Program-made: the position numbers and the translations under genes
Part shown: piece by piece, positions 1 through 37,243 of the stretch
Position numbering within the stretch: the stretch's first letter is position 1
Layout of the letters: every line of letters begins with the position of its first letter
The notes under the pieces: model-generated
The model's input: the letters and a program-made list of their open reading frames with translations, nothing else
Database searches by the model: none
Told to the model about the DNA's origin: nothing
Virus record (IMG/VR): IMGVR_UViG_3300023257_000061
Span: 1 to 37,243 of that record
Direction: 5' to 3' (one strand)
Source of the DNA: a virus
DNA: 37,243 nucleotides

Positions 1-397
1 CAGAGATTATTTCGCCCGCTCGCTCCTGTGTTGTTTGCTTATTAAATATCATATCCGCAACGCCTCGCTGTTTTGTGATGAATAAACAATTACATACGCC
101 ATCCGACAAGTTCACGCCATCCGACAAGTTCACGCCATGCGACCAGTTCACGCCATACGACTCGTGCACGCCATCCGACAAGTTCACGCCATCCGACCAG
201 TTCACGCCATGCGACCAGTTCACGCCATCCGACAAGTTCACGCCATCCGACAAGTTCACGCCATCCGACAAGTTCACGCCATCCGACAAGTTCACGCCAT
301 ACGACTCGTTCACGCCATCCGACTCGTTTACGCCATACGACTCGTTCACGCCATCCGACTCGTTTACGCCACTACTATCTTTGATTGATTCTGTCAT
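1..397 (-). CDS. GVNxSx hexapeptide-repeat protein, 3' end cut by window edge
   Basis: Starts at ATG 397-395 behind a strong ribosome binding site (GGAGGATAAG), 11 bases after the stop of the upstream gene, so it is the next gene of the same operon. It stays open to base 1 (132 codons). Residues 1-9 are MTESIKDSS, residues 10-99 are 15 tandem hexapeptides of the form G-V-N-[E/L/W]-S-[D/Y/H], and residues 100-132 form a non-repeat tail containing CNCLF and MIFNKQTTQER. Position 4 and position 6 of the unit vary while GVN and S are almost fixed (one unit has GVH). A six-residue period with small and beta-branched residues fits a beta-solenoid, but this is inference. From memory, similar GVN-repeat proteins with an LF...IFNK...ER tail occur as uncharacterised phage proteins. 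Function unknown. The strand, RBS and operon position make this the real gene; the open frames on the other strand are by-products of the repeat. Confidence 0.82.
   Translation of the reverse strand, partial: MTESIKDSSGVNESDGVNESYGVNESDGVNESYGVNLSDGVNLSDGVNLSDGVNLSDGVNWSHGVNWSDGVNLSDGVHESYGVNWSHGVNLSDGVNLSDGVCNCLFITKQRGVADMIFNKQTTQERAGEIIS
101..370. repeat. 15 tandem copies of an 18-bp coding repeat
   Basis: Fifteen contiguous 18-bp units (consensus on the plus strand ATCCGACAAGTTCACGCC) run without spacers. Units 1, 2, 5 and 8-11 counted from base 101 are identical; others differ only at the first codon (ATC/ATA/ATG) and the third codon (CAA/CCA/CTC), plus one GTG for GTT and two TTTACG variants. 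Units 12-15 alternate in a 36-bp higher-order period. The pattern points to recent expansion by slippage or unequal recombination inside a coding gene. Confidence 0.95.
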
Positions 398-408
398 CTT
401 ATCCTCCG

Positions 409-648
409 TTAGTTTAGATACTTGTCTTTGATTGATTGCTCTACCACTTCCAATGCTTTATCAAACCCTAAGTCAAAAGATTCTTTGTTTGTCAAAGTGT
501 CCTCTTTATATTTCTGGACTATTAAGTCATTGTCAAACTCTCTATATTTACTTTTTATCATCTCAACTATATCCTGCGCCTGTTTGTGAAGAGCTTGATT
601 TATTTCTTCAGCAAGTTGCTCGATAGTTAAAGTTATAGTGTTTTTCAC
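409..648 (-). CDS. Small helical hypothetical protein (79 aa)
   Basis: Starts at GTG 648-646 with an AAGGGGGAC ribosome binding site; the GTGA start overlaps the stop of the upstream gene, so it is translationally coupled. The protein is charged and predicted helical (EQLAEEINQALHKQ, DIVEMIKSKYREFDND) with no Cys and no membrane segment. No family recognised. It sits between a conserved-looking phage hypothetical and the GVN-repeat gene at the end of the early block. Function unknown. Confidence 0.7.
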   Translation of the reverse strand: MKNTITLTIEQLAEEINQALHKQAQDIVEMIKSKYREFDNDLIVQKYKEDTLTNKESFDLGFDKALEVVEQSIKDKYLN

Positions 649-672
649 TTGTCCCCCTTAATCGCTTTAACA
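643..672. repeat. 30-bp direct repeat, copy 1 (gene end plus RBS)
   Basis: Identical over 30 bases to 1029-1058. On the minus strand it reads through the last codons VKAIKGDK, the stop, and the RBS/GTG start of the next gene. Here it is the true 3' end of the 645-1034 gene. Confidence 0.9.
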
Positions 673-1034
673 AATAATTCAAAACTAGAAAGAGCTGCGC
701 CCGCTTCTAGTTTGTGACCGCCACACCAAATTCGCAACAAACCACTTTTAAACAAACAATCCATATTCCAATTTTGTTTGGGATATGTTCCCTTCATCGG
801 AAATCCGTTATCTCCGCCTATACCGCACAAATTAACAACATCACTACATCCGCTCAAACGGCAAATAGGTTTATTTTCTTTAACTGCAACGAAATCCATA
901 CATCTATAGCCTGAATCATGTTTTCTTCTAGTTGGTAAAATAACAAGACAATCAAAATAACCAATGTCATCGCCCCATTGTCTTGAAGGTAATTCCTTAA
1001 ATTCTTTAACCGTCATTTTGTCGATTTCTTTCAC
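645..1034 (-). CDS. Conserved phage hypothetical protein (129 aa)
   Basis: GTG start at 1034-1032 with an AAGGGGGAC binding site; the stop overlaps the start of the following gene (GTGA). The sequence has motifs that I associate with a widespread uncharacterised phage protein family: KEFKELPSRQWGDDIG near the N-terminus, VILPTRRKHDSGYRCMDFVA at about 31-50, and CRLSGCSDV at about 58-66. It is rich in Cys and Trp, suggesting a compact, possibly metal-binding fold. No catalytic motif recognised. Location in the early/recombination block is the only functional clue. Confidence 0.75.
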   Translation of the reverse strand: MKEIDKMTVKEFKELPSRQWGDDIGYFDCLVILPTRRKHDSGYRCMDFVAVKENKPICRLSGCSDVVNLCGIGGDNGFPMKGTYPKQNWNMDCLFKSGLLRIWCGGHKLEAGAALSSFELFVKAIKGDK

Positions 1035-1058
1035 TTGTCCCCCTTAATCGCTTTAACA
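1029..1058. repeat. 30-bp direct repeat, copy 2 (orphan gene end)
   Basis: Exact copy of 643-672. On the minus strand it again reads VKAIKGDK-stop-RBS-GTG, but here no coding sequence precedes it: the preceding gene ends at 1070 and only about 11 codons (from DHAVKAIKGDK) are left. It supplies the RBS of the 645-1034 gene and looks like a remnant of a deleted or duplicated gene. Confidence 0.9.
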
Positions 1059-1069
1059 GCGTGGTCTAT

Positions 1070-1366
1070 TTAATTTTCTTTATTTATTATAAGTTGATAT
1101 TCAAACAAACCACTTTCTCTTGTTCCTCTCCGGTTTTTATTTACTGTATGTTCGCCAAACCTTTTTTTTCTTAAATGTCTTAATTGAGCTGAAACACTAG
1201 CTGGAGGATCTCCTATAGCATCAGTTATTTCTGATAGTGTTCTCCATGTATTGTCTTTCATTAAATTATAAACTCTTAAAATTTGTCCAGTTAGTCTTTT
1301 TTTATCTAGCTTTGCATTATAATCAGAACCATTGAACCTAAAACTCATATTTGTATTAAGTTCCAT
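1070..1366 (-). CDS. Winged-helix/HTH DNA-binding protein
   Basis: 98 residues from ATG 1366, chosen over an upstream in-frame start at 1423 because a GGGGAAAAT ribosome binding site precedes it and it leaves only an 11-base overlap with the upstream HNH gene. Residues about 42-66 (RTLSEITDAIGDPPASVSAQ then LRHLRK) are a helix-turn-helix with recognition helix around PASVSAQLRHLRK, followed by a basic wing (KNRRGTRESGLFEY). The arrangement is typical of small phage winged-helix proteins found near replication/recombination genes; DNA target unknown. It may be a regulator or an accessory of the recombination block. Confidence 0.72.
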   Translation of the reverse strand: MELNTNMSFRFNGSDYNAKLDKKRLTGQILRVYNLMKDNTWRTLSEITDAIGDPPASVSAQLRHLRKKRFGEHTVNKNRRGTRESGLFEYQLIINKEN

Positions 1367-1658
1367 TATATTTTCCCCTTTCTTGATTATTCCAATCTTC
1401 AAAAAGTTGTGTAGCTTTCTCATACATTTTAGCTAAATCTTTTTTTTCTTCTACTGGCTTCGCATGATAATGTAAAATATGACATACATAACATAGCGGC
1501 ACACACCAATCGTCCCCGCTTCGTCTTCTCGCCCCATCAGGTCTAGGCAAGTGATGAGGAACGGATGCGAAACTGCCACACCTCATACAAGGAAACGAAG
1601 CCACATATTTTCTATACTTAGCCGATTTAAAATATTTCGGTTTGAAATTCGTTAACAT
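1356..1658 (-). CDS. HNH-type zinc-binding nuclease-like protein
   Basis: 100 residues; ATG 1658 overlaps the TAA of the upstream gene (TAATG). Zinc-ligand pattern: CMRCG (C24, C27), then PHHLPRPDG (H35, H36), then SGDDWCVPLCYVCH (D49/D50, C52, C56, C59, H60). The order Cys pair, His-His, Gly/Asp, P-L-C..C/H is that of compact HNH proteins of the DUF968/Ref-like type encoded beside phage recombination genes. This follows family knowledge; nuclease activity is inferred. It is directly downstream of the ERF, PD-(D/E)XK and coiled-coil genes, suggesting a joint role in processing DNA during recombination. Confidence 0.7.
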   Translation of the reverse strand: MLTNFKPKYFKSAKYRKYVASFPCMRCGSFASVPHHLPRPDGARRRSGDDWCVPLCYVCHILHYHAKPVEEKKDLAKMYEKATQLFEDWNNQERGKYNGT

Positions 1659-2317
1659 TATCTAGTCCTCGTTGACATAATTACTTCTTGATAACATTCA
1701 ATCGCACCTTCACCAATTACGTTCACAGCATTTTTCCCCATCGATCTAACAATATCCCCGATAGCTTTTTCATTTGGTATCAAAAATGATGGTTTAATTT
1801 TGCTTACATCCTTAATTCTCCATTTCCATTTTTTAGAATGTGACGAGTTTTTTGTTTTATGTATTGGTGGAGCTACAACAACAGGCTTTGCTTCAATGCT
1901 TTCCTCAATTATTTCTTCTGCACGTTCATTATCCCCTAGTTCTTCTGCTTGTTTTGCAAGCTCAAGGGCTTCTGCCTCTGCCTGTTTTTTTGCCTCCGCT
2001 TCAAGCCTTGCTTGCTCTACTCTTTGTTTCCGTTCTTGTTCTAATATATATACGCCCATTTTGCGTTTGATTATTTTTTCAGCTTTATCAAGCGGCTCCA
2101 TGAATTTCTTTTTAGCTGCATTTGCAACCTTATGAGCGTTGTGCGCCGCTGAAACGATAGGATCATGATGTTCTTTAATAGCTTTACCTAATGTTTTAAT
2201 CTGCACTAAAAATTCATCTGCTATTGTATTTGTTTCGTCATTAATAATCGACATTTCATCAGCTTGTTCTGTAATTGTTAACGCCTTATTTTCAATTACT
2301 TCAATTTGGTTTTCCAT
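1658..2317 (-). CDS. Coiled-coil recombination-associated protein (219 aa)
   Basis: ATG 2317 directly follows the stop of the nuclease gene. Three parts: an N-terminal helical region (1-60), a long Lys/Glu/Ala-rich coiled coil (about 65-140, e.g. EQARLEAEAKKQAEAEALE), and a C-terminal globular part (about 160-219, KKWKWRIKDVSKIKPSFL) that resembles a small DNA- or nucleotide-handling fold only by general impression. Proteins with this layout commonly accompany ERF/RecT-like annealing proteins in phages. Role unproven; probably a structural or accessory partner of the annealing protein and exonuclease. Confidence 0.65.
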   Translation of the reverse strand: MENQIEVIENKALTITEQADEMSIINDETNTIADEFLVQIKTLGKAIKEHHDPIVSAAHNAHKVANAAKKKFMEPLDKAEKIIKRKMGVYILEQERKQRVEQARLEAEAKKQAEAEALELAKQAEELGDNERAEEIIEESIEAKPVVVAPPIHKTKNSSHSKKWKWRIKDVSKIKPSFLIPNEKAIGDIVRSMGKNAVNVIGEGAIECYQEVIMSTRTR

Positions 2318-2878
2318 TTATAAACTCCTTTTGTAGTTCACGACCGCTGTTGCAGAAGTGAAGATTTTAAAATCGTTTGGGTTAGTAAATTCGTGTAGTT
2401 TGTAAAGTCCATTTTTCTTTAATTGCAATCCGTATCTTATTCTGTGTTTGTTATCGTTGATGCCACCATTGTAAGCTGCTGTTTGGATTGCTGTCCATTT
2501 CGGCATACCACCTGTTTTAATATCAAGAATAGCGTCATGTCCGAATATCAAACCTTCTCTATCTAACGTGCCAGTATATCCATAAATTTTATTATGGAAT
2601 CTGTATTCAATTAAACGCCATATCGGAGCAACTTCTTTTAGAAATAATTCATACGCTTTAACATAAGGTCCGGCTTCTTCATCAACTGTGTTCCAATTCA
2701 AGTCGCCATCGTCAAGGTAATGGCTTATTTTGTGAACACGAGTTCCACGTTCTGCCGAACCATCAGCGTACCAACGATTGTCAGTTATGCCAACCTCGTT
2801 TAATATCTGCGTAACGCTTGGAATAATAATTCCATCTTCTGAATATTCGTGTTTTGATTCGTTAAATTCAAGAGCCAT
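2318..2878 (-). CDS. PD-(D/E)XK superfamily nuclease (RecB/Cas4-like exonuclease)
   Basis: 186 residues. The fold signature is visible: G-T-R-V-H (about 45-49), E91 in RLIEYRF, GYTGTLDREG with D106, AILDIKTG with D119 and K121, then the QxxxY helix (IQTAAY, Q132 and Y136). This is the active-site order of RecB-family and Cas4-like exonucleases. ATG 2878 overlaps the last base of the ERF stop, so it is translated with ERF. The likely job is to resect double-stranded DNA ends to give single strands for ERF annealing. Length is typical of short phage exonucleases. An iron-sulphur Cys set as in Cas4 is absent. Confidence 0.82.
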   Translation of the reverse strand: MALEFNESKHEYSEDGIIIPSVTQILNEVGITDNRWYADGSAERGTRVHKISHYLDDGDLNWNTVDEEAGPYVKAYELFLKEVAPIWRLIEYRFHNKIYGYTGTLDREGLIFGHDAILDIKTGGMPKWTAIQTAAYNGGINDNKHRIRYGLQLKKNGLYKLHEFTNPNDFKIFTSATAVVNYKRSL

Positions 2879-3585
2879 TATTTATCCTCTGTGTTTTGAG
2901 ATAACACCCAATCACAAACATCTTCATAATCTGATTTTAGAATTTTAGTTGTGGAGTCTATTTCATAAGTCAATGCAAGATGGTCTTTGATTTGTCCGTT
3001 TGTAACATCTCTTTCTTTAGACAAAGCAAACAATCTTTTTCTTTGCGGATCTGTTATAACATTGGAATTTGATACTCTTGCAGGTTCACTTGTTTTTTGA
3101 CTTGTTTCTTTTTTAGACGTTTTACCGCTCGCTTCATTACCATCATCATCATCATCAGGAGCTATGCCAACAATCGCACTTAATCCATAACGTCTGCCGT
3201 AAGTTAACGCAGAACCCAATCCTTGAGCGGTGTTTTTGTCTGGCTTAATTGCAATATGTCCTCTTATCCATTGACCTGATGAATGAGCAAGTGTTGTTGT
3301 TACAATAATTTCGCCATTGTTGCTTTCTGTCGTTTGAATAACTGCTAATTCGTTTTTAGATAATTGATTTCTGCAAGCTTTCCAAACCGAACTGAGGTCT
3401 GCATATTTTTTCTTAAAGAAAGGATTTAAAGAATCTTCTTTAGCTCCTTCAATTCCACCTTGCGCTTTAGATAAAGCTAGAACTAGCTTTCCTATTTCCG
3501 TTGATTGATTTTTTTCCTTTATTTCTATTTCATTAATTTTTTCTGGTAATTTTGTGCTGTCTTTGATATCATTATCGCTTATCAT
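2878..3585 (-). CDS. erf: ERF family single-strand annealing protein
   Basis: 235 residues from ATG 3585 with an AAAGGGAAAACTA binding site. The ERF core spans about 28-143: LNPFFKKKYADLSSVW (53-68), LAVIQTTES (80-88), and GLGSALTYGRRYGLSAIVGI (122-141), the last being the family hallmark. An Asp run (144-148) and a Ser/Thr/Lys linker lead to a C-terminal helical domain (about 178-230, DPQRKRLFALSKERDVTNGQ) found in many phage annealing proteins. It would pair complementary single strands during recombination-dependent replication or end joining. The neighbouring exonuclease, coiled-coil protein and HNH protein complete a recombination cassette. Confidence 0.92.
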   Translation of the reverse strand: MISDNDIKDSTKLPEKINEIEIKEKNQSTEIGKLVLALSKAQGGIEGAKEDSLNPFFKKKYADLSSVWKACRNQLSKNELAVIQTTESNNGEIIVTTTLAHSSGQWIRGHIAIKPDKNTAQGLGSALTYGRRYGLSAIVGIAPDDDDDGNEASGKTSKKETSQKTSEPARVSNSNVITDPQRKRLFALSKERDVTNGQIKDHLALTYEIDSTTKILKSDYEDVCDWVLSQNTEDK

Positions 3586-3609
3586 TAGTTTTCCCTTTCT
3601 TGTTTAGAG

Positions 3610-3631
3610 AGCCTCGATTCCAGTCGGGGCT
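3610..3631 (-). other. Hairpin in the gap before ERF
   Basis: The 54-bp gap between the 68-aa gene and ERF holds an 8-bp stem with one mismatch (minus strand AGCCCCGA, loop CTGGAA, TCGAGGCT). No T-run follows, so it is not a standard terminator; it could be an RNA processing or stability element. Confidence 0.4.
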
Positions 3632-3639
3632 TTCTGTCA

Positions 3640-3846
3640 TTAGTGTTTGATTACGTTTTTTAAATCTGCCTTTTGTCCTTTAAGTCTTGCTATTCGTATA
3701 TCTAAAGCCTTTTCTTCTGCAACTGCTCGGCTCAATAAATATGATACATCATCATAATTATATGCTTCTTGCCAATCTTTAGTTTCTTTTAATTTGTTAT
3801 CAACATTTACTTCGCCATTTATTCTAGTTTTTAAATAAGCTAACAT
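3640..3846 (-). CDS. Small coiled-coil hypothetical protein (68 aa)
   Basis: Starts at ATG 3846 with AAAGGGGGAAAATA as binding site; TAATG overlap with the small RHH gene upstream. The C-terminal half (AVAEEKALDIRIARLKGQKA) is a predicted amphipathic helix or coiled coil. No recognisable family. It precedes the recombination genes in the operon. Confidence 0.6.
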   Translation of the reverse strand: MLAYLKTRINGEVNVDNKLKETKDWQEAYNYDDVSYLLSRAVAEEKALDIRIARLKGQKADLKNVIKH

Positions 3847-4007
3847 TATTTTCCCCCTTTGATTTTTTCTTTTGCTGCATCACGCATAAACCTGTTAATA
3901 GAATAATACTCGTTCCGTTTCTTCTGTTCTAATTTAGCGGCTTTAGTGATATTCTTTTTCTCTTGTGCTGGTAATCGTGTGTGAATGTTTTCTTTTTTAA
4001 TTGTCAT
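3846..4007 (-). CDS. Small ribbon-helix-helix-like protein (53 aa)
   Basis: ATG 4007 follows an excellent binding site (AAAGGAGGTTGAAA). The 53 residues begin MTIKKENIHTRLPAQEKKNI and continue with two helices ending in SINRFMRDAAKEKIKGGK. A short N-terminal strand (IHTRLP), a helix, then an S-x-x-x-F-x-R-x-A helix matches the Arc/CopG/DUF1778-type ribbon-helix-helix plan. Probably a dimeric DNA-binding protein acting as an early-gene regulator; its operator is not known. It overlaps the upstream 54-aa gene by 11 bases and the downstream start by TAATG. Confidence 0.68.
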   Translation of the reverse strand: MTIKKENIHTRLPAQEKKNITKAAKLEQKKRNEYYSINRFMRDAAKEKIKGGK

Positions 4008-4161
4008 TTTCAACCTCCTTTCTATCTTTTATAGTTACACTATCGCAACCTTGATTGCAACCTTTTTCTTCACTTTTTTCTGAAATAAATTCAAACGATC
4101 CGTCCTCGTTTATAATAGTTTTATAAGGAAATATTTTGCTTGGTGATAATGTAGTTTTCAT
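3997..4161 (-). CDS. Small hypothetical protein (54 aa)
   Basis: ATG 4161 overlaps the stop of the ASCH-like gene (ATGA). The 54 residues begin MKTTLSPSKIFPYKTIINED and carry a C-N-Q-G-C pair (C36, C40) and a charged tail. Its last codons contain the Shine-Dalgarno and start of the RHH gene, suggesting coupled translation. Function unknown; the Cys pair may bind metal or may be incidental. Confidence 0.5.
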   Translation of the reverse strand: MKTTLSPSKIFPYKTIINEDGSFEFISEKSEEKGCNQGCDSVTIKDRKEVENDN

Positions 4162-4721
4162 GGTTTTACCCTCTTAAATTCATACACCCAAACCCATGGA
4201 TTTTCTTTTGCGCAATTACCTATTTCTAAATCAAGGACTTTTTTTACTAATTTAAACGATTCAACGGCAGAAAAGGGATATTTTTTATTTTTTGGTTTAT
4301 CAAACATCGCTTCTGCATGGCAATCATGAAAAGTTAAATTCCACAACCTTTCAACACGAATATTTGTGATTTCTAAGGTGATGCGGGAATCTCCTTCCAT
4401 CATAAAATATGAATTGATTTTTTTATCATATTTGTATGGTCTTGGTTCAGTACCAAATCCATGAAAAGCACCTTTTCCAAGCCAAAACGATTCTTTAACA
4501 AAAAGCCTATCGCCTATTTTATAAGGGCATTTAATTTTGTCATATGAATCAAATCCACCTCCAGCGGCTTCATATGTTCCAGTCCATGTGTCTTTATTTT
4601 TATTTTTTGTGCAAGCGCAAAGGAAATCCCATTTATTCATCAACCTTCGAGTCTGCGTCTTAGTTCCATTAAGCAGCGCCGGAATAAATCTACTGTCCAT
4701 TCTTATCGGTCGTTCTTTCAT
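4158..4721 (-). CDS. ASCH/PUA-like phage protein (187 aa)
   Basis: Begins MKERPIRMDSRFIPALLNGT then KTQTRR, a start that I associate with a large phage protein family with an ASCH-like (PUA-related) fold. Further features: CPYKIGDRLFVKESF (about 65-79), SRITLEITNIRVERLW (about 112-127), and NPWVWVYEF near the C-terminus. ASCH domains bind RNA or modified nucleobases; the specific activity in phages is not established. ATG 4721 with AGGAGGAGACAA binding site. It is in the early block with small DNA-binding proteins, so a nucleic-acid role is plausible. Confidence 0.65.
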   Translation of the reverse strand: MKERPIRMDSRFIPALLNGTKTQTRRLMNKWDFLCACTKNKNKDTWTGTYEAAGGGFDSYDKIKCPYKIGDRLFVKESFWLGKGAFHGFGTEPRPYKYDKKINSYFMMEGDSRITLEITNIRVERLWNLTFHDCHAEAMFDKPKNKKYPFSAVESFKLVKKVLDLEIGNCAKENPWVWVYEFKRVKP

Positions 4722-4753
4722 TTGTCTCCTCCTAATAATAATCCTTTATTAAT

Positions 4754-5029
4754 TTACGCATTCCAAAGTCTCATTCTACCACCACAACCAACCATCAAGC
4801 CGCATCGGTTACATGCGTCGGGACTTCCATTAATGTCAGGAACTCCAGTCTTATAAACTTTTCCTGAACTCCATTTGTGACCTCTTTTTTTGCACCACCA
4901 CATTCTTGCCCGTAGCTTCAAATGCCCGAACTTCCATCCTATTTTTTCACCTTTAAATAAATAATCTATTGATTTTCTCATTTCTGGACTATTTACCCAT
5001 ATTTGTTTATTTACTTCATATATATCCAT
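4754..5029 (-). CDS. Hypothetical protein with Cys/His cluster (91 aa)
   Basis: ATG 5029 preceded by AAAGGATAATCTG. Residues about 43-52 (MWWCKKRGHKW) and 73-77 (CNRCG), with C82, could form a zinc site. The N-terminal half is helical and charged. I recognise no family. Neighbouring 59-aa gene upstream is also a Cys4 protein, so small zinc-binding proteins cluster here. Confidence 0.58.
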   Translation of the reverse strand: MDIYEVNKQIWVNSPEMRKSIDYLFKGEKIGWKFGHLKLRARMWWCKKRGHKWSSGKVYKTGVPDINGSPDACNRCGLMVGCGGRMRLWNA

Positions 5030-5033
5030 CAGA

Positions 5034-5213
5034 TTATCCTTTCGCTAACTCCTTGTTATAACAATCATCACAAACGATATATTTCTGTGTGAGATTATTG
5101 ATTAATGGTTCTTCAATAAGTTTAGCGTCATCTTCGATTTCGTTATCGCAAAATTCGCAGTATGTAAGTCCCCAATAATCAATCGGTTCTAATCTTTCGT
5201 TTGCCATGTTCAT
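5034..5213 (-). CDS. Small Cys4 zinc-ribbon protein (59 aa)
   Basis: ATG 5213 with GGGGGATAAA as binding site (an in-frame second ATG lies two codons later). Begins MNMANERLEPIDYWGLTY and holds CEFC (C19, C22) and CDDC (C48, C51), the spacing of a zinc ribbon or treble-clef knuckle pair, in an acidic protein. Ends four bases before the start region of the next gene. Function unknown; probably protein or nucleic-acid binding. Confidence 0.66.
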   Translation of the reverse strand: MNMANERLEPIDYWGLTYCEFCDNEIEDDAKLIEEPLINNLTQKYIVCDDCYNKELAKG

Positions 5214-5237
5214 TTTATCCCCCTTTTTTGTTATTGT

Positions 5238-5594
5238 TTATAATTCGTCAAAAGTCACAGATAAAGAGTGGTCTTTTAAAAAGTCAAAATTGTTCTCAAA
5301 ATCGCAATGGTCTTGTAAGTAGTTCCAAATTTCATTCGCATCATAATTATCACACGCAAAATCTTGTTTTGCGAGCTTGCATAAATTCATGTGAGACTCA
5401 GGGATTTCAGGATCGAAAGCTTCATTGCTCTTTCCTGAAATTTGTAAGATAAAATTGTCATTGATTGTAATGTTTGCAGAATATTCAACGATTGTTTCAA
5501 ATTCATTTTCACCAACTTGATTTTCGTGTGTGTAGTCAAAAAAAAGAATGCTTGTTACTTCCCATTTTTGATTTGCTCTTTTTCCCTTTTTCAT
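5238..5594 (-). CDS. Acidic hypothetical protein (118 aa)
   Basis: ATG 5594 with an AAAGGGGAACAAA binding site. Starts MKKGKRANQKWEVTSILFFD, then becomes strongly acidic with beta-rich segments (TIVEYSANITINDNFILQIS) and a C-terminal acidic stretch (DANEIWNYLQDHCDFENNFD). No family recognised. Acidic small early proteins of phages often bind host proteins, but nothing here proves that. Confidence 0.6.
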   Translation of the reverse strand: MKKGKRANQKWEVTSILFFDYTHENQVGENEFETIVEYSANITINDNFILQISGKSNEAFDPEIPESHMNLCKLAKQDFACDNYDANEIWNYLQDHCDFENNFDFLKDHSLSVTFDEL

Positions 5595-5612
5595 TTTGTT
5601 CCCCTTTGTTAG

Positions 5613-5807
5613 TTAGTTTCGCCATTCCTTGGCGGTTAAAGTGTCAACGTCTACGAATGTTATACTGTACCCACAAAAATAAAGTGGGTCTATTTCTTTT
5701 CTAAAAATTACATCAGAGTCAATCCCTTTTTTTGGTGAAGTCCATATGCGATAAAAAGTGTTTTTGCCTTTTTGTGTCCACTTGTTTTTTGACTTGATGA
5801 TTTTCAT
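5613..5807 (-). CDS. First gene of the early operon, small hypothetical (64 aa)
   Basis: I choose ATG 5807 because it follows a strong GGAGGACAAA binding site; the upstream in-frame starts would overlap the promoter. The product starts MKIIKSKNKWTQKGKNTFYR and has a beta-rich C-terminal half ending LTAKEWRN. No family recognised. It is the first gene after the promoter at 5847-5875. Confidence 0.6.
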   Translation of the reverse strand: MKIIKSKNKWTQKGKNTFYRIWTSPKKGIDSDVIFRKEIDPLYFCGYSITFVDVDTLTAKEWRN

Positions 5808-5846
5808 TTTGTCCTCCATTTTGTTTATTGTCTGTGTCATGATCAC

Positions 5847-5875
5847 AATATATACAAGTGCTTCCACTTTGTCAA
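5847..5875 (-). promoter_or_regulatory. Sigma70-type promoter for the early block
   Basis: On the minus strand TTGACA (5875-5870) and TATATT (5852-5847) are separated by 17 bases. It fires towards the 5807 gene and thus the whole recombination block. Downstream, the start region contains TGTGATCATGACACA, a partial dyad that could be an operator. Confidence 0.72.
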
Positions 5876-6187
5876 CCTCTTTTGCAACCTTTTTTAAAAT
5901 AATTTATGGGGTGTGAATAGGCAAATTTGATTTATTTTTAGATCAAATGTTCCTATTTTAATAAACATCAATGATTTCAAGTAGGTACCTGTGGTAAAAA
6001 AATGAGCTCAGTTCCCTCTCAAGTTTTGCAAAAGTGGAGAGGTCAATATCCCTATTTTAGCCCAAAATTAGCCATATAAGCCATTATTATAAAACGCATA
6101 GCTTGGTATAGACTAAGGCATTAAAATAGCACAGTGGCCCAAATTTAAAGGATAATCTCGGTTGTCAGGGTAGTTATTTGTTGGTTT
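5876..6187. other. Intergenic region with inverted repeats
   Basis: This gene-free stretch separates the lysis genes from the early block. It holds a 7-bp perfect AT-rich inverted repeat (5925-5931 with 5942-5948), a palindrome TGAGCTCA (6003-6010) next to seven A, a 28-bp dyad (6015-6042), and three spaced (T/A)AGCC motifs (6057-6082). It could contain the terminator of the lysis genes, operators, or a replication origin. I see no coding frame with a binding site. Confidence 0.6.
6015..6042. repeat. 28-bp near-perfect dyad, possible terminator or operator
   Basis: The arms CCTCTC/GAGAGG and the core TTTTGCAAAA are symmetric about the same centre, with 24 of 28 positions paired. On the minus strand it is followed after 12 bases by seven T, with TGAGCTCA between. 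This suits a protein-binding site or, less well, a terminator for the lysis transcript. Confidence 0.5.
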
Positions 6188-6382
6188 CTAACTTTGAAGT
6201 TTTTTGATGATTTCTAGCTCTCTGATTCGAGATTTTTGGAGTTCAAGTCTATAATGATTAACTAAGTCTATCAATGCAATCTGCGCTTCTGTATTCTCGC
6301 AAATGTTTTCAATCATAATTACTATTAATTCATTCGATTTGCGTTCAAAATCATTATGCGGATTTTGTAACAAACATTCCAT
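6188..6382 (-). CDS. Small helical hypothetical protein (64 aa)
   Basis: ATG 6382 overlaps the stop of the lipoprotein gene (TAATG), making it the last gene of the lysis cluster. All-helical look with a C-terminal amphipathic helix (LVNHYRLELQKSRIRELEII). No membrane segment or signal. Function unknown; by position it may be an accessory of lysis or an unrelated passenger. Confidence 0.55.
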   Translation of the reverse strand: MECLLQNPHNDFERKSNELIVIMIENICENTEAQIALIDLVNHYRLELQKSRIRELEIIKKLQS

Positions 6383-6636
6383 TAGTCACACTCATTGTAT
6401 AATTTGTCGCTTTTTTCATAGCACTTTTGCAATTCATATTCGGTTGATGTCCAATTCTCGAAATAAATTTTACATTCAATCGGGTTATTAAAAGTTTCAT
6501 CTGACAAATCTTGCACTTCTGGAATTGCCTGTACGTCAGTTTTTATCGTTGTGCTTTTCTTTCCGCACGAGCTTATCCACAGACTTACGCAAAGCAACAC
6601 GATTAATGCGAGCATTCCTGCGAGCTTCATATCCAT
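6382..6636 (-). CDS. Lipoprotein, candidate outer-membrane spanin (o-spanin)
   Basis: 84 residues with a type II signal peptide: MDMKLAGMLALIVLLCVSLW then ISSC with the lipobox Cys at 24 followed by GKKS. The mature part is short, with two further Cys in the C-terminal half. Its first 101 bases lie inside the upstream membrane-protein gene in another frame. Embedded or overlapping lipoprotein genes next to an endolysin and holin are the known Rz/Rz1 layout, in which the two proteins join inner and outer membranes and cause the final step of lysis in Gram-negative hosts. The assignment rests on architecture; no sequence match to Rz1 is claimed. Confidence 0.55.
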   Translation of the reverse strand: MDMKLAGMLALIVLLCVSLWISSCGKKSTTIKTDVQAIPEVQDLSDETFNNPIECKIYFENWTSTEYELQKCYEKSDKLYNECD

Positions 6637-6742
6637 TTCTCAACTTTCTATAAGATGACTTCGCTCGTTTCTTACCACTTAACATCCGTTTTAAAACAAG
6701 CGAAAGGATACTTACAAATATGGTTAAAATAGTTTTCCACAT
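6536..6742 (-). CDS. Small membrane protein, candidate inner-membrane spanin (i-spanin)
   Basis: I choose ATG 6742 (68 residues) over a TTG at 6766, since the TTG would overlap the holin stop and ATG follows it directly. One N-terminal membrane segment (WKTILTIFVSILSLVL) then a long basic tail (KKRAKSSYRKLRNGYEARRN). Position directly after the holin and overlap with the lipoprotein gene suit an i-spanin, but typical i-spanins have a periplasmic coiled coil and are longer; the tail here is unusually basic. It could instead be a second holin or antiholin-like protein. Confidence 0.45.
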   Translation of the reverse strand: MWKTILTIFVSILSLVLKRMLSGKKRAKSSYRKLRNGYEARRNARINRVALRKSVDKLVRKEKHNDKN

Positions 6743-6743
6743 T

Positions 6744-6953
6744 TTATTTATTATTGATAGCGTCAATTAATTTCTGAAGCTTATGACCAACACCAAGCAA
6801 ACCTAATGCAGCAATAAAACCAGATACGCCACCCCAAATCATAGGCATTTGCATTGGATCTGATGCTACTCCACCGGCAATAGCTCCTAAACTCAAAAGC
6901 ATACCACTAATTGCTGTTGTCACTGTTTTCCAACCCTTGTTTTCTTCTGCCAT
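6744..6953 (-). CDS. Holin-like protein, two membrane segments (69 aa)
   Basis: ATG 6953 with CGGAGGTCAAA as binding site; the longer frame from 7007 lacks this. Starts MAEENKGWKTVTTAISGMLL. Two hydrophobic segments: about 9-27 and about 36-55 (IWGGVSGFIAALGLLGVG), short linker with DPMQMP, and a Lys-containing C-terminal tail. Size, topology and position next to the transglycosylase make it the likely holin that releases or depolarises the membrane for lysis. Overlaps the endolysin gene by 47 bases. Confidence 0.7.
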   Translation of the reverse strand: MAEENKGWKTVTTAISGMLLSLGAIAGGVASDPMQMPMIWGGVSGFIAALGLLGVGHKLQKLIDAINNK

Positions 6954-7386
6954 TTTGACCTCCGTTAGATTTACACTTTTTTTTATATTCTCTATACTGA
7001 TCAGCATATCTTAAAACCCTTGGTATGTAATCAACTGTTTCTTTAAATTGTTTCCAAGCATCATTTTTAATACGACCTACGCCAGCGTTATAGCCTACTA
7101 ATATTTTTTCAATATCACCAAATGCAAAATATTTATCTATCCAATGCAGATAATCTGCACCAGCGTATATTTGCTTTTCAGGAGTTGATAAATCATATCC
7201 TCTATCTTTTGCTGTAGCTGGCATAATCTGTGTTAACCCGTACGCCCCACAATGTGAAGTGGCGGTTGGAGATCCTAAAGATTCTTGCATAATCAATCCT
7301 GCTAACAATGATTCATCTATATCATAGGCTTTAGAAGCTTTTAAGATATATTCACTATACAAATTATAGAACGTTTCCCATTTCAT
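6907..7386 (-). CDS. SLT-type lytic transglycosylase endolysin
   Basis: 159 residues with a family 1 SLT domain: catalytic Glu35 in LIMQESLGSP, then GAYGLTQIMPATA (47-59), AGADYLHWI (75-83) and GYNAG (98-102). It cleaves the glycan strands of peptidoglycan to the 1,6-anhydro form. No signal peptide, so it depends on the holin next to it. The C-terminal tail is basic (REYKKKCKSNGGQNGRRKQG). The start at 7386 has no Shine-Dalgarno and lies only five bases after the T-run of a strong terminator, which is odd for a lysis gene. Confidence 0.88.
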   Translation of the reverse strand: MKWETFYNLYSEYILKASKAYDIDESLLAGLIMQESLGSPTATSHCGAYGLTQIMPATAKDRGYDLSTPEKQIYAGADYLHWIDKYFAFGDIEKILVGYNAGVGRIKNDAWKQFKETVDYIPRVLRYADQYREYKKKCKSNGGQNGRRKQGLENSDNSN

Positions 7387-7390
7387 AAAT

Positions 7391-7421
7391 AAAAAAGGGT
7401 ACGCAAATTAATGCGCACCCT
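7391..7421 (-). terminator. Strong Rho-independent terminator
   Basis: Minus strand: 10-bp stem AGGGTGCGCA/TGCGTACCCT (one G-U pair), 6-base loop TTAATT, then TTTTTT. It starts 15 bases after the stop of the 778-aa gene and ends just before the endolysin start, so it ends the structural transcript. Confidence 0.9.
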
Positions 7422-7436
7422 ATCCTAAATTAATTA

Positions 7437-9773
7437 TTAGTTAGCTCCTGCACAAATACATCTGTCAGCATTAGCACTGGCACAATTTACCAATATACCC
7501 GCTGCATCATCATCCTGACCAGCTACACAAGCGAATGTGCAAGTAGTATTGCAAGCCTGATTACCTGCCGCAACAATAGACCAGCCTATATCGCCAGCAT
7601 CACTTGAGGTAATATCACCTGTTGCAACTATTGAAGCAACTCCTGTGAAAGCACCATCGTCAACCGAAAATGTTCCATCAGTAAAAACACCAGCACCATT
7701 AACGTCAAGTGTAATATTTCCGTCTGCTCCGTCTGTAATAGTAAGACTTGAAGATGTTGCATTACCTGTTTCTAAAATTAAATCAAAGTCACCGTTTGAG
7801 GCAAAAATACCAGAACCAGCGCCATCACCGGCTTGAAAAATACCATAAGAACCAGTATGTCCAAAAACACCGGACAAAGCTAATGTTCCTGTACCGTTTT
7901 GAGTAAAAAGGCCAATTCCACCAATTTCTGCGGCATCAGTTGGATCAACGATCACACCTCTGATTTGTGCGTATTCTGTAACATTCGCACCATCATCATA
8001 ACCGACAAACTTCAACATACCAAGCGCATCATCTGCAACTGGTGAAACTGAAACTTGAGTAAATGTTAAAGCAGCACCTTCTGCTCCGTCTGCTTCTCTT
8101 GTAACTCCTATTGAACCTGACCCACCATTAATTTCAAATTGTGGATTAGTCGGAAGCGCTCCGCTACCATTCTGTAATGAAACAGCAAGACCGCCAATTT
8201 CTGCGCCATTTGAAGGATCAACAATCCCGAATCCAAGCACACCATAATCAACATCTGCGGCAGCGTCATTTTGACCTCTACCTGTAACTGAACCCAATAC
8301 ATCTAAAGCGGCAGGTGTTGTTGATAGCTGATACAAATCAAGATTTATACCAACTGCTCCATCAGCTGCAATATTCATTGCAATAGTTCCGTCTGTCACG
8401 TTGTCGATTGTTTCACCGTTAGACAATCTTAATTCTGCTGTGTTGATTTCGCCAACTGCACCAGTAAAATCTATTCCATAATTAAAAGCCATGGGAACAG
8501 TTACGTTAGTCGCTTTTAGATAGATACCAGCATCTAACATTTGACCATTTCCACCAACTGCTTCATTTTCAAGATAAGCTAAATAACCGCTATTTGAAAA
8601 ATAACCTGCTGCAGCAGAATTTCTTGTATGTGTTCTTACATGCAATGTTTTTAAATCGGTTATAGTATCAAAAGCGCTCCACTCTGAACCAACCAACAAA
8701 CCTCTCATCGCAGTGATAGTTGAAGCATTGGCATCTGATTTTCCAATGGCTTCAATTAATGCGCCATTCAAAACACCAACATCAACATCGTCACTATTTG
8801 ATGCCTGAATAACAGCACCTTGTGCTGTTGCAGTAGTATCTGTTGTTTGTAGAATACCCCTGGAACGTAAGCCAGTTACATTATAGTTATTACCACCATA
8901 ATATAATTCAACACCATATTCACGAACTGCAGTAACATCGATTGGAGCAATTAATGTACCACCATCAATTTTACCTGTTAAACTTATATCTTGAGGATTG
9001 ATATCAATAGTCCCAAAATTTATATCTAATACACCAGTTGATGAACTTACACCAACTGCATCAGCAACAGTTTCAAAGTCTAAAACTAAATCTTCGTCAT
9101 TTGCGGCTCCACCTAATCCAGCTAGTGTAATAGTTCCACCGGCCGACAATGTATTGTAAGTTGCTGAACTCATCGCACTGCCAGAAAGTGCAGCAAATAA
9201 ATTAGCTGTCATCTGAAAATCATCAGCACTATTTATTTCAAAATCAATTTGATTATCTGTATCTGCTGTAATTGATGAAGTGGCACCAGCATCTAAAATA
9301 ATAGAATTACCATCCATATCAAGATCACCAGTCATTGTAATACTACCCAAAGCAACGCCATCTGGAAATGAAACAACTCCTGTGCCAACATCTACAACAC
9401 CATTTGTGCCATCGTGAGTAATACTAATCCATTCTGTTGATGTTGTAATATCTTCCGAATGAATAAAAAGAGTTGGGTTTGTCTGCACTGCATGGGCAAC
9501 ATCTGTACCCATATCCGCCATTTCTGTTACTAATATAGCATTGGATTGTGCGCTAACACCTAAAGTAAGTGTGTCTGGTGTTTGTGCAACATTGTAATAC
9601 ATTTTGGCATCTGGCAAATTACCAAACCAAAGACCTATTTCATCAAGAAACCAATTGTTAGTTCCTAAACGATTTGCATTGACATACGACCAAGCTGAAA
9701 AGCCTGTCAGGGTAACTAATGCAATCACCCCTAAAGTCAAAATTGACTTTTTAAATCCCTTAAATAATTTCAT
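7437..9773 (-). CDS. Large beta-rich protein with signal peptide and Cys-rich end (778 aa)
   Basis: ATG 9773 with a strong ACAGGAGGATTGAA binding site. Residues 1-33 form a signal sequence or anchor (FKKSILTLGVIALVTLTGFS, cleavage possible after VNA). The rest is low in Lys/Arg, rich in Gly, Asp, Thr and Ser, with repeated patterns such as GDLDMDGNSIILDAGA and ITADTDNQIDFEI and two similar blocks around GVLGFGIVDPSNGAEIGGLA and IRGVIVDPTDAAEIGGIG (about 510-610). The C-terminus holds a compact Cys cluster (ACNTTCTFAC ... CASANADRCICAGA, about 744-776). It resembles long fibre-like proteins of environmental phages. Whether it is a virion fibre or an exported surface protein is unclear; it is the last gene before the terminator. 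Confidence 0.6.
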   Translation of the reverse strand: MKLFKGFKKSILTLGVIALVTLTGFSAWSYVNANRLGTNNWFLDEIGLWFGNLPDAKMYYNVAQTPDTLTLGVSAQSNAILVTEMADMGTDVAHAVQTNPTLFIHSEDITTSTEWISITHDGTNGVVDVGTGVVSFPDGVALGSITMTGDLDMDGNSIILDAGATSSITADTDNQIDFEINSADDFQMTANLFAALSGSAMSSATYNTLSAGGTITLAGLGGAANDEDLVLDFETVADAVGVSSSTGVLDINFGTIDINPQDISLTGKIDGGTLIAPIDVTAVREYGVELYYGGNNYNVTGLRSRGILQTTDTTATAQGAVIQASNSDDVDVGVLNGALIEAIGKSDANASTITAMRGLLVGSEWSAFDTITDLKTLHVRTHTRNSAAAGYFSNSGYLAYLENEAVGGNGQMLDAGIYLKATNVTVPMAFNYGIDFTGAVGEINTAELRLSNGETIDNVTDGTIAMNIAADGAVGINLDLYQLSTTPAALDVLGSVTGRGQNDAAADVDYGVLGFGIVDPSNGAEIGGLAVSLQNGSGALPTNPQFEINGGSGSIGVTREADGAEGAALTFTQVSVSPVADDALGMLKFVGYDDGANVTEYAQIRGVIVDPTDAAEIGGIGLFTQNGTGTLALSGVFGHTGSYGIFQAGDGAGSGIFASNGDFDLILETGNATSSSLTITDGADGNITLDVNGAGVFTDGTFSVDDGAFTGVASIVATGDITSSDAGDIGWSIVAAGNQACNTTCTFACVAGQDDDAAGILVNCASANADRCICAGAN

Positions 9774-9803
9774 TTCAATCCTCCTGTTTATATTTATTAT
9801 CTA

Positions 9804-10097
9804 TTATACCTTATTTACTTCAACTTTGTCTAATCTATCGTGCAATGTCTTTAATAAGTTTTCAGTACCTTCTCTGCGACCTTGCTCTAATCCACGTTTT
9901 TCAGCTTCTTCCATGTGTTCTTTGAAATGGCCGTTTTTAAAAGCAGCTAAATCTTTTGCCACTTCTTTAATAGCTCCTGAAACAATTGAATTATCTTCTT
10001 TAGTATCTTTTCTAATTGCTTTCATATAAAAGAATATGAAACCTATTGAACTTAAAGTGCCTACTCCTGAAACAATTGGTGTGTAATCAATGGCCAT
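9804..10097 (-). CDS. Single-TM coiled-coil protein (97 aa)
   Basis: ATG 10097 with CAAGGAGAGAAG binding site. A hydrophobic segment (about 8-25, VSGVGTLSSIGFIFFYMK) is followed by a charged helix with heptad character (HMEEAEKRGLEQGRREGTEN to KTLHDRLDKVEV). The layout is like XhlA-type or i-spanin-type phage membrane proteins, but it lies apart from the lysis genes. No firm family. Confidence 0.55.
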   Translation of the reverse strand: MAIDYTPIVSGVGTLSSIGFIFFYMKAIRKDTKEDNSIVSGAIKEVAKDLAAFKNGHFKEHMEEAEKRGLEQGRREGTENLLKTLHDRLDKVEVNKV

Positions 10098-10131
10098 CTT
10101 CTCTCCTTGTTCTATCTTCCATTGTTGCCTC

Positions 10132-10230
10132 TTATATTTCTTGGATTTCTAACCAAACTTTAATTGTTTTAACTGCCCTGCCTATTGTAGGCATCCCTAA
10201 TAAATCTTCTTGTAATGGTATATAAGCCAT
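10132..10230 (-). CDS. Very small protein (32 aa)
   Basis: ATG 10230 comes directly after the TAA of the CBM-like gene, with GGAG in that gene's last codons. The product starts MAYIPLQEDLLGMPTIGRAV and ends WLEIQEI. It fills the otherwise empty 133-base gap. Real expression is plausible from the coupled start; function unknown. Confidence 0.4.
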   Translation of the reverse strand: MAYIPLQEDLLGMPTIGRAVKTIKVWLEIQEI

Positions 10231-11904
10231 TTAATCTCCTAGTATTATTCCGTAAACATAAAATGTAACTATATGAGTTGTTGCTGTTGAAGCAGTAGTT
10301 ATCTTTATCTTTAAGTTTTCACCAGAATCTAAAGTATAAGCTGGAGAACCATTAGAGAAAGAGTCTTCTTGAAATGTGTTCTCAGAAGATGGAGAAGATA
10401 CTGAACCAGAATTTATGTAATTATTATAGTCTGCATCATTAAATCCAATTTGCCAAATTGGTGCAACAGTATAATCTACTGAATCGTTACATACCTGAAC
10501 TATATACATTGGTAATACTGTTTTACCTGTATCATTTACATATAGTGTTTCAGTTCCAGTTACCTTCATATTCAATTCATTATAATCTAGTAGGGTTATA
10601 CTGCCCTCTTTGAACTGACCATACGTTATTAGACCACCGTCTGAATCAGTTGCCGCTGCTTTCACTACACCTGTAAAAGTCGTTACTCCGTCAGCACCAA
10701 CTGCCATAACATCACTAACACCTGAACCCTCTGCTACTAACGAAGCTGTATCAATATATGCTATCTCTCCCTCAATACCATCTGTTTCAACATAAACATA
10801 CAGATAAGCTGTACCGCTTGCTGGAACAGTTGACTCTCCATCATCTTGTGTATATGTTTCAGAAGTTGATACAACTAATTGCTTTTTATTATTTTCAGCC
10901 AAAGACTCATAATCACTAAAATCATCTGCCCAATCTTCATCTGCAAAGTTATACATTTTAGTTGCAGAAGCTAAAGGTCCGTTAAGTAAAAACGCAACAG
11001 TTGTTACTGTTCCTGAATTTCCAGAAGCACCACGAGCGTAATAAGAAAATTCAAACTCATCATTTTCAGTTCCAGTATGTGCTTGTGCTGCATAAGGCAT
11101 AGAATTATTACCACCAGAATCCGTCATTTTAACAGCGGAAGTTCCTGAATTAATTATTATTGTTTCTTCTGTTATTGTGTAACTCTCTCCTTTTAGTGAG
11201 CTAATATCCCAGCTGTCAGGAGTATTAATTGCTGTCCACGCTTCAAAATCTCCATTAACTGCAGTGTCTGTTCCAGCAACTAACATTTCCAAATCATCAA
11301 TTACGATAGAAGTTCCTGCACTTGCAGATATGCCAGATATAACTGCTGCGCCATCTGTATATCCGCTAGGTACTGTTGCTTGAGTTGATGTAAGCTGTGT
11401 GTAAGACGTAGTTGCTGTTAGTATTTCTACATTATTTACCCCTGGCTCACCACCCAATATTTCCCAAGAAGTAGTACTAAAATTATAAGTATATTCGTCT
11501 CCACCATTTGCACATTGATAAATAACACCAATATTCGCTACACCAGTTAATCGTTTTGCGTAAACAGTAAGCTGTAAAGTTTCATCTCCTACTGCTGGAG
11601 TTCCACTATTAAATAAAACAGGTGATATTTTTGAACCTGCAAAGTCGTCTTCAATATTTAGTTGTAAAGCATAAGTCCCTGCATGAGAGTCTGTTGAGCG
11701 TTCAACACTTCCAGAACCCATGAGCATTACTTCAAAACCGTCTGGAGTGTAATCTGTAATGCTCCAGACATTAAAATCTTTGTTGTCTAATTGTTGTTTT
11801 GGTCCAGTAAAGTCAGCATATAACCCACTGCTAATATCTATAGGAGCATCATCATTAGGAGTTATATTGCCATTTATTTTTTTAAATAGATTAGAATACG
11901 CCAT
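10231..11904 (-). CDS. Tail-associated protein with two CBM-like modules (557 aa)
   Basis: ATG 11904 overlaps the stop of the beta-helix gene (TAATG). Two consecutive jelly-roll-like segments in CBM4/9 style: about 42-210 (NVWSITDYTPDGFEV, GTYALQLNIEDDFAG, closing VIDDLEML) and about 217-392 (NGDFEAWTAINTPDSWDIS, GTSAVKMTDSGGN, closing AYIDTASLVAEG). The C-terminal third (about 400-557) has GVTTFTGVV and ends with a beta domain. CBM4/9 modules bind sugars, so the protein likely contacts host polysaccharide. No signal peptide, unlike its neighbours. Possibly the adsorption partner of the fibre or of the upstream beta-helix protein. Confidence 0.65.
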   Translation of the reverse strand: MAYSNLFKKINGNITPNDDAPIDISSGLYADFTGPKQQLDNKDFNVWSITDYTPDGFEVMLMGSGSVERSTDSHAGTYALQLNIEDDFAGSKISPVLFNSGTPAVGDETLQLTVYAKRLTGVANIGVIYQCANGGDEYTYNFSTTSWEILGGEPGVNNVEILTATTSYTQLTSTQATVPSGYTDGAAVISGISASAGTSIVIDDLEMLVAGTDTAVNGDFEAWTAINTPDSWDISSLKGESYTITEETIIINSGTSAVKMTDSGGNNSMPYAAQAHTGTENDEFEFSYYARGASGNSGTVTTVAFLLNGPLASATKMYNFADEDWADDFSDYESLAENNKKQLVVSTSETYTQDDGESTVPASGTAYLYVYVETDGIEGEIAYIDTASLVAEGSGVSDVMAVGADGVTTFTGVVKAAATDSDGGLITYGQFKEGSITLLDYNELNMKVTGTETLYVNDTGKTVLPMYIVQVCNDSVDYTVAPIWQIGFNDADYNNYINSGSVSSPSSENTFQEDSFSNGSPAYTLDSGENLKIKITTASTATTHIVTFYVYGIILGD

Positions 11905-14900
11905 TAGAATATCTCCCAGTTTTTAGTAGTGTTATTTGCCATGAACGATAGGCTTGCACCATCACTAGTAACCGTAGCTGTTGCAGCTTCGTCAATAGTA
12001 TCTGCGCCAGTTTTGTTTATAGTGAGAGTGTTGCCACTAGCGTTGTAGTCTGAATCTTTGATAATATATACTTGTCCATGGTTTGATGTACTAATCGCAG
12101 GTAGTGTTACTGCTGCTGCCCCTGTGTCAGTATATTGATTTGAGATGAAGTAATCAGTAGACAAGATATTATAAGTAGCACTTGTAACTTCTGTTATATT
12201 GGCTGTAAACCCACCAACTACTTTGATGCCACTATCTTTTATACGAAGTTTCTCAGCTTCATTAACCTTGAATATATACTGTCCTGCGTCAGCATCTACT
12301 AAATCTGTTTTAGTTTCTAAGGTTACGTTCTCAAGACTTTGAGTTCCTGATTTATAATTTTCAGTAATTATTAGACTTTCTGCTTCACTAGCACCGTATA
12401 TCTGATTAGGATTTGCATCGTCTACTGGTTCGAGCAATCTCATGTTTGCACCAACTTCACTAGAAATAACATAATCCCACATGATACCTAATCCGAAGGA
12501 ATATTCTAATAAAGAAACAGCACTTTTAGTTGCTGAACCGACATCACTCGTCAAAAATGGTTGGAATCCTGCAATCATAGAATCCGCAGCGTCAGAAGCA
12601 TGGGGAGTAATTACAGCTAAATACCCTGCTACTCCGCTATAAGCCGCAGTTCCGACAGAATACATATTAGATAGATATGGCGCACCATATCCAGAACTAT
12701 ATAAAGTTGATTGATGTGCTGCTACTTGGTCTGTAACGACAGGAGTTGCTACTGAACCTGCTTGAACATTAACGAGACTTGTAGTTCTTGCTGTCTCGTC
12801 TGTTACATCGAATAATCCGTGAACGTATGTACTACCCTGAGCTACAGAGTTTTCGTAGTCATATCCTAAATGAACATTACCATCTGCGCCTGTTCCGCTT
12901 CCCGCACTTCCCCAAAGATAAGTATCTCCGCCTGCGAAGTCGCCACCAAACGCATCACCCGAATGTACCAGCATAGGGCTTGGCGTTGAATTACCACCTG
13001 ATGTTAGGTTTATGCCATAACTCTGACCTTCAAAAGTAATCCAGCTTTCTGCTCCGCTGGATGTTTCTTCTATCTTTAAAGTATCTCCAACATCATTATA
13101 CATCATAAAATAACTTGATATTGAATCGCCTGATATGCCATCTGCTCTAATGCCCCTGCCTGTTGTCTTTGCTACTGCCTCATCTGTATCCCAAGCTGAA
13201 ACATTAAGTTGCACATTACCAGAGCTATATTCTGGAGTTACCGCTGTTGCTTCGCCGCTTGCTGTCGAAGTTATATTTTTAGCACTTATATTGGCATCGA
13301 ATGGAATATCGTTTGTAAACCTACTTTGTTCAGACCACATATAAGTTCCGTCAATATCAAGCCAAACAAATTCAATCCAATGACCTTTGCCTAAAACTGC
13401 ATCTTTATCAGACTTTAAACTAAGCAAACTTCCTGCGAGTTTAGCATTGTCTTGTAATGTTATTTCATTAGACGTTCCAATCAAAGTAAGCGATTGGCCT
13501 TCAAACAAACCAGCTACTACAGTTGGAGTTGAAGTCATAGTATAAGGAGCAGTCGAAGTAAGTCTTTTGCTTCTAAAGTTAGAAAGTATTGTAGCACTAG
13601 CAGCAGCTAGAGCATCATCGTCTATCTTCCCGTTTATATCAACATAATCACCAGAATCATATATCGTGGCATGAGAAGTATCATCTATGTCATAATCTGA
13701 AACCGCAGATGTTATGTTAGCTTGGTCTGTCAGTAGTGTAAATCCGCCAGCTATGCCTTTTGCAAAATAATTTATATTACTTCCGTAAACTGCGTTAGTA
13801 GCTACCTGTGCTGCGTATCCTGTCCCACCTGCTAATGTAAGCCTATTGACGTAATCAACTCGACCCTTCCACAAATAAGCGTAAGTTCCTGCACCGTAAG
13901 CGTACATTAAACTGTTTATATAATCGCCACCATCACCATACACATCATAATTTTGTAGGTATATTACTGAATTAGTTAATGCTTGAGCAGCATAAACTTT
14001 TTCATCATAATATTGGTCTGTAAAATCAGCATTGACACCAGCAATAGTCACCGAAGAAAAATTGGCAGATGTGGCTATGCCGTTGACATGACCACTTGTT
14101 TTAATACCATACGCTAAAACATTACTACTGCTAGAATAAATACCCTTCGTCGCATAGTAAGTAATTTTGTCTCCATTTAAAACAGATATAGCTCCGCCAG
14201 AAATAGTGAAATGAGTAGCATCATCTATGGTCTGGATAGATTGATATAGGTTTGTTCCTATAGTAGTCAACATTCCTGTTCTTAAATTAGAAGTATCATC
14301 TACTACTATTTGAGTTACTCCAGCTTGGTCGCCAACTACTGTCGATAATTCTGTAGTGTCTTTATTGAAACCAATGCCAGACAACAAAATATTACTATTA
14401 TTTATTGAAATCCCACTACCATGAGATTCTCCTATATTTAATGCTTCGTACATAAGAGGCTGTATATAATATAACCCATCAAGACTATCCGATGTTATAG
14501 ATGTAATAATATTATCTACTATTTCAACTATATTTTTCGGACTAATTGGCTTGTCTGGTGTTGACCCTAGAATGAACGTGTCGAAATCCACAACATCAAA
14601 TTTAGTTACTGTAGCAGTAGGAGTAAACGCTACAATAGTAGTTGTTATTGTATCTGCCGTGTTATCTTTAATTGGATAATATTTTTCATGAATAGCGGCA
14701 GTTGCACTATTTGATTCTATAACTCTTAACCACTTACCTGCGAAATCAGATGGTGTCCAACCTGCTGCGGCTACTACAAACTCACCACGACCATCTGCGT
14801 TTTCATCATCACCGCCTGTTGCAGTAAAATGAGCGCCACCATTATCATCGATAGCAATAACATGACCCATGATTTTCAATGAGCCTTCACCAATAATTTT

Positions 14901-15341
14901 ACCCTTCAATATTGCATTATCGTAATAAGTACCAGCGGCAAGGTATATAACAACCTTATGGTCTATAAAGGATGGCAAAATATTATCATAAACATACTGT
15001 CTTGTTTTACATGGAGAAGCAACAATACCGCAAGTATCGTTATCAGTACCGGTGGTTGCTATATAAATGTCCATATCTGCTATTGTTTTGTCAACCATAT
15101 TTGGGGCAAATAAAAACCCCTGAATTTCAGCATCACCACAAATCAATTCATCAAGTTCAGAATCTAATCCTTCTGCCGTTAAACAATCGCCTATCGAAAA
15201 ATAATCTCCTGTGGGTGATTGAAGCCTCGTTGAAACGCTGTCATTATACATGAAATTGTCAATTACAGGACTTGCAAATGCCGTAGATGTAAAAGCAAAT
15301 GAAGCTAAAATAAATGATAATAATATTTTTTTAAATTTCAT
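11904..15341 (-). CDS. Secreted-type beta-helix protein, tailspike-like (1145 aa)
   Basis: ATG 15341 with a TTAAGGAGAACAAAT site. Residues 1-23 are a clear Sec signal (MKFKKILLSFILASFAFTST then AFA before Ser24). About 90-160 resembles the entry of pectate-lyase-like parallel beta-helices: DIYIATTGTDNDTCGIVASP, then VVIYLAAGTYYDNAILKGK. The remainder is beta-rich. The last 90 residues (SATYNILSTDYFISNQYTDT, VTLPAISTSNHGQVYIIKD) are a beta module commonly found at the end of phage fibre proteins. It could degrade or bind a surface polysaccharide, yet no catalytic residues can be named. A cleavable signal on such a protein is unusual for a virion component. Confidence 0.65.
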   Translation of the reverse strand: MKFKKILLSFILASFAFTSTAFASPVIDNFMYNDSVSTRLQSPTGDYFSIGDCLTAEGLDSELDELICGDAEIQGFLFAPNMVDKTIADMDIYIATTGTDNDTCGIVASPCKTRQYVYDNILPSFIDHKVVIYLAAGTYYDNAILKGKIIGEGSLKIMGHVIAIDDNGGAHFTATGGDDENADGRGEFVVAAAGWTPSDFAGKWLRVIESNSATAAIHEKYYPIKDNTADTITTTIVAFTPTATVTKFDVVDFDTFILGSTPDKPISPKNIVEIVDNIITSITSDSLDGLYYIQPLMYEALNIGESHGSGISINNSNILLSGIGFNKDTTELSTVVGDQAGVTQIVVDDTSNLRTGMLTTIGTNLYQSIQTIDDATHFTISGGAISVLNGDKITYYATKGIYSSSSNVLAYGIKTSGHVNGIATSANFSSVTIAGVNADFTDQYYDEKVYAAQALTNSVIYLQNYDVYGDGGDYINSLMYAYGAGTYAYLWKGRVDYVNRLTLAGGTGYAAQVATNAVYGSNINYFAKGIAGGFTLLTDQANITSAVSDYDIDDTSHATIYDSGDYVDINGKIDDDALAAASATILSNFRSKRLTSTAPYTMTSTPTVVAGLFEGQSLTLIGTSNEITLQDNAKLAGSLLSLKSDKDAVLGKGHWIEFVWLDIDGTYMWSEQSRFTNDIPFDANISAKNITSTASGEATAVTPEYSSGNVQLNVSAWDTDEAVAKTTGRGIRADGISGDSISSYFMMYNDVGDTLKIEETSSGAESWITFEGQSYGINLTSGGNSTPSPMLVHSGDAFGGDFAGGDTYLWGSAGSGTGADGNVHLGYDYENSVAQGSTYVHGLFDVTDETARTTSLVNVQAGSVATPVVTDQVAAHQSTLYSSGYGAPYLSNMYSVGTAAYSGVAGYLAVITPHASDAADSMIAGFQPFLTSDVGSATKSAVSLLEYSFGLGIMWDYVISSEVGANMRLLEPVDDANPNQIYGASEAESLIITENYKSGTQSLENVTLETKTDLVDADAGQYIFKVNEAEKLRIKDSGIKVVGGFTANITEVTSATYNILSTDYFISNQYTDTGAAAVTLPAISTSNHGQVYIIKDSDYNASGNTLTINKTGADTIDEAATATVTSDGASLSFMANNTTKNWEIF

Positions 15342-15352
15342 ATTTGTTCTCC

Positions 15353-15832
15353 TTAATTACAAAGCCATTTAATGTCATCACCAGCATTATCTGTAGATAC
15401 ATAAACTTCGTCTAAATTTGATGTACTTAACTCGATGCTTGCATTTTGATTTAATCTTATGCCCTCATTAATTCCACTTGAATTAGTAACTGTTGAACCA
15501 CCAATGTAAATTGCCCCAACATTCTTATAAGACGCTTGAAATACGCAAGTGCCTGTAAGCACTAAAGCTGGCATTTGTAAACTATAAAGAATCCCTGCGT
15601 CTGGTATATCTTCAACGCCGCTATCATAAGCACCTTTGAAAATAGGCGCTACACTTACCAATAAATTACCAGAACCATCACAATTCAATAATTCAAGTTC
15701 GTTAGAGTTAGAACCATCGGCACAACCCATCAGATTTGAAGTTTGATTTTGCAATGGCACGAAACCTTTTTTGGCATATGCTACACTTGCTACAAACATT
15801 AATAACGCTAAAAATATTATTATCTTTTTCAT
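15353..15832 (-). CDS. Small secreted protein (159 aa)
   Basis: ATG 15832 with AAAGGAGTTTAAAT. Signal peptide MKKIIIFLALLMFVASVAYA with cleavage before KKGF. The mature part has four Cys (C37, C50, the one in TGTCVF, and the penultimate residue), suggesting disulphides outside the cytoplasm, and ends in a beta-rich stretch (IELSTSNLDEVYVSTDNAGD). No family recognised. It directly precedes the beta-helix gene, which also carries a signal. Confidence 0.66.
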   Translation of the reverse strand: MKKIIIFLALLMFVASVAYAKKGFVPLQNQTSNLMGCADGSNSNELELLNCDGSGNLLVSVAPIFKGAYDSGVEDIPDAGILYSLQMPALVLTGTCVFQASYKNVGAIYIGGSTVTNSSGINEGIRLNQNASIELSTSNLDEVYVSTDNAGDDIKWLCN

Positions 15833-15844
15833 ATTTAAACTCCT

Positions 15845-16141
15845 TTATTTTTGTTCTGCTACCCTAGCTGATATTTCAAGTGGATTATTCCAATATCCAT
15901 ATTTAATGTTATAATAAATATATACTGGCAAGAACCCTATAATCCAGTATCTAAGCCATTGTTGTAAATGCTTCGATTCATGTTTTATCAATCTCTCGTT
16001 CTCTTTATACTCAGGCGGATAGATAAATATAAAAGGCCAAATAGTAACACCGACAATATTAACGCCCTTGTTAAATTTATCGGCTATGCCAACTATAAAT
16101 CTAGCTATTAAACCTGTTCTTATTCTATAATTTGCTATCAT
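15845..16141 (-). CDS. HExxH mini-metallopeptidase-like membrane protein (98 aa)
   Basis: I choose ATG 16141 (starting MIANYRIRTG) because TTAGGAAAAAACAAA precedes it; a longer frame starts at 16186. The core is LIKHESKHLQQW, an HExxH motif (H-E-S-K-H), followed by hydrophobic segments (WIIGFLPVYIYYNIKY) and a second motif NPLEISAR whose Glu could be the third zinc ligand. From memory, small proteins with HE..H...Q and NP.E..A occur in phages and bacteria. Catalysis is inferred. The gene overlaps its upstream neighbour by 17 bases and lies between the fibre and the secreted genes. Confidence 0.55.
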   Translation of the reverse strand: MIANYRIRTGLIARFIVGIADKFNKGVNIVGVTIWPFIFIYPPEYKENERLIKHESKHLQQWLRYWIIGFLPVYIYYNIKYGYWNNPLEISARVAEQK

Positions 16142-16463
16142 TTTGTTTTTTCCTAAGACCAACAATTTTAGAAAAATTCCTATCAAATTTCATATACATA
16201 ATATTAGCTATTTCAAATGTCATCCATATATCATCGGTAGTGCAAATTTCTAATCTTCCAGATTCTGCTTCAATAATTTTAGTTATATTCATCAAATCAG
16301 GTTTTTCTTTGTTTTGAGCAGACACCATTTCCCTTGTAATATTTTTAAGATAGTTATGTTCTGCTATTTCAAATTCTTCTGTTTTGCCATTAATGAAAGT
16401 TATCTCAACTTTATAACTATCTGGAATTTCTTGATTATCTTTTAATACATGGACTTTATTCAT
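16125..16463 (-). CDS. Hypothetical protein following the tail fibre (112 aa)
   Basis: ATG 16463 with ATAAGGAGATTACAAA. Mixed alpha/beta sequence beginning MNKVHVLKDNQEIPDSYKVE, with a GRLEICTTDDIWMTFEIANI segment. No signal, no membrane segment, no known motif. Position directly after the fibre gene would suit a fibre chaperone, but this is a guess. Confidence 0.55.
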   Translation of the reverse strand: MNKVHVLKDNQEIPDSYKVEITFINGKTEEFEIAEHNYLKNITREMVSAQNKEKPDLMNITKIIEAESGRLEICTTDDIWMTFEIANIMYMKFDRNFSKIVGLRKKQNDSKL

Positions 16464-16475
16464 TTTGTAATCTCC

Positions 16476-17693
16476 TTATAAAATTCTCATTATAAATCTA
16501 ACCCTAATTGATCTAGGCTGTATTGATTCAGTTGCTGAAAGTTGGTTGTTCATTGTGTCTGTTGTAGTGTTGGCATCGCCAGGATCAGTTGAATTAGTGT
16601 CACCTGGATCGGTTGATCCTGTGTTACCAAGAATATCAGTTGAAGCAAGAGAGCTAACTACGTTTCCACCTGCAACAGCCGCAGCAATGTGATAGCCTGA
16701 AGTAAAAGTATCGGCAGTAGGGACATAAAGCATATCGGGGTCGACATTACTATCACCTATTAACGCATATAAAGTACCATAATTATGTATATGACTAGGC
16801 ATTGTGTGAATATGAGTGGGCATTGTGTGAATATGCCCAGTCATTGTATGTGCATGTTGAATATTAATTTGATGACTAGCATTTCCAATAGCCGCCGCAT
16901 TCCAAGCGGCAACATCAATATCCCCACCGCCTTCTGTACCAAAACCAACTAAATAACGATTTGACATATCAGGAGTAGCTTGCCCATTCAAGGCACTCAA
17001 CGCATTGGAAACATTCTGACCATCGCAATATTGCCAATGGTCTGTATCAAAGGTTGCAGTAGCATTAAAATCATAAAATGGAATTATAGAACCAACAGGA
17101 ACTAAACTGGGGTTTCCTGATGATTGGCCCAAAGTAAAACTTGAACCAGTTGAAATTATTTGTCCCAACACAGGAATTTCAAGGTTTGTGCCTCTACGTC
17201 TAAAAAGTATAATTTCATGTTCGTCAGTATTTGTTGTTAAGTTTGCTTCTGGCTCAATGCAATATTCTCTAACAACTATATTTGCATACACACCTTGCAA
17301 TGCTAATGCAGCATCTGCATTATCTAATATAGCAACAACGACATCGCCATCTGCCAAAGACAAAGGACTGTCTGCAAGCGCAATAGTATTTGTAAAAACA
17401 TCACCACCAACTTTGAATATAATTTCTATATCTTGTGTAAATGTTATATCTGCACCATCCCAACCAATTGCAGCATCAGAACGAAATAAAATTGAATAAA
17501 TAACATCTCTGTAATATTCACCGAAATCAATCCATTCTTTAATCTTCAAAAATAACCAGTTCATCCATTGAAAAGGTGGTTTTTCACTAGCAAGCCAGCC
17601 TAATAATTTCTTAGCTGCACTTGGTTCTATTGTATAAGAAGCGGCACCGTCAGCCCATTTTGGTTTTATCGGTTTGCCTAAATTTCCTGCCAT
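16476..17693 (-). CDS. Tail fibre with collar domain and HxH tip (405 aa)
   Basis: ATG 17693 with CTAGGAGATTAAATT. The N-terminal 60 residues (IKPKWADGAASYTIEPSAAK ... PPFQWMNWLF) are the usual baseplate-attachment start of many fibres. A tail collar domain spans about 198-252: VPVGSIIPFYDF, WQYCDGQNV, TPDMSNRYLVGFG. Then four HxH motifs exactly seven residues apart (280/282, 287/289, 294/296, 301/303). In T4 gp37 such motifs bind a line of iron ions in the receptor-binding needle; the same is inferred here. The C-terminus has a Thr/Asp/Gly repeat (TDPGD twice) and ends SIRVRFIMRIL. Likely the main receptor-binding protein. Confidence 0.85.
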   Translation of the reverse strand: MAGNLGKPIKPKWADGAASYTIEPSAAKKLLGWLASEKPPFQWMNWLFLKIKEWIDFGEYYRDVIYSILFRSDAAIGWDGADITFTQDIEIIFKVGGDVFTNTIALADSPLSLADGDVVVAILDNADAALALQGVYANIVVREYCIEPEANLTTNTDEHEIILFRRRGTNLEIPVLGQIISTGSSFTLGQSSGNPSLVPVGSIIPFYDFNATATFDTDHWQYCDGQNVSNALSALNGQATPDMSNRYLVGFGTEGGGDIDVAAWNAAAIGNASHQINIQHAHTMTGHIHTMPTHIHTMPSHIHNYGTLYALIGDSNVDPDMLYVPTADTFTSGYHIAAAVAGGNVVSSLASTDILGNTGSTDPGDTNSTDPGDANTTTDTMNNQLSATESIQPRSIRVRFIMRIL

Positions 17694-17708
17694 AATTTAA
17701 TCTCCTAG

Positions 17709-18707
17709 TTAAGTCGCTGTTAAAGCAGCGAATTTTCCGCCTAATGTTGGATCAAGTGCATCGCTAAAGCCTAATCCATCTGGATTGCCATCAAAAACAA
17801 AAGCATCGCCGTCCTCATACCATCCAATGCCTATCACTTCAACACCGCCGGCGGCTACTAATTCCATTACATTAAAAATTCCAACTTGGTCATCATAATT
17901 TAATTCGTAAATTTCAATGTCATCATACTCAACCCAACCTGCTGCAATATGGTCTGAACCAAAATCAATTGTTGTAGCAGTAGCTTGGAATATTATATCA
18001 AATTCATACCAACTTGCATAAGGAAAACCTGTATAAATTATCACAGCACCATTTGTTACAATAGGCAAATTTCCTAAAGCGTTCTGCATCATCACTCTGC
18101 CGTTGACCTTATACCAATTTCCAATAGTTAATTTAGTCTGCTGTGCAGCAGGATTATTGATTGCATTGTAAGTAACTCTCAAAGATTGTAATCCTTCATA
18201 TGGAGTAACTAAACTTTTTGTTAATGTCGCACCATTAACTACAGTCCAAAATCCAAGACCTGCGATTTCCATGTCATTATCATCAAGCAATTGTGAACCT
18301 GTTATTGGAGCAGAACCAGCAAATATAGCTATTTCTGCTGGCCAATGTTCTGTCATATATGAAACGCTGACCTCACTTATAAGATTGAAAACACTTATTA
18401 CGTCTTGCGCTCTGCCTTGTGAAACATTTTGACCAATTTTACCATATAATGAAATTCTATAAGATGTATCGTTTTGACCGCCTCTATCTTTACCGACAAT
18501 TTCACCTATTCCGTCTAATTGTTTTCCTGATGCTGCATCTATATTTCTTAAAGTTAATAAATCATAAAAAGCATTTTCAACTTCTTGATGACCATACAAA
18601 AACGCCTGTATGAAACCCATTACCAAAGTTTTATCTTTGAATTGACTTAATAATCTTGCTAGGCCATCTTCAACGTGCGTTGTTATTTTTGTTGGTAATA
18701 AAGCCAT
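17709..18707 (-). CDS. DUF2612 baseplate protein with inserted CBM-like domain (332 aa)
   Basis: Follows baseplate J. Residues 1-131 and 273-332 form the DUF2612 protein (gpI-like position): FIQAFLYGHQEVENAFYDLL, AASGKQLDGIGEIVGKDRGG, and the typical end AFVFDGNPDGLGFSD ... DPTLGGKFAAL. Between them about 140 residues (132-272) form a separate jelly-roll-like module (GFWTVVNGATLTKSL, GLQSLRVTYNAI, closing WVEYDDIEIYEL) in the style of CBM4/9. Family members usually lack this. It would place a sugar-binding domain on the baseplate rim. Confidence 0.78.
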   Translation of the reverse strand: MALLPTKITTHVEDGLARLLSQFKDKTLVMGFIQAFLYGHQEVENAFYDLLTLRNIDAASGKQLDGIGEIVGKDRGGQNDTSYRISLYGKIGQNVSQGRAQDVISVFNLISEVSVSYMTEHWPAEIAIFAGSAPITGSQLLDDNDMEIAGLGFWTVVNGATLTKSLVTPYEGLQSLRVTYNAINNPAAQQTKLTIGNWYKVNGRVMMQNALGNLPIVTNGAVIIYTGFPYASWYEFDIIFQATATTIDFGSDHIAAGWVEYDDIEIYELNYDDQVGIFNVMELVAAGGVEVIGIGWYEDGDAFVFDGNPDGLGFSDALDPTLGGKFAALTAT

Positions 18708-18715
18708 CTAATACC

Positions 18716-20491
18716 TTATGTTATATTGGTGACAATTATTCTTGAAGTGTCCCAAGTTGATATTTCATTAACTGCAACTGCTATATTAGCGTCATCATGT
18801 GAAGTTGTATCAATTTCTGCGTCTGGTTGTGAAAGGCCACTAGCACAAACATAATTTGACATTGGTGTCGGTGTTCCTGCTGCTGCTGCCGTAACTGTGA
18901 TTTCTCTTGCCGCCGTAACTGACGCAGTTGCAACTGTTGCTAGGGCTTGTATAGCTGTTGCTAAATCTGTCATTGTCTGGTTGTGAGTTGCATTAAAAGG
19001 CACTTGAGCAATCGCTACTCCTGCAACATCAAGGTCTATCGTATTTAAGGCCACAAAATCAGCGTCCATAGTTAAAGTCTGAACAAGTGCTATATTTGCA
19101 ACTGCAATCCTGAAATCAATATCATCAATTCCAATAACTTCATGTACAGCTTCGTATAATTCTGTAACGATAACATCATCACCAATACTAAAACCGGTTG
19201 TTGTATTTTCTGCGAAAGCAACAACATTAGTTTTTATTGAAGTTTCACCGCCTGTTGGAAAAGTTGAATTTACAACAATATCAACTTCAAGCCAAATTGT
19301 GATTGGCGTTGGCCTTGAAAAATAAATTGTATGGTCAAAATCCTGCGAATCTGTAATTACTTCTGACGAACTTCCATAAGTTTGTATTCCCGCAGCCTTA
19401 GTGTCCCAAATAGCCTCCGCTATATCCGCATCAACGCCATCCAAAACAACACATTCAATAGATTTAGCAGGTCTACCTGCTCCATCAACTACCATTGTAT
19501 CATTTTCATACACCAGCGCAGCAGTAACATCATCAATATCGAGTATTTCTGCTCTTATACCATCAACAGTAGCAGAACCCGGAGCGGCCAAAGTTTGCAT
19601 CCTTCTTATTCTTAATGCCGCATCTGTTTCAATATCGTTTCCTGTATCTATATCTAAAGGATTTGAAACGCTGTCCCATCCAACAACTATGGTTTCTATT
19701 ACTGTTAACGAACCAGATAATGCAGCTACAGCACCAGGCGTTTGAGCAATAACTTCAATATCTATGTTTGGCAATAATCCGGCTGTTGTTTCTGCAACCG
19801 ATATTGTTATCGGTGTTCCTACAATTTCTAATGAATTTGTATTACCTTCCAAAATAGCAACTTGTGGTTGTGAACCATCTGCGCCAGCAAAAGTAACTGT
19901 AAAACCAGCCGCAAAAGTTCCTGCTACTGTTACAGCAGATAACACACTCAAAGCATTTAAAGCGTTTTGTACCGCAATGGCCGCAGCGTTCCATGCTATG
20001 ACACCAGTTTCTTCACCATCAAAAATTAAAGTGAAAGACCCAGCGTCAGGAACAAAGCTAAATGTTATATCTTGAATTTCATCCGTTCCAGCACCTATTG
20101 TGCCAGCGGCTACTGTTTCAAATGTTAAATCAGAATTTCCACTTACTGAAATCACAGAAGCAATCGGAATCACAGTTGCCAACGTACCTTTTGCATTAAC
20201 ACTACCAGTTGAATATGTAGCGGCCAATCTTTCAATGCCTGTAAGACTAACAACCCAATCTAAACTAACGCCTGATGCTGTTTCAGGATACATAGCGTCA
20301 TAAAGAGCCTGTCCAAGTTCCCATAACAAAGCTTCTCGTTCTGCATTTATTCCAACTTCTTGACCAAGTACGCTTTCAGGTTGTAAATTAATACCATTAC
20401 CAAAAGCAGCCTTGAGAGAAGTTTCTTTTTCAAGTTTAACATCTTCCAATCGTTTTATAACAAATCCAGCATCTGTTACGCCATAAGCCAT
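18716..20491 (-). CDS. Baseplate J-like protein with two inserted domains (591 aa)
   Basis: ATG 20491 with a GAGGTCTAAT site. Core baseplate wedge protein J (P2/Mu gpJ family): N-terminal GVTDAGFVIKRLEDVK, LDWVVSLTGIERLAAT, then IDTGNDIETDAALRIRRMQT and LAAPGSATVDGIRAEILDID. Two extra domains interrupt it. Residues about 138-237 (GSFTLIFDGEETGVIAWNAA ... GFTVTFAGADG) form one type; residues about 470-565 (DADFVALNTIDLDV ... PFNATHNQT ... ASGLSQPDAEI) form another, also found in the sheath, neck and decoration proteins. J links tail tube and fibres and moves on contraction. Confidence 0.88.
   Translation of the reverse strand: MAYGVTDAGFVIKRLEDVKLEKETSLKAAFGNGINLQPESVLGQEVGINAEREALLWELGQALYDAMYPETASGVSLDWVVSLTGIERLAATYSTGSVNAKGTLATVIPIASVISVSGNSDLTFETVAAGTIGAGTDEIQDITFSFVPDAGSFTLIFDGEETGVIAWNAAAIAVQNALNALSVLSAVTVAGTFAAGFTVTFAGADGSQPQVAILEGNTNSLEIVGTPITISVAETTAGLLPNIDIEVIAQTPGAVAALSGSLTVIETIVVGWDSVSNPLDIDTGNDIETDAALRIRRMQTLAAPGSATVDGIRAEILDIDDVTAALVYENDTMVVDGAGRPAKSIECVVLDGVDADIAEAIWDTKAAGIQTYGSSSEVITDSQDFDHTIYFSRPTPITIWLEVDIVVNSTFPTGGETSIKTNVVAFAENTTTGFSIGDDVIVTELYEAVHEVIGIDDIDFRIAVANIALVQTLTMDADFVALNTIDLDVAGVAIAQVPFNATHNQTMTDLATAIQALATVATASVTAAREITVTAAAAGTPTPMSNYVCASGLSQPDAEIDTTSHDDANIAVAVNEISTWDTSRIIVTNIT
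18797..19084 (-). repeat. Shared virion insert domain, copy 1 (in baseplate J)
   Basis: Residues about 470-565 of the J protein. Landmarks: VQTLTMDADFV, NTIDLDV, VPFNATHNQTMTDLATAIQ, REITVTAAAAG, SGLSQ. Related at protein level to 27079-27363, 28455-28742 and 31285-31581; DNA similarity is modest. Confidence 0.85.
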
Positions 20492-20492
20492 A

Positions 20493-20849
20493 TTAGACCT
20501 CTATAATTTTATTAAAATCAATGTCGCCATCTTCTGAACGACATCGAAATTCAAAAGTTAATTCTCTAGTTCCAGTAAATTCTAAATTAAATTCTAACAA
20601 TTCTAATATCCCTGGTGTGTCTAAAATTATTGTCTTAAATGCAGCAGATACAGCCTGAAAATCAGGGTTTTTAACTAAGACATCTTGATAATAAGGCAAT
20701 CCAACCGTTTCATCTAAAAACCATTCGCCTAAAAACGTTGATAGACGTATCAATAAAGATTGTCTTTTAGATTCTAAACCAGAAGTTAAAGAAACCTCAT
20801 TATCTACAATCTCAATATCTCCTGTTGTTTCATCAAGTTTTAAATCCAT
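20493..20849 (-). CDS. gp25/W-like baseplate wedge protein (118 aa)
   Basis: Small baseplate protein between the 79-aa gene and J. It starts MDLKLDETTGDIEIVDNEVS, then RQSLLIRLSTFLGEWFLDET and VGLPYYQDVLVKNPD, the recognisable core of the GPW/gp25-like family that nucleates sheath polymerisation at the baseplate. Length is typical. A DUF2634 assignment is the nearest alternative. Confidence 0.8.
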   Translation of the reverse strand: MDLKLDETTGDIEIVDNEVSLTSGLESKRQSLLIRLSTFLGEWFLDETVGLPYYQDVLVKNPDFQAVSAAFKTIILDTPGILELLEFNLEFTGTRELTFEFRCRSEDGDIDFNKIIEV

Positions 20850-20850
20850 A

Positions 20851-21090
20851 TTAAACTATTCCTACGGCATCATGTCCATCGCCATGAGTATCTGCACCAC
20901 TACATTTTGCAAAACCTGTTATATGAGCAACCACAGTTGATGATATAGCTTCTGCTATCTCATCAGCCCATTTTTCAAGCGCATAATTTGGGTCATTCAA
21001 GTCGGTTAAAGTAACACTTTCCCATGTTCCTAAATTCGCTATAATGGCCGCTTTCATTGCTGTTTTTAATGTTGCTGAACTCATTGCCAT
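20851..21090 (-). CDS. Small baseplate-region protein (79 aa)
   Basis: ATG 21090 with TGAGGTATTAATT. Ala/Thr-rich helix at the N-terminus (ATLKTAMKAAIIANLG), a helix EKWADEIAEAISSTVVAHIT, and a His/Asp/Gly tail (GADTHGDGHDAVGIV). Similar small proteins lie beside spike genes in other phages; role unknown. The His-rich tail could bind metal. Confidence 0.6.
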   Translation of the reverse strand: MAMSSATLKTAMKAAIIANLGTWESVTLTDLNDPNYALEKWADEIAEAISSTVVAHITGFAKCSGADTHGDGHDAVGIV

Positions 21091-21125
21091 AATTAATACC
21101 TCATATCTATTTTACACTATCGAAG

Positions 21126-21800
21126 TTACGACTCCAAGAAACTTTTTAAATTAGTTTGGTCACTTGGAAACAACGGATGTTGCAAAGGTTGTAATCCAAT
21201 TCCTGTAACTGTTTTCGCTTCTTGTATGTGTGTTAAAATATCATTTAAAACTTTTATTAATTCATTCGTGCTATTTTGCACTTGAATATGTCCGTTTGGT
21301 TTTATTCTAAATTCTGTTCTACCACCGCCATCATTGCCATTTCGTATAATAATATCGTCACCATTATCAACAGGCACAGTATCGTTGAACGGATAACAAC
21401 CCGGATAAGCTATTGCATCTGATATCTGATGCTTTCTTACATCTTCTGGGTCAACTTCACCGCCTGATGTAAGCCATTTTTCAAGCGACCTGTCAGCAAT
21501 CCATAAAGTTACTTGGTCGTCTTTTTTAAGTGGTAAATGAATATATGCTTTACCGGCTCTAGGATGCGCCACAGGTACGTTATAAATAATAGGTGCTGAA
21601 ACTACGCTACCATCAGAATATTTCTTTTTAAATTGAGGTCTTACATCTGCCAACATTTTATCTTTATCATATTTTATAATAATAGCAGGAACACAAACTC
21701 TAAGATCATAAGCTGATTTTTCGCATGATTGCTTTATTACTTCCGCCCACGAAGGAGTAGCGGAACTTGTTTTTTTTACATCATTTATAAAATCTGACAT
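21126..21800 (-). CDS. Gp138-type baseplate spike protein (224 aa)
   Basis: ATG 21800 overlaps the hub stop. N-terminal OB-fold domain of the Gp138 membrane-piercing spike family: DLRVCVPAIIIKYDKDKMLA, DVRPQFKKKYSDG, APIIYNVPVAHPRAG, then HLPLKKDDQVTLWIADRSLE. A beta-structured tip follows (DDIIIRNGNDGGGRTEFRIK). This is the central spike that pierces the outer envelope, matching the role of P2 gpV. No lysozyme domain is fused. Confidence 0.82.
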   Translation of the reverse strand: MSDFINDVKKTSSATPSWAEVIKQSCEKSAYDLRVCVPAIIIKYDKDKMLADVRPQFKKKYSDGSVVSAPIIYNVPVAHPRAGKAYIHLPLKKDDQVTLWIADRSLEKWLTSGGEVDPEDVRKHQISDAIAYPGCYPFNDTVPVDNGDDIIIRNGNDGGGRTEFRIKPNGHIQVQNSTNELIKVLNDILTHIQEAKTVTGIGLQPLQHPLFPSDQTNLKSFLES

Positions 21801-22618
21801 TATGCGGCCTCACATTTCGTTTTAAAAACATTTCCATGTGAATCGCCTTTGTGTTTAACTGTGCTTATAGTATAAATTCCATTTACAAACTTGCTAACTA
21901 TTTTAACTCTGCGTCCGGGTCTTAATGTAGGATATAAAAGTGTTTCAAATTCAACTCCTTCTTCTGTCTTTTCAGGAATATTAATTAATCCAGTTTTTTC
22001 GCTTAATTCTACGATTGAATCTGTAGTACCAGATGCTTGAGGTGTTATTTGAACAGTTTCATCTTGTATAGACCATTTTAAATCAAGTTTTTTAGTTAAC
22101 ATATCGAGATTATCCCTGACATTACCTTCTAATGACAAACCATTGCTAAATTTAAAATCAGTAATTCCTAATTTGCTTGAAAAAGGTAATTTCATTGCAG
22201 AACCTAAATCGTCTATTGCTTGTTTTATACTAATTCCGGGAGGATAGCCTTTATCAAGTTTGGCGTGTCTGTAAGCATTATCACCATCCCCAATTTCAAG
22301 CGTTGATATAATATCAACATTATTTTTCTTATGAATTGTTTTTGTAATATTTCCTTGAAAAATAGTTGCTGTTGTGTTCTCATATCCAGCTTGCAATATT
22401 ATCCTAGTTTTTTTATCTTCAAGTAATCCTCGTGTTGTAGCTGATAAATTATAGACTTTTATTTCTAATTGATTTGTATTTGATTCGCTATTTTTTTTAG
22501 CATCAAAACTTATACGCAACCCATCTAATAATTTCGATTCACCTTCGCCTTGAATTATCGTCAATGACACTTTGCGAAGATATAAATTATTTACATCAGT
22601 TGTTAATATGTCTGCCAT
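21800..22618 (-). CDS. Baseplate hub protein (272 aa)
   Basis: Starts MADILTTDVNNLYLRKVSLT with TAATG coupling. Hub-like (T4 gp27/P2 gpD type) beta-barrel signs: NQLEIKVYNLSATTRGLLED, RIILQAGYENTTATIFQGNI, GISIKQAIDDLG, NLDMLTKKLDLKWSIQDE, then FETLLYPTLRPGRRVKI near the end, which is typical of phage XkdQ/gpD-like hubs. Placed between Dit-like/plug genes and the spike, as expected. Confidence 0.75.
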   Translation of the reverse strand: MADILTTDVNNLYLRKVSLTIIQGEGESKLLDGLRISFDAKKNSESNTNQLEIKVYNLSATTRGLLEDKKTRIILQAGYENTTATIFQGNITKTIHKKNNVDIISTLEIGDGDNAYRHAKLDKGYPPGISIKQAIDDLGSAMKLPFSSKLGITDFKFSNGLSLEGNVRDNLDMLTKKLDLKWSIQDETVQITPQASGTTDSIVELSEKTGLINIPEKTEEGVEFETLLYPTLRPGRRVKIVSKFVNGIYTISTVKHKGDSHGNVFKTKCEAA

Positions 22619-22938
22619 TATTCAGATTCCTCATATAATAACAAAGATTGGTCACCAAATGATTCTTTAGTTGCTTCTAATTCGTTTTCAGTAGCATCAA
22701 AAAGCAATAATAATCCGGGTGGTAAATTCAACATCTTAAATCTTTTAAGCATAGCAAAATTTATATTTAAAGGCACACCCATTACTATTGGGACTTCATC
22801 AGCATCCATTACATTAACATGCCAACGTTCAAGACGTTCATTGTAAGTGAACTCAAAAACATAAGTGCTATCCTCCAAATCAGTTCTTAATTTTGAAGCA
22901 TAATTTTTATTGTCTATCGGTATTTGTCTTATATCCAT
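22618..22938 (-). CDS. Baseplate plug-like protein (106 aa)
   Basis: Start unclear: ATG 22938 (MDIRQIPID) is used; a TTG at 22956 would add six residues and overlap the upstream stop. Neither has a good binding site. Motifs YVFEFTYNERLERWHVNVMD and GVPLNINFAMLKRF match the small plug proteins (DUF6983-like) that close the hub in many myoviruses. Lies between the Dit-like and hub genes. Confidence 0.7.
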   Translation of the reverse strand: MDIRQIPIDNKNYASKLRTDLEDSTYVFEFTYNERLERWHVNVMDADEVPIVMGVPLNINFAMLKRFKMLNLPPGLLLLFDATENELEATKESFGDQSLLLYEESE

Positions 22939-22952
22939 ATTATTTGAACCAA

Positions 22953-23576
22953 TCAAAAATTTTTCTTAAAAAAATCAAAAACTTTTTGCAAACTTGTTCT
23001 TTTAGTTGTACCTGTAACAACATCGGAATCAGCAGACAAAGGACTACTGGGCGGCACTACGTCAGAAGTCTTTTTGCCTTTATCAACTTTAGCTTTTAAT
23101 TCAACTTCAACATTTTTAGTTTTAACAATTTCAATTTGCTGTAATTCTGCTGTAAAGGATATTGATTTACCAGTTTGCGCCGTTCTGTTAACTTGAAAGT
23201 TCTTTAAAATCATGTTTTTATAAACTCTCAACCCAGTTACAACGTCAAATGGCTCACGACTATCCCTTAACTTTAAAATTTTAGCATATTCATCTTGCGA
23301 CCTTGAAGTTTTACCGAAAACTTTACTTAATCCATAAATGTTATCTATAAGTGCGAAAGTTATAGGCGTATCGCTTATTATTCCCTGCATTGTCATGCTT
23401 AAAGGTAAATTTCTAACATGGTCTGTTATATCAGCACCATCTTCAATCGGGTTAGTTGATATTTCAGACGCAGCATTATGAACTTCACTTACAGACGCAT
23501 CAACAGTAACGTTGCCAATTTTAGCTTTTTTAATGCTGTAAATAAAATTAAATAATTTTGTATCTGTAAGTGCCAT
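22953..23576 (-). CDS. Dit-like tail protein (207 aa)
   Basis: ATG 23576 overlaps the tape-measure stop. The N-terminal 150 residues have the Dit-like N-terminal domain pattern: EISTNPIEDGADITDHVRNL, then PLSMTMQGIISDTP, AKILKLRDSREPFDVVTGLR, and SISFTAELQQIEIVK. The C-terminal 50 residues are a Lys/Ser-rich tail (GTTKRTSLQKVFDFFKK) without the LysM domain often seen in relatives. Connects tail tube end to the hub. Confidence 0.75.
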   Translation of the reverse strand: MALTDTKLFNFIYSIKKAKIGNVTVDASVSEVHNAASEISTNPIEDGADITDHVRNLPLSMTMQGIISDTPITFALIDNIYGLSKVFGKTSRSQDEYAKILKLRDSREPFDVVTGLRVYKNMILKNFQVNRTAQTGKSISFTAELQQIEIVKTKNVEVELKAKVDKGKKTSDVVPPSSPLSADSDVVTGTTKRTSLQKVFDFFKKNF

Positions 23577-25168
23577 TAATAACTTCCTTCTTTAACATTT
23601 CGGGATGTGTTTCTACGTTCTCGCCTATCTTGTTCTGATATTTTATTTGCTAAATCTTGATTATTATTATCAGGTGAAGCATAAACTGTAATGTTGGTTG
23701 TATTGTTAACACTACCACCTGCTGTCAATGGTGTGTTGCTTCTTTTACCACCTAAAATATCGCCTAACATATCTTCTTGCAATACAGATTCAGAAATTGG
23801 GTATCTATTTTTTCCACTAAATGCGTTTAAAGCCGACTGTGGTTGAATGTTTAAAGCTTCTGCCCAATTAGAACGTGTAGAACCTAACTTTTCAAAAAAT
23901 GATTTAGGTTTATGTTTAACTAAATCAGTTTCTACAATCGGCATTCCAGTTATAAATCTCAAAAATTTAAGCAGTTCTTTGACGCTAGACGTTACCTTCA
24001 TCACATCTTTTGCTAATTTTCCAAAAATAGATTCTTCACCTTTGAAAGCACCATAAATATCACCAAGTACCAATAAAACAAATGTCAATGCAACAGCCAA
24101 CGCTATATATTCAGCATATAATAATCCCTTGGCTATTATTAATTTGCCAGTAAGAGATAACATTTTAGCTGCTAAGGTTGTAAATAAACGCCCAACACTT
24201 AGAAATGCCATCATTACATGAGCGCCTATTAAAAATGAAATTGCACCTGCAAGAAGAACTATCGCATTTTTAAGACCTCCAACAACACTTGTAATGCTTT
24301 TTATCATTGGATAAACCATCTTTGACATAAACCACCACATTGACTTCATGGCTTTTACAAAATCTTTCACAAACTTGACTAATTTTGTTTTTATAAGTTT
24401 TTTATTAGCATCATGCCAATCAAGAAATGCCAATAATATACTTTTAAGTGTAGGCAATAACTCATCACCCATTTGAATTGATAATATTTGTAATGTATCT
24501 TGAAAGTTAGACCATAAACCAAGCAACGTTTTCGATTGTTTTATCATCAAATTTTCAAATCTACCACCAGCACCGGTCATACTTGCAAATGCTTCTTCAA
24601 CATCTTTAAATTTAACCTTACCTGCCGACACTAAATCTTGTATAGAATCTTCTGCTACACCCATGTTTTTAGCTAAAGTTGAAGCTAATCCAACGCCAAG
24701 AACATTAAAATCTCTTAATTCTCTACCTGTTAATTTTCCCTGTGTTTTAACTTGACCAAAATTCAATGCAATCCTAGCTAATGGTTGAGATACACCCGCT
24801 GAAACATCGCCTAGTGATTTTAATGTAGGCAATAATTTATCAACCTCTATACCCATTGCTAATAATTGTTTTGAAGATTTGAATACACCTGTTATTGTGA
24901 AAGGTGTCTTTGCGGCAAATGATGTTAAATCTTCCATCACTTCTTTTGCTTTTTCTGCACTACCTAGCATCGTTTCAAAAGCAACTTTGATTTGTTCCAT
25001 CTCACCGGCTTTTTTAGCAAGGAAAACTACACCTGCACCTATGCCAAAAACAGCGGCAGACGCCATCAAAGCAGAACGTCTGATAGTTCTCATGCCTTTA
25101 TCGTAATTTCTTAAAGCATTTTTATCTACTTTAAATCCAAGGCGAGTTATTAATTCTTTAACTATCAT
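23576..25168 (-). CDS. Tail tape measure protein (530 aa)
   Basis: ATG 25168 overlaps the frameshift chaperone stop (ATGA). N-terminal tape-measure domain: AGEMEQIKVAFETMLGSAEK, then SFAAKTPFTITGVFKSSKQL and SLGDVSAGVSQPLARIALNF, TQGKLTGRELRDFNVLG. Hydrophobic segments at about 295-320 and 345-372, as in proteins that enter the host membrane. At about 0.15 nm per residue, a 530-residue tape predicts a tail near 80 nm, short for a myovirus. The C-terminal 40 residues (NNTTNITVYASPDNNNQDLA) are the usual end. Confidence 0.9.
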   Translation of the reverse strand: MIVKELITRLGFKVDKNALRNYDKGMRTIRRSALMASAAVFGIGAGVVFLAKKAGEMEQIKVAFETMLGSAEKAKEVMEDLTSFAAKTPFTITGVFKSSKQLLAMGIEVDKLLPTLKSLGDVSAGVSQPLARIALNFGQVKTQGKLTGRELRDFNVLGVGLASTLAKNMGVAEDSIQDLVSAGKVKFKDVEEAFASMTGAGGRFENLMIKQSKTLLGLWSNFQDTLQILSIQMGDELLPTLKSILLAFLDWHDANKKLIKTKLVKFVKDFVKAMKSMWWFMSKMVYPMIKSITSVVGGLKNAIVLLAGAISFLIGAHVMMAFLSVGRLFTTLAAKMLSLTGKLIIAKGLLYAEYIALAVALTFVLLVLGDIYGAFKGEESIFGKLAKDVMKVTSSVKELLKFLRFITGMPIVETDLVKHKPKSFFEKLGSTRSNWAEALNIQPQSALNAFSGKNRYPISESVLQEDMLGDILGGKRSNTPLTAGGSVNNTTNITVYASPDNNNQDLANKISEQDRRERRNTSRNVKEGSY

Positions 25169-25808
25169 TTTTTGCCTCTTGCGTTTTTAGCTTCATTATT
25201 CGCTTTATCGGTGGCATTATCTCTAGCATCAAGCACATCATTAGCATCCATCAAATCTATAAGCGACCAATGTGTTTCTATTTCTTGCAAGGTTGCTATG
25301 CGTTCTAATATGCAACGCCAAACCAACCAAGGAGGACTATTATCTATCTCGCTACTATCTTTTGCTTCTTTGAATTGTTTACTTCTGCTCGCCGTAAGCC
25401 CTGTGTTGCTCCGGCGAGTTCGCCGAAAAAATCGGCATATTGAAAGCTAAGAATCGCCTTTAAAACTTTGAATAAATGACTAAATTCACCAGCAAAATCT
25501 AAATCAAATTGAATTGTTCTATGTTCATTTCCTGATATGACTTTCGTGGTATGCAAAATATCATTTACTAAACCAATGACAATATCCTCGTCCAGTTGAT
25601 TCATAACAGACTGTATCATTTCGCTAATAATGTTAGGGCTAACTTCTTCATTCATTTTTTCTTCTGAACCGCTTAACATAGCAAGCATACCCAAAGGCGC
25701 ACCTGCATATTTAGCTAATTTAGTTAAAATCTTCAATCCTTTAGTCGCAGGGTATAAAGAAGTCATGTATTTTTTGTCATCTATTTCAAAATTTATAGGT
25801 TCTCTCAT
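25165..25808 (-). CDS. Tail assembly chaperone, frameshifted long form (about 214 aa)
   Basis: The short form is translated 25808-25344. A -1 shift at 25431-25425 joins codon 128 (after ADFF) to a second frame that runs 86 more codons to the TGA at 25165-25167, which overlaps the tape-measure ATG. The added part starts RRTRRSNTGL and contains SPPWLVWRCILERIATLQEI then ETHWSLIDLMDANDVLDARD, the recognisable conserved segment of phage chaperone extensions. As with lambda gpG/gpGT, the short form coats the tape measure and the long form recruits tube subunits. The second frame has no start of its own in a suitable place, and without the shift 170 bases would be empty. Confidence 0.88.
25344..25808 (-). 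CDS. Tail assembly chaperone, short form (154 aa)
   Basis: ATG 25808 with AAGGGGATAAA. Starts MREPINFEIDDKKYMTSLYP then ATKGLKILTKLAKYAG; contains NIISEMIQSVMNQLDEDIVI and FDLDFAGEFSHLFKVLKAIL near the end. The pattern and position between tube and tape-measure genes are those of myophage tail chaperones. The zero-frame end (QGLRRAEVNNSKKQKIVAR) comes after the slippery site and is lost in the long form. Confidence 0.85.
   Translation of the reverse strand: MREPINFEIDDKKYMTSLYPATKGLKILTKLAKYAGAPLGMLAMLSGSEEKMNEEVSPNIISEMIQSVMNQLDEDIVIGLVNDILHTTKVISGNEHRTIQFDLDFAGEFSHLFKVLKAILSFQYADFFGELAGATQGLRRAEVNNSKKQKIVAR
25388..25431 (-). promoter_or_regulatory. Programmed -1 frameshift signal
   Basis: On the minus strand, slippery heptamer T-TTT-TTC (25431-25425) in the right phase, spacer GGCGAA of 6 bases, then a perfect 7-bp stem CTCGCCG (25418-25412) with CGGCGAG (25394-25388) around a 17-base loop. 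A competing stem CGGCG/CGCCG overlaps it. Confidence 0.85.
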
Positions 25809-25822
25809 TTTATCCCCTTATT

Positions 25823-26254
25823 TTAGTTGCTACCATGTGTAGAAATTAGATTATCAGTTCTTAAAACCCATTCTCTTTCAGTTGCATCACTATCATAATT
25901 AACTGTTGGTTCTTTTTGAACCCATGCTGATTCAGCTGCACTTAAAGAAATGGTTGTAATCCCAGAACCATCTTTTACAGCAAATGGGAATATTCCAGCA
26001 TTGCCATATTCATCTAATTTTCTAAACGCATCAAGAATCACGTTTGATGGGCTAGATTGCATTAATCTAATTGTAATCGTTGCGCTATGGTCATTTGATT
26101 TAGTTCTTACACCTTCGCCATCTGTACCTGTTTTATAATTAAACAAGTCAGAATCTTTTTCTACTGTAATCATAGAACCTTCTGCAAAATGTGATAGAAC
26201 AAAAGCTCCACAAACGACACTAACTTTTTTTGGGTCATATGTTTTAACTGCCAT
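25823..26254 (-). CDS. Tail tube protein, DUF3277 family (143 aa)
   Basis: ATG 26254 with AAAGGAGAATTATC. Start MAVKTYDPKKVSVVCGAFVL then SHFAEGSMITVEKDSDLFNY and SDHSATITIRLMQSSPSN-like region, ending EREWVLRTDNL. These are the family landmarks of the DUF3277 tube protein, which pairs with DUF3383 sheaths. Lies directly after the sheath gene. Hexamers would stack into the inner tube. Confidence 0.88.
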   Translation of the reverse strand: MAVKTYDPKKVSVVCGAFVLSHFAEGSMITVEKDSDLFNYKTGTDGEGVRTKSNDHSATITIRLMQSSPSNVILDAFRKLDEYGNAGIFPFAVKDGSGITTISLSAAESAWVQKEPTVNYDSDATEREWVLRTDNLISTHGSN

Positions 26255-26277
26255 GATAATTCTCCTTTATTTATATT

Positions 26278-27630
26278 TTATAGTTCAACTCTGCCCGATA
26301 TAACAACTTTATGGATTGCACCCTGTAACGTTGCTTGCCATGTTACGTTATTCAATGTTCTAGTTCCTTTGTCAGTAGTAGAAACATCTTTCACTAAAGG
26401 AACGCCGACTAAAAATGGCTCTCCGTCAAAAGTGTCTGGGTCAGGTGTTAATAAACCGACCGATATTCCGTTTAGAATTGTTTTTCTAACAAGATTTTCT
26501 ATGATAGCAATTCCTGCGTCTGTATAAGCTATTTTATCAGAAGTAACTAACTCTTGATAAATGTTTTCTTGCATCCTAGCCGTCAACCAATCTATTCCAC
26601 GCATGATATCCAAATATTCACCTGATGCTACAGTTGCTTCTTCTGTAATATCAATTCCACCAGCTTCAACCATGAGGTTTGCATTTTTTGCCAAAATTGC
26701 GTTGATTTCTGTAGTGCTTAATGAATTAGAACCTGTAATACCGGATAGTGTTTTGAACATCCACGTTGCACTTCCGGGATCTGTTGGTAACATTCTTCCA
26801 AACCAAGCTGCATCTGGGAAATCAGCAGGAGTTTCATTAAAAATTATCGAAGTTCTATCGTAATTTGCTGCGCTAAGTATATAAGCTATATCAGTTGTTT
26901 TAGTTGCATCGTAAATATCTACTGCGTCTGAACAACTTATAAACAATTTAGGCATAGCTTCTATTGATTTTGCTGTTACTCCAACAACAACTGCTGTTCT
27001 GTCCATACATAGACAACCATACCAATCATCATCAACAAGCCTAATTGCTGTGATATCTTCTGCCATGCCAACGTTAGGTGTAGTTGCCGTAGTAACTGCC
27101 GCTGCTTGAGTTAGTCCGCCTGTTACCAAAACACCGCTTATTGTTACTGGAACACCAGCCACCGCCGCAGTTACAGTAATAGTATGAACGCCATCAGATA
27201 CCGCAGTTGTTACACCATCAGTTGCTTGAATTAATGCCGCAAAATCTGTCAATGTTTGAGCATTTGTTGCATTAAAAGGCGTTGCTGCCAATGCTGTTCC
27301 GTCAATTGAGCAATCAATCGAGTTGGCTAAAATAATGTCAGCATCAAATACGATTGTTTGTATTTGAGAAACCGCTGCTAGTCTTTGTGTAATTTTAACT
27401 TCTTCTGGTGCTGGTGTTTGAGAAAACAAAGCATTTGCCGCCTTGTACTCATCATTTCCAGACGTAAAATCAACTGCAACATCTGTCATATTGTTATAAG
27501 TTCTTACGAGTCCAGAAGCAAAGCTTCCTGTCGTTCCGAAAATCATTGCTACGCCAAATCCTGCCTGTGTTACTGTTCTTGTTGACCTAGTAACCGATAC
27601 ACTCACAATCGTTGAGATAGGTACTGTCAT
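26278..27630 (-). CDS. Tail sheath protein, DUF3383 family, with insert (450 aa)
   Basis: ATG 27630 with AAAGGAGAATTATT. Sheath landmarks: VSVTRSTRTVTQAGFGVAMI, VRTYNNMTDVAVDF, EYKAANALFSQTPAPEEVKI, then AIRLVDDDWYGCLCMDRT, FNETPADFPDAAWFGRMLPT, and the C-terminal PFLVGVPLVKDVSTTDKGTR. Residues about 90-184 interrupt the usual VKI...AIRLVDDDWYG passage with the shared insert domain also present in J, the neck protein and the decoration protein. The insert would project from the outer sheath surface. Confidence 0.9.
   Translation of the reverse strand: MTVPISTIVSVSVTRSTRTVTQAGFGVAMIFGTTGSFASGLVRTYNNMTDVAVDFTSGNDEYKAANALFSQTPAPEEVKITQRLAAVSQIQTIVFDADIILANSIDCSIDGTALAATPFNATNAQTLTDFAALIQATDGVTTAVSDGVHTITVTAAVAGVPVTISGVLVTGGLTQAAAVTTATTPNVGMAEDITAIRLVDDDWYGCLCMDRTAVVVGVTAKSIEAMPKLFISCSDAVDIYDATKTTDIAYILSAANYDRTSIIFNETPADFPDAAWFGRMLPTDPGSATWMFKTLSGITGSNSLSTTEINAILAKNANLMVEAGGIDITEEATVASGEYLDIMRGIDWLTARMQENIYQELVTSDKIAYTDAGIAIIENLVRKTILNGISVGLLTPDPDTFDGEPFLVGVPLVKDVSTTDKGTRTLNNVTWQATLQGAIHKVVISGRVEL
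27079..27363 (-). repeat. Shared virion insert domain, copy 2 (in sheath)
   Basis: Residues about 90-184 of the sheath protein. Landmarks: IQTIVFDADII, NSIDCSIDG, TPFNATNAQTLTDFAALIQ, HTITVTAAVAG, VTGGLTQA. Confidence 0.85.
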
Positions 27631-27642
27631 AATAATTCTCCT

Positions 27643-28161
27643 TTATGGTAAATCTATTTCTTGGTTTATAATATGTCCATCAGCTTCACCGTCTATGTTT
27701 ACATGTTCGATTAAGCCTACGTTATCTGTTATTTCTCTTGCATAATTTATCATTACATCCATTTGCGCACGTTCTTCAAAATCAGTTTCAAGAAGTCCTG
27801 TTAAATTCTGTATATTTCCAACTGACATTAACGATATTCCATAAGTGTTCCATAATAAACTATGCGTTTCTTCTTTGAACATTGAGTCTCTAGCTAATTC
27901 CATTTCTTCTAAAGCGCTTGTTCCGTATATGTTAAGCGATATCGTTCCACCTCTTACACCTTTTAATGTAGCCACGCCTAATGCACTGACTGGCCCACGA
28001 TAATCGTCAAAGCCAACTCTGCCACTGTCATTATAACGAATCGTTCCGTATGGCCTTGCAGGTGTTTTAGGTTGTGCTTGTTCTTCAAACACCCAAGTAA
28101 AGCCCAATTCTTGATTGAGCCATTTTTTCATTGCAAGTTTTATTATATTTACACTAGCCAT
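27643..28161 (-). CDS. Neck terminator-like protein, LIC_12616 type (172 aa)
   Basis: Starts MASVNIIKLAMKKWLNQELG; includes VFEEQAQPKTPARPYGTIRY and RDSMFKEETHSLLWNTYGIS, then TDFEERAQMDVMINYAREIT, which are the family marks of the myophage neck or tail-terminator protein near DUF3383 sheath genes. It overlaps the upstream neck gene by one base. Confidence 0.78.
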   Translation of the reverse strand: MASVNIIKLAMKKWLNQELGFTWVFEEQAQPKTPARPYGTIRYNDSGRVGFDDYRGPVSALGVATLKGVRGGTISLNIYGTSALEEMELARDSMFKEETHSLLWNTYGISLMSVGNIQNLTGLLETDFEERAQMDVMINYAREITDNVGLIEHVNIDGEADGHIINQEIDLP

Positions 28162-28805
28162 TAGCCATTAACCTCTGCCATGAAAGTTTTATAGTGTTGA
28201 AGATTTCCATCAACCCATCTTTCAACACTTTGTACTTCAAATCTAGTATCATCATAAGCGACCACATCAGCCCTCTTAGAATCGTTTTCTTTAACTGTAT
28301 AAAGTCTTGTGGTAGTATATCCTTTGACAAATCTCTTAGTTCTTTCGCCTTGTGCAAGAATTTCAAGCTCTTTTCCATTCAAAGGCTGCACACTCATCAC
28401 AATATCAAAAGTTGACGTTGCTCCTTCTTGATAAACACCATCAATAAAACCGCCTGACTGCGTTATGCTGCCCTCCGCTTGAGAAAGGCCACCAGTTATC
28501 ATGATTCCATTGATTAATAGGTCAGAACCCGCTTCAACGGCCAGAATAGTTACCTCTCTTGCGCCTGTGATGATTGCGGAGTCAATTTTAGATGATGATT
28601 CGATTTCTACAGCTAAATCTATTAATGTTTGAGCATGAGTTACGTTAAATGGAATTGAAGTAATTGCTGTTAAGTCAATATCAAGGTCAATGCTATTGCC
28701 GATAATAAAATCAGCATCAAAAGTAAGCACAACTGTTTGAACAGAAGAACCATATCTTGTAACAGTCAATGTTTGTCCAAATTCATTTATTAAATCAATG
28801 CTCAT
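28161..28805 (-). CDS. Head-tail connector/neck protein with insert (214 aa)
   Basis: ATG 28805 overlaps the stop of the upstream gene (ATGA). The base protein is short: 1-21 (LINEFGQTLTVTRYGS) and 118-214 (GGFIDGVYQEGATSTFDIVM, VQPLNGKELEILAQGERTKR, RFEVQSVERWVDGNLQHYKT), a pattern I know from a small phage neck protein in which VTRYGS is followed almost directly by the DG stretch. Residues about 22-117 are the shared insert domain. The fused point is very clear. Confidence 0.78.
   Translation of the reverse strand: MSIDLINEFGQTLTVTRYGSSVQTVVLTFDADFIIGNSIDLDIDLTAITSIPFNVTHAQTLIDLAVEIESSSKIDSAIITGAREVTILAVEAGSDLLINGIMITGGLSQAEGSITQSGGFIDGVYQEGATSTFDIVMSVQPLNGKELEILAQGERTKRFVKGYTTTRLYTVKENDSKRADVVAYDDTRFEVQSVERWVDGNLQHYKTFMAEVNG
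28455..28742 (-). repeat. Shared virion insert domain, copy 3 (in neck protein)
   Basis: Residues about 22-117. Landmarks: VQTVVLTFDADFII, NSIDLDID, IPFNVTHAQTLIDLAVEIE, REVTILAVEAG, ITGGLSQAEG. Confidence 0.85.
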
Positions 28806-29308
28806 TTAATTTTAACCTCATAATCTATAGAATTTCTTAATCTGCCTGTGTCAATCAATGGCCTAGAAGATTTTTTCCTAGCTTTTGTCATAGGTTTATT
28901 AGGTTGAAAACGTCCTTGTGTGAAAATAGTCTTTACGTTCTTTTGATGAAATAATCCTAATTTCCCTAACGCTCTTTCAACGCTAATTTGACGTTTATAA
29001 ATTCTATTAATCAAAATTTTCTTATAACCATTTATCAAATTCTTTTTAGTATCAAAAGCTTGCTTCATAAATGGTCTAGCTGGTATATGATTTGGGTGTG
29101 AACCAAATTCATGTATCGTTGCCAACTTAACCATGTTCATTGTCAAAGAACTTTCATTCCTAACCTTTTTACCCTTAACACTTCCACGAGTAGTGTATTT
29201 CTTTTTGCCACCGCCCGATATAACTCCAATTTTCACATAAGAATTATCAATGTCTTTCAAACTTTTAAGGATTTTATTCCATCCTCTATCAATAATTTTT
29301 ACACTCAT
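28802..29308 (-). CDS. Tail completion protein, gpG/HK97 gp10-like (168 aa)
   Basis: ATG 29308 overlaps the DUF4054 stop (ATGA). Motifs: SYVKIGVISGGG, LATIHEFGSHPNHIPARPFM, and the C-terminal SRPLIDTGRLRNSIDYEVK, the usual end of Mu gpG-like virion morphogenesis proteins. Very basic. Acts at the head-tail joint. Confidence 0.82.
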   Translation of the reverse strand: MSVKIIDRGWNKILKSLKDIDNSYVKIGVISGGGKKKYTTRGSVKGKKVRNESSLTMNMVKLATIHEFGSHPNHIPARPFMKQAFDTKKNLINGYKKILINRIYKRQISVERALGKLGLFHQKNVKTIFTQGRFQPNKPMTKARKKSSRPLIDTGRLRNSIDYEVKIK

Positions 29309-29682
29309 GTGTTGAAATCCTGATTAAAATTTATAACCAATGGTGTTGTAACAATCTCTTTTCTTAAAGCTAAATATCTTCTACCATAAACAGTAGAACC
29401 TAAGCTGCTATCATAAACAGTGATATTAGGCTCTGCAAATTGTTTTTCTAAATCGCCAACTTTTTTCTTAGTGACACTTCCAGATGCGCCTGAACCAGTG
29501 CCAAGCCCTGAAATAGATAGAAGATGTGCGGTATAATAAACTGTTGCTATATCAGCTTTATCACCCCATGTACTAGTGTTTATAGAAAGCACAGCGTCAG
29601 CAATAAAAATATTAATGGTTGCAGGTGCTACGGATGCAAAATCTGCAAATCTTGTTGTTATGTCTGACGCTGTAATGCTCAT
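29305..29682 (-). CDS. DUF4054 head-tail connector protein (125 aa)
   Basis: ATG 29682, starting MSITASDITTRFADFASVAP. Hallmarks: TINIFIADAVLSINTSTWGD, DIATVYYTAHLLSIS, then GASGSVTKKKVGDLEKQFAE and LGSTVYGRRYLALRKE. Helical adaptor that binds the portal, HK97 gp6-like in position. Length is typical. Confidence 0.85.
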   Translation of the reverse strand: MSITASDITTRFADFASVAPATINIFIADAVLSINTSTWGDKADIATVYYTAHLLSISGLGTGSGASGSVTKKKVGDLEKQFAEPNITVYDSSLGSTVYGRRYLALRKEIVTTPLVINFNQDFNT

Positions 29683-29696
29683 CTATTAACCTCATT

Positions 29697-30146
29697 TTAA
29701 TCGTTATCTTCTGCGTCATCAATTTCTGTTTCGTGGATGTCTTTCATTTTAGCTTCTATAGCATTAACAACACCTTTACGCTCTTTACCTACATTTTCTT
29801 CTTCACGCCATTTCAGCAACAATTCAAGGTCGTTTACGTTCTCAATTAATTTTTTACATTCAACAACGCTGTAAGATTCCAAAGCTGGTTTAGAAATTTC
29901 TTCAACTTCATCATCTTTCTTTTTACCTTTTGCGCCTTTTTGACCTAAAATTTTAATGTATTCATCGTCAATCATTTTTTTAAGCATTGGATGTTCTTGT
30001 GTACTATTTCCATTTTTTATATAGTAAACACTTTCCCAATCTGCTTTTCTAATTTCATTGATACCAGTTTTCAACCAAACGGGTCCACATCTGTGAACGT
30101 TTTTACGTTTTGGATGTTTGTATTCAATTAAAAGAATCGCTGCCAT
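29697..30146 (-). CDS. Hypothetical protein after major capsid (149 aa)
   Basis: ATG 30146 with AAAGGAGATAATTT. The N-terminal part (YKHPKRKNVHRCGPVWLKTG) is beta-like; residues about 75-149 are charged and helical, ending in an acidic tail. Proteins of this kind sit between capsid and connector genes in many phages; role unknown, possibly an adaptor or head stabiliser. Confidence 0.65.
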   Translation of the reverse strand: MAAILLIEYKHPKRKNVHRCGPVWLKTGINEIRKADWESVYYIKNGNSTQEHPMLKKMIDDEYIKILGQKGAKGKKKDDEVEEISKPALESYSVVECKKLIENVNDLELLLKWREEENVGKERKGVVNAIEAKMKDIHETEIDDAEDND

Positions 30147-30173
30147 AAATTATCTCCTTTTATTAATCTGTGA

Positions 30174-31118
30174 TTATGTGTCTAAACCATCATAAATTGC
30201 TATTGCCAATGGTTTATAAATTACAACGCCACCAAATGCTTCATGTGCAGGAACTTTAAACTCCATCATTTCTTGCTGTGGTGAAAACAATTCGTAATCC
30301 TGTGCAATCATCATTTCTAATTTGTCTGGATTTCTATCATACACAACCATAATATCAGTTGCATAAAGAGCGTTGTTTGCGGCATCACATTCATTCAATG
30401 ATACAACATCTGTGATATATTCGTTTGTTTCTAGGAAAAAGCTAAGAACTGTGCTGTCACTATTAGGAATTTTCAATGTAGCAATATAACCACGCATACG
30501 AGGTGATAAAATCATGGTGTTTGGTGCTTCAACTTCGTTTGTAAGTTCAATAATGCCAAGAACAGCGTCATTCATATCACGAAGAATTTGCTCTGCTGTT
30601 TTATCTTCCCATTCAGTTGATGCTCCAACGCCATCTGCTGCAACTGTACCAGTAGTTATGTTAGTATTAGAGAAAAAGCCCGGAACGTTATAAGAATCAT
30701 CACCAAACCAAGCTGCTGTATTTTCTTTACGAGCAACTGCTTCTCTGGATGAATTAGCTCTACGTTGTTCAAGGTTTTTACCAGCCATTCTTGCATTGCG
30801 GATATCTTGAATAGAATATCTAAAAGATGAACCCATGCCTTTTACTTTAGTCGTGTTTTCTTTCCCTTTGATGTCAGCGGTTGGGAAATCTTTAGCATAG
30901 TTTGAAATCCATTTTGCGATGCCTACTGATTCGTATTCTTCCCAAGTAATAGTCTTTGCGCCAGCATTTACTTCAAAGTTTGTTGGCAATAAATCTCTTA
31001 CTTTAATTCTTGGCAATTCAATATCTTTTGATTGTGCCATTTTATATTCTAATTCTCTTTCAAACCAGATACTTTCATCAGCATCAAGTCTATCTTTAAA
31101 AATGTTTTTATTAGACAT
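30174..31118 (-). CDS. Major capsid protein, DUF2184 family (314 aa)
   Basis: ATG 31118 with AAAGGAGGCTTAG. Family landmarks in order: FERELEYKMAQSKDIELPRI, VNAGAKTITWEEYESVGIAK, SNYAKDFPTADIKGKENTTK, GMGSSFRYSIQDIRNARMAG, LEQRRANSSREAVARKENTA and AWFGDDSYNVPGFFSN, ending MEFKVPAHEAFGGVVIYKPL. HK97-fold shell subunit. It follows the decoration and protease/scaffold genes. Confidence 0.92.
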   Translation of the reverse strand: MSNKNIFKDRLDADESIWFERELEYKMAQSKDIELPRIKVRDLLPTNFEVNAGAKTITWEEYESVGIAKWISNYAKDFPTADIKGKENTTKVKGMGSSFRYSIQDIRNARMAGKNLEQRRANSSREAVARKENTAAWFGDDSYNVPGFFSNTNITTGTVAADGVGASTEWEDKTAEQILRDMNDAVLGIIELTNEVEAPNTMILSPRMRGYIATLKIPNSDSTVLSFFLETNEYITDVVSLNECDAANNALYATDIMVVYDRNPDKLEMMIAQDYELFSPQQEMMEFKVPAHEAFGGVVIYKPLAIAIYDGLDT

Positions 31119-31146
31119 CTAAGCCTCCTTTTATCTTATAAATTAA

Positions 31147-31923
31147 TTATGGTAAGTTAATTTCTACAACTGCGTTTTCACCTGATGCTGCTCCGATAAC
31201 ATATCTTGCGTATGTAAAAGCAAGTGCTGTGCCAGTATCGGCATCTGTTCTAAATTTGCCTCTTGCGGCATATTCAATCCCGACAACTGTTTCAGTAACA
31301 ACAATTCCAGCTTGACTTACGCCAAGTGTAATACCTTCATCTGTCAAAACTGTTACAGCGGCGTCAACCGTTATTACAGAAGTGATAGTAATCGTTCTAT
31401 TTCCTGCACCACCAACAACGGCTGTTGCTACACTTGCTTGAGCCTGAATTTGAGCTGCAAATAAATTCATTGTGCTTAAATGTGCTGCGCCATCATAAGT
31501 TTCAGTTAAAACGTTTCCATCAACTGTTACTGTGATAACATTAGCCGCTATAATATCGGCATCAAGAACGAAAGTTTGAACTTGCGCACGACCATCATAT
31601 CTTACATAAACATCGTCATCTGGTGTAACAGCTTCTTCAACTTCAACATACATTCTACCAGAAGTCATAACTGAAACGCATGATTTAACTGGATATGCGT
31701 CTAAATTTTCTTCATTGTCCTTAATGCCAATGCCCCAAAGAACTGCGCTAGCATTGTCTGGCAATTTAACGCCATCTTCATCACCTGTAATTTTTTCAAC
31801 GGCCTGACCATAAGGAATAACGATTGCTGGGTTATTCATAGACTGTTGTTTGTAACCTGACATATCATATAACTGGCCTTTAAGACCTGATGTCATTTCT
31901 AATGGATATGCTGTTTGTACCAT
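31147..31923 (-). CDS. Decoration/cement protein (DUF2190/Gp24-like) with insert (258 aa)
   Basis: ATG 31923 with a strong AGGAGGTTTTAC site. The base protein: 1-114 (YPLEMTSGLKGQLYDMSGYK, NPAIVIPYGQAVEKITGDED, VSVMTSGRMYVEVEEAVTPD then DVYVRYDGRA) and 214-258 (GIEYAARGKFRTDADTGTAL, ARYVIGAASGENAVVEINLP), as in structural cement proteins found between protease and capsid genes. The shared insert domain occupies about 115-213. Being on the capsid surface, the insert would be displayed in many copies. Confidence 0.83.
   Translation of the reverse strand: MVQTAYPLEMTSGLKGQLYDMSGYKQQSMNNPAIVIPYGQAVEKITGDEDGVKLPDNASAVLWGIGIKDNEENLDAYPVKSCVSVMTSGRMYVEVEEAVTPDDDVYVRYDGRAQVQTFVLDADIIAANVITVTVDGNVLTETYDGAAHLSTMNLFAAQIQAQASVATAVVGGAGNRTITITSVITVDAAVTVLTDEGITLGVSQAGIVVTETVVGIEYAARGKFRTDADTGTALAFTYARYVIGAASGENAVVEINLP
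31285..31581 (-). repeat. Shared virion insert domain, copy 4 (in decoration protein)
   Basis: Residues about 115-213. Landmarks: VQTFVLDADIIAANVITVTVDG, then a diverged helix (AAHLSTMNLFAAQIQAQ), NRTITITSV, GVSQAG. The most diverged copy. Confidence 0.75.
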
Positions 31924-31949
31924 GTAAAACCTCCTTTAAAAGTTTTTAA

Positions 31950-33155
31950 TTATTTTTCATTTTTCATTAATGATTTTTTCCAACGTTCTGAATCTATTCT
32001 TTTATGTTCTTCAAGCTTTTTATCTAAATCAAAAGCCTCACCATCATTAACTTTTTTGCCTAATTCTTTTTTAAAAGCGTCAGATTTATTACTTGAATCT
32101 TTTTTACTAGAAACTTTCTTGAGAACAACATCAAACATACCATTGATATAATCATCTGAAGATTCATCAAGTTTCAATTCGGCATCTTCTTTAACTAGAA
32201 CTGTTTTTTTCAATTCGCTATCTGTTGCTGTTGCAAAGTCAACTTTTTCTGCTTCTTCTTTACCGAGCAACTCTTTTACTGTGTTTTCAAGGTCAATACG
32301 AGCCTTTGCATCTTTTTTAAGTGTTTCCATGTCTGGTTTTTCTTCTTTAATCTTTTCGATTTCTTCATCTTTTTTCTTTAACTCTGTTTCTAAGCCATCA
32401 TGCTTGCCTTTTAACTCATCAAATTCAGATGTCTTTTTTTCCATATCAGCTTTAAATTCGTCAAGGGCTTTATCCTTCTTGACAATTTTATCTGCTAGTC
32501 CTTCGCTGACTTCATATTCAATTCCATCAACTTTAATTTTTACCTCTGGCATAGTATCGCCTCCTTTTTGTTTTTTCATTTGTTTTATATCGGTTTTAAC
32601 GGCTTTGACATTGTCCTCAACCATTATTCCATCAAATCTATCTAATTTAATTTTAGCTTCTGCTCCCGCCCTGCCTTTATCAACAATAGCAACGTGGTTA
32701 TAAACGATATTCCTTTGAATTGCGTCATAGTGTTGACCTTTATAATCACCTTCTTGATCTTCTACATCACATTGATAACCACATGATAATTCTACCTTTT
32801 TTTCGTCCTTAACCTGTCTTACGGCTTCTGCGTCCATTATGTTCACTTTTCCAGCAGTATATTCGCCGTCTTTGTTTATTTCTTCACCTGTAAAACCCAC
32901 TTGGTGCAATTTTACGTTACCTGAATCAAGCATTGAAAGTGGATGATTGTTTGTAATGGGTTGTGAGGCAAGCGATTTAAGTGTATCAACTTGGAATACT
33001 TCTTCTTCTGGTCTTAATTCGTATTTAATAGAACCATCATACATCATATACTTAAAAATGCCTGTTCTTGTAAATTTAGCAGCTGCTCTCAAATATCCTT
33101 GTTCAGTAATTTCAATCTTATCTAATTTTGCAACGTCAAATCTTCTTGAAGTCAT
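31950..33155 (-). CDS. DUF2213 prohead protease fused to scaffold (401 aa)
   Basis: Residues 1-175 form the DUF2213 protease part: FDVAKLDKIEITEQGYLRAA, YELRPEEEVFQVDTLKSLAS, ITNNHPLSMLDSGNVKLHQV, VELSCGYQCDVEDQEGDYKG, then QRNIVYNHVAIVDKGRAGAE. Residues about 215-385 are a highly charged coiled coil (DELKGKHDGLETELKKKDEE) that would act as internal scaffold and be cleaved away. The start at 33155 has only a weak binding site. Confidence 0.86.
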   Translation of the reverse strand: MTSRRFDVAKLDKIEITEQGYLRAAAKFTRTGIFKYMMYDGSIKYELRPEEEVFQVDTLKSLASQPITNNHPLSMLDSGNVKLHQVGFTGEEINKDGEYTAGKVNIMDAEAVRQVKDEKKVELSCGYQCDVEDQEGDYKGQHYDAIQRNIVYNHVAIVDKGRAGAEAKIKLDRFDGIMVEDNVKAVKTDIKQMKKQKGGDTMPEVKIKVDGIEYEVSEGLADKIVKKDKALDEFKADMEKKTSEFDELKGKHDGLETELKKKDEEIEKIKEEKPDMETLKKDAKARIDLENTVKELLGKEEAEKVDFATATDSELKKTVLVKEDAELKLDESSDDYINGMFDVVLKKVSSKKDSSNKSDAFKKELGKKVNDGEAFDLDKKLEEHKRIDSERWKKSLMKNEK

Positions 33156-33246
33156 ATTATTACCATTGGATAATTAAAGTTAAGGTCAATATATATTTTA
33201 CTATAAATGAAATTAATAAAAAAGGTTTTTTTTTGTTATATACTTT

Positions 33247-34122
33247 TTAGATAACTGGAAGGGCGCTGCAACGGCAATTTATATCTTCTCCCGGGTGACC
33301 TGTATCGGCCGGAGGATTGTTCCAACTAAAGACACGCTGGTTTTTAGATGCGTGGTCTGGTCTTACTCTTTCATCTTGCGCTGTCTGCCAAACATATTTT
33401 TTTATTCCATTATGTGTTTGCCTCAACCTCGATAAATCGCCATAAAATTTTGAAGTTTGGTCACGAGCTATCAATTTGGCTTTGTTTTTGGTCAATTTAA
33501 ACTTGCTTTGAAGCTCTGTTTTTATTTCGTTTGTCAACTTACCCCTTCGCACACCTTCTGTAATAATTGTTTCAACTCTATTAAAGTGTTGTTGTGAAAT
33601 TGAATTTATTAGAGCAACGTTTTCTTTTATAAAGCCCTTAACTTCACCGTTAAGCCATACTTCTGATGTAGTTAAATTAATGCCGATAAGTTTAGTTGAG
33701 AGCTTATTGAAATAACCTTCACTCGCTGAATTGACGTTATAAGCGGCCTTAGTAGCAATCTGCTGTTGTTTCTTATCTGTAACCTCACCATAGAAATTGA
33801 TTCTAAGCGTTGCCATTACGTCATCAATCTCATCACTCCACTCATCCATGTGGTCTAATGTAGGCCGTATTCTTTCAGCCATATCAACTATACCCTTGAT
33901 TTGAGGGAATACTATTTCATTTGTAAGCCTGATTAAAATATTAGATATGCCGTTCAATTCTCTAATGTAATCGATTGCCAAAGTGAGCGTATCTGGAGGG
34001 ATAGGAGGCTTCTTTATCCTTTTTCCGGTCTTTTCGCTCTGAAACTTAGCCATATTAGCCAAGTTAGAGCCTTCCCTTGCTATAAGCTCAAGTGCGCTTT
34101 CATCTTTTTTCGTTAAAGACAT
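33247..34122 (-). CDS. Mu F/SPP1 gp7-like head morphogenesis protein (291 aa)
   Basis: Start MSLTKKDESALELIAREGSN. The C-terminal third has the family signature: LIARDQTSKFYGDLSRLRQT, IKKYVWQTAQDERVRPDHAS and HPGEDINCRCSALPVI with CRC, which defines the phage Mu gpF-like minor head domain. The N-terminal 120 residues are helical. Follows the portal, as usual; a minor capsid component probably ejected or attached to the portal. Confidence 0.85.
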   Translation of the reverse strand: MSLTKKDESALELIAREGSNLANMAKFQSEKTGKRIKKPPIPPDTLTLAIDYIRELNGISNILIRLTNEIVFPQIKGIVDMAERIRPTLDHMDEWSDEIDDVMATLRINFYGEVTDKKQQQIATKAAYNVNSASEGYFNKLSTKLIGINLTTSEVWLNGEVKGFIKENVALINSISQQHFNRVETIITEGVRRGKLTNEIKTELQSKFKLTKNKAKLIARDQTSKFYGDLSRLRQTHNGIKKYVWQTAQDERVRPDHASKNQRVFSWNNPPADTGHPGEDINCRCSALPVI

Positions 34123-34135
34123 TAGACCTCAATTA

Positions 34136-35506
34136 TTATTCTTCTTCGTCCGGTTCTACTGGATCTTGCTCTCTTAATAACGCTCTATTCTTTTCATCAA
34201 GTGTAGTTTCGATTGAATATCCGTCTGGTGTAAATCTTGAGTCTGCTATTTCACTTTGCGATAAAATCCCATTGCTTAAATATCTTTCATCAGCTTGTGA
34301 TTGAACGTTGTGAATTTCGGCCATTTCTTTATCCGTCATTTGCTCAATGCTATTAAATTCTAATGTGTAGCTAGGCATCTTGCCTCTTGCCATAAATATA
34401 ATATTTAAAAGTTGTCTGTATTTAGGTCTAAGTTGTTTCTCTTGCCTGTTTTTAATGTGATTAGCCCATTGCTTACGTTCTGATTCGCCGGTGTTGCCTA
34501 ACCCACTTGCACCTTCACCGAACAAAAGAGTGTGAGGCAAATCGGTTTCCATTAAAAGGCGTTGTGCCATTTTATTTAACAAGTCCGACAACCCAGCAAC
34601 GCTGGTGCTTGTCCTGCTGTATTTCTCGCCTGATTTCAACACAACAGCATTAACAACTGAATTAACTTTAGCGATAAGCTCCAATCGTTTAACAACAAGT
34701 TCCTCTCGGCCTTGGGCTATGAGATCATCAAGTCCTTCTATTTCAATTACTGCTTGTGCAAAGTCTGATAACAAAGCAGCAGCACCATCATATCCAGTAT
34801 GAAAATTGGCTAGAGGTTTTCTTAACCTAGAATAGAGAGTATCGCCCCAATAACTATTACTTTTCATTGTGTTAAAAGGTAATTTAACACCATCAAACCT
34901 TATAAAGCGTGTATGATGAAATTTATAAGTATTTTCTTTTTTATTTGTTGGATTATTTTGCAAAGAATAAAATTCAGGTTTTCTAAACGCAGGATCGGCA
35001 GGGTCTGTTATAATGTCAGTTGATAAAACGTTTAATGAATACCTATCAACTGAAACAAGGTATTCTATTTCGCCAATTTTCTTAGTTAAATCCAATGGCT
35101 CTATTGGGTCATCACCTTTAATGCCAATTATAACGCCACCGCCACCGTACATATCACCCCATAGACAACTTTCTGCCATCAATGTGTCAACGTCCCATTT
35201 TTCAAGCTCTTGTTGCGCATATTCCGCTAAATTTTCATCACCTTCAATTATTTTAATTTCAAATCCTTCTCTAAACATTTCTTCAATAGGTTTATCTAAA
35301 ATTCTTGCGCCAACACCATCCGCTTGGTAAATATCCTCACATTCTCGTTGCTTGAGCAAGCGTTGTACTGGTGCGGCTTGCATTGTTTTGTCATAACCTG
35401 TGCCTATGTTAGTCATAACATTCTGCCAGCCGTCCATTTTCTTCATAGATTTCTTGTAGTTTGATAACGCTCTCTTATAATCCATAATTGTTTTTTTCTT
35501 AGTCAT
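34136..35506 (-). CDS. Portal protein, DUF1073 family (456 aa)
   Basis: ATG 35506 with AGGAGGCAATAT. Landmarks: YQADGVGARILDKPIEEMFR, LWGDMYGGGGVIIGIKGDDP, KSNSYWGDTLYSRLRKPLAN, PHTLLFGEGASGLGNTGESE, and KNRQEKQLRPKYRQLLNIIF. These are the features of DUF1073 portals. Twelve copies would form the DNA entry ring. Length is usual. Confidence 0.9.
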   Translation of the reverse strand: MTKKKTIMDYKRALSNYKKSMKKMDGWQNVMTNIGTGYDKTMQAAPVQRLLKQRECEDIYQADGVGARILDKPIEEMFREGFEIKIIEGDENLAEYAQQELEKWDVDTLMAESCLWGDMYGGGGVIIGIKGDDPIEPLDLTKKIGEIEYLVSVDRYSLNVLSTDIITDPADPAFRKPEFYSLQNNPTNKKENTYKFHHTRFIRFDGVKLPFNTMKSNSYWGDTLYSRLRKPLANFHTGYDGAAALLSDFAQAVIEIEGLDDLIAQGREELVVKRLELIAKVNSVVNAVVLKSGEKYSRTSTSVAGLSDLLNKMAQRLLMETDLPHTLLFGEGASGLGNTGESERKQWANHIKNRQEKQLRPKYRQLLNIIFMARGKMPSYTLEFNSIEQMTDKEMAEIHNVQSQADERYLSNGILSQSEIADSRFTPDGYSIETTLDEKNRALLREQDPVEPDEEE

Positions 35507-35516
35507 ATATTGCCTC

Positions 35517-36854
35517 CTACCATTTCAGGAAATTCTCAAGGTTTGCTATACCGCCTGTCGTGTTCATGTAATTTATACTCTGAGACATTGTGTCCACCAT
35601 ATCATCAAATTCACCATTCGGAAAGTTAGCACACTCATCAATAAAATCACCAGCCCAAGATAAAACATCAGGATGCGGAATTATTATATTACCTGAATCT
35701 TGTATCGCTGATATTGCTTCCGCTCTTGCATACTTACTGCCTTTTGGTTCAATAGGTTCAATACCTGATACACTATTTTTTAATGCACTGATAATCGCTG
35801 GCCCATTGGCTTTATCTTCTATCAGTATTTTAGTGGCTTTAGGCCATCTATTAGTCATTGTGATAACAGCTTTTAATGTTTCCACAAAATCACATTGTTT
35901 GCGCCATTGATCTAACAAATAATAGTCAGCTTTTATTTTACCCCAAATTTGACCACAAACATAGGAGTTTTTCTTGCCTTCTTTAAAATTCATATCCCAA
36001 GATTGAATTAACTTGTCAAAATGTCTAGGCCGCTCACGCCAATAGCCCCATCTATCACGTTTAAACAGATTACCTTCTTCTTCTGATGGTCGACCCATAT
36101 AAAGAGCATTCCAAAAATAAGGGCCGAGAGTTTTTTTAATTACTTCTAATCGCTTTCTTGAAAACATTTCAGGCCATAGAGCATCATAATTATCAGACCA
36201 AGCTGGAAATTCTAATAATACCCAATTTTCGTGAGCTAAATCTTTAAGAGCAAAACCAATAAGATCGTCCACATTCCATCGAGTGCCCATTAAAATAACA
36301 GCACCATTTTTTTGCAATCGTGTTGAAACAGTTGATTTAAACCAATCTTGAGTGTCTTTTCTTATTAACTCACTTGCGGCTTCTCTATGATCTTTAAAAA
36401 TATCATCACACAAAAAAACGTGGGCTCCTTTTCCATTTACAGCACCGCCTCTACCAACAGCATAGTATTTACCATTTCTGCCAACGGCAAATTCCTTCTT
36501 GGATTTAGAGTCACCTGCTAATTTACATTTAGGAAATATTTTGGTGAACATCGGATCTGCGATTTGATTTTTAACCTTACGTCCGAAACCGCTGGCAAGT
36601 CCCTGTTCATAGGTTGAATATATAACAAAATTGTTTGGATTGCGTCCAAGATACCAAGCAGGAAAGAACTCGCCTACGTTATAAGTCTTGGAATGACGAG
36701 GCGGCATCACAACAATCAATCTCTTAATTAATCCGGCTTCAACTGCTTCAAGGTGTGCGCAAAGAGTTATAACATGTGGTGGAGATAAATAGTCAGGCTC
36801 CATGTAGCTCGCATAACTTGCAAGATTTTTATATGCTAGTGCTTCTAGGCTCAT
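35517..36854 (-). CDS. terL: Terminase large subunit (445 aa)
   Basis: ATPase and nuclease for DNA packaging. Walker A-like MPPRHSKT (50-57), a variant seen in the Terminase_6/17-like group; Walker B VFLCDD (146-151); coupling motif MGTRW (189-193). Nuclease domain: IQSWDMNF with D287, ILIEDKANG with E346/D347, and GEFDDMVDTMSQ with D417/D418/D421. The order and length are complete. ATG 36854 immediately follows the stop of the 81-aa gene. Confidence 0.95.
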   Translation of the reverse strand: MSLEALAYKNLASYASYMEPDYLSPPHVITLCAHLEAVEAGLIKRLIVVMPPRHSKTYNVGEFFPAWYLGRNPNNFVIYSTYEQGLASGFGRKVKNQIADPMFTKIFPKCKLAGDSKSKKEFAVGRNGKYYAVGRGGAVNGKGAHVFLCDDIFKDHREAASELIRKDTQDWFKSTVSTRLQKNGAVILMGTRWNVDDLIGFALKDLAHENWVLLEFPAWSDNYDALWPEMFSRKRLEVIKKTLGPYFWNALYMGRPSEEEGNLFKRDRWGYWRERPRHFDKLIQSWDMNFKEGKKNSYVCGQIWGKIKADYYLLDQWRKQCDFVETLKAVITMTNRWPKATKILIEDKANGPAIISALKNSVSGIEPIEPKGSKYARAEAISAIQDSGNIIIPHPDVLSWAGDFIDECANFPNGEFDDMVDTMSQSINYMNTTGGIANLENFLKW

Positions 36855-37100
36855 TTAACGCCACATTGGAGGAATGAAAACACCCTGACAGGTACACTTA
36901 TCTTCAAACCAGTTGTAATCAGCGTTTTTAAAGTTCTTACAAGCTAACTCACATAACAACCAACCGCCAGCCCATCCTTGTGATTTAGACTCAGGCTGTT
37001 TAACAGGATTAGAACCTTCATTTACTACAACATCACAAACTAGAAAATAATCATTAAAGAACTTTTCCCAATGACAAGGATTGTGGTTTATCTCGCTCAT
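36855..37100 (-). CDS. Small Cys/Trp-rich hypothetical protein (81 aa)
   Basis: ATG 37100 overlaps the stop of the upstream gene (ATGA) with AAGGGGGATAA as binding site. Six Cys (C9, C22, C50, C54, C68, C70) and many aromatic residues (QGWAGGWLLCELACKNF, WFEDKCTCQGVFIPPMW). No known family. Located between the two terminase genes, so a packaging accessory is possible; a host-directed factor is equally possible. Confidence 0.6.
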   Translation of the reverse strand: MSEINHNPCHWEKFFNDYFLVCDVVVNEGSNPVKQPESKSQGWAGGWLLCELACKNFKNADYNWFEDKCTCQGVFIPPMWR

Positions 37101-37243
37101 TTATCCCCCTTCTTATCCAACGCCGCCATTAACTTCAACTTTTCCTTTTGCGCCTTCAATGTGGCTTTGGCTATTTTGGTTGATTGCTCGTCTGTTATCT
37201 CGCCTAAGTTTTGACCCTCTGCGCCTGTTAATTCGTTCCTGAC
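37097..37243 (-). CDS. C-terminal end of a gene, probably terminase small subunit (partial)
   Basis: 48 codons are open from the window edge to a TGA that overlaps the next start. The segment (ending LKAQKEKLKLMAALDKKGDK) is charged and helical. The call rests on position upstream of the large terminase; no DNA-binding helix-turn-helix is visible in this part. Confidence 0.5.
   Translation of the reverse strand, partial: VRNELTGAEGQNLGEITDEQSTKIAKATLKAQKEKLKLMAALDKKGDK

Follow-up and report, generated by a model that had tools for sequence, protein, structure and literature searches.

Four virion proteins encoded in the window that we analysed, a 37,243-base IMG/VR record of an E217/Pam3-like contractile phage, each contain one copy of a homologous module of about 90 amino acids (type A), and all four copies lie on the minus strand. 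We consider it reasonably probable that this is one autonomously folding module that is inserted into the loops of virion proteins, exchanged as a cassette and displayed on the outside of the particle as a coat. Comparisons of module and host-core sequences across relatives establish homology of the copies, insertion at many sites in at least six host families, nesting, and cassette exchange between sheath genes that are otherwise inherited vertically. The structural genes of the window (terminase, portal, a Mu F-like protein, protease, cement, major capsid, neck, sheath and baseplate) are on the minus strand. Two proteins without a Pfam match, of 1145 aa (11904–15341, minus strand) and 557 aa (10231–11904, minus strand), adjoin the tail genes and are possible adhesins or fibres.

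The baseplate wedge protein J (18716–20491, minus strand; PF04865 at 2e-10, phrog_6 at 1.1e-57) contains the module at residues 470–565, a C-terminal site at core position 472 (18797–19084; HMM E 2e-29). In the tail sheath of the DUF3383 family (26278–27630, minus strand; PF11863 at 2.7e-32, phrog_205 at 1.9e-94; solved relatives 9zdk_S and 9c39_H), it occupies residues 90–184 at core site 93 (27079–27363; HMM E 1e-23). The third host is a collar/neck protein (28161–28805, minus strand; phrog_939 at 1.2e-17, with a weak Pfam match to E217_gp28 at 0.0013), with the module at residues 22–117 (28455–28742), and the fourth is a capsid cement protein of the E217 gp24/Pam3 gp6 family (31147–31923, minus strand; PF22758 at 2.4e-17, phrog_563 at 7.6e-18), with the module at residues 115–213, core site 118 (31285–31581). 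An earlier note, made from the sequence alone, had proposed a shared domain in these four segments, naming two of the hosts a neck and a decoration protein; these are the relative of the E217 collar gp28 and the cement protein, respectively. The proposal was borne out by tblastn against the window with the sheath copy as query, which matched the other three copies and nothing else at 44–46% identity and E of 1e-11 to 1e-22: neck, 46% and 8.9e-22; baseplate J, 46% and 1.6e-18; cement, 44% and 2.9e-11. No fifth copy was found in the window by profile search. The motifs listed in that note (V/IQT, DAD, N-x-I, PFNxT in three copies, an amphipathic helix, R/H-x-I/V-T and G-L/V-S/T-Q) are all visible in the alignment. 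A metal-binding reading of the DAD...N motif was rejected, as D9 and D11 are missing from several clear members, and the motif looks structural.

The fold was modelled once, for the neck copy, with 45 other copies supplied as alignment (a 46-copy alignment). The model (pLDDT 93.6, pTM 0.86) has the order E-E-H-E-E-E-E, with six main strands and one 13-residue helix (H36–48) between strands 2 and 3, and the module is probably an autonomously folding alpha/beta unit of some 90 residues. Given their 44–46% identity to the sheath copy, the other copies in the window are expected to share the fold of the neck copy. No Pfam or PHROG family corresponds to the module, since none matched more than 2 of the 46 copies. 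Neither Big_1, Big_2, I-set nor fn3 was among the Pfam matches listed for the 46 copies at E≤0.1. Flagellin_IN (PF07196) touched a single copy of the 46 (E 0.026) and did not reach its curated cut-off. In BFVD, one viral protein, A0A7S5REQ2, was a good match (TM 0.86, E 3.9e-7).

Foldseek against the PDB returned no match at E≤0.001. Its top matches were accessory domains in sheath or wedge chains of solved phages (A-1(L) 8kee, PhiTE 9cba, the Agrobacterium phages Milano 8fqc/8fop and 7-7-1 9rku, and Bas63 9ndy), with TM of 0.53–0.67 normalised to the module and in the same types of host protein. It is likely that these accessory domains share the fold of the module. They differ from it in their 12–18% identity, in E values above 0.001 and in their restriction to the sheath or wedge in those entries, and what we could consult of their texts does not describe them as a shared mobile module. 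Flagellin D2/D3, the Bxb1 capsid and T7-type tail proteins came next, with TM mostly of 0.4–0.67. Flagellin D2/D3 and the variable domains of FliD resemble the module structurally (8erm, TM 0.50) and are also exposed and variable; kinship with flagellin was not adopted, as it would rest on resemblance of fold. The flagellotropic phage 7-7-1 and Milano, both Agrobacterium phages, stand among the top structural matches ahead of flagellins, which could be a coincidence of a common fold. The C-terminal domain of the Bxb1 capsid (9d9w) gave a weak match in both sequence (E 0.09) and structure (TM 0.48); this domain and the type-B domain described below lie outside the sequence family of the module, to which homology is probable.

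Carriers were gathered from public viral contigs by module scans and iterated profile searches, so that the sampling was led by the module itself. The scans gave 94 carrier ORFs (about 95 with later additions), including near-duplicates from one phage: 41 cement proteins, 31 DUF3383 sheaths, 10 baseplate J proteins, 6 neck proteins, 2 T4-type sheaths, 2 tail terminators, 1 SU10-adaptor-like protein (L029; Pfam E 1.6e-5, just under the cut-off) and 1 decoration-like protein (L014; phrog_5707). A third tail-terminator carrier (L108) was added later, and one carrier (L136:2162–3109) had no family match. Every carrier that could be assigned by PHROG or Pfam is a virion protein, and the hosts belong to at least six families; among the approximately 95 carriers, none was a capsid shell, portal, tube, tape-measure or replication protein. 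A scan of bacterial and archaeal genomes found the module in two metagenome-assembled contigs only. One contig binned as a Nanoarchaeota archaeon (L061, JAGLZG010000078.1) encodes a module-bearing phage cement protein and is probably a mis-binned phage contig, or else points to an unusual host. Window-type copies matched no cultured phage in tblastn, and a search with another copy found five cultured Rhizobium phages that carry the module in their sheath: RHEph12, RHph_N46, RHph_I42, RHph_N28_1 and RHph_N42. These sheaths, of which that of RHEph12 (L100, 17158–19479) contains two modules (E 4e-25 and 2e-8), are genuine members and the sole cultured carriers found; they are of a different type from the sheath of the window and belong to 193-kb phages. 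The remark in the earlier note that environmental phages have similar domains was correct. We found no description of the module in the literature covered, which mostly excludes subscription journals.

Insertion sites were mapped by excising the modules and then aligning the host cores. This yielded five sites in the sheath (41–43, 93–95, 122–123, 148 and 155), three in cement (39, 61–62 and 118), four in baseplate J (169, 340, 355 and 472), one in the neck protein (23–24) and one in the terminator (32–33). Relatives leave the sites used in the window's sheath, cement and baseplate J empty or have something else there, and the reverse holds for the sites that the relatives use. In cement, the PF22758 match covers residues 2–122, up to the insert; site 118 is empty in about 32 relatives, which have the module at core site 61–62. 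When baseplate J is aligned with its relatives, the core extends to either side of the insert, and occupancy of the sites is reciprocal between relatives; in two of them, L038 and L047, the site used in the window is empty and the module is found elsewhere. The profile of PHROG 939 matches only residues 119–208 of the neck protein, after the insert, and at 126 aa it has no room for the module. For cement, neck and baseplate J, the claim that these are insertions rather than part of each family's core thus held, given relatives without the module at the window's site or with it elsewhere and a collar profile too short to contain it. For the sheath, it needs qualification, as the slot there existed already and the module occupies it in place of other domains or in alternation with them.

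The occupant of sheath site 93 differs between phages. Besides the module, it may be a resident domain, an unrelated beta domain or, in L162, a type-B domain, and sheaths with cores of about 360 aa have none. In solved and environmental DUF3383 sheaths, the resident domain is normally present, and the solved ones align through the region. The unrelated beta domain (HNL..G..V.V.GF...YNGTFEI) fills the slot in L040, L041, L042, L044, L045, L052 and L065, phages that carry the module in their cement protein. The type-B domain (SFTLIFDG...), overlooked in the earlier note, is also inserted in the window, at residues ~137–241 of baseplate J (19769–20083, minus strand). It matches the C-terminus of the major tail protein family phrog_10909 and the sheath family phrog_2839, and its profile–profile comparison with the module gave P 1.3e-4 and a probability near 50%. 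It occurs at the same place in baseplate J of L009, L023, L031, L039 and L050 and resembles C-terminal domains of major tail proteins. Module and resident domain gave P 1.7e-4 and a probability of 49% in hhalign, and the resident profile, from a small set, picked up some module copies at 1.5e-7. By these profile comparisons, the module, resident and type-B domains are probably distant homologues. The module is not confined to the sheath slot, being present at many sites and in many proteins, and it is found together with the resident domain in L030, in L039 and in the nested clade. In about eight long sheaths (L148, L165, L121, L120 and others), a complete module interrupts another one, whose two parts match profile positions 1–27 and 26–91; this outer module in turn interrupts a resident domain, behind which comes a second resident domain. 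Similarly, the L094 and L171 sheaths and the L094 baseplate J have a module inside the resident domain at an equivalent loop. Among 18 long sheaths that form one clade and carry up to three copies each, the nested arrangement is simply inherited.

The history of the module differs from that of its hosts. On the module tree (93 columns), host labels require 25 changes where 7 is the minimum, and several well-supported clades mix hosts: cement copies of the window, L010, L016 and L021 with sheath copies of L010, L016 and L018 (support 100/99); the L058 sheath copy with the L053 cement copy (99/95); the L071 cement copy with sheath site-123 copies (98/94); and the L094 baseplate J copy with L092 and L094 sheath copies (99/93). 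A single clade of all cement copies was rejected (AU p 0.0007), as was one of the cement site-62 copies alone (p 0.0002), while a single origin was not rejected by the AU tests for the sheath site 93 copies of the window lineage (p 0.27), sheath site 123 (p 0.245) or baseplate J (p 0.085). Copies in different hosts of the same genome are more similar than expected (0.415 vs 0.370±0.011 after shuffling, with 0 of 2000 shuffles reaching the observed value), to which shared genome composition could contribute. The mixed clades and this within-genome similarity support, but do not prove, the suggestion in the earlier note that the domain spreads between structural genes; as far as these comparisons go, transfer would be between structural genes of one genome, through duplication or gene conversion. 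Some cross-gene pairs of modules within a genome have 68–74% DNA identity and none with 90% or more was seen, so such transfers would be old. Exchange within sheath genes appears as a change along the gene: the window's sheath is 78% identical to that of L106 in the module and 56% in the core, and 46% and 73%, respectively, to that of L026. This disagreement between sheath module and core trees indicates that the module is an insertable and exchangeable cassette. Neck and C-terminal baseplate J modules, unlike those of sheaths, evolve with their hosts. The window also encodes an ERF-family single-strand annealing recombinase (2878–3585, minus strand), as do the L106, L109 and L079 records. An ERF annealase was discarded as the general cause of the spread, being present in only 3 of 30 records.

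From the host families and sites, we infer that the modules are exposed on the exterior of capsid, neck, sheath and baseplate; the cement protein of E217, for instance, forms 180 copies arranged as trimers that protrude from the capsid surface (PMC10329688). Display outside the particle appears, on the sequence data, the likeliest role. Tailed phages would insert the module of about 90 residues into loops of virion proteins, and duplication or gene conversion would copy it from one structural gene to another within a genome. Each particle would then bear perhaps several hundred modules on the exterior of its capsid, neck, sheath and baseplate, where they would serve for display or as a coat; they would set the properties of the surface or make weak contacts multivalently, the part proposed for Ig-like domains of other phages. 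The best placed alternative, which we nevertheless consider unlikely, is structural reinforcement, in which the module mainly contacts neighbouring subunits (cement–cement, sheath–sheath or wedge–fibre) and stabilizes the particle, with exposure incidental. Its presence in cementing and sheath proteins would suit such a role, and in the wedge of cyanophage A-1(L), one copy of an insertion domain (81–180) fits a cleft of the hub and the second holds a long tail fibre (PMC10966104). The structural matches of the module include A-1(L) chains, though the matching part may not be that insertion domain. Against this, no single interface can be common to three sites in cement, five in the sheath and four in the wedge, and at sheath site 93, the module is interchangeable with unrelated domains or with nothing.

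Composition bears on what a displayed module might do. Across 141 modules and their host cores, W+Y is 1.0% vs 4.8%, K+R 2.1% vs 7.2% and Thr 14.9% vs 8.4%, and by composition alone, W+Y is lower in the module than in the core in 140 of the 141; the net charge of the module is about −7.4, that is, acidic. Typical sugar-binding surfaces are unlike this, and an acidic, inert, Thr-rich and aromatic-poor composition suggests a coat, spacer or weak protein-contact role rather than a classical sugar-binding face. Binding of sugars or mucus, offered as an example in the earlier note, consequently finds no support, with few aromatic and basic residues and no conserved binding motif in the modules. A module that is an adhesin proper, binding a host, glycan or mucus ligand and so keeping the phage near its host, is about as doubtful as reinforcement: many copies per virion would provide avidity, and phage Ig-like domains such as those of T4 Hoc are thought to act in this way (PMC9022992, PMC7602432), but the very low content of these residues and the lack of a conserved exposed motif weigh against it.

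The sheaths also show how persistently the module is retained. We fetched 80 sheath loci by their C-terminal core, the best 80 of 361, with a query built from carriers, so that the proportion is not a population frequency: 36–37 of the 58 N-terminally complete sheaths contain the module (the L144 match is weak). On the tree of sheath cores, the module states need 12 changes, with at least 3 for site 123 alone, and the 18 nested sheaths form one clade. Neutral or selfish spread, in which loops tolerate a compact and well-folding insert and recombination copies it without advantage to the phage, would fit the variable sites, the nesting, the cassette exchange and the lack of a conserved functional site. 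We regard it as quite unlikely, given that the module is confined to outward-type virion proteins, was gained repeatedly in unrelated phage lineages, is kept throughout a clade of 18 sheaths in up to three copies and is carried by more than half of those 58 sheaths from the best 80 of 361 loci. An ancestral origin, with the region present from the start in each host family and later lost elsewhere, is very improbable: solved DUF3383 sheaths do align through it, and the domain resident there is probably distantly related to the module, yet differing sites within a family, reciprocal occupancy, nesting and module–core discordance contradict it for cement and baseplate J and leave it at most the sheath slot, as a slot and not as the module sequence.

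The closest parallel to the displayed cassette that we favour is found in the phage Ig-like domains (Big_1, Big_2, I-set and FN3), which are promiscuous and occur in five classes of virion proteins (PMC9022992, PMC7602432; for the work of Fraser et al. 2006 we rely on the account in these two articles). Like the module, they are accessory domains in several classes of virion proteins (tail fibre, baseplate, tail tube, capsid and Hoc) with mostly unsettled function. Ig-like domains are exposed in high copy number, while the exposure of the module is deduced from its hosts and sites. They are all-beta sandwiches of 7–9 strands, whereas the module packs a helix with strands and has no Pfam Ig match; its main hosts are instead cement, DUF3383 sheath, wedge, collar and tail terminator, and internal insertion at many sites, nesting and cassette exchange are features of the module. 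The text of a large survey of phage domain mosaicism does not mention sheaths (PMC10684548). The module thus works like the promiscuous phage Ig-like domains but is not one, as both the fold and the Pfam tests fail. We give about even credence to the broader reading of a non-Ig 'wardrobe', in which structural proteins would have evolved standing slots for the cassette, for distant relatives of it or for unrelated domains, all open to swapping, to stacking and to copying between the genes of one genome, so that capsid, neck, sheath and baseplate wear one shared coat.

A family model of the module would annotate many unnamed regions of environmental phages. Insertion, empty sites, swaps and nesting can all be read in the sequence, and with cultured Rhizobium carriers, among which RHEph12 is the most accessible experimental system, the function of the domain becomes directly testable. 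Knowledge of the Ig-like domains of phages goes back to 2006, with their function still unsettled, and a second, unrelated module in the same part would suggest a general selective need to dress the virion surface.
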